Below, piece after piece: positions 1 through 64,000 of a stretch of 64,000 nucleotides of DNA. The stretch is taken from contig NC_092678.1 of NCBI RefSeq assembly GCF_964355755.1, positions 12,930,922 through 12,994,921 on the forward strand. The letters are read 5' to 3'. The number at the start of each line of letters is the position of its first letter. Positions within the stretch are counted from its first letter, which is position 1. Source of the stretch: Antedon mediterranea (taxonomy: Eukaryota > Echinodermata > Crinoidea > Comatulida > Antedonidae). The notes under the pieces are model-generated. The model ran no database searches. It had not been told where the DNA came from and was given only the letters and a program-made list of their open reading frames with translations. The translations under genes were made by a program, and so were the position numbers.

Positions 1-27
1 TACATTAGACCTTAACTAATGGTAATA

Positions 28-301
28 AACTATCCCCCGCCGGACACCATTCCGGTATTTCTTAGTCGAGGTTTCGGGGATGGAGACAATCAATAATGTG
101 GAAAAAAAAGTAACTAAGCTTAACTATGCTTAACTAAGGTAAAACTATCCCCCGCCGGACACCATCCCGGTATTTCTGAGTCATGGTTTCGGGGCCAGAA
201 TTAAGAATAGAGAGTAAATGAAGCATGCACTAACTTAAGCTACGGTTAAACTATCCTCCGCCGGACACCATCCCGGTATTTCTGAGTCAAGGTTTCGGGG
301 A
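28..301. repeat. Three spaced copies of a ~53-bp GC-rich repeat
   Basis: Copies near 28-81, 142-194 and 247-300 share the core CCGCCGGACACCATCCCGGT and end in GGTTTCGGGG; AT-rich spacers of ~50-60 bp separate them. Lies in a plexin intron. Nature unknown. Confidence 0.75.
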
Positions 302-387
302 AGGAATACATGAATGAATGAATAAGTTAATTAATACCGGATGAGAACAGATGGGCTTTCAGTCGTGATTTAAAAATACTGACTGGC

Positions 388-500
388 TTGCTTTATCAAC
401 GCTTCTATGAATGGATGACTAGTTGGGAGCAGTAACGCTAGAGTACCAAACCCAGTACCGTTTTTTATTACGATCATGCGGAAAATTACCTCACGACGTA
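388..500 (-). repeat. Solo copy of the 'head' of the 960-bp array repeat
   Basis: Diverged copy of the ~150-bp head found at 19983-25460: shares CTTCTATGAATGGATG, ACGCTAG, ACCCAGTACCGTTTT and the ATTACCTCACGAC end. The rest of this intron (501-937) shows nothing recognisable. Confidence 0.7.
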
Positions 501-937
501 AGAAAGCAACGAGCTGCTTTTCATATACAACAAATAGACTTAAAGACATTGCCAATTGCCTACTAATGAACATTATATAACCTAAAATTATCATCACAAT
601 ATTAATTTAGTTATACAGAATTGTAGAATAAACGATTGTCTTGGTTGTAAATTTGTAAATTGAAGTCTTACTATAATATTTTTTGGGGGAAATGATAAAA
701 GCGATAAAATTGGTAAAAAGAAATTAGCAATCACGTTATTTTTTTCGTAGATTTAAAGCTACCAAAGCTGAAATTACCAATGTGCCTGAACAGTTACAAC
801 TTTAAAACGTTGCAAAAGTTAAAAAATAGTTGGTAGCAAAAAACATTAAAGATAAAAAGACAATAATATGCTTACTGTTATCATAATACGTTGTACGTTT
901 GTGAAAGTCTTTCAGTTTTACTGCTGCTGATGTTCAG

Positions 938-1126
938 TCATTGATGAGTCTTCCAAATGACGGTAGGCAACTATACAGACGTTATTCACAAGGTACCTAC
1001 ACAGAAGCAGCAGTATCAGAGGCATTGCTAACAGTTAATGATAAAATACTAACATCAGTCACTACAGAAATTGAAGAGAATCGTACAATAGCATTCATAG
1101 GCACAGGTAATGGACAACTTATTAAG
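938..1126 (+). CDS. Plexin exon 1 in window: late Sema domain
   Basis: Phase 0 to 0, 63 codons, acceptor cag at 935-937, donor AAG|gttagt. Includes NRTIAFIGTGNGQLIK, matching the conserved plexin strand of type TxxFxGTxDGxLxK near the end of the Sema propeller. Confidence 0.92.
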
Positions 1127-4100
1127 GTTAGTAGGCCTACTACGAATTGTTCAATTTGAAATTTTGAAATTGATTATAAAGTTACAGAGATACAAATACA
1201 CTTTTTTATTTCAATATAACAAGTGTCCACAAAGAAATCGCAAAGGGCACGTAAACAAATAATGTATGTCTTTTAAAACTCACTTGGGGACAACAAAGAA
1301 AAAATGAAGTATGATTGTTATGTTTTGTGTATCAGTATTTTCCCTGTCGACTTAATTTATATAAATATGATTACAATTTTGGCATTTCCTTCAGCAAAGA
1401 AAAAAAAACCAACATTCGTCGGATGTGCTGCATCGGATGAACATTCTTTACATGACCTAATTAGGAATAGCTCTTAGCATTCCTACAATAATGAGGCAGG
1501 TCCTAAGTATTGTGAAATAAGTTATTTTCTTCCAATTTGTCAGGCTGAGTTAACAAACAAAACATCATCTAGACCGTATGAAACTATCACCATAGATACA
1601 GGTCAAGAGGTCAGATCAGACACATTTATAGATAAAACATCTTATTATGTAATAGCACTCACAGCAAATAAGGTCAGTTTATTCTAATTTTATGTTATGT
1701 TTATCATAATTTATTTTTAATATTTGATTTTGTTTTATACATAGTATATTTTCCTTGAACATTCATATATAAATATTTGATAAAACAAAAAAAAAAATTT
1801 CCCCGTCTCTTCACAAAGGCCGGGACAATCACCAAAAGAATAAAAAGCAGTAAAACATCCTGAAAATACACGATTTTACATTTATTTTTATTATTTCATG
1901 CTATTTAAAAAATTTACCGAAATGTGCCTTTGCGTGAATTGATAATAAAATAGCTTAATGTTTTTATACTTTTGATTAGTTGGTCAAGCTACAAGTAGCA
2001 AACTGCAGTCAGTTTATCACATGTGATGAGTGTATCAGACCAGGTAAACTAGATGCAGATCCTTATTGTGGATGGTGTACACTACACAAAAAGTAAATAG
2101 AGTTCTTTTTCTTTTCTTTTTCTTTTCTTTTTCAATCCCAAATTATTATTTTGTCTTTTCCTAATGCATTCGACAAATTATTAAGATATTTTTGTTTGTT
2201 TTTTTATTTTTTTTTCTTTTTCAGATATTTTTGCAAACAATTATAATAAATGTTAGAAATTAGGTAACTGTCTAAATGCTAAATTATTTCAGGCTTAATT
2301 ATTTCTTCAATATTTTTATTTTATTTTATATATAGTTTTTTAAACAGTTTAAAACAAATCTTAATACAAATAAAGAATTTATATGTTCTTCAGTGCAGAT
2401 AGCACTTACATTTGTCTTTTTTATTTTAGATGTACCAGATTTAAAGAATGCCAACAGTCTCCCTGGTTGCCAAGCAACAGTGCACAATGCATTGAGATTA
2501 CAAATGTTGAACCACCTTTTATCCCTAAAACTTTTGAAAATATCAGCGTGAGTTGTAAAGAACAATTTATTAAATTGTTTTCTAGGCTTTTAATATTTAA
2601 TAATAAATAACATGCCATTGGCTGGAGAATTTTAGCACTACTAAGGCAGGGGTACTAGTACAAACTATATCTATATTATCGGCACATCTATCTTAGGGTT
2701 CAAGCCTATCCTTAGCCATAGTAATTCTGGACTCAAAACTGGCTGGAGATCCAGTGTACATCTGGCTTGTGATGCTTGTTCAAAAAGGGAATTATCCATT
2801 TATATAATAACAAGTTTTAATATGTATGCAACTTCATAGCTTAAATGTGTTTATTCATAGATTTCTGTAACTGTTGAGCAACTTCCTTCTTTAAACATCA
2901 ACCAAAATTATAATTGTACATTTGGTGACTTTCAATCATCCGCAATAAAAGATGGAGAAACATTGACTTGTAATTCACCACCTTTATCACATGTGCCACA
3001 GATACCAACCAGCCAAGGTGAGTTAAACATTATGCTAATATGCTTTACTTTCTGTTTTATTGTTCTTTATTTAATGTAACTGTAGCAGTGGCTAGTATTT
3101 CACACATGGTATGCATTCTTCTCAGTAGGAGGTGTATACTATTAATAGCTCATGAGGAAATAGGTTTTTGTACACACACCATGGAGTACAGAAATCATGC
3201 ACACGTCACTACTCTACATTGGCAACAAGGGGGATCCCCCAAAGTGACCCTTGTTTTAACCTAGTGATATCTTAGGCTCTGTCTACACTATCAAACTAGA
3301 TTAACAAAACAAATATGGTAGTGATATGCCCAAATATGGTAGTGATATCACATCATCCTCTCCATATATGGGCACATAACATATTTTGGTAGTTATTTGC
3401 ACCAACTATTTAAACCTATCTACCTCGGGAAAAAGTAAGTAATTAAATATTACATTTAGGTTTTTTGTAGAGATTTTTTGTATTTACCCATGAAATGCAT
3501 TTGAAATTAAGGCCTAGGCCTACACATTAGCTAACCTCTAAATAATTTGTTTACAGCTTTTGTAGATGTTATTTTATCAGTTCACTCATCTGTAACTGAT
3601 GTTGATTTTGTTTCCACTGACTTTACATTCTTTGACTGCAGTGCCATTACTTCGTAAGTACTGACTGAATTTTTTTATAAGCATGTGTAAAAAATAAACA
3701 TTTAAAATATTTCAAATTCACTACTTAAACTATCACATTTTTTATTGTAAACACACATTTTCTAAAGATAATAACAAAATAAAAGGATCTAAAATTCAAG
3801 TGACACATTATTTTAAGGAAATAAATGTTTATTTAGTTTCTACTGCACCAGAATGTAAACATAAACTGTAATGTAATGTAAAGTATAGGAATTAAAATAA
3901 AATATTGATAATATTGTTGTAATGGGACAGTTGTAATTGTGTAATACGATACTGTACAAACATGTGTCAGACAGCAGCAACCACGGCTCTTTTGAAAATA
4001 TAATTCATTTGCACCAACAACAAACAACAGTAAATAGCCACAACTGGACAACTCTCAATAATGTAACAAGAAATGTAATGCAACAAAAAAAAACCAACCA

Positions 4101-7100
4101 ATTCTCAAACAATCGCCCTTTACAGTATCCCTATTCCCAATACAATTTATACCATTTTCCAAATTTCCCAATCCTTCCAGACAAAATATCAACAATCTTC
4201 TTATTGCCAAATAAATCCTAGAAACCCCCCTTTCAAATACAATAATATCACAGGATGAATAATTAAACGAATAATAAAGGTCCACAATATCGTTCCTTTT
4301 TGTTTTCTCTCCTACGCTGACACAAAAAAAATTAGAAAAATAAAAACGATTCTGCAACTAAACAACTCCCACGCCTCTGCTCCTGTTTTGCTGGTATTAC
4401 CAATTATAATTCTTCCCAAACTGCAACTATTTTCTTACATATAAATAAATTAAAAAGAAAGTTAAAATGTTTCTTGATGTCGTTCTGTACTGCAATCCGC
4501 TCCCCGACCAATTATTTCTTTCTCCTTTCACGTAAAGTTACTCTTCAATATTTTCAACAATTCTTTAAATTCAATTAATTCTACTATTTCCAACAGTTAT
4601 TTCTTTCTTCAATTTACATACAAAATTTCAATTAATCTTCAGTAATCTCAACAATTAACAGTTCTACATTTAAGTACAGCCTTATAGGATTACTTCCATT
4701 TCACTATGTATTTTACTTTATGTATCTCACTTTATTTACTTTATGCTTCTGCTTTATCACCACAACAATTACTTTCTTCTCCACTGTACGTCTTGTTTCT
4801 CATACCAATGTTCGTTCACCTATCCCTTTCTTGCTTAACATTTCATCCTTCTCCTGTCTCCTCTCATTTTTCATCTCTTCCCAAATTCCCTCAATTATAC
4901 ACATGCCACCACCTTATCTTTCTCCACCAATCAGCAACTCACACACTAACTTAACTCTTATACCTCTTCTCCAATCAGCAACCTCCACACAATCCTTCTC
5001 TGCAACACAAATACTCTGCTTCACTAGCTTCACACAGTAGCTTCCTAAAACAAAAGAAAGGTTCAAATAGTGAAAAACAAAGGGAAAGTAAAAATGGACT
5101 AGCAAAATATATATACAACTTTATGTCACAATTGTGACAACCAGGGGTGGCGCCAGGATCTTTCCGACGCGGGGGCTAAATTCCCCGACGGGAGGGCAAT
5201 GCGAGTGAAGCGAGCATCACTTGGCTGGGGGCCAGGGGGGTGGCAAGGGTCCCTGGTGGGGGTCCAGGTGGGGGAGCCCCCGGAAGCAACACGTTATAGC
5301 GTAATTTGAGGCCGTTTTAATCAGATTTAGGGTAGCCAATTTTTTCAATTTTGTATGGTACATAAATAAAATACTGTGTGAAAAACATATTGCAAGAGGT
5401 CCGGTACGATGACTGTGTAAATCCATTCTTTCAAATTTAAAAATGAAGTTTTTAAAGTTCAATATGTGCCTATCATAGAAAATATACGCGAACGTAAAAC
5501 CTACCCACGGGCCAAGAGGTATATCGTTATAATCGCAGAGACGTAGGCAGGTTGCTGTCTGGGGGTGCGAAAATTGTAAATGCGCGAGATATCCATGGCC
5601 TGGTCTGTAAGAAAATTTTGTAAAATAGAGCTGCTAGGTCCCCGGAAATTGCAATTATACATTGATATAAAACGAAATTACAAGTCTATTATAGAAGAAC
5701 AAGCCCACCGAGGTTGAGATGGAGCTAAGGACATTTAAACAACTAGAGTTGTTAGGTCCCCGGATATTGGATTATAGTATTTCGAAAAAAAGAAACAAAA
5801 TATATAAGGCTCCAGGACCAGCCATACCATTAGTGTTCAGCTGCTAAAAAAATTGTGAAAAATAGACCTGCTAGGTACCTGGAAATTGCATTTATATAGG
5901 CCCATATTGATAAATGAAACGAAATTATAAGTCTACAGAACCAGAGCTAAGAAAATTGTCAAAAATAGAGCTGCTAGGTCCCTGCAAAACATTGAAATAT
6001 GAAACGAAATTATAGGTCCAGCCCACCATGGTTGGGGTGGACCTAAGAACATTCTGAAAAATAGAGTAGAGCTAGGTCCCGGAAATTTAACTTATTATAC
6101 TTCGAAGCATAAAACAAGATATATACCGGTACGTCTCCAGAACCAGCCCTACCATGGATATTTAAAAAAATTGAAAAAATAGAGTTCTAGGTTCAATGCA
6201 CTGACTGTATATTGTACATCGAAATATGAAACAAAATGTACGGTAAGTATACATGACCAGCTCTATAATTGGGGACGGTTGAGCTAAGACAATTTTGAAA
6301 ACTAGAGATGCAGGTCTTCAAAAATTACACCTATACTTTAAAAAAATTCAGACATAGAGGCCTAAACAAGTTACCCTTTTTACCTTTTATTTGGAGGGGA
6401 ATGCATCCACAAGCGTAGCATCTACGGGGGCTCTAGCCCCCTCGTCGGGGAGCCTAGCCCCCCCGTCGGGGAACACGGGTACTTTTTGTTGGGGAATATA
6501 ACATTCAGTAAAAAACGTTCGCGTTCACTTCATATAGCTTCAGCGCCTAGAAAACCACGACGTTCCATTGACCGTGAGAGTACGTCAGAGGGCTATTATG
6601 CACTTTTATGCATTCATTATTGCCAGAGATCTAACTACTAATTGCCAGAGATCTAACTACTAAACAATAGCTAGTACGCACTCGACTGGGTCGAGACGCG
6701 TGATATCATGTTCCATCCAGGGACCAAAATGTGTAATGTAGTTATTTTCCAGGCGATGTTTACCGACGGTTACCGAAGGGAACACGGGTACTTTTTGTCG
6801 GGGAATATAATATACAATAAACAAGAATATTTCTTACAAAAAACGCTGCTCGCTTATTGGTATTGCTAAGGTCCAGTCTGGGGGTCACTTCATCACGCCT
6901 AGATACTTCAAGTATCCTATTACAAACAAAAACTTCAATGGACTGTTTTGATAATAATTCAATGATTATCTGACAGCGAATTATATCATGGGACTCATAA
7001 ATACCAGAATGCTTTGGGATTTGTCATTAGACTCTTTTCTCAGCCGTTTTTGGATTCAACAGGTGGTACCAATAAATTATAGTGGAGTTTCCATTTTAAC

Positions 7101-10100
7101 AAAAATGTCAAAGTGTAGTACTATAAAGCTGCTTGATTTCATCTAATGAATGAGTCATCTCGTGTGACGTAGCGGGCTAGAGCAGCAGCGTGAAAACGTT
7201 CGCGTTCACTTGGTAGCTTCAGCGCCTAGAAAACCGCGACGTCTCATTGACCGTGAGAGTACGTCAGAGTGCTATTATGCAATTTATATGCATTCATTAT
7301 TGCCAGCGATCTAACTTACTACTAAACATTAGCTAGGTACGCACTTGTCTGGCGGAATCCTTTTGTACGAATCGTTCGAGACGCGTGATATCATGTTCCA
7401 TCCAGGGACCAAAATGTGTAATGTAGTTATTTTCCAGGCGAAGTTTACCGACGGTTCGGGTACTTTTTGTCGTGGAATATAATTCGTTCGCGTTCACTTC
7501 GTAGCTTCAGCGCCTAGAAAACTTCGACGTTTCATTGACCGTGAGAGTACGTCAGAGTGATATTATGCACTTTATATGCATTCATTATTGCCAGCGATCT
7601 AACTTACTACTAAACAATAGCTACAAGTACGCACTTGTCTGGCGGTATCCCTTTGTACGAATCGTTCAACGTTGGGTTGTGATATCATGTTCCATCCAGG
7701 GACCAAAATGTGTACTGTAGTTATTTTCCAGGCGAAGTTTACCGACGGTTACGTTGTGTACTGTGTCGACGTACGCTACACTACAGCAAAAACGAATTAT
7801 GTTAATTGTTCGTATGTTCACCAATATTTTAATTTACAAGTAACCTTTTGTACCGTGGGGCACCTAAAATAAATATTTCATCCATTACTAAACAAAAAAA
7901 CATGCCATTTTCGCTTAGCCAACATCTTATTATAGCTAAGTTATTAAATTTTCAATGTCTTGTATGTCATGACTCTCTCACCACTCGGAAGTCGGGTGTC
8001 ACGAAAGCTCAGACCACGAAAGCTCAGACCCCCTAAGACCTAAGATCACGAAAGCTAAGACCCAACACCTAAGATTACAAATACTAAGATATACTACAGC
8101 TTAAAAACAATACTTGTTTATCCATACATAATTTTAAACACAGTAGGTTTCATTTATTACCATAAATATAATTTAATACTACCGAAAAACATAGATAAAC
8201 TCACATTATTTTCGCCCGTTGAGTAAATGTATATTTTTTCTTTACAACAAACAAACTTGTTGTTGGTATATATTTACTCCATTGTGTTGCTTCAGAGGAT
8301 GTTTTTCTTACGCACCTGCCTTTCTTGTATTTTGACTCCAAATTTGTTGACTAACTTTATCCTGAACACCACACTTTAAAATTAGGACTTATAAGTACTT
8401 TCAGAAGGAGAAACACATAATAACATATAAATAAATCCTTTAAATTGATGATTTTACAGATGTGTTTCTTTGTATACTGTAATGACAATGTAACTCCTCG
8501 AGCTCCCCATGCTCAATGTTTTTGTTTCTATGGAGCGCCAAAAGAGCAACAATAATAGTACAAGTATAAAAACAGAAAGAAAACGAAACAAAAAAACTTA
8601 TCATGATTTTTAAATTACAATTTATTTGCCAGTATTTATTTCTTCGTACTTGCATGATTATACTATTATCATAACAATTTTAATTTTACATTGTTCCATC
8701 CACACTGTAGATATGGACTCCACAGAGTTTTCAGCCCTCTATATAATTTTTGCTCTTTTGACGTTCCATAGAAACAAAAACATTGAACATGGCCCATGGG
8801 GTAGGCCTACTGTACTGTAGGCTAGTCATTTTGTGTGCGAGAAAAACGTCTGTAAAATCATCAATTTAAAAATGTATTTGTTACTTTTTATGTGATTCTT
8901 TTTCATGAAAGTGCCAATTCTAAGGTGTGGTATTCAGAATAAAAATGTTGGGAGTTAAAATACAAGGCAGGTGCGAAAGATAAATATTTGTAATCTTAGG
9001 TGTTGGGTCTTAGCTTTCGTGATCTTAGGTCTTAGGGGGTCTGAGCTTTCGTGACACCCCTCGGAACTCCAGATGGTACGCAGGCATACACTTGGGAGGA
9101 ATAAACTTATTTCCCCGACTGAAAAAGGTCTACGCTTGCGTTTTTTAAGCCTCTAGGCCTGATGTTTCCAAAGTATAAAATGCAATTTTTTGAAGACCTG
9201 CAGCTCTAGTTTGAAACATTTTCTTAGCTCAGCCCCAACAATAAAGCTGGTCATATTTCGAAGTACAAGAAGTGCATTTTCCGGGACCTAACATCTCTAT
9301 TTTTCAAACATTTCTTAGCTCAGTCACAACCATGATAGGGACTTATATATTTTGTTTCATGTTTTGAAGTATAATAAGTCCAATTTCCAGGACCTCCAAC
9401 TCTATTTTTCTAAATTTCTTTGAACTTTTATTTTTTAAATTGAAAAATATGGATTGAAACAGTCATCACGCATCGTTTTTTGCACGCAGTATTTTATTTA
9501 TGCATTATAAAAAATGGAAAAAATGGCTACTCTAAATCTGATTAAAATGACCTCAAATGACGCTAGAACGCGTTGCTTCCGGGGCCTTCGCCCCCTGGAC
9601 CCCCACCGGGGGCCCTTGGCGGCCCCTGGCCCCCAGCCTTGTGATGCTCGCTTCGCTCGCATAGCCCCCTCGTCAGGGAATGTAGCCCCCGCGTCGGGAA
9701 GATCCTGGCGCCACCTCTGTATCACGCGTAAACCGCAATGGGCCGGGCCCAATGTTAAACGATTCGTACAAAGGGACACCGCCAGACAAGTGCATACCTC
9801 TTGTTTATTAGATCGCTGGCAATAATGCATGCATAATAAAGTGTAATAGCCCTCCGACGTACTTAACAAAAATGGAACTTCGCGGTTTTCTAGTCGCTGA
9901 AGCTACGAAGTGAACGCGAATGATTTTTACTTTATATTATATTCCCCGACGAAAAGTACTCGCGTTCCCCGACGTGGGGCTAGGCTCCCCGACGAGGGGG
10001 CTACAGCCCTCGTAGCCCCCCCCCCCGCTGGCGCCACCACTGGTGACAACATGTACAAAGCATACGAGATTGGTTCTTTATATTTCAAATATATTTTGGA

Positions 10101-13100
10101 TTGTGAACATAACACATATTTATAGCTCTGAGGGAATTAATAAACAGAATCAAATATTTAAAACCATAATGTGTCAACACTTAATAAGTATTGTTTTATT
10201 CTTCAGTATTTGAAATCAGATATACAATATTTCATTAAAGTTAACCAATAAAACTTAGTTTTAAGACATTTTGCAACAAGGAACTATCAACTTATCAGTT
10301 ATGGGTTGTGTTTAGTTTATTTGTATTACATTAGGCCCTATTTATAATCAAATAAAAGAAAGGTCCCCTTAATCAACTTGAGTTTGTAAGGCAATGAAAT
10401 ACTATTTTTAATCATCTTTATTCTTATAATTTGTAATTATGTTTTGAAAATTAAAATAGTATCAATCAAGCTCTTGAGTTGTTCCAACATTTCTGAAAAA
10501 CAAAATAAATATCTGGTTGCTTATAAAAGCATGCCAACACCTTAGAGCACACTAAGGTTTTCCAACAAATATCCAGAACTTTTGGATTCTTAAGAACATT
10601 GTGATTTTTCCAGCTTAGTTTCTAATTTTAACTGACAGAAAGTTGACTGTATATGTCATAAATCATACTACAGGAAGGAATTTAGTTTAGATTGTAATAG
10701 AAAACTATTTATGTGGCGTATTTACACATTTTTAAAACATAGCTGTTGAGAGACCAAACTTAAGTTGTACGGTACTCAATTATATATTGTATTTGGCCTC
10801 ATCATAAATACTTATTTTGACTAAATTTTCCCAGGGTGATACTCACACCATGTTTAAAAACAGTTACTGGGTTAATTTCGTACCATGTACTGTGAATTAT
10901 TTTCTCCCATTGTTCAAAGTAATATTAACAATATACATCAAAATAGTATACAGTAGACCCCTAGAGGACACTATTGGGATCTAAAAAAATCTCCTTTTTA
11001 AACTTTAGCAAACTGTGATGCGTTTGCACTGGTCATTACCTCAACAAATTACTGTTTACATTTGTGCTCAGAATTGTTAAATAAATACAATAGATCATTA
11101 TGTTAATTCAGTGATTTGAGGCCCAGTCTAGGTGTTCCTTTTGTAAGGGTTGGCCGCAGTGTTAAAACAGTGCCCCTCGTTTGGCAGTAAAATGTCCCCT
11201 GAGGAGTAGAAAAATGATAGTATATGATTTAATAATTATCTTTAATAACATCTTTATATCGTTGACATTACATAAGATAACTAGAGGGTACTCTGAAAGT
11301 ACAAACTTCCGCCTACTGTAAAATTCCCGGCCCCTATGATATTTTATTATTATTATTATTTTTTTATTTCTTTTTTTGTGGACCTTCTTCTTTGACCCTG
11401 ACCCTTTGCGGCCAAATTTGGTGAGAATCGGATAAAAACTGTGGCCTCCAGGCTGTTCCCAGACACACACACACAAAAATACAGGGGTGAAAATATAACC
11501 TCATTGGCGGAGGTAATGATTGGCACTTTGTTATTTGTTGTGCAAAATAAGTAAAAGATATTTTACTTTTTAACAATGTTATTTTGTTTTATTTTCAATA
11601 CTGTAGCTGTTCTGAATGTGCTTCAAGTTTTACTTGTGATTGGTGTGTCTACGACAATAAATGTACCCATAATACATTAACATTGTGCACAGCAGACGAC
11701 AAAATTATTTTTAATGGAAACGTAAGTAATTATGACTTTTTTTCCCTTTTTGTTCTGTATAATCAAATGGAAGCTGAACTTCTATTGCTCACTTTTTAAG
11801 ACAACATGGTATAGGCTAATTGTTTTTGGAAGGGGTTGGGCAAGGTGCGAATGGGTTGCTCAGTATGACACTAATGGAAATTATTAGTATGATGTGGCTG
11901 ATGCATGCCTTGTGTCCTTAGGCAAGATACTTCAATCTATGCAGATGGAATATTGGGTGCGAGGTATAGAACTTAATGGAGTATTCTTTATATTGTAGTG
12001 ATGTTTGTCGGTATTTTACAGTAGTTACCACGGTTCGTATTAACACTAACAGTTTCCATTATATCCTCTACAGTTATCGGTGTGAAAAACAAACAGAAGA
12101 TTATCTATGTAATTATTGCATCCAAAATGTTTAATTATGTTATTGTTATCACTTATAAGCTATTGTTTAAATATGTAGGCAGTATCACCACCAAATGGTT
12201 TTCAAGGTCAAGGGTCATGTCCACAAATTTATCAACCAAATGAGGAACTTATTCATGCAAATATACGGAAAGAAGTCAGAATACCAATTATGAATTTACC
12301 AAATGCTACAAAGGTAAACATTTAAAGTTGATAATTTTATGAATTTTCATAATTTATTTCCTCCATGATAATTTACACTGAAATAAACTGAACTTTAATT
12401 CATTCATTTATTGAAAATTAAAAACCTTTCACTCTCCACAAATAAACTTTTTTTCAACTCTTGAGTTTTACTACTGTATAGTCATGATAATACACTGCAT
12501 GATTTCAACTGACCAATAATGTTATTCCATTCAATGTTTATATTCCATTCAAAATGTGAATGGAAAAGAAGTTTTACCCATTGACAGACTAAGTTATTTA
12601 AACTTTCTTCCTGTTTTATAGCAGGCAATTTGCACTTAAATTCTTTTTATAAAACTTATCAGCTGGTAAAAGTGCACTACTAAAAACTTCAATGAATTTG
12701 TAGATTAAGTACTATATTAATGAAGTTTTGATACTTTTAGTTTGCAATGAATATTGTTAGAGTAAGATGGCCAGACAACAACTAAATCTCAGAAAATCAT
12801 ATATTGGTGTTAACATATACATATAAGCTCAATGCCAGCCGTGAGCGAACAGAGAGCGAACAATAGCACACTGTTCATTAAATACAGAGTTGTTACTTAA
12901 TCACAGGAGGACCATGCAATATGCTAATTAGCCATGGGTCACAATATTATATAAATAACTTAATTATAAAATAATTAAAGGAACTTGAAGCGTAGTAGTG
13001 AGATGTGTGTGAGATTTCCGTCTACTTTAAGGTTCCAGGAATCAATTCCCGCAAGAGATACAGTTGGGTATTAATATAGAATTGTTTAATAGGTAGGAAA

Positions 13101-16100
13101 GTTTACTTCATAATGTAGAAAAACACCAATATACACCTACCTAGATTATACATGTTCATTTATTTGTCTGAGCTGTTTATTGTAGATAAACAGCTATGAA
13201 TGTGAGTTGGAAATTGAAACACAAACTGTCAGGATTCCAGCAACAGTTGATGAATCAAACTCAAATATCACATGTTCACAATACACTGTAAGTATAGTAG
13301 CAACCAAGACATTTGAACAGCATCAAATCAAATAGCATTTAGTTACATTTTCAAATGCATAATGAAACAAAGATATTACATTAAAGTTGACACATTGTAG
13401 TACAACCATGGACCTATATGTCCATGGTACTTCTTATCATGTACATACACGTCTTACAAACCTCTTGTTAAAGAGTGCTTGATAATTAATCTCAATAGCA
13501 AGAGATATACAAAAAGTTATTATAACTATATGTAATTAAATTTATGTTTTCTGATTTTGTTAGAAGTGGTTTATAAAGTTTTTTTTATTAATTTTCTATT
13601 CATAAATTTACTCTGTAATAATTATTTATTAAACTTAGGCCTAAATCTATTTTTAAAAACCACAAAACAAAAATTGATAGAGATATTATTTTAAAATGAA
13701 TGGATGTATCTAGCTTGTTACTTAATAATTATTTCTACCAATACCATGTTAGTTAATTCATATACACTAGAATTCTCGATAACAACTCCACTTCCAAAAA
13801 CTTGTTGTTTCATATGGAACGCCGTTTACGCAACATTTCGATGATATGAATTGTATGACGCGATATGTGAATGAAATGCATCGATATGAATTGAATGGCG
13901 CGATATTTGAATGAAATGTTTTGAATTGAATGCTTTGAATTGAATATTTTGAATGAAATGTTTTGAATAAAATGTTTTGAATGCAATGTTTTGAATGAAA
14001 TTTTTTGAATGAAATGTTTTGAATGAAATGTTTTGAATGAAATGTTTTGAATGTACCCTCATCTCCTTTCCACGCTGTCATCAATATGGATCCTTTACAG
14101 AGAATGCTAACAGACCTGAAACAGTGTAATACATATTTCCAAATCCAGGTCTGTAAGGATTCTCTGTAAAGGCAACGTGGAAAAGAGATGAGGGTACCCA
14201 GGCTTAGGCATAAGAGGTTGAGAAAAAAATCGCGAACGGGAATGACATACGCCGCCAATAGTTTGACTTTTCAATTCAATTCAAACATTTCATTCAAAAA
14301 ATTTCATTCAAAACATTTCGTTCAGAACATTTCGTTCAAAACATTTCATTCAAAACATTTCATTCAAAACAATAAATTCAAAGCATTCAATTCATTCATA
14401 TATCGCGCCATTCAATTCATATCGATGCATTTCATTCACATATCGCGTCATAAAATTCATATCATCGAAATGTTGCGTAAACGGCGTTCCATAGTTTCAG
14501 GAAGTTTTTGTGGTATAATTTTCCTGTAAATGTCATATTTCATTTTGGCATTATTGTGTACTTTTAATGGCTTTTTGGAAAACATTTCTTTCTATCTAGT
14601 ATGACTACACAGCTAAGGACAAGCAGGAAGTAAACGCATATATTAAAGTATTTTGGAACGACAATGAAATTGACAATGCTTATCAAGGTTGGTTTCACCT
14701 GATTGTTTACATTGATAAATATCATTAAATCAATTATTTACTTGGTAAACATAACATCATACATTTTGTTATCATATATCCACATACCCCTGTTCAATTT
14801 TCCATTAAAAAAAAATGTAACTCCTGAAACAAATACAGTATTCCTAGTACCTCTTTAACAACCCTATTTTTATATTGACTGTTTCTGCTTATTTTGTGCT
14901 CCCAAAAAACCAGTAAATCAGTGTGCGGTGTATAGTGGACAAAAAAAACGGTAAGATTACCCAAAATGCTGAGAACCGCTCAAGCTTTGGAATGCTACTG
15001 TAGTTCACCCAAGGTTAACTACAATCAATCAAATTATGCACAAACATTTATTTATTTTGTGAATGCCATTTAACAACCACAAATCTGTCTCATTTATGCT
15101 ACAAATTAGGGATAATTTATTCAAACAGTTATTAACCAAAAAAAAGAACATTATACAGTTATTAACAGCTTAAAAACAGTCAACTGAAAATTCTTTAAGC
15201 TCGCCCAAACTGTCATATTCTTGAAAGTCTGGTTTTCCAAATAAATTTTACATACAGTTTTAGTTAAGTATAAACAGAATTCAACGCTTTTGTTCAACTT
15301 GATTTCAGACAAACTGTCCACATGTAAATACAATAAAAACATTTGAACATTATGATAGGTTCCTGGTTCAGATATTCAGAGATGTGGTTTCAGCTGACAC
15401 TGACAGACAATTAAGTGTTTTTAACATAGTACAATTGTTCTTTAATGAACATATTAAATGGTTGTTTAAATTTTAAACAGGAAGTTTAACAACAATTTAC
15501 TTTACTAAGTATTGACTCAACACCACATTGTTCAAACAACAGGATGTATATAATTACAGTCAATTTGTTTGTATACTATAAACCCCTACTTCATTCCCTT
15601 TATTGTTCTGGTGTCATTCTGTGCAAATAATATTATACCCATAATGGATGGATAATGTGTATTTGTTTGAATAATTATTAGTTACAGTTTTTAGTTTATC
15701 CTTAAATGTTATCATGACATATGTCTTGTCATAATACATATATAATATTAATGTTATCTACTCTCATCCAACCAGGCTTTGAGACGTGTTTTCAAAACCT
15801 GGTAAATAAAACCAATTTATTAAATATCATGTGTTAGCATACAGCCATTTTATACGAACGCTGTCAAAATATGATAAAAATATGTATCATTCTTTTTTTA
15901 TGTTGTTTTTGGCATTTTAATATTCAAAACAAAGTCACAAGATCATAACTGATAGTGACACCTTCGTAATATGCTAATGATATGATATTTTGTCAGTTAA
16001 TGCTTCATTTTTACATTTAATTTCTCTACTTTTATTTACCAGTCACATTGTACAAGTGTAGTGTTCAACGTCCAGACTGCAGTCGATGCTATTCAATGAA

Positions 16101-19100
16101 CACCACTAGGTCTGGACTTGATTGTGTCTGGTGTACTGGAGACCAATGTTCCTACAGTCCATTGTGTTCATCAATAGTGAATGAATGTCCATCACCTGTC
16201 ATTATTCAGGTAATTTGAATCATTTTATCTTCCTTTAAAATCCAGCACTCTAGCCTAACTTAAATTTGTTTGAAATGTTGTTTGCTAGTCGCCCTCTATT
16301 ACTCGTTCATCTATATATAAATTTACGTAAGGGCAAAATTCGGTAAATCGCGCCTTACTTTAGAATGTAAAGTTGGTTCGTACTTTCGGTACTGATTTTA
16401 ACCACCTGATGTAACCCTGTTTACTAATTAAATTAAGTTAGATAATTAGTTATTGACGATTAAAACGAATTTAGGTTCAACGATTTGCCCCAGATAGGGG
16501 TGTTTTCCGATCGTGGTATACACTGTCTAATGGATGTCCATCTTGAAAAATACCCGCCACAAAAATGCGAGGAGGCTTCGCATTTTCCTATCTCCTCCTA
16601 CGATAATTGTTTTTAATAGCTGAAAACCGGTTGAACAGCTCGAGTACAGTATCATAATGTTGAAGACAGGCCGGTTTTCCTAAAAAAATACTATTTTGAT
16701 AGATTTAATATACGTTTATACAAATGTATTGATTTGCGATGAATGGAACATTCCAATCTCTGTGTCGTTCCACAAGTGTCTATTCCCTCAGGCGTCGTAA
16801 AGGAAAGTACTGTATACTCATAACAGAAATTCGATCCATTTTTTTTTCAATCTGTGCTGCAGAGGTTGGATATAATTTTTTTTAAACGGATAATGAGCTA
16901 GCGTTTTCAGTCACCGTAATTTAATATTTATTACCGATTAAATCGAATTTATGATTTGCCCCGAATAGAGGTGGTTTTCACAAATTGTTTAACATTATAT
17001 ATAAACATACGTCGTAGTGTATCGTTACATGTACTGTACTATTTCAATCGACTACGACGGTGATAGTTAAGTTTCAACAAAGTATTACATCGCAATGTTT
17101 TACTGTGTTTAGTGGTATATTATTTGTAAAACATGTTAATTAATATTTCGTTACAAAATAAAGAATATATTTAAAAATTGTTCCTCTTTGCACCCATCCT
17201 CTTCCCCATCTCTCAACCATAATGTTACATACAAAACACAAATTAAGTTTGTTTAAATTTGACTTAAACAATTGGTCTCATTTTGTGACAACTTTCTCTT
17301 TCGGAAGTAATTCTCAGGGTGCTAATTTTAGTTGAGTACATAAATCACAGTGTCTATTTAATCGTTCATGTAAACGACATATATTATTGTCCTGCATTAT
17401 TGTACATTTGAAATCGCCAGTTTTTTAACGCTGAAATTACTGTGTATTCGAGAACCATCTGTGGGCACGACCTAGATGGTACGCTCGCTTCGCTCGCGTA
17501 CCATCTAGTAGTGTGTAATTTACATTACAGTATATATTTATCGCAGAAAGGGCAGAACATTTAGTCTGAAAATTAGAAGATTAGAAGAAAAGGGTACTGA
17601 AAGAGTATATGATATTTGAGCAAATTGTTTTACTCCAAAATATCCAATGGTTTTTTTTTTGTGATTATACCAATCATGTTTGTTTTTTTTTAAATATCCA
17701 TCATGCTTTTATGTTTTACTAATATTATTTTCAGACTCTTCCCATCTCAGTTGCTACAGTAACTACTCAACCTGAACCTGATTTCACAGAGGTCATTGAA
17801 CTGTTCGGAACTGATTTTGGACAGATGATGTCAGATATTGACAACTTTATGATAGATAACAAAGAATGTGTAATAGTTGCTGATGGATTTAACATAGCTT
17901 TACAAAGGTATTTTAAATAAAATTTAATTTAACATTAATTATGTAGCACTAAGTCTGTACTTGTTTCTGGTGAGATCCTTCAAGCTGTACATAAGCCAAG
18001 TTTCATACAGGACCAACGGAATAACATCTCATCCGGAAGATAGTGCACTATATTCATGTAATCCAACCCATAAGTTAGAACACAGAGAGATGGCGATTGA
18101 ACCGTGAACCAAACCTATTTCATGGTTCAGTGCACAACACAGGTAATACCCTCAGTTTAACCGAATATGCCTCTCTTTCTGTGTATTGTGATAATGTGTG
18201 TATGGACAACAAGTAAATATATTATGATTGCTACTGTATGTATTCAGCTTTCACTGATGTAATGCAAAACAGATCATAATATAAGTAGTTGATACCCATC
18301 CTACAGACGGGTATCTTTGACAACTCTGTGCTACCATGTTAAGATGCCTCAAATTTGTCTCATCTTATACAAACATTTTCTAAAAGCATTTTTATGGAAA
18401 ACCACCACTAACATGAGATGAAATACACAACACTTCTGTAACTTATCACACATTTATTTATTTATTTATTTTATGTCTTTAGGCAATGTGGCCAAGGATT
18501 ACCAATAGTGAATTAATCACTGTCCTATCACATAGGTGGTAATCCCCCTGATACAGGGGCTATTGTGTGAACCAGTTCACCGGGGTAACCCCCTACTCTT
18601 TTTCGAATAATGAACTGGGTTTCTTTAAAGTACACACAGGTCATAACTGTGTACACTCGCCCTACGGTTTATAGTCCTTATCCGAGAAGACTTGTTCCAC
18701 CACCAGAACTAGGAGCGAGTCGGCCTCGAACCCTTGCCGAGGTTGTTGTTGGCTCTTTAGGTACGGTAAACGGCGCCCCTGCCTTAACCGTAACCGTAAC
18801 ATAATCCATAAACTATTTGATTGGTTCGTTTATTAAGCATCATGTGCCATGCATTATTGCGATCCATCCTCAACATTGGGAGTAACATTGCATGTTATTT
18901 TTTTTATTATAATTATTTTTGTGGTGTATATCAGTAAAAAAGAAAATTCTATTATTTACTATACACAGTGTGAAATGTAAAGCTCCTGTGTTTGATAGTG
19001 TCTCTCAACGTGAAGTCATCATAACTGTTCAAGGAAAGACAAGCGCACCTGTAGTCATACTCTATCAGGTATATTTTTTCACTCAAATTTCACAATTGTT

Positions 19101-22100
19101 TTAATCTTGCCTTAATGTAGAAAGAAGAGTCAACCTTAATAAATATTTTTATATAATTACTAAAGTTATTTTAAAATGTTTATTCTACAGTAATCATGTA
19201 TATTTGTTGTAAACTTGTGGTATTCATGATATTAAATGAACACTAGAACCAGCCAAGAGTGAAGATACATTCACTTATTTCTTCTACTGTACGTTCACTC
19301 TTTTCTTCTACTTTAACTCTTTTCTTCTACTTTCACTCTTTTCTTCTACTTTCACTTTTTTCTTCTACTTTCACTTTTTTCTTCTACTTTTACTCTTTTT
19401 TCTACATTCACACCTGCTAGAACGAGATAAGAGTGAAATTAATGCAATTTCACTCTTTTCTTCTACTTTCACACCTGCTAGAACGAGATAAGAGTGAAAT
19501 TAATGCAATTTCACTCTTTTCTTCTACTTTCACACCTGCTAGAACAAGATAAGAGTGAAATTAATGCAATTTCACTCTTTTCTTCTACTTTCACACCTGC
19601 TAAAACAAGATAAGAGTGAAATTAATGCAATTTCACTCTTTTTTCTACTTTCATTCCTGCTAGAACAAGATAAGAGTTAAATTAATGCAATTTCACTCTT
19701 TTCTTCTACTTTCACACCTGCTAGAACAAGATAAGAGTAAAATTAATGCAATTTCACTCTTTTTTCTACTTTCACTCCTGCTATAACAAGATAAGAGTGA
19801 AATTAATGCAATTTCACTCTTTTCGTCTACTTTCATTCCTGCTAGAACAAGATAAGAGTGAAATTAATGCAATTTCACTCTTTTCGTCTACTTTCACTCC
19901 TGCTAGAACAAGATAAAAGTGAAATTAATGCAATTTTACTCTTCTCTTCTACTTTCATTCCTACTAGTAAAAGAAAAGATATTGTCGTGAGGTGGTTTCC
20001 CGATTAATCGTACGATCAAAACGGTACTGGGTATGATCAACTAGCGTTCGTGTTCCCACCGAATCATCCATTCATAGAAGTACTGATGAAGATATCAATC
20101 TGTGGCGACAATAGAATGGACCCGAGACCTCATGAGGTAATTTCCCGATTGATCGTAATCAAAACGGTACTGGGTTTGGTCTACTAGCGTTCCTGCTCCC
20201 AACCAGTACATCCATTCATAGAAGCCTTAATGAAGTAAGCCTACCTGGTGGTGGCCATAGAACGGTCCCGAGATAACGACTATACTTCGGCTTTAGTCGA
20301 TAGAAGATTGAATAAATTGTTAGAGATAGAGTATACGATGTTATGATTATGTGTAGATATGTGATTTGTTCTTTTTATTCCAATGATGTTATGTATTTAA
20401 TAAATTTGTTATATCAAATAATTAAATTATCGTAGATTGCATATTATGCGATGAATATTATTTAATACATTTTTGATATATTATTATTATTATATTAATA
20501 AAAAAGATATTTGTTAGTATAAATTAAAAAATATAGATATAAGGAAGAAAAGCAAAGAGATTATGGAGCGGCTGTACCAGAATATACAACACTAAGTATT
20601 GTAAAGTTAATATATTAAAAATTTAGGCGATCTTGTCAAAGGTCAAGCGCCTTCAGCCTGCCACGTTTCGATATTCAATATTGAACTTGACCTGACGTGG
20701 TTCCACAATATCTTTATATGAAAATGGTAGAGTGGATAGAAACATAAATTAATTTAAATTTAAAATGTTTACCTTAAACTGGTTTTGAACTGAATCGGTT
20801 GATGTCTTATCGTTGTATGTATGATTTGGTTTAAATTATGTTCGATAAAAGTGCGTATGCGTATAGAATGAAATGCTCGCGTTACGATGTACGCGTGTAA
20901 TGCTGTTTATATCGTATAATAGATAAAGGATGAAAATATAGAAGGTATGATGGTAGAAAAATAAAAAGCAGTTTAGGATGTAGAAATAGGAAAAGTTTGT
21001 TAGTGCAAAAGTGTAGATTTTGAATGTGAGAAATGACTAGAAAGTACATTCCTGCTAGAGTCCTATGTCGGCACCTAGGCCTATATAACGTCATGAGGTA
21101 ATTTCCCGATTGATCGTAATCAAAACGGTACTGGGTTTGGTCTACTAGCGTTCCTGCTCCCAACCAGTACATCCATTCATAGAAGCCTTAATGAAGTAAG
21201 CCTACCTGGTGGTGGCCATAGAACGGTCCCGAGATAACGACTATACTTCGGCTTTAGTCGATAGAAGATTGAATAAATTGTTAGAGATAGAGTATACGAT
21301 GTTATGATTATGTGTAGATATGTGATTTGTTCTTTTTATTCCAATGATGTTATGTATTTAATAAATTTGTTATATCAAATAATTAAATTATCGTAGATTG
21401 CATATTATGCGATGAATATTATTTAATAAATTTTTGATATATTATTATTATTATATTAATAAAAAAGATATTTGTTAGTATAAATTAAAAAATATAGATA
21501 TAAGGAAGAAAAGCAAAGAGATTATGGAGCGGCTGTACCAGAATATACAACACTAAGTATTGTAAAGTTAATATATTAAAAATTTAGGCGATCTTGTCAA
21601 AGGTCAAGCGCCTTCAGCCTGCCACGTTTCGATATTCAATATTGAACTTGACCTGACGTGGTTCCACAATATCTTTATATGAAAATGGTAGAGTGGATAG
21701 AAACATAAATTAATTTAAATTTAAAATGTTTACCTTAAACTGGTTTTGAACTGAATCGGTTGATGTCTTATCGTTGTATGTATGATTTGGTTTAAATTAT
21801 GTTCGATAAAAGTGCGTATGCGTATAGAATGAAATGCTCGCGTTACGATGTACGCGTGTAATGCTGTTTATATCGTATAATAGATAAAGGATGAAAATAC
21901 AGAAGGTATGATGGTAGAAAAATAAAAAGCAGTTTAGGATGTAGAAATAGGAAAAGTTTGTTAGTGCAAAAGTGTAGATTTTGAATGTGAGAAATGACTA
22001 GAAAGTACATTCCTGCTAGAGTCCTATGTCGGCACCTAGGCCTATATAACGTCATGAGGTAATTTCCCGATTGATCGTAATCAAAACGGTACTGGGTTTG

Positions 22101-25100
22101 GTCTACTAGCGTTCCTGCTCCCAACCAGTACATCCATTCATAGAAGCCTTAATGAAGTAAGCCTACCTGGTGGTGGCCATAGAACGGTCCCGAGGTCAAG
22201 TTCAATATTGAATATCGAAACGTGGCAGGCTGAAGGCGCTTGACCTTTGACAAGATCGCCTAAATTTTTAATATATTAACTTTACAATACTTAGTGTTGT
22301 ATATTCTGGTACAGCCGCTCCATAATCTCTTTGCTTTTCTTCCTTATATCTATATTTTTTAATTTATACTAACAAATATCTTTTTTATTAATATAATAAT
22401 AATAATATATTAAAAATTTATTAAATAATATTCATCGCATAATATGCAATCTACGATAATTTAATTAATTGATATAGGCTAGGCCTAACAAATTTATTAA
22501 ATACATAACATCATTTGAATAAAAAGAACAAATCACATATCTACACATAATCATAACATCGTATACTCTATCTCTAACAATTTATTCAATCTTCTATCGA
22601 CTAAAGCCGAAGTATAGTCGTTATCTCGGGACCGTTCTATGGCCACCACCAGGTAGGCTTACTTCATTAAGGCTTCTATGAATGGATGTACTGGTTGGGA
22701 GCAGGAACGCTAGTAGACCAAACCCAGTACCGAATTGATTACGATCAATCGGGAAATTACCTCATGACCACACAGTACACAACTTGACATCGCGCACATT
22801 GTATACGCTAGCATTTCATTCTAATACGCTCACGCACTTTATCGAACATACTTTTAAACCAAACCAAAACCATACAACGACAAGACATCCATCGATTCAG
22901 TTCAATACCATTTTTAGGTAAATTTTGAATTAATTATTATTTTCTATCAATTCTACCATTTTCATATAAAGATATTGTGGAACCACGTCAGGTCAAGTTC
23001 AATATTGAATATCGAAACGTGGCAGGCTGAAGGCGCTTGACCTTTGACAAGATCGCCTAAATTTTTAGTTTTTAACTTTACAATACTTAGTGTTGTATAT
23101 TCTGGTACAGCCGCTCCATGATCTCTTTGCTTTTCTTCCTTATATCTTTACTCTTTTTAAAAGTTTTACTAACGATTTTTATTTTATTTTATTATAGGCT
23201 ATTTATATTTTTTGCTTTATGTACACGACAACTAACGATCAAATAACAGTTTTTTCACATCGCAACTTATACAACGTAATTTTGAAAACTACAACCATTT
23301 TTTTCTATATACATACAACGTACATTTCTATTTTAACAAAAACATTTTTCTAAACTTTCTATTATTTAAAAGTCGAAGATAGCCAGGTCTCGGGTCCATT
23401 CTATTGTCGCCACAGATTGATATCTTCATCAGTACTTCTATGAATGGATGATTCGGTGGGAACACGAACGCTAGTTGATCATACCCAGTACCGTTTTGAT
23501 CGTACGATTAATCGGGAAACCACCTCACGACATTATACAGGCCTAGGTGCCGACATAGATCTCTAGTGGGAGTTAACCATCATAGTCATTCCTCACATTC
23601 AAAATCTTTCCTGTAACTAACAACCCATTCCTTTTTCTATACATCCTATACTACTTATTTATATCCTACCTTTATACCTATGTTATTTTCGCTCTACTAC
23701 AATGTACGATACACTTATAATCTTACATGTACCACACAGTACACAACTTGACATCGCGCACATTGTATACGCTAGCATTTCATTCTAATACGCTCACGCA
23801 CTTTATCGAACATACTTTTAAACCAAACCAAAACCATACAACGACAAGACATCCATCGATTCAGTTCAATACCATTTTTAGGTAAATTTTGAATTAATTA
23901 TTATTTTCTATCAATTCTACCATTTTCATATAAAGATATTGTGGAACCACGTCAGGTCAAGTTCAATATTGAATATCGAAACGTGGCAGGCTGAAGGCGC
24001 TTGACCTTTGACAAGATCGCCTAAATTTTTAGTTTTTAACTTTACAATACTTAGTGTTGTATATTCTGGTACAGCCGCTCCATGATCTCTTTGCTTTTCT
24101 TCCTTATATCTTTACTCTTTTTAAAAGTTTTACTAACGATTTTTATTTTATTTTATTATAGGCTATTTATATTTTTTGCTTTATGTACACGACAACTAAC
24201 GATCAAATAACAGTTTTTTCACATCGCAACTTATACAACGTAATTTTGAAAACTACAACCATTTTTTTCTATATACATACAACGTACATTTCTATTTTAA
24301 CAAAAACATTTTTCTAAACTTTCTATTATTTAAAAGTCGAAGATAGCCAGGTCTCGGGTCCATTCTATTGTCGCCACAGATTGATATCTTCATCAGTACT
24401 TCTATGAATGGATGATTCGGTGGGAACACGAACGCTAGTTGATCATACCCAGTACCGTTTTGATCGTACGATTAATCGGGAAACCACCTCACGACATTAT
24501 ACAGGCCTAGGTGCCGACATAGATCTCTAGTGGGAGTTAACCATCATAGTCATTCCTCACATTCAAAATCTTTCCTGTAACTAACAACCCATTCCTTTTT
24601 CTATACATCCTATACTACTTATTTATATCCTACCTTTATACCTATGTTATTTTCGCTCTACTACAATGTACGATACACTTATAATCTTACATGTACCACA
24701 CAGTACACAACTTGACATCGCGCACATTGTATACGCTAGCATTTCATTCTAATACGCTCACGCACTTTATCGAACATACTTTTAAACCAAACCAAAACCA
24801 TACAACGACAAGACATCCATCGATTCAGTTCAATACCATTTTTAGGTAAATTTTGAATTAATTATTATTTTCTATCAATTCTACCATTTTCATATAAAGA
24901 TATTGTGGAACCACGTCAGGTCAAGTTCAATATTGAATATCGAAACGTGGCAGGCTGAAGGCGCTTGACCTTTGACAAGATCGCCTAAATTTTTAGTTTT
25001 TAACTTTACAATACTTAGTGTTGTATATTCTGGTACAGCCGCTCCATGATCTCTTTGCTTTTCTTCCTTATATCTTTACTCTTTTTAAAAGTTTTACTAA

Positions 25101-28100
25101 CGATTTTTATTTTATTTTATTATAGGCTATTTATATTTTTTGCTTTATGTACACGACAACTAACGATCAAATAACAGTTTTTTCACATCGCAACTTATAC
25201 AACGTAATTTTGAAAACTACAACCATTTTTTTCTATATACATACAACGTACATTTCTATTTTAACAAAAACATTTTTCTAAACTTTCTATTATTTAAAAG
25301 TCGAAGATAGCCAGGTCTCGGGTCCATTCTATTGTCGCCACAGATTGATATCTTCATCAGTACTTCTATGAATGGATGATTCGGTGGGAACACGAACGCT
25401 AGTTGATCATACCCAGTACCGTTTTGATCGTACGATTAATCGGGAAACCACCTTACGACATTAACAATTTTATGAAATATTTTCCGCTGACCAATTTTCA
25501 TACTATAAATATATATTATATATATGTTGTTATGTTTGTATATAAACATTTGTTTTTTTTTTAAATATTAAAAACAATTATTAATCATACAGATTGTAAT
25601 ACCTGTGTTTTATTAGTATATATTTATTAAAATAAACATTTTTTGTTTCATTTTAGAATCCAATTATATCTGATTTGAGTCCAAGGTTTGGCATTCAAGC
25701 TGGTGGAACTACACTAACATTCAGTGGATCTAATCTGAACACTGGGAATGATGTAATGGTATATATTGATGGAAGTGAATGTTATGTTACCAGGAGGTAT
25801 GAAATAACATTTTGTACATTCATTATTTTCAAGTCCAATGATCTTAATGAAGCTGCAGGTTATGTTACTAAATAAATCATAATTGTATATATATTGACAT
25901 GTAAATGATTGCCTTTACCAAATTCTAACAACTGTTTTTTTTATTTTACAGTATCAATGAAAATCAGATAATGTGTACAACATCAAATTATACATCTGGA
26001 GCTGAAGTTGCAGTAACAGTTACATTTGGAAATGCTGTTAGAGATGGTCCTACATTTACTTACACTACAAATCCCACTGTGACTGACTTCCAACCTAATA
26101 AAGGCATTCAAGCGTAAGAAGAATCTTCTTAATATAATAATAATGTTCAATTTATATAGAGCAAAATACAGGGCGCCTCTAATTGCTGAAAAATCAACAG
26201 AAAATGTTATAAAAGAGCAAAGGCTTAATAATGAAAAGGCAAAATATAACGGTGAAATTTGAGGAGTTGTTTAAATGTGGCGAGCGGCTGTCCTGATTCA
26301 GTTTGAGAAGAACAACAGCTGAACAGGAACAGGTGCGTTGTCGATAATATTTTGTTGAAGGCTGTGTAGGTATAGGCCTGAGTAAAACCTCTGATGATGA
26401 CCTCAGTGTCCGTTTTGGCTTGTATGAAGAAATTGGAAGTAAAATCAATTGACTCCTTCACAATTAAAGCACCATATTCCAAGTAATGATATTGTTTAAA
26501 ATGCTTATTATTGCAGAGGTGGTCAAACCATCAGAGTGACCGGAACAAATTTCCAATATGTACAGAAAGCAATGATGTTGTTAAATAGCAAATCAGCTGA
26601 AAATGTAAGCTTTAGATACAGGATTTACATTTCTAATTTAATAAATTTCAACAGAAAGAGAGGTTTTCATTCAATGTCAACAATGTTTACATCCATATCA
26701 TTCATCCATATGAATATATCTATAATCCATATCCATCTCAACTCAAGGATGTAGACCCAACGCAAGCGAGTTGACCAATGAAAAGTAACAGTTGGAATAA
26801 TTAATTGCTTCTGATTGGTCAAATCACTTATGTTACATGCGTCCCTGTGCATCTCTAGTAGGAACCAAGCATAGTCCCTTCTCTGATGTAATTGTACTCA
26901 ATGCTCAGTACATTAAATCATCTGCAAAAGCATCTGATTATCAAGTATAGTTAGATGTCAAGTAGATAATTTTAAGATCGCTGATTTTCTCTTTTCTACA
27001 CAAAATAGACCTATTGTGTATTTATTTTGGTTATAATTGTTACTAAACAAAGTAGATTTTTTTTTCAGATTTAAGCAAAGCATATGACTTTAAGAACATT
27101 AATTATTTATTTTTAAAATTCCTTGTAAATTGTTCTTTAATGTACATACTAAATAAAGAAATTGTGTGGTGTTTTTTCAGAACTGTATAACTCTGTCAAA
27201 TGAGGAGATGGATTGTGAAAGTCCACCAGCAGATCTCTCCACATCAGGTCATCGTAGCAGACGACAGGCAGACCAGACAGTTTTACCTTTGACCTTTTCA
27301 TTTGATGGTTTCATTCCTGCATTGAGGGGTGATTTTGGATTCTCAGTTTACCCTAATCCAATATATTATCCCTTTGATAATATGTCTTTTTATGGAGAGA
27401 CTGTAGTAGATGGAATATACAGATTTGACAAACATATTGATGAATTTATGAAGTTGATGGTAATTATATAGTTTTATTTCTTCAGCAGTGTATTGCGTAA
27501 AAGCATTGAATCAACTCGACTTAACACAATAGAAGGATGTAATTGAAACGCAAGTCATTTGACTATTATAATGCATCAGTCGTCTAATGAATAGTCAAGT
27601 TACTTGTGTTGTGCTTACATCATGCGATGCGTGTTAGGGGCAACCAAGTTACGTGTGTTGTGCTTACATCATGCGATGCGTGCTAGTGGCAACCAAGTTA
27701 CTTGTGTTGTGCTTACATTATGCGATGCGTGCTAGTGGAAACCAAGTTACTTGTGTTGTGCTTACATCATGCAATGCGTGCTAGTGGAAACCAATTAGTT
27801 ACTTGTGTTGTGCTTACATCATGCAATGCGTGCTAGTTGCAACCAAGTTACTTGTGTTGTGCTTACATCATGCGATGCGTGCTAGTGGCAACCAAGTTAC
27901 TTGTGTTGTGCTTACATCATGCGATGCGTGCTAGTTGCAACCAAGTTACTTGTGTTGTGCTTACATCATGCGATGCGTGCTAGTGGCAACCTAACTATAG
28001 TTTCTACTGCTGCACAAAATATTTACACAAATCTCAGAATTGTTATAATTGAATTTAGTTCTATTATAGTTGGTTTTTGTAAAGTGTATTATTGAGCTAC

Positions 28101-31100
28101 ATTTATTTTGTTAAAAAAGAACTTTTCAAATCCTTATTGAATCAGTAATTTACTGATTGTGATTAGTTATTATTAATTTAACAAATGCTTTTGTACATTA
28201 GGGTTCTGACATCAACCTTGCTAGTGATGTTGAGGATGTTGAAGTCTTCATAGGAAGTGTTAAATGCACTGTAAATTCAATAACACGTACAGTAGTTCTT
28301 GTTGAGATACCAGACAAGGAACCTAATCCAGTAGATGGTGAAGATCATCCTATTGTTATGGTAGGTCGTGAGCTCACTAGATAATACTTTTAATATTATA
28401 TATAATATTTTTATCATTTTCAATAGTCTGTAACCAATAATGTCAAAATCACAAATTTTTTGTAAACGAACTCAGCAATATTGTAATATTAATTAATTTA
28501 TTTTATTTTTAAGATGGACTACGTTATTTATGTTGTTCTGTTTTAATTGCTGTTTAGACTTAGGCTGAATAAGTAAAACAACGTGTAGAACTTAGAGACA
28601 AAAAGTGTTTGTCAAGATCCTAATTTTACAAAATTCTACTTAAACATTTTTGAATATATTCATTCTAACATTATTACTACTAGATTGTTTTTAACAAAAA
28701 AATGTACTACAGAATGTAACCAATGTTAGTGTTTTAATATTGATTGTCTCCAAATAACTTTAGATCCGTCATGGAAATCTAAAGTTAACTTTCGGTGCAA
28801 TAAGATATGTAGGCATTGGATTGTCTACCACCGTCATAATTATTATAATTACGATTGTTGTGATTGTGGCTATCACCATTACGATCATACCTGTCTACTG
28901 GCGTAGATCAAGAATACTCGAGAGAAAATTGGAAGAAACAACAGTGAGATTTTTTAGAAAAAGTAAGCTAGAAAGCAGTATAGATAAATTCAAACTATTT
29001 TACATCATATGGGGCTTTGAAAAGTAAAAACTAAATTTGGATATATGATTGATGTAAAATATAACTGATTATTTCTACAAAAATGTTCAATAAACTAAGA
29101 GTAGTGATTTACTTTTTGAAATAGGCAGATTTCACCGGTGCAGATTTTAAATTACTATCGCAAGTCATCTAAAATTTTTATAAATACAATTACCTTGTGA
29201 TCTTCACTATTAATGCATTATTTAGAATAAATGGCATCTACCTATGCTCAACAAAACAAACAAGATAATGGGAGTGCCTATATGAATACGCTACTGGCAA
29301 ATTAATATGCACAATTAATCAAAATGTTTGGAAATTTGTAGCGCCGGGTTTAGGCTTTAGGTACTGTATATAGATGATGATGATAGCATATCGGCATTAT
29401 AATGAAACAATAAATTACACATTAAGCTACATTCAGTATATACTTAGAAAGTCAATACCTACAATTTAAGTAATTTTTAATAAATTCATTCATTTAGAAG
29501 AAGAAAAAGAAGAGGAGTTTCTAGAAATAAATGACGATAATTCAGAAGTAAGGTATATGGGCATAGCGCATGACAGCATAATAGCAAGGAAATTTAGTCA
29601 GAGTAAAGAGCATTATATACAATGTATGCTGTTTCTAGGATGTGAGATGACTCCAGTAATGCAAGAAAGTGGATATGTAAGATATTGCGACTTGCTTGTG
29701 ATTACACAACGTTACAAAACATTTTGTTGGATATCAATTAACGCAGGGTGTTACCTCAATGATTAATTGTATTTTGTAAGGATTTTGCAGTATTTACACC
29801 ATGTCATCCGAAAGGAAGAAAGGAAATTGTTAAAAATTAAAAATTCTCAACTTTACATAATCTTGTTTTAGAAAATTATGGTTTTACATTTATTTACAAA
29901 TACGTAAGAGAATACGATATAATATTATAATATTATTACTCTTTTTTTTCTCTTTTGTGGCGCAAACACCACTTTTATTCACATTCATATTATCTCATAT
30001 TACATAAAATCGTATTATTTAACTTGTAAATGTCGTTACAGTTCATAATTAACATTTTTACATTATATGAATTCTGTATGACTTCTTTTTTCATAAATTT
30101 TCTTATATTTTGTTATACACTTGACAGGATCATCATTATCATCTATCCCGTTTTAAAATAGTTCACACATTTTCATTTGTTTGTTTTCATTTTACAACCC
30201 GGATTATACAATATATTTATATACATGTTAAAAAAAACAATAATAGCTCAGTACCACCAGTAACCCGTATCACTGTAATTCTTTTTCGGTTAATCGTATC
30301 AAATTAGAAATTATATTATCATAATCTTATTTCTTAAAGCTACCCATTTTTCTATACTTGTTTCTTTATTGTTATATGTTTCACATTCAATGTTATATAA
30401 CATATTGCTTTTAAATGAATTCCATAAAGAAATACCCACTGGCTTATTTAGTGCAGATAACATTTTTATTCTATAAATAGTAAATGCTGCAAAAGTGTAA
30501 ATATAATCTATTAGCTTATCTCCCGTTCCTAGTATTAATTGTTTAAATGATATATTATTGTGATTTAAACTTACAAAGATACTAAGCATTTTCCTCTAAT
30601 ATTTCTGAATAAATCTACAACTAAAAAACAAATGATTTTCATTTTCAATTTCTCCACATTTGTCACACGTTTGTGTTTCCTTAACTTTCCACTGATACAG
30701 CCGTTTGTTGGTAGGCAGTATTCTATGTAACATCTTATAATTGAATTGTGCTAGTTTCTTATCTTTCATTTTACATACTTTCCGTAACCAAGAAGTTTTC
30801 CAATCAATGTTGTTATCATTGAAGTACTCTTCCCATTTTAGTTGTGACATTGGAATAATGAAATATTCTTTCACAAACCATGAGTATATTAGTTTGGTAG
30901 TATTAATCTCATACTTGGTCCCAACTAATTCATCATTATCATTACAATTGAAAATATCTACCTCCTTAATAATACATTTCCATTGAATTGGTATTGCCTT
31001 AATAATGCACAGATACTCAACCAGTTTGTTTTACATTGTAGTTTCACCATTATATCGTTATAAGTTTCAGGTTTTTTTTAGAGATTCTGTTATAATTTAT

Positions 31101-34100
31101 GTAGGCTTTTATCATGTTTTTGTAAAACAGTGGAATTTTATCAGAATTAACATCAATAATGTTATAACATGACATATTAAGTAAAACATTAACATCACAT
31201 ATTTTTTTAATATAATACATTGGAATATTTTTCCATTTAGCACCATCATCATTCATAATTCTTTTTAACCAGCCACACATGAGTGCGTTAACATGAAGAG
31301 TAAAATCAGGCATTTTAATACCTCCCATCTCAACATCACCAATTAGAGTTTTTCTTTTTATCTTTTCCCTTTTATTGTTCCAAATAAAATTATACATTAG
31401 ATTTGTAACTTGTGTATATACATATTTTGGAACATCAGTGATATTTGCAGCATATGTTAATTTAGATAGTGCAAGACTTTTCAGGAAGATTATTCTACCA
31501 AAAATTGAGAGATTTCTAGCATTCCATTGTTTTAAAGTCTTTTCTAGCTCTATTAATTTAACATCCCAGTTTTTTCTGGTACATTCTTCTGTATTATACC
31601 CTACATATATGCCTAAAATTTTGATCGGGTGTTTTACCCAATTTAATTCTAAAGGTCTATCTATTCTGTTCTTCCATTTACCAATCCAACAAGCATTATT
31701 ACTCTTTATATGTTATGTGGTATTGTTTTATTATTTTGTAGACTGAACTGTTGGAAGATCATCGAGGTTTACCTGAACTGGATTTATTTTTGGACGAGAA
31801 GATTCTAATGAAAATAATTAACATTTTAGACAATGACTCATCGTTTACATCTGTACAAAGGTATATTAAACAAATTGTAATGATTTTAGATTTAGATTTA
31901 GATAATAAGTCTATGGTTATGATACAATATCGGTACAAGAGGTAGGGCCTACAAGGACGCTGCAATCAGTGCCACTTTTAAGTTACAATGGTTCACGTCT
32001 AACTTTGTCTATTATATGGTTCTGGTGGCAGAACACGTAAGAAAAACCGTTACAGTCTATTGGTTACTATAATACTATAATTATGCCTACAATTATTACA
32101 AACTTTTATCTGTTTTACTTTAGGCAAAACTTTTCCGCTTTGTTCTTAATGGCCATGGTTGGTGATGATAAAACAGAATATCTATTTCAGTGAGTAATAC
32201 TTAGTATATACCTTATTAATTTACAATTCTTGTGTATTACGTATGCAAGAATGAACGATAGAATTGGTAGCACTGACTGACTTAAGCGACAAGATGTAGT
32301 TGGAAAGTAAATTATCTAAGTCCACAGTAGCAATGATCGTTATACAATAGTTATTATTAAGTAATTCTATGGTTACGCTTAATTCTAATATGTTGTGTGA
32401 TTAAATATTTTAGTATTATGGATATGCTTCTAAGCAAACATATTGCTAACAAAGTGAAGGCCAAAAATGTCAAGTTAGCTTTAAGCAAGTGGGTACAGTT
32501 ATTTTGTGTTTTTAATAATTAATTATTAAAACCTAATTTGCAAACGTGTGTTTATCAAGTTATGACATATTACTTTTAGTGACTGTGAATGTGAAATATA
32601 CTTCAATATGTACTTATATACTTCTTATATACTTCATATACTTTTAATCTATTGCTATATTAATCAAATGTAATATAGCAATTACCTTCAATTACAGAAA
32701 CGGCGAAACTGTTATCGAACATATGATATCTCACGTGGTGGCATTATGCATGTATAAATACACAATGGTATGTAAATTATTTTATAAGTTAATAATTATA
32801 TCTACATTATTCTACTAAATATTAGTAAGTAATACGATGTGATTTGGTTTACGTAATGTAAAATTAGCTTTGTTTATGTTAGTTTAATAATATAAGATTT
32901 TCTTTCTATCAGTCAAGATCAAGTGGCGCTGTGCAACACGGCGACACAGCTCGTCTCATTGTCTCACTATTGTTACTCATTTTTTGACGTTATTTTCGTA
33001 TATTTGGACTGTATTGTATTGTGGAAGAAGTCATTTGATTTATACACTTCAGCGATTTTAGGAATGCCAGCTTACTTGCATTCACGGAAACCTACCTGAG
33101 CGATAAGCATAGCGATCAACATATTCAAGTAGTTGGCTTTAAATCTGTTCGTGGGGATCGTACAGCCGAAGCGAACAAAGATGGCGGTGGTGGTCTTTGC
33201 CTCTACATTAATGAGAAATACTGTCATCCAAATAACTCTACGCTTAAGCTTCATAAATGTTCGCCACACTCGGAAGTGCTGGTTGTTGGTATTCGCCCCT
33301 ACTATCTTCCGAGAGAGTTCTCGCATGTTATCAATGTTATGGTATACATACCTAACAAAAAGCTTGAAAAGCCTGCTATAAATGAGATCGCAGAAATTAT
33401 CGAAGGTATTGAGTGTAGTCACCCTGAGGCGCTTGTAATTATCAATGGCGATTTCAACAGATGCAAGCTCAAGAAAACAACGGCCACTTATTATCAGCAT
33501 GTTACATGTAAAACGAGGGACAACGCGATTCTTGATTTATGCTACTCTAGTGTGAAGGATGCCTATATTTCGACCCCACTACCGAACTTGGGCAAATCTG
33601 ATCATAATTTGATTTTACTCAGTCCTAAATATCGCCCGTTAAATAAGACATGCCAACCAAAAATTATTAATGTACGTAAATGGTCTCCTGAAGCCGAGGA
33701 AGCCCTGATAGCGGAATTTGAATCTACCGATTGGGATATTTTTACGGAGGATGAAGATTTGAATAGTATTACTTATGCAGTGAGCTCGTACATAAACTTT
33801 TGTATTGATAAATGCGTTCCAGTTAAAAAAGTGAAAATCTACCCTAACAACAAGCCATGGATCACGAAAGGCGTTAAATTACTGTTGTGTGAGAAACGTA
33901 AAGCCTTTAAGATGGGCGACTCTAATCGTATGAAAATATTGACTAGAGAGATTAAATCTGAAATAATGAAACAGAAGAACATTTATAGGAAAAAAGTTGA
34001 ACATAACTTCAGGTCTAATAATATGAAACAAGTTTGGCAGGGTATGAAACTTATGAGTGGTTACACAAACGGTGGTAATACACCCACCTCGATTCCGAAT

Positions 34101-37100
34101 GTTACTGTGCAATATGTTAATGAGTTAAATGAATTTTATAACCGTTTTAATGTTCATGATTTTAAAAAAGAAAGAGAGGCTCTATTTAGCTTGTGTCGGG
34201 TGACTGAAGATGATCCCAAATTTAGTATAAGCATTTCTGATGTACATAACGAATTCATGAAACTCAATTCATCGAAGGCTGCTGGGCCGGATAAAATCCC
34301 ACCACGAGTACTTAAGGTCTGCTCTCCTCACCTTGATGGTATATTTACATTTATTTTCAATATGTGTCTTTCTTATCATGCGTTCCCGGATATTTGGAAA
34401 CTTTCATGCATAATACCGGTACCTAAGAAACCTAAGATTAACAGCATGAATGATTTGAGACCCGTTGCACTCACGTCTGTCGCAATGAAAATATTGGAAC
34501 GTATTATTTTAAAAATTATGCAACCTTATGCTGAAAAAGTGTTAGACCCGTTGCAATTTGCTTACCGATCACTCCGTAGTACCAGTGATGCGATTTATTT
34601 TAAATTACATAAATTGTATTCACATCTAGATAATGTAAAGAAAGGCCATTCGGCACGTATTATGTATTTTGATTTTCAATCTGCGTTTAATACCATACAA
34701 CCCCATATCTTAGCAGACAAAATGTTGAATATGGAGTTTCCCCGTCCGATTGTTCGTTTAGTTTTAAATTTCATTTGTGATAGAAAACAATTTGTTAATA
34801 TTAATGGTGTTAAGTCAGAAATCGTAACCTCTGACACCGGTGTTCCTCAGGGTACTGTCAACGCACCTAAATTATATTCCTTGTATACGGCGGATTACAG
34901 ATCTTTAAATGATGAGCTTTGCCCCGTTGTTAAATTCGCTGATGACACTAGTACTATTGGTCTCATAGTTTCAAACAATGATGAAAATTATCGTAGCGAA
35001 ATACAAAGATTTGTTAAATTTTGTGACGATAATTATCTCCAAATAAATGCATCAAAAACAAAGGAGATGATCATTGATTTTAGGACTAAACATAAATTTA
35101 ATTTTCAACCAATCAAAGGTAAAGAAATTGAAATTGTTGACCAGTACAAGTATCTAGGAATTGTTTTCAATGATAAACTGAGTTGGGGAGACCATATAGA
35201 CTTCATCAGCAAAAAATTAAGTCCCAGAATGTATTGTATGAGAACTTTATATAAATTTAACTCCTGTGATTTGATGTTACTTTCGTTCTATAGATCCGTT
35301 ATATGTAGTGTTTGGACGTATTGCCTCTCCTGTTGGGCTGGTAATGTTACCGGAGGGAATAAAGGACGCCTTGAAACTTTCATCCGTCGGGCTGGTAAAA
35401 TGATTGGTCTGGAACTGCCTTCCTTTACCGATGTGCACCTAGAACACCTCCAGAAAGATTTCGAACGCATTGAGTCGGATGCCTCTCATCCTCTCCACAA
35501 AGTGATCATAGATCAACTTAATCCAAGTGGTAGATTGAGGCTCCTCAGTGTGAAAACAAATCGATTTGCTAAATCCTTTATTCCCTCCGGTATCATCCAG
35601 TACAACAGGAAGTCAAGAAGATAATTTTATATTGTAATTTTTTAGATGTTTTTATATGAATGGTTTTATGCTATATTTGTTTTTATAGTGTTTTCTTTGT
35701 TATTATGACGAGCAATGAATTTCCTTTTTGAGGATCAATAAAAGTTATCTTATCTTATCTTATCTTTTCTAAACAATAAAAGTCTCTTTTTTATTTGTAA
35801 CAAATTTGACTCTTTTATAAGTTACCTTGATTAGTTAGGAATATCAAATAAAGTCCATCAATCATCAATTAATCAATCAATCAATCAAATAAGATCAGAT
35901 CTAAAATAACGTACTGTATATAAATATATTATGTGTGTTGTAAACTACTTGGTTCACTTCAATTTTGCAGAAGTATGTATCAGGGCCTCTTTTGCAACTT
36001 GTAGATGCTATAACTACGAGAATAGATAGTGGTGCGGTAGACGCTGTTCATCATCATTGTCAATATTCTTTAGACGAGAACTGCCTTCTGCCAATTGATG
36101 TTACTGGAGAGAATATAGTAAGATATCTGCAAATGTTTTGGAAACATTTGAGTATATAACATATAACACTGAAGCATAATACTACTTGCAAACAATTATT
36201 TTAATACATTTTTAGAGCTCATGACAAGTAAATGTGTATATAATAAAATGTTTAAGAAGGTCAGATAATCCCGTAAATATTTAATTATTAGCCAATCCAA
36301 AAAATACTGAATTTCCACACAAATTCAATGGCATTTTGTTTCAATTTAGAATTTGAGTTTGGTAGTTGATGAGGAAAAACAAGAAATTGTGAAAGTAAAC
36401 AGTTGTGATACGCTATTTCAAGTAAAACAAAAACTGTTAAATGTTATGTTTAAGGAACAACCTTTTTCAAAAAGACCCAACGTTTCATACGTTCAGTTAG
36501 GTTAGTACACCAACAAACAGGCAATTTAATTGTATCTTGCTCCTTTATTCTGTAGATTTCAATTAAATACATAATAACCTATTTTTTTAAAATCTAGAAT
36601 GGAGAATGAATGTAGATCAACGAATTATTTTACAAGATATCGATTTACAGACAGAAAGAAAACTAAAAACAATTGCAGATTTTGGAGTAATATTACTGTA
36701 GTATTTTTTGTTTTGTAATAAATTAACTGTTAGAAAAATGTATTAAACCTATAATAGGCTTACTAGACATAGGCTGTGTACAGGCCGGACGTCAGTGTAC
36801 ACAAGCTGAACATGACGCATGTACCTTAATTGATTAAAAAAAAATACTTTTCTACACACTTTTCTAAATCAATCACTACTCGGATCGTAAATTTGAAGAA
36901 TTATTTTTTTTCAGATTCAAAATGAAGCAGTGGTAGCGTTTGTAGACGTTTGGAAGGAAGATATCAACGCGTCAGACCAGTATGATACAATTAAGCAACC
37001 AATAGTTGCTAGACATGGTAATAATGATAATATGTATTGGTATACATACTACATTCCAACCTTACCAGTATCTACTAATATATTTTACTTTTTCAGTTTC

Positions 37101-40100
37101 TTCTTATTTTATGTAATTATAATTATTCAATAATAGATTAATAATATAAAAAAAAACAATACTGTTTATAAAGTCACGGCCATTTATACTAAATATTTCT
37201 TATTGGTATTATGTTATATTTCGGCAAACACATTAACAAACAACATCAAACAGCTTTATTGCGCCAATGAGTGGCAGAATAGACCAAGTTATTTGTTGTT
37301 GTTTGTGCTATTGTTATTGTTATTATTGTCTATGGTCTAACTTTACTTTTTAAGAAACTAACATCTACCAAACATCAATCAATGCAGATGGCACTTTCCA
37401 CATTGTGAGTGTTTTTAGTTCAAATATTTTTGAACCATTAATTGAATAACATTTGATATCAACAAATCTTATTGCTTATTGGACATCTAATAATTAACTG
37501 TGAACTAAATATGCAGGAAAGTAGCTTTACGATAGTTGATAATCTGACGTTACACCAGTTACTGTTGGTCGTTTAGACGTTCTAGTTTAAAAAATATTTT
37601 GGCATACATTGCTTGTCATAACTAAACCAAAATCACCGCTCGTGGCGATACGTAAAAAGAAACAATTGACAAGTGTAGTCGGTCAGTTTTGATTTTGAAA
37701 TGGAATTTTTTTGAATGTTTAGTTGGAAGGAAATGTGTACACGGGTGCTTATGATGCAATGGACGGCGAGAAGCCAGATATTGATGAATCCATCTTTGAA
37801 AGGTTAACTGAAACTAAGGTAGGAATAAATAAAAACAAATTTTTTTGATTTAAACTATTTTGAAACAGTTGGGTTTTAATAGGATGCAGCTTGACATGCA
37901 TATGAGACGAATCACTCTGAATGTATCTTGTTGTTGGTCAAACTTGTGTTGGCCGTCTGGATACTGGGAACTTGTTTCACTCACTTTTATTGTTGTTCTG
38001 CATATATCGAACATCATTGGTTTGGTTTGATGAATCATGTTTTTCCTTAATATTTTACAGTAATAAGTATATTAATATCTCACATGTCCACAGCAAATAT
38101 ACCAGCAGCATGTTGACTCCATAATGAATAATGTGTTCAGCTCATCATCGAACATCCACCTATCATTATTTGTTAAATATCTTTTTGATTTTCTGGATAA
38201 CATGGCGACTAAGCATGGTGTTAGTATCAATGAATTGAAGATATGGAAGAACAACAGGTATGGAAATTGCAAAAAATTGTTAGATAATGAGGTTTTACTT
38301 AAAGCTCACGACGGTGTATCTACGATTTACATCGAAGAATTAGCTCCCAATTATTTAATTATTTAATATTAAGAGAAACAATGTTAAGAAATTTAAATTA
38401 TAATTATTTAAAATTCAAATTAAAAATGTAATCATTTATTTTTATATAGGCCTATGAGCGTTTATTTCTTCATTTATAATGAGCATTTTTTTAAATGATT
38501 TTTCCTTACAATTTCCATATCATCTTGTATTTCTTCCATTGTCCATACAATATAATCAAAATAGCAAGAGAAACCAGAAATGGACTAGATCAATAATCAT
38601 ATTTGTATCCTTTTTTAGTTTAGCTGAGATGTTTTGGTTAAGAATTCTGAGAAACCCTGCTTATGTCTGTGACATTCACCAAACGCCCCCTATTGATATC
38701 ACTCTCGGTGTCATCTCTACTGTTTTTCGAGAATCTTGGTCAATTGAGCTGTTTGGTTTTAAAAAGGTAAGCAAAACAATGCATTTATTTATTTATTTAT
38801 CGTATGTCCGGCTAATTTAATGTGTTATTTCCGGTCATCGACAACATCTGACCGTAGACCTACTTCTAAAGGTTACCGGTAATGAATCAGTCTTACTGCT
38901 TTTGTTTCTGTTGAGAATCATTTGTTCATATTATTCTTTTAGTTATATATTTGCACGATTTTGTTGAAATTAAGAACTAAACCTAATATACCGTAAACGA
39001 ACAGTTTTTCTAAATCTGGCATAATTTTTATCGCGAATACACTTTGTTTTGATTATTTATATTCCAAACCTTCATCTGCAAATCGCTTCACAGCTCATCA
39101 ATGTAGATCACCCTACGGTTTCAATATTATGATTAATATTTATATCTTTATACATATTGAATGATGCAAGCATTCACAAGCTACTTATGTTTTAATAGCT
39201 ACATGACTATTTTGTAATATTTCATCAGTCATTTAATATGAAACGCCTATTTTTGGTTAAAGTCAGGTCAAAATGTGTTCTTTAGTGCTTGTTTAACTTT
39301 AAATTTTTTATTTCAAAGAATTCGCCAAGTCATCGACAGATGTATGTAAAAGAGATTCCAAGATACCGCCAACTTGTTACTAAGTTCTATAGTGACGTCA
39401 AGCATACTCCATCTTGTGATCGCATGAACGTTATTGATGAAGTAAATTCTCTTATACAGGTATGTACAAAGACTATCAATATTGTTATTTCTCAAAGAAA
39501 CTAATAGGCATAGGTCAAGGCATAGGCATATGTCAATAAATACAAACATAGACATAAATACGGTAACATTATATACTAATACTAACGTTTTTTATTCTCA
39601 GCCATTTAGCACATTGTTTAAGAAGTCGAGTGTGTTAGTGAATCTTCATTCATTTACGGACAAATATTTAAGAGAGGTAAATATAAATAATTATATACAG
39701 ATCTTTTGATAGTGTACCAGCAGAAAGAGATTTACTGATCTATACACGTCGGCTTTACTATACTGTACTAAACAGTTGAACTAATAGTGAACAATTAGAG
39801 TACTTCAATCAACACTTTTTCATGTATTAAAATTAAAAAAAGGCTTTCCATTTTATTATCCGATTTACATACCAAATAAAATTAATTATTACATGTATCT
39901 TAGTAAAACAATGTGCATTTCCCGTGCAAACATCATTCTGCCTCTAACATTTATCATTTGAGTAAACGTTGTTAATATTTTAATATTTTAATTAAATATC
40001 AGGTTAAAGACGCATTCCTTAAAGGTACAAATATAAATGAAAGTACTGTTGAAGTTTTTACAACAAAAGTAAGTAAGTCGTCGTCGTCGTCGTCGAAAGA

Positions 40101-40212
40101 ACAAGCAGCGTATGTCAACTCAGAAATCCAGCAAAGTCGTCGACACAATCAGAAAAGAAGAGAGGACACAGGTGTGATCATACTTTCTGATGATACAAAC
40201 GCTGGTTGCTAA
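938..40212 (+). CDS. Plexin-family semaphorin receptor, 35 exons, 5' partial
   Basis: Single-pass receptor for semaphorins; plexins signal through a cytoplasmic Rap/R-Ras-type GAP split by a Rho-GTPase-binding domain. Exons were placed by hand from GT/AG sites and reading-frame continuity; all 34 junctions agree in phase and the exons sum to 4593 bp ending in TAA at 40210-40212. Domains in order: Sema end, PSI1, PSI2, PSI3, IPT/TIG repeats, RSRR site, membrane span (exon 19), juxtamembrane, GAP-N, RBD, GAP-C, Ser-rich tail. Length from late Sema to stop matches vertebrate plexins. Odd: the GAP arginine-finger pair is replaced (LALSKNGETV where LxLRRTETV is expected) and the third arginine is methionine (NSLAEMFW for NSLPLRFW). 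A, B or D subfamily is not resolved; the furin-like site recalls plexin-B. The start codon and most of Sema lie left of the window. Family assignment is very secure; subfamily and catalytic loss are inference. Confidence 0.96.
1544..1672 (+). CDS. Plexin exon 2: end of Sema propeller
   Basis: 43 codons, phase 0 to 0, acceptor tttgtcag, donor AAG|gtcagt. Reads PYETITIDTGQEVRSD then YYVIALTANK, corresponding to the YETVxVDxGxVLRD...YLYxM block closing the Sema domain. Confidence 0.92.
1980..2092 (+). CDS. Plexin exon 3: PSI domain 1, first part
   Basis: Phase 0 to 2. Contains CSQFITCDECI and DPYCGWCTLHKK, the PSI cysteine spacing with the invariant CGWC. Donor AA|gtaaat. Confidence 0.95.
2430..2547 (+). 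CDS. Plexin exon 4: PSI domain 1, end
   Basis: Phase 2 to 0, acceptor ttattttag, donor AGC|gtgagt. Starts KCTRFKECQQSPW, the usual second half of PSI1, then QCIEITNVEPP leading into the next module. Confidence 0.95.
2861..3017 (+). CDS. Plexin exon 5: linker after PSI1
   Basis: Phase 0 to 1. Contains VEQLPSLNINQNYNCTFGDF, the conserved plexin block LPxLxxxxNYxCxFxDF between PSI1 and PSI2, and LTCNSPPLSHVPQIP. Confidence 0.93.
3265..3435. repeat. Possible MITE fragment in a plexin intron
   Basis: Begins GGCTCTGTCTACACTATCAA and contains a direct repeat of AAATATGGTAGTGATAT. Looks like a transposon end, but no partner terminus was found. Confidence 0.3.
3557..3653 (+). CDS. Plexin exon 6: segment before PSI2
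   Basis: Phase 1 to 2, acceptor tttacag, donor TC|gtaagt. FVDVILSVHSSVTDVDF and FTFFDCSAITS correspond to the plexin segment VxLxLxSKxTGVxFA...FxFYNCSxxxSC. An intron of about 8 kb follows. Confidence 0.93.
3654..5133. other. Plexin intron 6, left part
   Basis: AT-rich intronic sequence with pyrimidine-rich stretches around 4500-5040. No coding signal, terminal repeats or RNA gene seen. Confidence 0.6.
5590..6350. repeat. Degenerate ~115-bp tandem repeats inside the hAT element
   Basis: About seven units marked by AGAGCTGCTAGGTCCCCGGA-like cores near 5629, 5748, 5863, 5968, 6068, 6182 and 6304. Inverted relatives sit near 9190-9420 in the opposite arm. Confidence 0.65.
6510..7790. repeat. 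Three direct copies of a ~280-bp module inside the hAT element
   Basis: Copies start near 6516, 7193 and 7484 with CGTTCGCGTTCACTT and run through TAGCTTCAGCGCCTAGAAAA, TGACCGTGAGAGTACGTCAG and TTCCATCCAGGGACCAAAAT. An inverted piece ends near 9925. A related stretch occurs in another transposon at 44035-44170. Confidence 0.75.
7991..9059. mobile_element. Nested foldback MITE
   Basis: Long inverted ends: GGGTGTCACGAAAGCTCAGA at 7994 and its reverse complement ending at 9059; pairing also holds internally (about 8455 with 8850). CTCGGAA flanks both sides (7984-7990, 9060-9066), a likely 7-bp target duplication. No coding capacity. Confidence 0.75.
10051..11606. other. Plexin intron 6, right part
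   Basis: AT-rich intron. Apart from the dispersed repeat at about 11385-11516 nothing is recognisable. Confidence 0.55.
11385..11516 (-). repeat. Dispersed repeat ending ACCTCCGCCAA
   Basis: On the - strand it starts ATTACCTCCGCCAATGAGG, then TTATATTTTCACCCC, a (TG)n-like run and CCAAATTTGGCCGC. This resembles a repeat common in marine invertebrate genomes; recognition is from memory and family is not assigned. Confidence 0.4.
11607..11721 (+). CDS. Plexin exon 7: PSI domain 2
   Basis: Phase 2 to 0, acceptor ctgtag, donor AAC|gtaagt. SCSECASSFTCDWCVYDNKC has PSI cysteine spacing. Confidence 0.94.
12179..12313 (+). CDS. Plexin exon 8: segment after PSI2
   Basis: Phase 0 to 0. QGSCPQIYQPNEELIHANI and VRIPIMNLPNATK match the plexin segment CPxLx...xxILVPxxxxxxIxLxxxNLP. 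Confidence 0.9.
13186..13287 (+). CDS. Plexin exon 9: segment between PSI2 and PSI3
   Basis: Phase 0 to 0, 34 codons. INSYECELEIETQTVRIPA then NITCSQYT, matching the plexin YxCxLxIxGxxxxVPAxRFNSSxxxC pattern. Confidence 0.9.
13815..14491. mobile_element. Foldback MITE with TA target duplication
   Basis: Ends TGGAACGCCGTTTACGCAAC (13815) and its reverse complement (to 14491), each bounded by TA. Both arms carry a run of a 14-bp unit TTTTGAATGAAATG, and a second palindrome sits at the centre (about 14058-14195). Tc1/mariner-like by TA duplication. The long frames here are artefacts of the 14-bp repeat. Confidence 0.85.
14600..14687 (+). CDS. Plexin exon 10: segment before PSI3
   Basis: Phase 0 to 1, acceptor tctatctag. 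EVNAYIKVFWNDNEIDNA corresponds to the plexin LxVxWNGxxxIDNPxxxxV strand just before PSI3. Confidence 0.9.
14688..16042. other. Plexin intron 10
   Basis: AT-rich intron without recognisable genes or repeats. Confidence 0.5.
16043..16209 (+). CDS. Plexin exon 11: PSI domain 3
   Basis: Phase 1 to 0, acceptor tttaccag, donor CAG|gtaatt. LYKCSVQRPDCSRCYS, DCVWCTGDQCSYSPLC and ECPSPVI match plexin PSI3 leading into IPT1. Confidence 0.94.
16260..17530. repeat. Unclassified repeat-like intron sequence
   Basis: Two diverged copies of a segment with GATTTGCCCC and GGTGTTTTC-like cores near 16440-16520 and 16905-16985 suggest an old element. A strong hairpin, CTAGATGGTACGC pairing with GCGTACCATCTAG, lies at about 17471-17508 around the motif GCTCGCTTCGCTCGC. 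Boundaries not defined. Confidence 0.4.
17735..17907 (+). CDS. Plexin exon 12: IPT/TIG repeat 1, first part
   Basis: Phase 0 to 2. Aligns to the plexin IPT1 region through IELFGTDFGQMMSDIDNF and ECVIVADGF (plexin: IRGENLGLxFxDI...VxVxGxxC). The usual PxEGGTxL entry strand is poorly conserved. Confidence 0.88.
18452..18801 (-). mobile_element. tRNA-derived SINE-like repeat
   Basis: On the - strand it carries GGTTCGAGGCC (18722-18732), a good pol III B-box, about 75 bp from its 5' end, and a tail of ATAAATAAATAAATAAAT (18452-18473). The A-box is unclear and no target duplication was found. Confidence 0.45.
18969..19068 (+). CDS. Plexin exon 13: IPT/TIG repeat 1, end
   Basis: Phase 2 to 0, acceptor atacacag, donor CAG|gtatat. 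VKCKAPVFDSVSQREVIITV is the closing pair of IPT beta strands (IxCxxxxx...GxVxVxV). Confidence 0.88.
19250..19970. repeat. 61-bp minisatellite whose unit contains a perfect hairpin
   Basis: From 19411 about nine 61-bp units; 19250-19410 is a shorter degenerate run of ACTCTTTTCTTCTACTTTC. Each unit holds AAGAGTGAAATT and AATTTCACTCTT, a 12-bp stem with a 5-nt loop. Confidence 0.88.
19983..25460. mobile_element. 5.5 kb inverted array of ~960-bp repeat units
   Basis: Outer ends are inverted: TGTCGTGAGGTGGTTTCCCG at 19983 and TGTCGTAAGGTGGTTTCCCG reading in from 25460. Inside are two subfamilies. Subfamily A, + orientation: units at about 20131 and 21092 (period 961, nearly identical) plus a third head at 22053-22195. 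Orientation flips at 22195/22196: a partial A (to 22769) then subfamily B in - orientation with period ~963 (repeated junctions near 22770, 23733 and 24697). Every unit starts with a ~150-bp head. No conserved reading frame, so not autonomous. Confidence 0.85.
25657..25796 (+). CDS. Plexin exon 14: IPT/TIG repeat 2, first part
   Basis: Phase 0 to 2. Canonical IPT entry: NPIISDLSPRFGIQAGGTTL then TFSGSNLNTGNDV and VYIDGSECYV. A 6.6 kb repeat-filled intron precedes it. Confidence 0.95.
25952..26113 (+). CDS. Plexin exon 15: IPT2 end and IPT3 start
   Basis: Phase 2 to 2. IMCTTSNYTSGAEVAVTVTF closes IPT2; FTYTTNPTVTDFQPNKGIQA opens IPT3. Confidence 0.95.
26517..26604 (+). CDS. Plexin exon 16: IPT/TIG repeat 3
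   Basis: Phase 2 to 0. GGQTIRVTGTNFQYVQKAMM continues the IPT3 GGxxIxVxGxNF motif across the splice junction from exon 15. Confidence 0.94.
26750..26875. repeat. Fragment of the GGTTCCCACTAG MITE family
   Basis: Degenerate relative of the MITE at 55665-55850: shares ACGCAAGCGAGTTGACCAAT, CTGATTGGTCAA and the end TCTAGTAGGAACCAAGC. Confidence 0.6.
27181..27459 (+). CDS. Plexin exon 17: IPT3 end, furin-like site, IPT4 start
   Basis: 93 codons, phase 0 to 0, acceptor gttttttcag. LSNEEMDCESPPADLS ends IPT3. SGHRSRRQADQ follows, a proprotein-convertase consensus RxRR. Then TFSFDGFIPALRGDFGFSVY and FSVYPNPIYYPFDN begin the next IPT-like segment. Proteolytic processing is known for plexin-B proteins; here it is predicted only. 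Confidence 0.94.
27596..27992. repeat. 49-bp minisatellite, 8 units
   Basis: Unit begins CAAGTTACTTGTGTTGTGCT and ends GCGTGCTAGTGGCAAC; starts at 27596, 27645, 27694 and so on. One unit is lengthened by a few bases near 27790. Located in a plexin intron. Confidence 0.9.
28202..28360 (+). CDS. Plexin exon 18: last IPT-like segment
   Basis: Phase 0 to 0. GSDINLASDVEDVEVFIGSV and KCTVNSITRTVVLVEIP match the plexin GKNLDLAxxxEEVxxxIGxxxCTVKTLTxxxLYCEPP block before the membrane. Confidence 0.94.
28764..28962 (+). CDS. Plexin exon 19: membrane span
   Basis: Phase 0 to 1. HGNLKLTFGAIRYVG (plexin: GNLRFxLGxVxYxG) is followed by a span rich in Ile, Val and Thr (VIIIIITIVVIVAITITII), then the stop-transfer YWRRSRILERKLEE. 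Donor A|gtaagc. Confidence 0.95.
29498..29676 (+). CDS. Plexin exon 20: juxtamembrane segment
   Basis: Phase 1 to 0, acceptor catttag, donor TAT|gtaaga. KEEKEEEFLEINDD is the charged juxtamembrane helix; HYIQCMLFLGCEMTPVMQE aligns to the plexin block TYxxRxxFPGxExxPVLxE. Two earlier donors (gtaagg at 29548, gtatat at 29553) exist; only the first keeps frame and would delete the conserved block, so it could make a shorter isoform. The start of the block is divergent. Confidence 0.75.
29930..31710 (-). mobile_element. 5'-truncated Tx1/L1-like LINE fragment
   Basis: The - strand encodes the C-terminal part of a LINE ORF2: WNARNLSIFGRIIFLKSLAL, YNFIWNNKREKIKRKTL, GGIKMPDF, WKNIPMYY, then after a frameshift KLAQFNYKMLHRILPTNKRL and the zinc-knuckle-like CDKCGEIENENHLFFSCRF. 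An A-rich end lies near 29930. Frameshifted and lacking the RT core, so inactive. Confidence 0.82.
31742..31860 (+). CDS. Plexin exon 21: GAP domain N-half, start
   Basis: Phase 0 to 2, acceptor attttgtag. LPELDLFLDEKILMKIINIL then DNDSSFTSVQR, aligned to the plexin LxxLLNxKxFLxxFIxTLExQRxFSxRDR helix pair. Confidence 0.92.
32124..32189 (+). CDS. Plexin exon 22: GAP domain
   Basis: Phase 2 to 2. QNFSALFLMAMVGDDKTEYL matches the plexin xxVASLLxxALxGKLEYxTDIL helix. Confidence 0.9.
32414..32488 (+). CDS. Plexin exon 23: GAP domain up to the arginine-finger site
   Basis: Phase 2 to 2. MDMLLSKHIANKVKAKNVKL then ALS; the plexin counterpart is LLxxLIxxxVxxNPKLxLRR. The codon split across the next junction is AA/A (Lys), so the RR pair reads Ser-Lys here. 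Confidence 0.92.
32698..32767 (+). CDS. Plexin exon 24: GAP domain after the arginine-finger site
   Basis: Phase 2 to 0, acceptor aattacag, donor ATG|gtatgt. KNGETVIEHMISHVVALCMY against plexin RRTETVVEKxLTNWxxxxLY; one residue longer at the finger. A LINE fills the next intron. Confidence 0.92.
32988..35765 (+). mobile_element. L2/CR1-like non-LTR retrotransposon
   Basis: Sits in plexin intron 24. It carries a nearly full endonuclease-RT reading frame and ends in (TTATC)n at 35741-35764, the microsatellite-type tail of the L2/CR1 group. The 5' end is not sharp; the open frame starts at 32988 and the first strand of the endonuclease is missing, so it is 5'-truncated or internally deleted. 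Confidence 0.88.
33060..35624 (+). CDS. LINE endonuclease-reverse transcriptase, N-terminally truncated
   Basis: One uninterrupted frame. Endonuclease: LLAFTETYLSD (catalytic Glu), GGGGLCLYINEKYC, PYYLPREFS, IINGDFNR, LGKSDHNL. RT: SSKAAGPDKIPPRVLKVC, IIPVPKKP, NDLRPVALTSVAMKILERI, DPLQFAYR, MYFDFQSAFNTI, TGVPQGTVNAPKLYSL and the catalytic KFADDTS. This set matches the L2/Maui-like group. No stop or frameshift inside, so the insertion is young or was recently active, though the missing N-terminus likely blocks endonuclease function. It has no role in the plexin gene. Confidence 0.9.
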   Translation, partial: RNASLLAFTETYLSDKHSDQHIQVVGFKSVRGDRTAEANKDGGGGLCLYINEKYCHPNNSTLKLHKCSPHSEVLVVGIRPYYLPREFSHVINVMVYIPNKKLEKPAINEIAEIIEGIECSHPEALVIINGDFNRCKLKKTTATYYQHVTCKTRDNAILDLCYSSVKDAYISTPLPNLGKSDHNLILLSPKYRPLNKTCQPKIINVRKWSPEAEEALIAEFESTDWDIFTEDEDLNSITYAVSSYINFCIDKCVPVKKVKIYPNNKPWITKGVKLLLCEKRKAFKMGDSNRMKILTREIKSEIMKQKNIYRKKVEHNFRSNNMKQVWQGMKLMSGYTNGGNTPTSIPNVTVQYVNELNEFYNRFNVHDFKKEREALFSLCRVTEDDPKFSISISDVHNEFMKLNSSKAAGPDKIPPRVLKVCSPHLDGIFTFIFNMCLSYHAFPDIWKLSCIIPVPKKPKINSMNDLRPVALTSVAMKILERIILKIMQPYAEKVLDPLQFAYRSLRSTSDAIYFKLHKLYSHLDNVKKGHSARIMYFDFQSAFNTIQPHILADKMLNMEFPRPIVRLVLNFICDRKQFVNINGVKSEIVTSDTGVPQGTVNAPKLYSLYTADYRSLNDELCPVVKFADDTSTIGLIVSNNDENYRSEIQRFVKFCDDNYLQINASKTKEMIIDFRTKHKFNFQPIKGKEIEIVDQYKYLGIVFNDKLSWGDHIDFISKKLSPRMYCMRTLYKFNSCDLMLLSFYRSVICSVWTYCLSCWAGNVTGGNKGRLETFIRRAGKMIGLELPSFTDVHLEHLQKDFERIESDASHPLHKVIIDQLNPSGRLRLLSVKTNRFAKSFIPSGIIQYNRKSRR
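35790..35895 (+). repeat. Probable 3' tail of a second CR1-like LINE
   Basis: ATCAAATAAAGTCCATCAAT followed by (ATCA)n up to 35887, the type of tail left by CR1-like elements. Confidence 0.4.
35971..36117 (+). CDS. Plexin exon 25: GAP to RBD transition
   Basis: 49 codons, phase 0 to 0, acceptor aattttgcag. SGPLLQLVDAITTRIDSGAV and YSLDENCLLPIDV match plexin GEPLxxLxxxIKxQxxKGPxDxxTGxAxYSLxExxLL. Confidence 0.94.
36350..36500 (+). CDS. Plexin exon 26: Rho-GTPase-binding domain
   Basis: Phase 0 to 1. VNSCDTLFQVKQKLLNVMF and FSKRPNVSYVQL match the ubiquitin-like RBD (VxDCDTIxQxKEKxLDxxYKxxPxxxRP). Donor TTAG|gttagt. Confidence 0.94.
36598..36686 (+). CDS. Plexin exon 27: Rho-GTPase-binding domain
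   Basis: Phase 1 to 0. EWRMNVDQRIILQDIDLQTE matches plexin DLEWRxGxxxxxxLxDEDxT; LKTIADFG corresponds to LNTLxHY. Confidence 0.94.
36915..37017 (+). CDS. Plexin exon 28: end of RBD
   Basis: Phase 0 to 1. IQNEAVVAFVDVWKEDIN corresponds to VPDGAxVALVxxxxxxxN closing the RBD. Confidence 0.88.
37355..37404 (+). CDS. Plexin exon 29: linker before GAP C-half
   Basis: Short exon, phase 1 to 0, acceptor ctttttaag, donor ATT|gtgagt. Reads ETNIYQTSINADGTFHI, in the place of the plexin GxxxWHLVK strand. Accepted mainly because it joins the flanking exons in frame. Confidence 0.78.
37723..37818 (+). CDS. Plexin exon 30: linker before GAP C-half
   Basis: 32 codons, phase 0 to 0. LEGNVYTGAYDAMDGEKPDI and DESIFERLTETK; the acidic linker is poorly conserved in plexins generally. 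Confidence 0.82.
38094..38257 (+). CDS. Plexin exon 31: GAP domain C-half
   Basis: Phase 0 to 2, acceptor tccacag. QIYQQHVDSIMNNVF, LFVKYLFDFLDNMATKHGVS and LKIWKNN match plexin EIYLTRLL...LAxKYxFDFLDEQAxxHGIxDxxxxHxWKxN. Confidence 0.95.
38619..38766 (+). CDS. Plexin exon 32: GAP C-half, third arginine site
   Basis: Phase 2 to 0, acceptor ttttttag, donor AAG|gtaagc. SLAEMFWLRILRNPAYVCDI aligns with SLPLRFWVNxIKNPQFVFDI. The arginine before FW is Met here; the Asn of KNP is kept. ITLGVISTVFRESW matches the following helix. Confidence 0.95.
39319..39459 (+). CDS. Plexin exon 33: GAP C-terminal helices
   Basis: Phase 0 to 0. NSPSHRQMYVKEIPRYRQLV then TKFYSDVKHTPSCDRMNV, matching plexin DSPxxKLLYAxDIPxYxxxVxxYYxDIxxxPxxSDQxMN. 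Confidence 0.95.
39602..39676 (+). CDS. Plexin exon 34: GAP C-terminal helix
   Basis: 25 codons, phase 0 to 0, acceptor ttattctcag. VLVNLHSFTDKYLRE corresponds to xxxALxExYxYIxKYxxxI. Confidence 0.88.
40003..40212 (+). CDS. Plexin exon 35: C-terminus and stop
   Basis: 69 codons then TAA, acceptor aaatatcag. The first part (VKDAFLKGTNINESTVEVF) sits where plexins carry their final helix. A run of six TCG serine codons and a basic tail (SRRHNQKRRED) follow, ending DTNAGC. There is no plexin-B-type VTDL PDZ-binding end. A perfect donor, AAA|gtaagt at 40069, lies in the exon and could be used alternatively. Confidence 0.8.
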   Translation, partial: VKDAFLKGTNINESTVEVFTTKVSKSSSSSSKEQAAYVNSEIQQSRRHNQKRREDTGVIILSDDTNAGC

Positions 40213-41520
40213 TAGCAGTAAATAAGCTTTTGGTTATATTTGCAAATACGTACGTTTGTCTGATTAACTATTGTAACTATAATTTAGTTCACTAAAGATT
40301 TATAGCTACTTAAATAGGCCTATTATAAGTACCAATACAGATAAAAACGTTCACTGACCATATAAGAAAATATGTATAATAAGCTTTTGACCAATACTAA
40401 TTAACATTAAATTACATTTATTAAAATAAATATCAATATTTAATCAAATGGTATAAATAAATATATATTAAAATACGCAGAAATCCAGTTTCAATATGCA
40501 TAATGTAATGTAATACATTTATTTCTTTTAAATATTACCATATATTAATAATAATTATATAAGTGCTTCTAAGGTTTATAAAATGAAAGTTAGTGTATGT
40601 GTCATCCACACGCATGCGCAATTCAACTTAGGTAGACTGCAAGACACATCTTATTCTCCCACATTTATATTTACTGATGCACAAAATATTAGTCATCTCT
40701 GTAAATATTAAACAATAAGTATTTTGAATTTCAGTAATATCTATATTTTTTGCGTGGCTATAAAAATACTAGCCTACTATTATTCATTTAATCACGTGAC
40801 AACACATTCATTGGATATATAATTAAAGATCACGATTTAAAATGCTTGTTGTTGAATATGCCATGTAACATAATAGGTATTCACTTTGACTAAAAATTGG
40901 ATAAAAAATTATTAAATGGAAAAAAAATTGTAGGCCTAATTTAAAGTAAAAAAAAAAATTGGCTGCCAGCCAGTCGGTTTCGGTTACATTTAACCGTTTA
41001 ATTCGTCTCTTTATAAGTAGAACTGTTTTGTTTGTTTGTAAGTGAATAACTTGATTAAAACTTCAAAATGGCCTATTCAAAGTCTGAGTTCATGTTTTTT
41101 GGGGTTAGGGTTAATAAACAAGATTTATTATCAATTTTGAATCATATATATTACCAAATATTTCGTTCTAGTTTCAATATTTAAATACGCAAAATGCAAA
41201 TATCATAAATACTACATTAAAAAACAAAAATGAAATTGTAAACATTGTTACATTTTGAAAATACAACAATGGACAAATCGTAATAATTGCGACGCAATTT
41301 GAGACGCTAACTTTTAGCAGCAGTCTGTTTTTATTTTCACAACGTTGTTATACTTTAGGCCGCTGTCATCATCTGTTAAAGAGATAGAAATTACAATTGT
41401 TATTATTACATAATACCATAACTTATTATATTATATGGAATTATAATTATATTATTATGTTTATGAAAATAAAAGAGACATTTTAATTAGTATTTTTATA
41501 TATTTTCTTATCATCCTAAG
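40213..41520. other. Intergenic region 3' of the plexin stop
   Basis: AT-rich. Likely holds the plexin 3'UTR; several AATAAA-like signals are present but none can be chosen. 40850-41110 is a dispersed repeat related to 56140-56415. Confidence 0.5.
40850..41110 (+). repeat. Dispersed repeat, copy 1
   Basis: Diverged relative of 56140-56415: both run through TTCACTTTGACTAAAAATT, a TTTAACCGTTTAATT or TTAAATATACTGTTTATTTT segment, AAAATGGC, TTCAAAGT and TTCATGTTTTTTGGGG in the same order. Confidence 0.55.
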
Positions 41521-42022
41521 GATGAACATATTGCACACAACATCTCACACTGTACGAATCATTACAACTCGAACATATTGCACACAACATCTCACACTGT
41601 ACGAATCATTACAACTCGAACATATTGCACACAACGTCTCACACTGTACGAATCATTACAACTCGAACATATTGCACACAACGTCTCACACTGTACGAAT
41701 CATTACAACTCGAACATATTGCACACAACGTCTCACACTGTACGAATCATTACAACTCGAACATATTGCACACAACGTCTCACACTGTACGAATCATTAC
41801 AACTCGAACATATTGCACACAACGTCTCACACTGTACGAATCATTACAACTCGAACATATTGCACACAACGTCTCACACTGTACGAATCATTACAACTCG
41901 AACATATTGCACACAACGTCTCACACTGTACGAATCATTACAACTCGAACATATTGCACACAACGTCTCACACTGTACGAATCATTACAACTCGAACATA
42001 TTGCACACAACGTCTCACACTG
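41521..42022. repeat. 47-bp satellite, left part (~10.7 units)
   Basis: Unit has TGTACGAATCATTACAACTC and GAACATATTGCACACAACGT. Copies are almost identical. Because 47 is not a multiple of 3 and the unit lacks stops on this strand, all three frames look open; these are not genes. Confidence 0.95.
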
Positions 42023-44468
42023 CAGGGCCGTAGCCAGGATCTGTCAAGGGGGGGTTCGCACACTAAGTAGTTGAATGTTAAATGTTTTGTTAAATGACAC
42101 CCCTAGATGGCCGGAAAAGACACTCTCATGCACAGCATGCTACCAATGAGCAAAACGATCGTACTTGGACTCGTTGACTATTTCAACGATAACATTTGTT
42201 GCCGTATGTTAGATGCGCGTGCTCTGTGCGGAACCGCCGATTGTTTGATCATTTACTCGATATTTTGTTTTGCGTTCAAGTTCAATGCGAACGTACGTCT
42301 AGGAGAAGCACCGAAAAAAGCACACTGGGTGAAGGCAAATGCAATTCTTATATAGCTCTATCTATAATATTTATTTACAGCAATGTGTTGAGGAAATTAA
42401 ATATGCCAATGTAAATAGGTGATATTCAGGGGCGCAGCCAGCAAAGAATTAAAGGGGGGGGGGTCAACCAATATGTGAGTATTTTGCGAGCGAAGCGAGC
42501 AACCATGGGCTGGGGGCCAGGGGGCCGCCAAGGGCCCTCGGTTGGGGTCCAGGGGGCGAAGCCCCCTGGAAGCTTTGGCGGTCTAGGGCAATCTAGATCA
42601 TTTGAATCGGTTTACGCACACACAAATATGACAATGTTAACACTAATAAACTGAAACAAAGAAAACAAAAAATAACTCTCATTTTCATTACAGAACATTT
42701 TTATATTCCAGGCTGCCACAGACAAACACTTTTTTTCTTGCTTGTTTGTTGATTTGTGTAGAGAGGCTGTAAACTCAGAGGAGGAATTATTTGAATTCCT
42801 CCCTTTTCACCAATACAAAAGTTGCATGAAATGAACGTAGAGATGCAAAAGTTTGAAAAAAGAAATTAGAATGATAGCATGGAGGGAGTGATATTATTAA
42901 ATGAGAACCGTAAGGTTAGAGTTCATACACTATGCAAGTCCAAGAAGCTATCTTGCCTCCGTGTGTATGTGAGACGCTTATCATACCCAGTACATACAAT
43001 ATTTTGTTTAAAAATATACCTATTTTGTTCGAATGTATAGTATAGGTGCATGGATAGCTTATACATAATTGTAATAACTAACTTCTAAATTATTATCATA
43101 CATTTTACGTTAGTTACTATAACGGCGCTCTTGACATCGCGTGATGCATCTTTAAACATAAGTTTGGAACATTCTTCTTGGCTTGGAGACAGAATTCGCG
43201 AATGACATTCTCTGTATTAATGTTCATGTTAAAGTGTATGTTCATGAGGCACAATCCCGAAAGCTGCTCATAAGACATGTGATTTCCCAAACAGGTTTTC
43301 GTTCTCCATAAAGTCGAAAAACTCCGCTCAGCTTAAGCAGACGTTACGGGCATAGGCCTACGCGATTAGAAGAAGTGCACACACATTCGGGAACACATCT
43401 GGATCCGCTAATTTTACACAGTCGCTTCCATCACTGAAGCTCGGAATGAAGATGTTCGTGTCTTGGCAGATCATCGTACCAAGAAGTGCACACACATTCG
43501 GGAACACATCTGGATCCGCTAATTTTACACAGTCGCTTCCATCACTGAAGCTCGGAATGAAGATGTTCGTGTCTTGGCAGATCATCGTACCAAATTCAAG
43601 TTCCTTGAAGACTTTTCTTCAACATTACACTTCACGATAGACTCGGGTGCTACGCCAAATATTTTAAAGCATGGCCTGTTATCGGCAGAAAAACGGGTTT
43701 TTAACTCGGTTTGTAATCAAGAAGTTGATTTGGTAATACTGCTCGGTAGTAATCTTCCACAGTATCTCCAGGATGATTGATCTGTATTGTTGTCTCATGT
43801 TTTTATTTATTTTTTCTAAAAAAAAAGGGGGATCAGGACCCCCGTGACCCCCCCCCCCCCCACTGGCTGCGCCCCTGATATTGATACATTTGAGTATAAT
43901 CGGATGCCATAATGTGAACTACAGTACATGATACCATAGATATTATAGTGTAAAATATTAATATTCACTATAATCCTCTATGATACATTATACTTCATAG
44001 CCACACATAAATACTGATGTATGTCGGAAGGCTATATACTTTATGCATGCTGCCTGACTGCCAGTGATCTAAACAATTGGTACGCAGTTGTCTGGCGGTG
44101 TCCTTTGTACGAATCGTTCGTCCCCCAGTTCGCTGTGAGACGCGTCAATATCATGTTACATGCAGGGACCCTACATTTATTTTTCAGGTTAAAATCCGCA
44201 ATTCATTTGCAACTCTTTACAGACTATATCGCTCGAAGTACGCTCATACAGGGAAGAAGGTACTGTATGAGTTATTCCGAACGAGTTTACGAATTTTTTA
44301 ATTTACAAACAACTTTTTGTACTGTGGGGCACGTATTTGGACGATTTTCGGAGATGAGGGTGAGGTATTGGGCATGTCGGGGATGGGGGTTCGCAGTCGG
44401 TTAAGGGGGGTTCGCTGTAAAGGGGGGGTTCGCCCGAACCATAAAAACCCCCCCTGGCTACGGGCCTG
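42023..44468. mobile_element. 2.4 kb DNA transposon inserted in the 47-bp satellite
   Basis: Ends CAGGGCCGTAGCCAGGATCT (left) and CAGGCCCGTAGCCAGGGGGG (right, inverted). The satellite break shows a 5-bp duplication CACTG (42018-42022, 44469-44473). Contains a nested element at 42427-43877 and, at 44035-44170, a stretch related to the internal module of the hAT element at 6510-7790. No intact transposase. Confidence 0.9.
42427..43877 (-). mobile_element. Nested hAT-like element, copy 1
   Basis: Inverted ends CAGGGGCGCAGCCAG and 5-bp duplication ATATT (42422-42426, 43878-43882). About 90-95% like the copy at 53419-54734 by eye. A ~110-bp stretch is tandemly duplicated here (about 43371-43480 and 43482-43590) but single in copy 2. 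Carries broken remains of a hAT transposase on the - strand. Confidence 0.88.
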
Positions 44469-45105
44469 CACTGTACGAATCATTACAACTCGAACATACT
44501 GCACACAACGTCTCACACTGTACGAATCATTACAACTCGAACATATTGCACACAACTCTCACACTGTACGAATCATTACAACTCGAACATATTGCACACA
44601 ACGTCTCACACTGTACGAATCATTACAACTCGAACATATTGCACACAACGTCTCACACTGTACGAATCATTACAACTCGAACATATTGCACACAACGTCT
44701 CACACTGTACGAATCATTACAACTCGAACATATTGCACACAACGTCTCACACTGTACGAATCATTACAACTCGAACATATTGCACACAACGTCTCACACT
44801 GTACGAATCATTACAACTCGAACATATTGCACACAACGTCTCACACTGTACGAATCATTACAACTCGAACATATTGCACACAACGTCTCACACTGTACGA
44901 ATCATTACAACTCGAACATATTGCACACAACGTCTCACACTGTACGAATCATTACAACTCGAACATATTGCACACAACGTCTCACACTGTACGAATCATT
45001 ACAACTCGAACATATTGCACACAACGTCTCACACTGTACGAATCATTACAACTCGAACATATTGCACACAACGTCTCACACTGTACGAATCATTACAACT
45101 CGAGA
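44469..45105. repeat. 47-bp satellite, right part (~13.6 units)
   Basis: Resumes exactly where the left part stops once one CACTG is removed. One unit near 44560 is 2 bp short. Together the array has about 24 units. Confidence 0.95.
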
Positions 45106-45464
45106 TGCTTTGACCAAACTTAAATATTACGTAGTACTTAAAATAAAATATTCTTTTTAGTGTATTTCCACATGGATATACTGACAACGCATTCACAAGC
45201 ATTTGAAATGAGCTAGCACTTTTGATTTGTCAAATTAATTTCGTTGTGCGTAAGTCTTTGCATTGCGCACCAACCATAATAACATTCTTAACCTGTCGTA
45301 AGCTTCATACACACTTGAATGGAACGAAGGTCTGCGTCATTTGATTGAATAATGGAAACATTAAACAAAGAATTGACAGGACTTTGTCCGTAAAAATAAA
45401 CAAAATGTAGCTGTATACGGGAACTATGATTTTAGTGATAATTAAGGTAATAATAATAACTCAC
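45106..45464. other. Region between satellite and last found gene-2 exon
   Basis: No coding exon could be joined to exon o here; the 3' end of gene 2 may lie here or further left. Confidence 0.4.
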
Positions 45465-45665
45465 ATAGCCAGTTACCCTCATTAGATCCTGCGGTCTTGA
45501 AGTCTGGCAACTCTTTTGATGAGTCCCACTTGTCCTTACTGACAAACTGCCATGTTGCTCCATTATCTTTACTGCGCATGTAACTGCGCATATCCTTGTG
45601 AATTCCATAGATATGCCCTTTGGATTGGTCCGAAGCAATAACGTTGTGGAGGTACATTGGCAGTG
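45465..45665 (-). CDS. Gene 2 exon o: Asp-box exon
   Basis: Phase 1 to 1 with donor TAT|gtgagt. Contains HNVIASDQSKGHIYGIHKDM and SKDNGATWQFVSKDKW; SKDNGATW is an exact Asp-box, found on beta-propeller loops (sialidase/BNR, sortilin). If the donor is not used the frame ends eight codons later with TAA, so this could be the C-terminus. Confidence 0.7.
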
Positions 45666-48600
45666 CTATTGACGAAAAATGTGAATTATGTGTATTTAGG
45701 TTCACGGAGAATGATTTAAACGCAATTTATCAAATTCATTTCACTATTCACCATCAGAACTAAAGTTGCCGATTAAACAAAATGGATATGATTTAAGGCG
45801 CTTCTGCTTTAAACCCTCTGCTACTTGATTCGACATAGGGTAGTGGTTTGTGGCAGCTGAAAGTGTTTAAGTTTGTAGAAGTCCATGGGTCAGTGCTATC
45901 ATTGGAGTAAAGATACAAAAAATAATAAATCATTAAACTCACCTTTCCATCTCCCATTTGGTGGATCATCTTGTACATAACAGGACGGAACAAACTTCTG
46001 GGATAGACGTCCATATGAAGGATTACAAGCAAAAATGATGTAATTAGCTGGATCGTTCAATTTCTTAGTTATTACAAAACCCCGATCATAATAATCTGTC
46101 AACATAAAAGCAACACAAATAAAATGCAATGTGGGCAATGTACGAGTTATTCGTTTGTTCTTGAAATTAATCTAAATATTAATACAGCGTGCTATAAATC
46201 GCAGTTATAACTGAGTTGCATGGTATTTAAAAAAAAATAATGTTCACACAGCATTGTATAAAAGAGCATTAAAACAAATTGATAACATTGTATATTAAAG
46301 CTGTTTGTATTAGTGGTGAGTGAGTATGGCATTTCTAAAGATCGCACTTGCAGACGTCTACACTAAATACCCAGACTTGGAACGTGGTGTTTTGGATGTT
46401 ATCAATTATGGCCTACGTAAAAGAAGGTTTTTTCTTCAAAATATTAAAATCATTTTGTTTACTAAGCATTGTTAAGAAAGTACCTGGAACTGGACAGTTA
46501 CTAGAATCTCTGACACACACAGTGTGCTTTCCGTCTTCACATTTATGGGCACCAGCTACACAACAATCACACTGGTTAGATCCCAAGTCGTAATGGCAGA
46601 CGCATGTCTGAGTATTAGCCCACTTGCTGTACCTCATCACAGTTTCTTTAGCATAGTTTTGTACACGTATCTCTGACGAATAATTATGTACTCTCTTTTA
46701 TTTTGTGTTTAGAGTTCAATTTGGTTCCATTTTATTCGACTACAATATTTTAAAAACGTGGTGCTGGTTTGTAGGCTTAAAAACTGTTTTACTAAACATT
46801 GAATTGATTAAACTAAGAATACTCAAATAAATCAATGGATCAATTTTGTTTATATAAAATCTTGATTTACTTTGAAACGACCAAATTTGGCGCTTCTCCA
46901 ATTCGTTCAAATACAGTAGCTATGTATTCTTTATACTACCTTGAGGCATAGAATATTCACAAATGGCTGGTAAGATAGCGGTACACTCCATAATGTCCCA
47001 GTCTCCAAGATCAGTACTGACGTCGTCTGTTGCGTCATAGATCTCTATATAAGCCGCAGTTCCACAGTCTTTATTCGAGCTTGTCCCGGGTCTGTTAGGT
47101 AGCCATTTTGTATATGACGCTGATGAACCGTCTGTCCACTTGAACTCATCACCCTGTGTGAAAGTTCATGGTATACACTAAAATTGTTTTTTAAATTGTT
47201 AAAATAATTGTTGAATAAACCCACCGATAATAATGAGAAATTTCAGAACACCGTTAACGTAGTAAATGACGAAAATAATGTTTAATTTGTCGACGAACAT
47301 GATAGGACACTAGCCCAATTGCAATCTGATACATTTACACATCCAACTAAAGTAGAACCCCTTAACTTGCAACCTTACATTGACTGTGTAGAGAATAACA
47401 TGGGATTAGCAGCCCCATTCCAAATGAAAGAAGAACAAAGTAAGGAACAAACTAATCTAATCATGACAGCACCTAATGATTCTAATATGACAATAAACCG
47501 AGGTAGATTTAAAGCAGGACATTTCCAAGTTTTAGTTTCGTATTCTAAACTGACATTAGCCAAACGTAACACCGATAATACAAAACACGAACCTAATGTT
47601 CGCAAATTTTGGTGGAATATTGACGACAGATATAACGATACAGATAAATTGATTAAAGAGATTATTAATAATAAACAGATACCGATAAGTGGATCGCCAA
47701 AACGATTCATAAAACGTTTGTATAATGCAAACAGTTACTGAATTAATTTTTTTGCAAGATTTTTTTTTAAAATTACGACATTTGCTAAATTAATGATAGC
47801 ATAGTCTACGTATTTGATTAGATGTGTTTAGTAATGATGTGATTTTAGTTAAAAGAGAATTGAATTTATGTTTAAGTATTGATTTTGTAACGAGTTTTTT
47901 GATAAAGATTAATTTTGAATTTTGTCGACCGATCGAAATCGTAATTACTTGTGAATAAAAATGCTTAAATCGATAAAGTTGTGACGATAACAATATATTG
48001 TGAATAAGTTTGTGTTTTATATTTTGAGTCAATTATTGATTTTAGGCTAATCAGCGACAGTTTTCTTGAGTTTTATGTTTTGATTTGATTGATTTATGTT
48101 TGAAGGCCATTAGAACGCGATGAGTTGTCGCACGATCGGAGGTATGTTCAATGTAACATATTATTCTATACGTTTTGTATTTTTATTTTTAACCGATTTT
48201 TGTTTGATTTACGCGAATCCCGTTATTATAGATTAGAGTGCATAATTAACAAGATAATTAACGACTTCGTGACCGATGTTCTTTAGTGAAACCCCACCGT
48301 TGTGATGTCTTTATTTCGGTAATCCGAGTGTAGCATGCCTCCAAAGCAACGGACCCACAATTACGTCGATCTTGAACAACACTTTCGTTTTTTATACATT
48401 TTTTTCCAATTTTGTTTTATGAATTCCTGAATTTTATACAAAATTCACTTTTTAATTTTAATTTTTTTTTAAGAGAGAGAAGAGAGAGAGTTAAAATGAT
48501 AAGGTTACACTTCAGAGTCAATGGTTTTGGCTAACTCAATTTTGCTTATATGTATAATAATGTTTTTTTTCTTTTATATAACTTTAATTTTGCATGCCAC

Positions 48601-51600
48601 TAATATAACCATTTTTATATTTTAAATAGATTATGAAAAAGAAGGAGACAGAGGGATGTAATGCAATGATATACTTTTATAATTAAGAAATCAACCTTTG
48701 TATTAGAATTCAACTAAGTTCACGAACTTGGCCCAGAAAGACCAGAGGAGAAATTATCCAGATGTTTTAATGTCCATTTAGTTCATAATTAAATCCCAAA
48801 AGTAAACAGTTTATTTGACCTCTCTAACCATTCCCATCGTAAAACAATTAGATATTGACAGTTTTTAGCAAAGATTCAACAGGGCCATTTCATCATTGTA
48901 ACCTCCCCAGATAAGATCAATCATTCCCACTTAAACACCCCTGGATCAACTTAGGACCAATCATTAGCTCCAGAAATGATGTAATGACATATGCTAATGA
49001 ATCGAAGCCAATATACCCCCAAGTTTCCGAAGAGCCCAGACACACCTCACAGCCACTTCTACAGAAGCAGACCTACACGCCTCACACCTCACCGACAGCA
49101 TCACCGTATCCTCTGTTCCTGTTTCTATATTGTATTGTATTGAGTATATAACGTATTATTGAATAAACAATATATGTGTTACTACATTCAAGCGAGTAGA
49201 GTCTTCATTACAAGTCAGAAACCTCATAACACCATATTACACTAGTAGTATGAAACGTGTAATAATTTCTACTTAAATTCACGTCATTCGATTAGCCACG
49301 ATATATCTTCAACAATACTTCTTTTATTACATCGTTTTGTTCATGGTATCGTTTTTAAACAATTATTATCCTTTAAAAGTAATAAATATAAAAATATAAT
49401 AATATAATATAATACTTACTCCAACGTCTTTCAAACCAATCCAATATCTGTAAGGAGATTGTATAGAAACAAGGCCCCGAAGAAATTGTTGTTCAAAAGC
49501 ATCTTTGATCGTGACTAATTGAGCAGTGTCTGCTTCACAAGCCACTTTTGCTGCATCCCAAGTTTCTAGCGTGTCGTTGAACACTCGGTAACACGTTTTC
49601 TTGTAAGGTGTATAACCATGTCGACATACAGCTTAGATTTTAAAGTTAATAGTATAATAATTCATTTCGCAAAATGATCGATATTTTCTCTAAAAATGAC
49701 ATTATTACTATTTAACACCATGGGCAAATTCCAAGATTATAGCGTCAAATATTATGTTTCACATGTGACGACTTTTAGTGCGATTTGGTTTAACATTGCT
49801 AAAAGATAAACATATGGCGTGCCATAGGTATACGTGAGCTAGAATCAATGTTGTTGAGCTCGTAAAAAAATACATAACATAAACAGAAGACATAGGGCTA
49901 TGTTAGGACATTTGTGTCATGTATTCGTGATACTAGAAAAGATGTAGATGTAAAGTGTTAATTAATAAATGTTGATTTAACGTTGAAATAACATTGTCTT
50001 TCTAACAAAGGTTTTACGTTAATTTATCAATGTTGATCCAACGTTGAAATAACATTGTTTTTCTAACAAATGTTTTACGTTAATTTATAAATGTTGATTC
50101 AACGTTGAAATAATATTGTATTTTTAACTAGAAATTTACGTTAATTTATCAATGTTGATCCAACGTTAAAATAACATTGTCCTTCTAACTAGTAATTTAC
50201 GTTAATTTATCAATGTTGATTTAACGTTGAAATAACATTGTCTTTCTAACTAGTAATTTACGTTAATTTGTCAATGTTGATCCAACGTTGAAATAACATT
50301 GTATTTTTAACTAGAAATTTACGTTAATTTATCAATGTTGATCCAACGTTGAAATAACATTGTCTTTCTAACTAGTAATTTACGTTAATTTGTCAATGTT
50401 GATCCAACGTTGAAATAACATTGTATTTTTAACTAGAAATTTACGTTAATTTATCAATGTTGATCCAACGTTGAAATAACATAGTATTTTTAACTAGTAA
50501 TTTACGTTAATTTATCAATGTTGATCCAACGTTGAAATAACATTGTATTTTTAACTAGTAATTTACGTTAATTTATCAATGTTGATCCAACGTTGAAATA
50601 ACATTGTATTTTTAACTAGTAATTTACGTTAATTTATTAATGTTGATCCAACGTTGAAATAACATTGTATTTTTAACTAGAAATTTACGTTAATTTATTA
50701 ATGTTGATCCAACGTTGAAATAACATTGTCTTTCTAACTAGTAATTTAAGTTAATTTATCAATGTTGATCCAGCGTTGAAATAACATTGTATTTTTAACT
50801 AGTAATTTACGTTAATTTATCAATGTTGATACAACGTTGAAATAACATTGTCTTTATATCTAGAAATTTACGTTAATTTATCAATGTTGATCCAACGTTG
50901 AAATAACATTGTATTTTTAACAAGAAATTTACGTTAATTTATCAATGTTGATCCAACGTTAAAATAACATTGTCCTTCTAACTAGTAATTTACGTTAATT
51001 TATCAATGTTGATTTAACGTTGAAATAACATTGTCTTTCTAACTAGTAATTTACGTTAATTTGTCAATGTTGATCCAACGTTGAAATAACATTGTATTTT
51101 TAACTAGAAATTTTTTTCAAACAATTATTATTTTTGTTTTTCAATGTTATTCCAACGTTATTTTAACGTTGAAATCCAGTTGTCATTTTCAAATGACATG
51201 TTTTCAACGTTGAAAAACTCTTGAAATTATGTTGTTTTTTCAAACAATTATTATTTTTGTTTTTCAATGTTAATTAAACGTTAAATTAAAGATAAATTCT
51301 ATTTAATAATTTGGTTAAAATGACATGTTTTTAACGTTTAATATTAAATAATATGTGTTTAAGTGCGTTGCCATTGATGTTTCAACGTTACATTAACATT
51401 AGATTTCAGTTGGCGGTTTATTTTATCATCCTTTATTGTAAAACAAATGATTATTGGTTATTTAGGAATTTTAGATTGACAAATATTATTGTCTCTGTAT
51501 AATACAAAAATGTTCTAGAAGTTGTGTTGAAAATTGAATGATCATTCATGCAAGATCAAATTTCATAAGATACGAGCTTGTCATTGGTTAGTTTCGTTTT

Positions 51601-54600
51601 GATAAAATTTTGAAACTGGTGTCAGTAATTTCAGTTACTTCGACGTAGGCTAGGCGCGCCTACAGTAGTAGTGGTGTGTAGAAAAAAAAAGGCTCATCAT
51701 TGAAATTGTCAAATAAGTATGTTTTCAGGTAGGAAAACAATCTTTTTTATTTGTAATCTACTAATTTATAAGCTTAGAGCTTGACTATTTTACCCTGATC
51801 AATAGCTAGCCTCTAGTCTACTGTAGTAATGCATAGCTCTTGGGCGGATCCAGAGGGGGGGGGGGGGACCACGGGGTCCGGACCCATCCTAAATTTTAAG
51901 GGTGCCCTTTTTTTAGAGGTTCAATATTTTATTCGTGTGACATATTTGTGTGTACAGAGTAGGCTACACTAACCCCAAAAATAAAAACAGAAATTTATCA
52001 CAATGAGCGCGATGTTAAGTTACGGCGGCCGATCAAAGAGCATCGTGAGAGGTGGTGACGCGTGATGATCTCTACTTAAACTTCTAAAAATAGATCGTTT
52101 CACATACTACAGAGGGCGCATGTAAACTTTTTACGATTCAACTCCGCGTACGTTACCATGCGCGATATGTCATTGACGCGATTATTTGTCCATTGGTAAA
52201 CACATTTTTATGTATTATTATTCTGAAAATAATTGAACTGTAAACATAATTCTTTTGAGTATTTGTTTATTTACATATCATTCCATCAGATCAACTATTT
52301 TTTATTTCCATTACATCCAACCAAACATGTAAAAAATGTAGTTAAAATATCGTACTATCTAGCGCGTACGACCATACGCGGTAGATTGTTTACTCAAAAA
52401 TCATCGAACGGTCCTTACACTATTCAACCTCTCATGACCTGGGATTTGTTTGTCTTCCTACGCCAAGATAATATAGCTCTACAAGCCATGTGCTTTTTTC
52501 TCTGAGAAATATTTATTATAAGTGGCAAAAAAATGTTTTTTTCTCGATATGAAGCCTTTATTATTCAAATCTTTTAAAGAAAAATCACACATACCATAAA
52601 GAAGGTTCATTTATTTCATTTTTGAAACAATATTTGTGAAAATTACGTGAGGCTCAACTACAAAACCACCATTTTGTGATATGATGTCATCGTAAGCCAA
52701 TCAAAGCTGAGCTTGCCCGCGATCGGCAGAGCTCACGGTTGAATGATTTTGGATTCTGGCTATTTGATTGGTGGACGCGAATCACCCACAGCGCGGAATG
52801 TTTTCTCTCGCGTGTGCCAAGAAGTCACGTGATCTCTCTGTACTGAACGGTAACTACACAAATTTAGAGCAATGAATTTGTACGAATTCCGTTAAATAAA
52901 CAACTCTATATATTTTATAAACATTTAGGCCCTAATAACATATTTTATTGATATTTCCAATGTTGATATATAAAAGAAATTACTATAAAACGTAATTATA
53001 TGTAATTATTTTAGCGAAAAATGGCGCAATTTGTTAACGTTCGTGGCTAAAAACGATCATTTTCGGCAATTTTTTAGACCGTATATTTCGAAAACTACAA
53101 GTCAGATTTTCGTAATTCTTTCTTTATTGGAATATTGAAACAAAATACCAACAGATAATGTTTAAATTGGTTGAAAATAACAACTTTTAATTTTGCATCG
53201 TTATCCCTGCTAATAAAGTGTCATTTCCGGCGAACTAGAAAGGTGCCATTTATCATGGATTTTGCGTGCGAGAGTGCCATTTCCGGCCATCTAAGTGTGT
53301 CCTGTGACAAAATTCGCTTCGCCACAACCCCCACCATGGGGGGGCTGTGGCTCAAATACTCAATACCTGATGTGCCCTTTTTATCGGCGGACCCCCCCTC
53401 TCAAAAATGTCTGGATCCCAGGGGCGCAGCCAGCAAAGAATTAAAGGGGGGGTCAACCAATATGTGAGTATTTTGCGAGCGAAGCGAGCAACCATGGGCT
53501 GGGGGCCAGGGGGCCGCCAAGGGCCCCCGGTTGGGGTCCAGGGGGCGAAGCCCCCTGGAAGCTTTGGCGGTCTAGGGCAATCTAGATCATTTGAATCGGT
53601 TTACGCACACACAAATATGACATGTTAACACTAAAAAACTGAAACAAAGAAAACAAAAAACAACTCTCATTTTCATTACAGAACATTTTTATATTCCAGG
53701 CTGCCACAGACAAACACTTTTTTTCTTGCTTGTTTGTTGATTTGTGTAGAGAGGCTGTTAACTCAGAGGAGGAATTATTTGAATTCCTCCCTTTTCACCA
53801 ATACAAAAGTTGCATGAAATGAACGTAGAGATGCAAAAGTTTGAAAAAAGAAATTAGAATGATAGCATGGAGGGAGTGATATTATTAAATGAGAACCGTA
53901 AGGTTAGAGTTCATACACTGTGGAAGTCCAAGAAGCTATCTTGGCTCCGTGTGTATGTGAGACGCTTATCATACCCAGTACATACAATATTTTGTTTAAA
54001 AATATACCTATTTTGTTCGAATGTATAGTATAGGTGATAGCTTATACATAATTGTAATAACTAACTTCTAAATTATTATCATACATTTTACGTTAGTTAC
54101 TATAAACGGCGCTCTTGACATCGCGTGATGCATCTTTAAACATAAGTTTGGAACATACATTCTTCTTGGCTTGGAGACAGAATTCGCGAATGACATTCTC
54201 TGTATTAATGTTCATGTTAAAGTGTATGTTCATGAGGCACAATCCCAAAAGCTGCTCATAAGACATGTGATTTCCCAAACAGGTTTTCGTTCTCCATAAA
54301 TCGAAAAACTCAGACGTTACGGGCATAGGCCTACGCGATTAGAAGAAGTGCACGCACATTCGGGAACACATTTGGATCCGCTAATTTTACACAGTCGCTT
54401 CCATCACTGAAGCTCGGCGGAATGAAGATGTTCGTGTCTTGGCAGATCATCGTACCAAATTCAAGTTCCTTGAAGACTTCTTCAACATTACACTTCACTA
54501 TAGACTCGGGTGCTACGCCAAATATTTTAAAGCATGGCCTGTTATCGGCAGAAAAACGGGTTTTTAACTCGGTTTGTAATCAAGAAGTTGATTTGGTAAT

Positions 54601-57600
54601 ACTGCTCGGCAGTAATCTTCCACAGTATCTCCAGGATGATTTGATCTGTATTGTTGTCTCATGTTTTTATTTATTTTTTCTAAAAAAAAGGGGGGGTCAG
54701 GACCCCCGTGACCCCCCCACTGGCTGCGCCCCTGGATCCGCCCCAGTTAAGCTAGGCTATACCTAGAGGCTAGGCCCTAGCCTAGGCCTAGGTAGGCTAG
54801 GCAGGCTGCCAAACTGATGAACTGAATTCACTCACTAGGCCTAGTGGAAGCATTTAGTATCATGCCTGTCAAGGGGAAACATTTGCCTTGCCAAAGATAA
54901 CTACAGTACTGTACTTATGGTTATAAAATGGTATGTATTAGGCCTTATTTAGTTCAATACTTTCTTTATTCGCCGTGGTTACGATTCCGGCACCGGAACT
55001 CAGCTTCCCACCGTTAGGGAATCCGACACGCTATTGCCCATACCCAGAGCGAAGTAATTATAGCTTGCACTAGTGCCACAGACCGCGCGCACCACATTAC
55101 CCGAGAGTCGGAGTGTTAACTAGGGATGTACTGTGTAGCCAAAGATATCTTTGCTGTGGCCTAGTTAGTCGTCGCGCGGGGGAGAGAGCGATGGATGAAA
55201 CTTGGCCTAGGCCATACATGAATTAATAATTACGCCACGCGTTAAAATAATTATTATGATATTGATAAGAATCAGCTTGCGTATTTCAAGAAATGTACGA
55301 AAATGAATAGCGTAGCGTTGCGACACTGACTTCTCCTGAACAGTTCTGGTGTTTTTTTCACATCCGCACGGCGGCTGCTTTCAACAATTAAATCAACTTG
55401 TATATGATTGCATGAGGCCTACAGTATAAATGCGTTATATGAAATCTTTTATTTTGTACTTGAAAAATCATAAAAATTAAAACTAGTCATGTAATTATAA
55501 TTCATAATTATATAAACTTTATATATGAATGAAGCAACGACTTTTTAAATTACGAAATAAATAGGCCCAATGGTCACATCTAGCTGGTAGGCCTACTAGT
55601 ATTAGTAGGCATGTAGGCCGGCTAGTTCGCTGTGGCGCAGCTATTAAAATGATCCATCGCTGTAAAGCTTGGTTCCCACTAGAACGTAACGCAAGGACGT
55701 AAACGCAACGCAAGCGTTTTAACCAATGACAAGCGAAGTTATAGACAGTTAGCAATCACAAGCGAATAAGCCATCGCTTGTGATTGGTCAATTCACTTGC
55801 GTTGCGTTACGTCCTTGTGTTGCGTCGTGTCGCTAGTGGGAACCACGCTTTAGTCTGTTGTAGACAAAAATAGAGTCGCCGATTACCTCGCTCTTGGAAT
55901 GCGCAATAGCGTGTCGGATTCCCTAACGCTCGGCAGTTGAGTTCCGGTGCCGGAATCCAAACCACGGCGTAAATATTAATACAGTGTTGCAATATTATTT
56001 ACATAAATTGAATTGATTGCATATTTTACGTGTAAGTGTGAAATGATGTTCTGAATTGAATTTTTGTTTATGTACAGTATGATTTTTGAACAATGTGTTA
56101 AAGATATATAATAGAACTGAACAATTTAAAAAAAAAAATGTTTTGTTGAATATGCCGTCACTATATAGTTGTTCACTTTGACCAAAAATTAGATTAAAAA
56201 AAATGCATTTGTAACTGAAAAGGGGGACAATTTAAACAAACAATTGGTTTTTGGTTAAATATACTGTTTATTTTGTATTTTTGTTAAGTGAAATCTTTAT
56301 TGTTTTTGTTTATTTTCTACGGCAAGTGAATATCTAAATTGTTAAAATTGCAAAATGGCAAGGTATTCAAAGTATGATTGTATTAATCTTCATTGTTCAT
56401 GTTTTTTGGGGACAATAAATATTTCAATTAATTTTTTACTGTATTATTTTTTTTTTAAACTACAGTAACTTGATTGAATTTGTTTCAGGTTTGGAAAAAT
56501 AATATTGTCACACTTTTGGAAAGCAAGGACAATGTCAACACTGGAATCGAGGCAACTGTTTATTGACTAATCAGAACAATGCAATTACAGTATAGTGTGT
56601 GATCCACAAATTTCGATAGGTAACGCTAAATTTTGTCGTTGTAAACGACAAAAATGGAACAATAGCGTCGATGTGAAAACTAAAAAATGTTATCAAATCT
56701 ACGTTTCGCGGTACATCTGAGATAGATAAGGTAGGTATCCAAGGCGGAGATTTGTACCGAAGTTTTTGCATTGTGCTCGCCTATGTCAGAATTAACCATA
56801 ATTTATATATAGATTCCAGAAGAAGTATACTATTAATAAAAACTGTAATCCAAAAGAGTAATAAGTATAAGGAATGATCTGGAAGGTTATGAACATATTG
56901 TATATAAATGGAAGTATGACATTTGTAATAGAGGGAGAAGAAGGATTTTTGATTAAAGCATTTATTTTGAAGAAGGTTGGATATTAGATTGTAAAAGTTA
57001 TTGTGAAGCCGTTGTTTAAAGTATTTACTGGATTGTTGAAAGTTGAAGTTGATTGAAATTAATTTTTAGTTATTTTACAACTTTGAGGATTTTGTTTATA
57101 TACTTTTATGTCACAAGGGACTTCCTAAAGTATTTTCAACCGCTCGAAAACATACGTAAAATGAGTTCGTGACAAAGCATAGGAGAAATATTACCAATCT
57201 TTGGATGAGTTTATAGCAAATATAACATTTACGCTTATTCATTTAGAACGATTTTGCTTTAGGTTCTGAAATGTAACGCTTACCTCCACATCCAATATCT
57301 GGTCTGTCCGAATACTCAAACTGAAAAAGATTGGTAGAACCTAGAACTTTTGAGCTAACCGTTGAGTGCCACAACAAATCAGCCACCCCGACAAAACGTC
57401 GAGTGCCAGGAGCACTTTTACCATTTTTGTCGATTCCCAAGCGTACACGGAAAGTTGGCTTTGCGGCAATCTGAATGGTTCCAAGCTGTAAAATAAATAA
57501 AGCCTTAATACATTTTCTATCGCCCTAGTTAGTATTTTCTTCCTTTTGGAAAACTGAAAATGAAAAAAAAAAACACCCACGCCAATCGTGTTGAAATAAA

Positions 57601-60600
57601 GTAATTTATATAGGCCGAAAGAACATCTGTCAAGCCAAGCTTGATTTTTTCCTGGCTGATATTAGACCAACGGTTATTTCTTACTTATTATTATCATTCT
57701 GAGGAGGATGCTCGAAATATTCTCTCTCATCATTCAAAACTTGAAGTAGGTTTCCTTGCATTTTTAACAAGCTTGCTTTGTGGAACCGTACATAAATGAA
57801 TGATATACGGTAACTTTATTGCAGAATAACTTACATTCAATCGAACAGGAGTTGGACCAGGCATACTTGTGTTTACCACTGGCGGCTGCAACAGCTCTGT
57901 GTATTCCGATTCAATGCTAATATACTGGACGTTTTTCGACGTCATTATTGTAAAAGTTACGTCTACCGCTTTTCCTGTTGAGTTCCCCTTATGCCATATT
58001 GCAATCAATAGTATTACATCTTCACTAGAAACATAGACCAGAATACAATATTAATTTGTTCGTTGTAGTCATAACAATTTCACCAACTATAAACATTCAT
58101 GAATGTTTATACCTGTCAATCAAATAATGTACATCAAACAGGAATTTTTAGAGATCATCGGTATTTTACATTCGTTTTCTAAATATCAGCATTATTTATA
58201 ACAGACGTTACCGTATCAGCTACAGTATCATCGTATTGATGGAAGATTAGATGATTAGTAAATATTCTGACGATGATTGTGAATTTGATATTATTTAGAA
58301 TCAGTAGGTTTTTTATATTTGTAGCCTTGGCTACCAATCCAGTTTCTACATTTTTGGTTTAGTCTATACTTTTATTATATTAAAATAAACAGTTTTATCC
58401 AAGAAAGACGCATACCGTTTTACTCACCCTTTATAAAATGAATTAGTTTCGTATAAAATCTTAAATGACATCTTCGGTTCTTGGACTTTGTTAATCAATG
58501 TATGGACAGGTACTTCTCCAACCCAGATGTGAGTACCGTCACCAATCTGCATTCCTATTCCTAACCAGTGCTCAGAACCATTGACTACTTCGTCTGTATT
58601 GTCTAGAACAACTTCTACTTCAAACGCTAAGACGTTATTGGAAGCGTCTTGGTCGGTCACCTCGATAAATCCCTCAATCCGCGTCACCGAACAGTCTTTA
58701 AGAATGCCATAGACATCGTCGGTGGCAATGTACTGCGTCTGAAGAGCATAATAACAGAACTCTGTCGAGTATGTACAGTATAAAGAGTCACTAACAAATG
58801 AAACCGACACTTTGTTAATACTCCACTGGTTGCTTGTCTTGTTTGTTGAAAAGTTGTATGGCAGCGTGACTTCAATTATGGGATCGGCGATTCCTCTTGG
58901 AAACTCAACAACAAGGTTTATATGCACCGTTTGACCAACGTTAACATAGACGTTACCATCTTCAGACTGCTCGGTAACGTTCATCAAGAAATGCGGTAGT
59001 TTGCTGAAACCGACATTGACAGCTTCTTCTGCGGAGACTAAGCCGGGGTCATTAATCTCAGCCTTAATGTTAACTCGTAGATTAATTCCAGGTTTCACAT
59101 CATCTATAAAAGCATGTACATATAAAATAATTTGAAGCATGAATAGGTAGTAAATAACAGTTGATTTTATGATTCCCTCACAAACTAAAAAAAAACCCTG
59201 ATGGATAAAATATCATTTTCTTTTATTTGTAATTCTAAAGCTAACGTTTTTTAAACATTCTCTAGTACTTTTTAGACAGGATGATATCTTTTGATGCACC
59301 TAGGTTGTAGATAAGAACCTTAAAACATTGTTAATCATCATCATCATTAATAGTGGTCAGATGTTTTGAAGTAACTTGTACTGTATACTAACACTTGCGA
59401 CAGAATTAGCAAGCGATGCTCAGGACAGTAAACGATTCAACCATTTTAAAGATTTACTAATCAGTTTAATATTTACAGTGTAAAATTACAATTAATCTTC
59501 ATAATAAAACACAATTTAATTACCATTAACAGTAGAATTTATCGTCCCTTCAAATTGAATGTCAGATAAAAAGTAAGAAATACTACTAAAAGACAAGATA
59601 ATTTCTGATGTAACACCTACGGCTGGGGTGACAACAAAGTGGCTCTGAAAAAGAAAGTATAACTGAAGCATGATATCTCATAAATATAACAAACTGCAAT
59701 ATACTTTAAACAAGAAAATTCTACAATAAAATAATCCCAGCAGATCGAAATATTGTTAAGGCAGAAATTACGCTGTTTAATATGAATAAAATTATTACTG
59801 TGACGTAAGTATAGTCATACAATGAAGCGTGAATATAGGTTCCATTTCACATAATCCCGTGACGTCATGGCTAACATAGACGGCAACAATTGCAAGATAG
59901 CTTTCCTATTTCCTAAACATAATTCTCTTTCTCTAAAATTGACCTCATGAACAGAAGAATGCCAAGTAACAAATAATTATTAAGAAAGAAACCAAACTTA
60001 CTGTTTTGGTTGAGTTTGTATTTCCATTTCCTGTCAGAGTCCATACAAAAGGATTAGAGGACATATCGAACTGAAAACGAGGTTTATACTAGATTAAATT
60101 GAGTTTGTATTTCCGTTTCCTGTCAGAGTCCATACAAAAGGATTAGAGGACATATCGAACTGAAAACGAGGTTTATACTAGATTAGATTGAGTTTGTATT
60201 TCCGTTTCCTGTCAGAGTCCATACAAAAGGATTAGAGGACATATCGAACTGAAAACGAGGTTTATACTAGATTAGATTGGGTTTGTATTTCCATTTCCTG
60301 TCAGAGTCAATACAAAAGGATTAGAGGACATATCGAACTAAAAATGAGGTTTATACTAGATTAGATTGAGTTTGTATTTCCGTTTCCTGTCAGAGTCCAT
60401 ACAAAAGGATTAGAGGACATATCGAACTGAAAACGAGGTTTATACTAGATTAGATTGATTTTGTATTTCCATTTCCTGTCAGAGTCCATACAAAAGGATT
60501 AGAGGACATATCGAACTGAAAACGAGGTTTATACTAGATTAAATTGAGTTTGTATTTCCGTTTCCTGTCAGAGTCCATAAAAAAGAATTAGAGGACATAT

Positions 60601-63600
60601 CGAACTGAAAACGAGGTTTATACTAGATTAGATTGAGTGTGTATTTCCGTTTCCTGTCAGAGTCCATACAAAAGGATTAGAGGACATATCGAACTGAAAA
60701 CGAGGTTTATACTAGATTAGATTGAGTTTGTATTTCCGTTTCCTGTCAGAGTCCATACAAAAGGATTAGAGGACATATCGAACTGAAAACGAGGTTTATA
60801 CTAGATTAGATTGGGTTTGTATTTCCATTTCCTGTCAGAGTCAATACAAAAGGATTAGAGGACATATCGAACTAAAAATGAGGTTTATACTAGATTAGAT
60901 TGAGTTTGTATTTCCGTTTCCTGTCAGAGTCCATACAAAAGGATTAGAGGACATGTCGAACTGAAAATGAGTTTTATACTAGATTAGATTGATTTTGTAT
61001 TTCCATTTCCTGTCAGAGTCCATACAAAAGGATTAGAGGACATATCGAACTGAAAATGAGGTTTATACTAGATTAGATTGAGTTTGTATTTCCGTTTCCT
61101 GTCAGAGTCCATACAAAAGGATTAGATGACATATCGAACTGAAAATGAGGTTTATACTAGATTAGATTGAGTTTGTATTTCCATTTCCTGTCAGAGTCCA
61201 TACAAAAGGATTAGAGGACATATCGAACTGAAAATGAGGTTTATACTAGATTAGATTGAGTTTGTATTTCCGTTTCTTGTCAGAGTCCATACAAAAGGAT
61301 TAGAGGACATATCGAACTGAAAACGAGGTTTATACTAGATTAGATTTACTGTAAGTGATGTTGACGACTCTCAATAGCTCATCTTTTATACTAATTATGA
61401 TAATTAATCTTATTTTTTTTTGTATTTTACCCAACAAAGACCTAAAATGCTGATAATGCATTTGCAGCTCATATACTGTGGAACAATTAAACATTTCTCT
61501 AATTCAACTCATGATACACATTCTATTGAAGTTGTCAAAACCCTTTTTTATTTTTTTCCCATCTTAAAAGTGCTCTGGGGCTATACAAATTCGACAACAT
61601 CAAATTTAACGTGCCTATGCGAATATTGCCGTTATATTACACACGCATAAGCTTTAAACTTTGACCCAATGTATTTAAATTATTCATATTTTATTTTTAT
61701 TGTATTTTATTAATTTGAAATTAAAATGTTATGTTTCAAAGAAGAATCAAATTTATTTAGTTACCAGAGAAAAAGATTGATAGAGATGGCAGCAGAAATA
61801 TTACTTACTTTACTATTATTGCCTCGTATTTCAAACGTATCACCTCCAAACCGCTAGAACTTACACATCATAATTCCGTAAAGCTAGTGGTATTCTAGTT
61901 AAATTTAGCCGTACGGTAAACAGTATACTAACGGGAATTACGTATGTGCATGTTAACTGAGAGTTGGTAGGGTACAAGTAAAGAAAACCAGGTTGATATT
62001 CTTAAAGATTAGTTAAATGAAACAGAGTAATATATTATAAGCATGTATTCATGTTAGTTCTACTGTCACAGTGCCTTAGATAAGCACTTTCACGATAATA
62101 AAGATATATACCTCCATATTTTCAGCTGTAAGGGTGACTGTAAAGTCTGTTCCGGATGTCAATCCAGTAGTATTGATGAAGAAGTCCGTCTTCACTTTGT
62201 CTCCTGCTCCATAGTAGAATTTTGAATCGTTAACATTTATGCTCACATCCATGACGGTATCAATAACTTAAGTTAACAGTAAAAAAAAATCAAATGGTTT
62301 ACGATTAGCTAGAAAAATATATGATTTTATTTACGATACTTTATCGTGATTTTTGGAAAGCGAAGAATATTCCACTGTGTTTAAATCGGCAAATTACAAC
62401 ATACATGTAATGCTTTTTGCGGATTTTAAGATAAAGTTTAACAAATAATTACCTGGACAACCGTACAGTTCCATTCTTAAACTTGGCCATCCACGTGCCT
62501 TATATGGATAAATTCGAATGTATCGAGCATTTACAGGAGAATTAAAAGAATTGATAACGACACTGTATTTATCAAAATTTCCCGGAAACCGCTACAAATA
62601 AGATGTACAGATATCAATTTTTGATGATCTATTTTGTTTTCTCTTTTGTGGGGGCAGTCCACTATTATTGCACATATGAAAAACAATATGATAAAAGTTA
62701 GATAGATATCTGTCTATCTGTCTGAGAAAATTTATATTACAGAGCTAAAACGATATAAAGATTGAAATTCAGTATTGAGATTCGGTATAATAATGATAAA
62801 ATGATATATTGCACTATAGGCTAAGATTGTGGTTTGTGTAAATACTTTGATAAAATTGTATATTTTTACATTGATAAATAAAGACATTTCGAACATAATA
62901 TTGCTTTAAAGGTTTACATAAATTATATGATAAAATAAACTAATATACATTGCAAAGCTAAACCCAATTTTAAGCTACAATTACCTTTTTAATAATATTA
63001 CGATAATTTAATAATTCATGGCTTTTATCTTGCTTGAATAAAATTGATAATAGTCAGACACTTGACTGCCTGTTACTGCCATATATCTAGTCTTGAAAAT
63101 AAAAAAAATGCTAAGAGTAAAATTACTTACTCCACCTTCTTCAGCAGTTATTTCCCAAAAAGTAGTTCCATTTGTGCTGTATTTGACCCTGTATTCCTCA
63201 ACATATTTTTTTTTGGTATTTCCTTGAGTGGCGACTTTAGTTACTTTGGTAATGTTACCAAGATCAACTTGAATCCAATGATTTTTGGGATTACCTGTTG
63301 CAGATGCCCAACACGATCTACCATGAAGTCTTCCCTTATACGGTTGAAAGTAATTAAGAGAACTATCAGCCGTCATCTGATTATCAGAAATTGCACCACT
63401 CTCAATTCCCAGAGCTGTATTGCACGATTCTATGAGTAAAATCTTGCTTACCAATTCAATTCATTATCATTTAATATTATGTTTTAGCAATCAATCAATC
63501 AAAGAAAATATAGACTTGGGTTTTTATGGAATAAACACTGCCAAATTTATTATTTGAACATTATTGTAAATATATATGTAAATGTATATAGTTCTGTTGA

Positions 63601-63816
63601 GTTTTCTCTATCTCTCATACGTGGTGTACCGAAAACTTCATAATAATCCACATATTTGAACCTTATTATGTAATTACCTGCACAGCTGTAAAGTTCTATT
63701 CTCAAACTTGGCCAATCAACCCAGGCTTTTAGATAAATACGAATATATTGAGCGTTTACAGGAGAGGAAAACGAATTAATAACAACACTGTTTTCATCAA
63801 CATTTCCGATAAACAT
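45465..63816 (-). CDS. Large multidomain extracellular adhesion/lectin-type protein, partial at both ends
   Basis: Fifteen exons reconstructed from splice sites and phase; all junctions agree. In transcription order: F5/8C C-half; a complete F5/8C (discoidin) domain; beta-sandwich segments with several N-glycosylation sequons; a long-form C-type lectin domain with six cysteines; an eight-cysteine module; a small module; and an exon with SKDNGATW, an exact Asp-box (SxDxGxTW). The segments (F5/8C, exons d-g, exons h-j, CTLD, and each of the last three exons) begin and end in phase 1, the class 1-1 pattern of exon-shuffled extracellular proteins. No membrane span or stop codon was assigned, and the 5' end is outside the window. 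Exact identity is unknown; domain calls for F5/8C and CTLD are firm, the beta-sandwich call is inference. Confidence 0.85.
45943..46095 (-). CDS. Gene 2 exon n: unnamed module
   Basis: Phase 1 to 1, acceptor gttgacag, donor G|gtgagt. DYYDRGFVITKKLNDPANYI and FVPSCYVQDDPPNGRW. Not recognised. Confidence 0.68.
46484..46672 (-). CDS. Gene 2 exon m: eight-cysteine module
   Basis: Phase 1 to 1, acceptor ttcgtcag. TCVCHYDLGSNQCDCC, AHKCEDGKHTVCVRDSSNCP: eight cysteines in under 45 residues. Not matched to a named family. Confidence 0.72.
46940..47153 (-). CDS. Gene 2 exon l: C-type lectin domain, C-half
   Basis: Phase 0 to 1. DEFKWTDGSSASYTKWLPNR, DWDIMECTAILPAICEY. Cysteines complete the CTLD. 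The calcium/sugar motif is not canonical: no EPN or QPD, and WND is replaced by WDI. Confidence 0.94.
47286..47741 (+). CDS. Uncharacterised reading frame inside gene-2 intron
   Basis: About 151 codons open, ending TAA at 47739-47741; within it NMGLAAPFQMKEEQSKEQTN, RGRFKAGHFQVLVSYSKLTL, VRKFWWNIDDRYNDTDKLIK and SGSPKRFIKRLYNANSY. Composition looks protein-like (not a repeat shadow), but no family was recognised. Position before a purine tract and LTR-like block suggests the last frame of a retroelement. Confidence 0.45.
   Translation, partial: FVDEHDRTLAQLQSDTFTHPTKVEPLNLQPYIDCVENNMGLAAPFQMKEEQSKEQTNLIMTAPNDSNMTINRGRFKAGHFQVLVSYSKLTLAKRNTDNTKHEPNVRKFWWNIDDRYNDTDKLIKEIINNKQIPISGSPKRFIKRLYNANSY
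47286..49212 (+). mobile_element. Possible 3' end of an LTR retroelement
   Basis: A purine-rich tract (about 48634-48656, AAAAAGAAGGAGACAGAGGG) is followed by a candidate LTR, 48657-49212, starting TGTAATG and ending CATTACA, perfect inverted ends. Upstream lies an open frame (47286-47741). No 5' LTR, gag, protease, RT or integrase was found, so the copy is truncated if real. Confidence 0.5.
49420..49631 (-). CDS. Gene 2 exon k: C-type lectin domain, N-half
   Basis: Phase 1 to 0. CRHGYTPYKKTCYRVF, TWDAAKVACEADTAQLVTI and YRYWIGLKDVG: classic long-form CTLD with the extra N-terminal cysteine pair and the WIG motif. Confidence 0.94.
49958..51115. repeat. 61-bp minisatellite, ~19 units
   Basis: Unit core CAATGTTGATCCAACGTTGA then AATAACATTG, TAACTAG and AATTTACGTTAATTTAT. 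CAATGTT and AACATTG are inverted within the unit around the palindrome AACGTT. More diverged relatives run to about 51420. Confidence 0.92.
53419..54734 (-). mobile_element. Nested hAT-like element, copy 2
   Basis: Same family as 42427-43877: ends CAGGGGCGCAGCCAG, 5-bp duplication GATCC (53414-53418, 54735-54739). 1316 bp. Confidence 0.9.
54093..54326 (-). pseudogene. hAT transposase C-terminal fragment
   Basis: Reads PVTSEFFDLWRTKTCLGNHM then SYEQLLGLCLMNIHFN and VIREFCLQAKKNV. This fits the hAT dimerisation region (SFSxLxRTKTxLRxTMxxERLxGLALxxIH...VIDxFA). A second remnant, FKIFGVAPESIVKCNVEEVF with CQDTNIFIP, lies upstream at about 54400-54540. Frames are broken, so inactive. Confidence 0.65.
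54971..55970. mobile_element. 1.0 kb foldback MITE
   Basis: Left end CGCCGTGGTTACGATTCCGG and right end (inverted) ACGCCGTGGTTTGGATTCCG; pairing continues over CACCGGAACTCA and AATCCGACACGCTATTG. No coding capacity; target duplication unclear. Confidence 0.8.
55665..55850. mobile_element. 186-bp palindromic MITE nested in the previous one
   Basis: Ends AAGCTTGGTTCCCACTAG and, inverted, AAGCGTGGTTCCCACTAG, each next to TA (55663-55664, 55851-55852). Rich in GACGTAACGCAA motifs and CTTGTGATTGGTCAA. Tc1/mariner-like by TA duplication. Confidence 0.85.
56140..56415 (+). repeat. Dispersed repeat, copy 2
   Basis: Diverged relative of 40850-41110 (see there). The rest of 55971-57283 shows nothing recognisable. 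Confidence 0.5.
57284..57485 (-). CDS. Gene 2 exon j: beta-sandwich end before the lectin domain
   Basis: Phase 0 to 1, acceptor attttacag, donor G|gtaagc. IQIAAKPTFRVRLGIDKNGK and RRFVGVADLLWHSTVSS. A 7.6 kb repeat-filled intron follows. Confidence 0.85.
57835..58024 (-). CDS. Gene 2 exon i: second beta-sandwich repeat
   Basis: Phase 2 to 0, acceptor gtttctag. GEDVILLIAIWHKGNSTGKA then VDVTFTIMTS recalls the GDxVxxxIxxxHxxxSTGxAxDVxVT pattern of bacterial and animal extracellular repeats. Confidence 0.85.
58428..59103 (-). CDS. Gene 2 exon h: long beta-sandwich exon
   Basis: 676 bp, phase 1 to 2, acceptor cttttatag. Contains NVYVNVGQTVHINLVVEFPR and IIEVTLPYNFS, a pattern like DUF11-type repeats (VGxTVxxxLxVxxPxGxxxxxxVxxxLP), and sequons NVT, NFS, NKT, NGS. 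No catalytic motif seen. Confidence 0.88.
59524..59644 (-). CDS. Gene 2 exon g: beta-sandwich segment
   Basis: Phase 0 to 1, acceptor ctttttcag. SHFVVTPAVGVTSEIILSFS and IQFEGTINSTVNG. Confidence 0.78.
60002..60070 (-). CDS. Gene 2 exon f: 69-bp exon, founder of a tandem array
   Basis: Phase 0 to 0, acceptor cgttttcag, donor ACA|gtaagt. Encodes FDMSSNPFVWTLTGNGNTNS then TKT. It is the last of 15 units of an 89-bp tandem repeat and the only one with the gtaagt donor. Confidence 0.8.
60002..61345 (-). repeat. 89-bp tandem array derived from gene-2 exon f, 15 units
   Basis: Unit starts on the + strand at 60012, 60101, 60190 and every 89 bp to 61258. Each unit contains the exon acceptor cgttttcag (sometimes cattttcag) and about 54 of the 69 coding bases of exon f, plus ~20 bp of upstream intron. 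Only the unit at 60002-60070 has the donor; in the others the frame runs into TAA right after NTNSI. Confidence 0.92.
61809..61853 (-). CDS. Gene 2 exon e: 45-bp microexon
   Basis: Phase 0 to 0, acceptor agttctag, donor AAA|gtaagt. Encodes RFGGDTFEIRGNNSK, which joins smoothly in frame between exons d and f. Too short to prove without a transcript. Confidence 0.6.
62112..62266 (-). CDS. Gene 2 exon d: beta-sandwich segment
   Basis: Phase 1 to 0. MDVSINVNDSKFYYGAGDKV and FTVTLTAENME; the GxGDxV...TxTLTAxN alternation is typical of extracellular repeats of the DUF11/Ig-like kind. Acceptor aacttaag has a weak pyrimidine tract. Confidence 0.75.
62453..62591 (-). CDS. Gene 2 exon c: F5/8 type C domain, C-half
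   Basis: Phase 0 to 1, also 139 bp, a paralogue of exon a: DKYSVVINSFNSPVNARYIR and WPSLRMELYGCP. Exons a and c show the domain was duplicated with its intron. Confidence 0.93.
62636..63000. other. Gene-2 intron, nothing recognised
   Basis: AT-rich intron with a short (TCTG/TATC)n stretch near 62698-62725. No other signal. Confidence 0.5.
63131..63429 (-). CDS. Gene 2 exon b: F5/8 type C domain, N-half
   Basis: Phase 1 to 0. ESCNTALGIESGAISDNQMT opens the domain; HWIQVDLGNITKVTKVATQG and YRVKYSTNGTTFWEI are the core discoidin strands. Donor GGA|gtaagt. Confidence 0.93.
63678..63816 (-). CDS. Gene 2 exon a: F5/8 type C domain, C-half
   Basis: Phase 0 to 1, 139 bp. DENSVVINSFSSPVNAQYIR then WPSLRIELYSCA, the discoidin closing strands ending in the domain cysteine. 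The ATG at the exon start sits inside the domain after a splice acceptor (attctag), so it is not taken as an initiation codon. Confidence 0.9.
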
Positions 63817-64000
63817 CTAGAATTTAGGAAATAAACATATCATTATTATATTATTAAATTATGTAAGATTTTGCCGATTATTCATTAATTTTAATATTTA
63901 TGAATATCGTCCCAATGATTGTTCCTTTGAGTTATTAGAGTGATGTTAGGCCAGAACCACCGGTAGATGGCGCTGTACATGACCAGAACTTTAACGGAAC
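63817..64000. other. Right edge: intron of gene 2
   Basis: No exon seen; upstream discoidin N-half expected beyond the edge. Confidence 0.4.

Follow-up and report, generated by a model that had tools for sequence, protein, structure and literature searches.

What does a plexin do once its GTPase-activating (GAP) domain has lost the arginines of the catalytic site? The question is raised by a gene of the crinoid Antedon mediterranea that lies in a stretch of 64,000 nucleotides, the window, on contig NC_092678.1 (here C9). The catalytic arginines of plexins, two adjacent and one distant, are described as conserved over species and subfamilies (PMC6597256) and as essential, each of them singly indispensable, for plexin GAP activity (PMC3787391, PMC6597256). 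The need for plexin catalysis in vivo is described as contested (PMC6597256). The original prediction held that the window gene lacks all three arginines and is kept under selection for a GAP-independent job, for example as a decoy or scaffold receptor or through RBD-only signalling.

The window gene is a full plexin, with the GAP/RBD layout of plexins retained in its cytoplasmic domain. Its first coding exon, a Sema match at C9:12919900-12920622 with Pfam Sema above cut-off at C9:12920431, lies 10 kb upstream of the window in an uninterrupted frame whose beginning is signal-like, and is assigned to the gene by position alone. Within the window, where all features lie on the forward strand, the ectodomain continues with a second and a third Sema-domain exon piece (917-1150 and 1568-1675), three PSI-like exons (1995-2093, 11599-11688 and 16075-16197) assigned by cysteine pattern and exon order only, a TIG/IPT-like exon piece identified by eye (25657-25788), a further ectodomain exon (27181-27387) and a last TIG-like exon ahead of the membrane (28202-28363), for which a Pfam scan limited to 28000-33038 gave one TIG match of 16.9 bits, below the cut-off of 20.9 (E 0.0066). 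The transmembrane exon (28770-28961) was recognised by eye, as was the model of the juxtamembrane exon with its acidic insert (29497-29676), which is conserved in the related copies described below.

The cytoplasmic part was modelled as 14 GT-AG exons at 31742-39676, which splice into 487 residues with 0 stops and match the cytoplasmic parts of plexins with known structure (3ryt, plexin-A1, E 2e-60; 3su8, plexin-B1, E 4.9e-59). Specifically, five GAP exons (31742-31860, 32124-32189, 32414-32488, 32698-32767 and 35971-36117) are followed by two RBD exons backed by both the splice model and the match to plexin structures (36350-36500 and 36598-36686), an exon spanning the RBD end and linker (36915-37017), a linker micro-exon of 17 nt (37388-37404) and a further linker exon (37723-37818). 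The C-terminal GAP half comprises exons at 38094-38257, 38619-38766, 39319-39459 and 39602-39676, with Pfam Plexin_cytopl (PF08337) above cut-off in the first and third of these, at C9:12969009 and C9:12970231. A C-terminal exon follows at 40003-40068, and its 3' end is either a splice after 40068 or a read-through to a stop after 40209.

Both arginine sites are altered, as predicted. At the pair the window gene reads LALSKNGETV where plexins read LMLRRTETV, with one extra codon after the Asn, and at the distant site NSLAEMFW stands for NSLPLRFW. The third GAP exon ends on AGC (Ser, 32484-32486) and two bases of a Lys codon (AA, 32487-32488), which the fourth completes with an A at 32698 before Asn-Gly-Glu-Thr-Val; the third site is ATG (Met, 38629-38631). 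Each of the five divergent plexin types compared has its second arginine codon split by a phase-2 intron, which supports the homology of the site. The same Ser, Lys and Met recur in all six copies of the gene's type, called B here, so that the two adjacent and one distant arginines of an active plexin RapGAP are absent throughout. This agreement argues against an assembly error in a single copy. Alternative splicing that would restore the pair was also sought by eye: a donor four bases downstream shifts the frame, and exon 4 has a CGG CGA at its start but in another frame, leaving no in-frame arginine option. The contacts to the substrate are altered as well. In PlexinC1, Asn1005 and Asn1009 hold Rap switch II (PMC3787391); in B the first is replaced by Arg in five copies (38641-38643 in the window gene) and by Ser in one, and the second is kept as Asn.

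The loss of the arginines is thus genuine, yet by itself it is no sign of targeted change. B retains only 71 of the 155 columns that are invariant among three reference plexins, and under such overall divergence the chance of three given losses is about 0.16, which means that the loss alone is not a targeted signal. Judged by these residues, the window gene has probably lost RapGAP catalysis; a charge is retained by the Lys that replaces the second arginine, and some residual activity of B is possible. Plexins with intact arginines, for which the original prediction called to be searched, do occur in this genome, at C9:5.82 Mb (the canonical gene) and at 3.44 Mb. Together with two divergent genes at 2.46 and 5.98 Mb that keep two arginines, a second type, A, that keeps one, and B with none, they form a graded series that suggests repeated relaxation (the locus at 1.97 Mb gave no usable gene model). 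The GAP of B has an identity of 0.28 with that of the canonical gene; with plexin-A1 and plexin-B1 the value is 0.31. In the wider GAP tree B is the longest branch and long branches meet, which leaves its junction with the other plexins unsure.

Despite their altered catalytic sites, the six near-identical B copies are maintained by selection. The GAP frame is free of stops in 6/6 copies, splice sites are kept, and pooled pN/pS across the GAP is 0.28 (15 pairs from 6 copies), with Fisher p values of 0.070, 0.013, 0.002, 2.7e-6 and 1.2e-5 for five chosen pairs. The GAP/RBD part of B is therefore under purifying selection, in line with the proposal of a selected plexin whose job may dispense with GAP catalysis. 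When the same measure is taken along the cytoplasmic half, B copies show the weakest constraint in the RBD (0.75, from a small number of changes) and the strongest in the C-terminal GAP half (0.19). This pattern disfavours RBD-only signalling; of the GAP-independent roles initially proposed, a decoy or scaffold is a possible one for B.

The genomic setting of the window gene provides further insight into what that job may be. Between 12.20 and 12.97 Mb, C9 carries six B-type and five A-type genes, arranged as five head-to-head A-B pairs and one further B. Farther along the chromosome, 9-kb stretches at 13.85 and 14.05 Mb hold A-like pieces that are incomplete; these do not enter the counts, nor do the other divergent plexins and the sema pieces seen near 13.91 and 14.09 Mb. 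A further GAP piece lies at 13.89 Mb. A reads Ala, Arg and Lys at the three sites (five copies read, four in the residue alignment) and thus keeps one paired arginine, with Lys at the third site; its equivalents of Asn1005 and Asn1009 are Gln and His in the four-copy alignment. In the GAP analyses A is represented by two GAP blocks (362 codons) rather than the entire GAP, and A3, one GAP exon of which falls outside the sequence examined, is absent from the pN/pS analysis and from both GAP trees, although its three sites were read. On this basis A and B GAPs are 0.36 identical (24 pairs) and are completely separated in the GAP tree by a branch of about 1.8 substitutions per site (support 100/100). 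The A tail is likewise constrained, with a pooled pN/pS of 0.11 (6 pairs from 4 copies) and Fisher p values of 0.021, 0.004 and 6e-6 for three pairs.

The ectodomains behave differently from these tails. In the first sema exon, A and B are 0.74-0.86 identical, and mean dS is 0.298 for A-A, 0.333 for B-B and 0.336 for A-B comparisons (13 exons). Candidate first sema exons number two each at B3 and B4; B4a and an extra sema exon at 12.576 Mb, neither of which has an assigned tail, were used in building the sema matrix and tree; the head-to-head and sema-versus-GAP tests ran without them. Between A1 and the window gene, identity falls from 0.91 in the last TIG-like exon to 0.25 at the transmembrane exon, and the window exon at 27181-27387 has a higher identity with the five A copies (0.88-0.93) than with B1, B2, B3 and B5 (0.78-0.82). 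A4 joins B2 and B5 at 100/99 in a sema tree whose bootstraps had yet to settle, and a single A clade is rejected for the first sema exon (AU p 0.00027). The sema exons are mosaic by a PHI-like permutation test from a custom script, with p 0.001, the minimum reachable with 1000 shuffles, for both 13 and 11 rows. Head-to-head partners also resemble each other: only 2 of 120 permutations, the real arrangement included, gave a closeness as high, in a test confined to five pairs, which ran without B2 and with only the first of the two candidate sema exons for B3 and for B4.

Exchange nevertheless appears limited, since the sema tree retains a grouping of A and B labels (values as low in 11 and 13 of 500 shuffles) and a single A clade is compatible with two shorter exons of the ectodomain (p 0.118 and 0.259). 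Among B copies the tails are uniform and the ectodomains diverse, with sema dS exceeding GAP dS in 15/15 pairs, in one of them barely (0.060 vs 0.056). Hypervariability driven by positive selection is unsupported: no 25-codon window of sema has a pN/pS above 1, the maximum being 0.96. Taken together, A and B draw on a common mosaic ectodomain pool and carry two distinct tails. As in paired receptors, homologous ectodomains sit on differing tails within one cluster, and partners are kept alike by recombination or conversion, here in the first sema exon.

The available data are best explained, with a probability of about 0.58, by a plexin-based paired-receptor array in which recombining ectodomains are common to two tails and B probably lacks RapGAP catalysis. 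A simpler model, in which B plexins act as decoys or dominant negatives that sequester semaphorins or one another and the ectodomains look like those of A simply through conversion among tandem copies, is a less probable but serious contender. It would fit the absent arginines and the many-copy array, and a useful plexin without these residues has a precedent in the fly PlexB triple mutant (PMC6597256). A pure decoy needs no GAP or RBD, yet these are under purifying selection, most strongly in the C-terminal half, and it is the tails that are uniform while the ectodomains diversify. Somewhat less likely still is a one-off swap of the tail onto an A-like ectodomain, followed by duplication of the ancestral A-B pair without ongoing exchange. 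The recurring head-to-head pairs do suggest duplication of a unit, and both the clustered labels and the two shorter exons would be expected from it, but the position of A4 with B2 and B5, the rejection of an A clade in the sema exon, the mosaic sema exons and the A-like window exon at 27181-27387 all argue against a single event.

Two further readings concern the tail itself. That B retains GTPase-activating function through other residues, or toward another GTPase, seems improbable given that the arginines are described as singly indispensable; it draws some support from the Lys at the second site, the Arg at the Asn1005 equivalent in 5/6 copies, the conserved Asn1009 equivalent and the selection acting on the GAP halves, and the fly study leaves an alternative mechanism possible for its triple mutant (PMC6597256). 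Decay into pseudogenes is very unlikely. Incomplete A-like pieces do lie at 13.85 and 14.05 Mb and no branch in the GAP tree is longer than that of B, but neither a broken frame nor a neutral pN/pS is found in B, the four A copies that were counted have both GAP blocks free of stops, splice sites are intact and pN/pS is far under 1.

Comparison with known systems places the proposed paired-receptor array in context. Canonical plexins (3ryt plexin-A1, 3su8 plexin-B1, 4m8n PlexinC1 and the gene at C9:5.82 Mb) share with B a Sema exon, a probably plexin-like order of the ectodomain, one putative transmembrane segment and a split GAP with an inserted RBD; unlike them, B has none of the catalytic arginines and is short of one Asn that contacts switch II. 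An echinoderm plexin expansion has already been published: the starfish Acanthaster planci has Plexin-B1 to -B8 and, like this genome, combines plexin-A genes with a separate expanded group; the plexin-Bs of the starfish were placed together with kinase-tailed Met-LPs by Sema and PSI (PMC6374515). The word 'arginine' is absent from the main text of that report, and no account of lost catalysis, of paired A and B genes or of common ectodomains on differing GAP tails was found there. The triple arginine loss and the A-B pairing appear unreported in the open-access PMC literature, among the matches listed. Other genes of this genome are in keeping with an echinoderm, though short of proof: two innexin matches exceed the cut-off (E 2e-6 and 1.5e-5), a connexin search whose control gave no signal yielded no match, and three tektin exons, out of four loci examined, score higher with 8snb, a sea urchin structure, than with the next tektin chain (238 vs 147, 290 vs 156 and 176 vs 138 bits). 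Sponge plexins (Amphimedon Plexin-A1 to -A4) also lack a working GAP, as B probably does by its sequence, but they are described as short and without conserved intracellular domains, whereas in B the domain is kept and constrained (PMC6374515). The 49 flatworm genes called 'plexin domain-containing' are named for a PSI-type domain, and their architecture is other than that of B plexins (PMC10900676). A functional parallel is the fly PlexB with R1570A, R1571G and R1899A, in which the same three arginines are gone and the catalytic site proved dispensable in all wiring processes examined, with some remaining activity not excluded (PMC6597256); unlike that laboratory-made change, the loss in B is natural and common to six genes.

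The architecture of the array resembles that of paired receptors in vertebrate immunity, such as Siglec-11/Siglec-16 (PMC5701461), CEACAM and CD300, which have closely similar ectodomains, differing tails and exchange between partners through gene conversion. The vertebrate pairs are reported to signal in opposition and to be expressed together; A and B are plexins with an intrinsic GAP fold, known here from their genes. By analogy, A and B would most likely stand together on the same cells and bind identical or overlapping ligands. The tail of A, with its one paired arginine, perhaps has a weak or altered GTPase action, and the B tail would bind GTPases or adaptors without hydrolysis, making B a silent or opposing partner of A. 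Loss of B catalysis, a shared ligand, co-expression and opposing output are all parts of this mechanism that we infer. A bolder version, which we regard as tentative, sees an immune or self/non-self receptor complex in an echinoderm: head-to-head A-B pairs with a diversified, recombining Sema pool and one GAP-dead and one altered tail of opposite outputs might be an invertebrate counterpart of the KIR, Siglec and CEACAM pairs, built from an axon-guidance receptor.

As a natural, multi-copy and selected plexin with the triple loss, B offers a direct test of whether plexins require catalysis. If the pairing is true, axon-guidance receptors would join the scaffolds that animals use for paired recognition receptors.

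The window spans C9:12930922-12994921, where C9 denotes its contig. The plexin gene in the window carries a GAP domain of 487 open residues, joined from 14 GT-AG exons between 31742 and 39676, which matches plexin cytoplasmic structures. The original prediction held that neither the adjacent pair of catalytic arginines nor the distant third one is present in this domain, and this is confirmed: Ser-Lys stands at the paired site (R1/R2) and Met at the third. In published work, three arginines are called essential to the GAP activity of plexins (PMC6597256). In PlexinC1, Arg711 superimposes on the p120GAP arginine finger, and Arg1001 corresponds to p120GAP Arg903 (PMC3787391).

A search of the genome (354 Mb, 18 contigs) with the window's GAP protein places this gene in an array of related plexins on the same contig. 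Five further copies of its type, termed B, lie on the forward strand at 12.281, 12.355, 12.598, 12.712 and 12.816 Mb, and spliced alignment places all 14 exons without stops in each of them. The six B proteins, the window gene being B6, are 94-99% identical in pairwise comparison, and the motifs SKNGETV and AEMFW occur in every one. The reverse strand carries a second type, termed A, at 12.20, 12.50, 12.63, 12.75 and 12.87 Mb; all five copies have QVLARTDSV and PSKFW. Three more divergent plexins were found at 2.46, 3.44 and 5.98 Mb, and the intact second plexin that the original prediction proposed to look for is present as a canonical gene at 5.82 Mb, with LLMRRNESV and LPLRFW. One solitary match, at C9:1965966-1966124 (reverse strand), covers the end of the plexin cytoplasmic domain and resembles the canonical gene's residues there; no gene model could be obtained around it. 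Incomplete A-like pieces were also seen at 13.85 and 14.05 Mb, as were A/B-like ectodomain pieces beyond the array at C9:13.90-13.91 Mb and 14.09 Mb (reverse strand) and 15.19 Mb (forward strand).

A phase-2 intron interrupts the second-arginine codon in all five divergent plexin types read, so that intron position and sequence both serve to align this site. The paired-site codons are AGA AG|A in the 3.44-Mb gene versus AGC AA|A in B. At the third site, the 2.46-, 3.44- and 5.98-Mb genes have CGG or AGG, A has AAA (Lys) and B has ATG; given an AGA/AGG ancestor, each B loss could have arisen by a single-base change. Of 155 columns invariant across the canonical plexin, plexin-A1 and plexin-B1, B keeps 71, and with such general divergence the chance of losing three given columns is about 0.16. 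The functional meaning of the arginine loss comes from the roles of those columns. Rap switch II is held by Asn1005 and Asn1009, and mutation of either strongly lowers activity (PMC3787391). When the equivalents of these two residues are scored together with the three arginines, the canonical gene retains 5 of 5 positions, the 3.44-Mb gene 4, the 2.46- and 5.98-Mb genes 2 each, and A and B 1 each; the genes thus form a gradient with A and B at its lower extreme. The sole scored position kept in B is the Asn1009 equivalent. The 3.44-Mb gene keeps three arginines and the 2.46- and 5.98-Mb genes two each; the Asn1005 equivalent is lost in all three. Judged from its sequence, the window gene is a plexin by homology and, by the residues tested, probably not an active plexin RapGAP.

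The two types have similar ectodomains and different tails. Pieces of the window ectodomain match A genes at 77-95% and B genes at 57-97% (the low figures reflect matches that overrun exon ends), and the transmembrane/juxtamembrane piece matches only at the six B genes. For the first Sema-domain (sema) exon of the window gene, identity is 73-77% with the five A copies and 74-80% with the seven other B exons, versus 32-38% with the remaining three divergent plexins. Mean dS over 13 sema exons is 0.298 for A-A, 0.333 for B-B and 0.336 for A-B comparisons, and A-B protein identity is 0.74-0.86; it is 0.77-0.93 and 0.89-0.96 in two further ectodomain exons, versus 0.36 in the GAP domain. In A1, the only A gene compared with the window gene in this region, identity is 0.91 in the last TIG-like exon and 0.25 in the next, transmembrane exon.

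First sema exon and GAP positions define five head-to-head pairs (A1-B1, A2-B3, A3-B4, A4-B5 and A5-B6), with B2 lacking such a partner, and partners resemble each other more than in almost every permuted pairing (2 of 120 as high). Two candidate first sema exons, in the same orientation as the gene, lie upstream of B3 (C9:12575980-12576705 and 12581795-12582511) and two upstream of B4 (C9:12682234-12682956 and 12684302-12685015); in each case they could be alternative first exons. The second B4 candidate has no signal-like start.

The GAP-exon tree splits A and B with 100/100 support. In the sema-exon tree, A4 groups with B2 and B5 (100/99), and A as a single clade is rejected (AU p 0.00027); the A and B labels are nonetheless clustered, and holding A together is not rejected in two shorter ectodomain exons (p 0.118 and 0.259). 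Neighbouring sema sites are more compatible than sites in permuted order (PHI-like permutation, p 0.001 with 13 rows and also with 11), which marks these exons as mosaics. Sema dS exceeds GAP dS in 15 of 15 B pairs, at 0.25-0.41 versus 0.02-0.09 in 14 of them and 0.060 versus 0.056 in B2-B5. The ectodomains are older and have been exchanged; the tails are of recent origin or have been homogenised within each type. The sema exon 3' end TEEADCSKHVGHFLF is shared by the head-to-head genes A1 and B1 and by none of the remaining 11 rows, which points to local conversion within the pair.

The tails are under purifying selection: pooled pN/pS is 0.28 for B (15 pairs of six copies) and 0.11 for A (six pairs of four copies), and Fisher tests on five chosen, non-independent B pairs gave p 0.07, 0.013, 0.002, 2.7e-6 and 1.2e-5. 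By region, B pN/pS is 0.29 in the N-terminal GAP part, 0.75 in the RBD, 0.41 in the linker and 0.19 in the C-terminal GAP part. The GAP part of B is retained despite the loss of catalytic residues, and the RBD is not a specially protected region.

GAP exons 4 and 5 of the window copy are separated by an intron that carries an open LINE-type frame of 861 residues (33039-35621, forward strand; RVT_1, E 3e-29). The length of this intron is 3203 nt here versus 283-357 nt in the remaining five B genes, a difference that suggests insertion after the B copies split. Two open frames at 30599-31712 (reverse strand), in the intron preceding GAP exon 1, resemble, by eye, another element of reverse-transcriptase type; no Pfam match was found for the frame at 31053-31712 (reverse strand). 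Downstream of the plexin gene lie tandem arrays with units of 47 nt (41383-42152 and 44444-45260), 61 nt (49835-51232) and 89 nt (59916-61461). The reverse strand at 45445-63460 holds a different gene or genes, with an F5/8 type C domain (63011-63460, E 3e-16) and several unassigned frames, one of which has a weak Asp-box match below the cut-off (45445-45726).

Read from the genomic sequence, the array has a paired-receptor pattern, in which one ectodomain pool is joined to two tails. The nearest genetic analogue identified is Siglec-11/16, for which maintenance of likeness by gene conversion and expression in the same cells are described (PMC5701461). Plexin expansion in starfish and sea urchin has been published, the starfish set having eight plexins separate from plexin-A (PMC6374515); no report of natural plexin-arginine loss, or of plexin pairs with common ectodomains, was found in the open-access literature searched. 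Tektin similarity to 8snb, a sea urchin structure, agrees with the echinoderm origin of the present genome. The catalytic site of fly PlexB is described as dispensable for the wiring processes examined, with residual activity of the triple mutant not excluded (PMC6597256), so that absence of the three arginines need not prevent a plexin from acting. In Antedon mediterranea, B may bind ligand and partners inside the cell while leaving Rap-GTP undiminished; A, which keeps one arginine of the pair and has Lys as its third residue, would give an output different from that of B.
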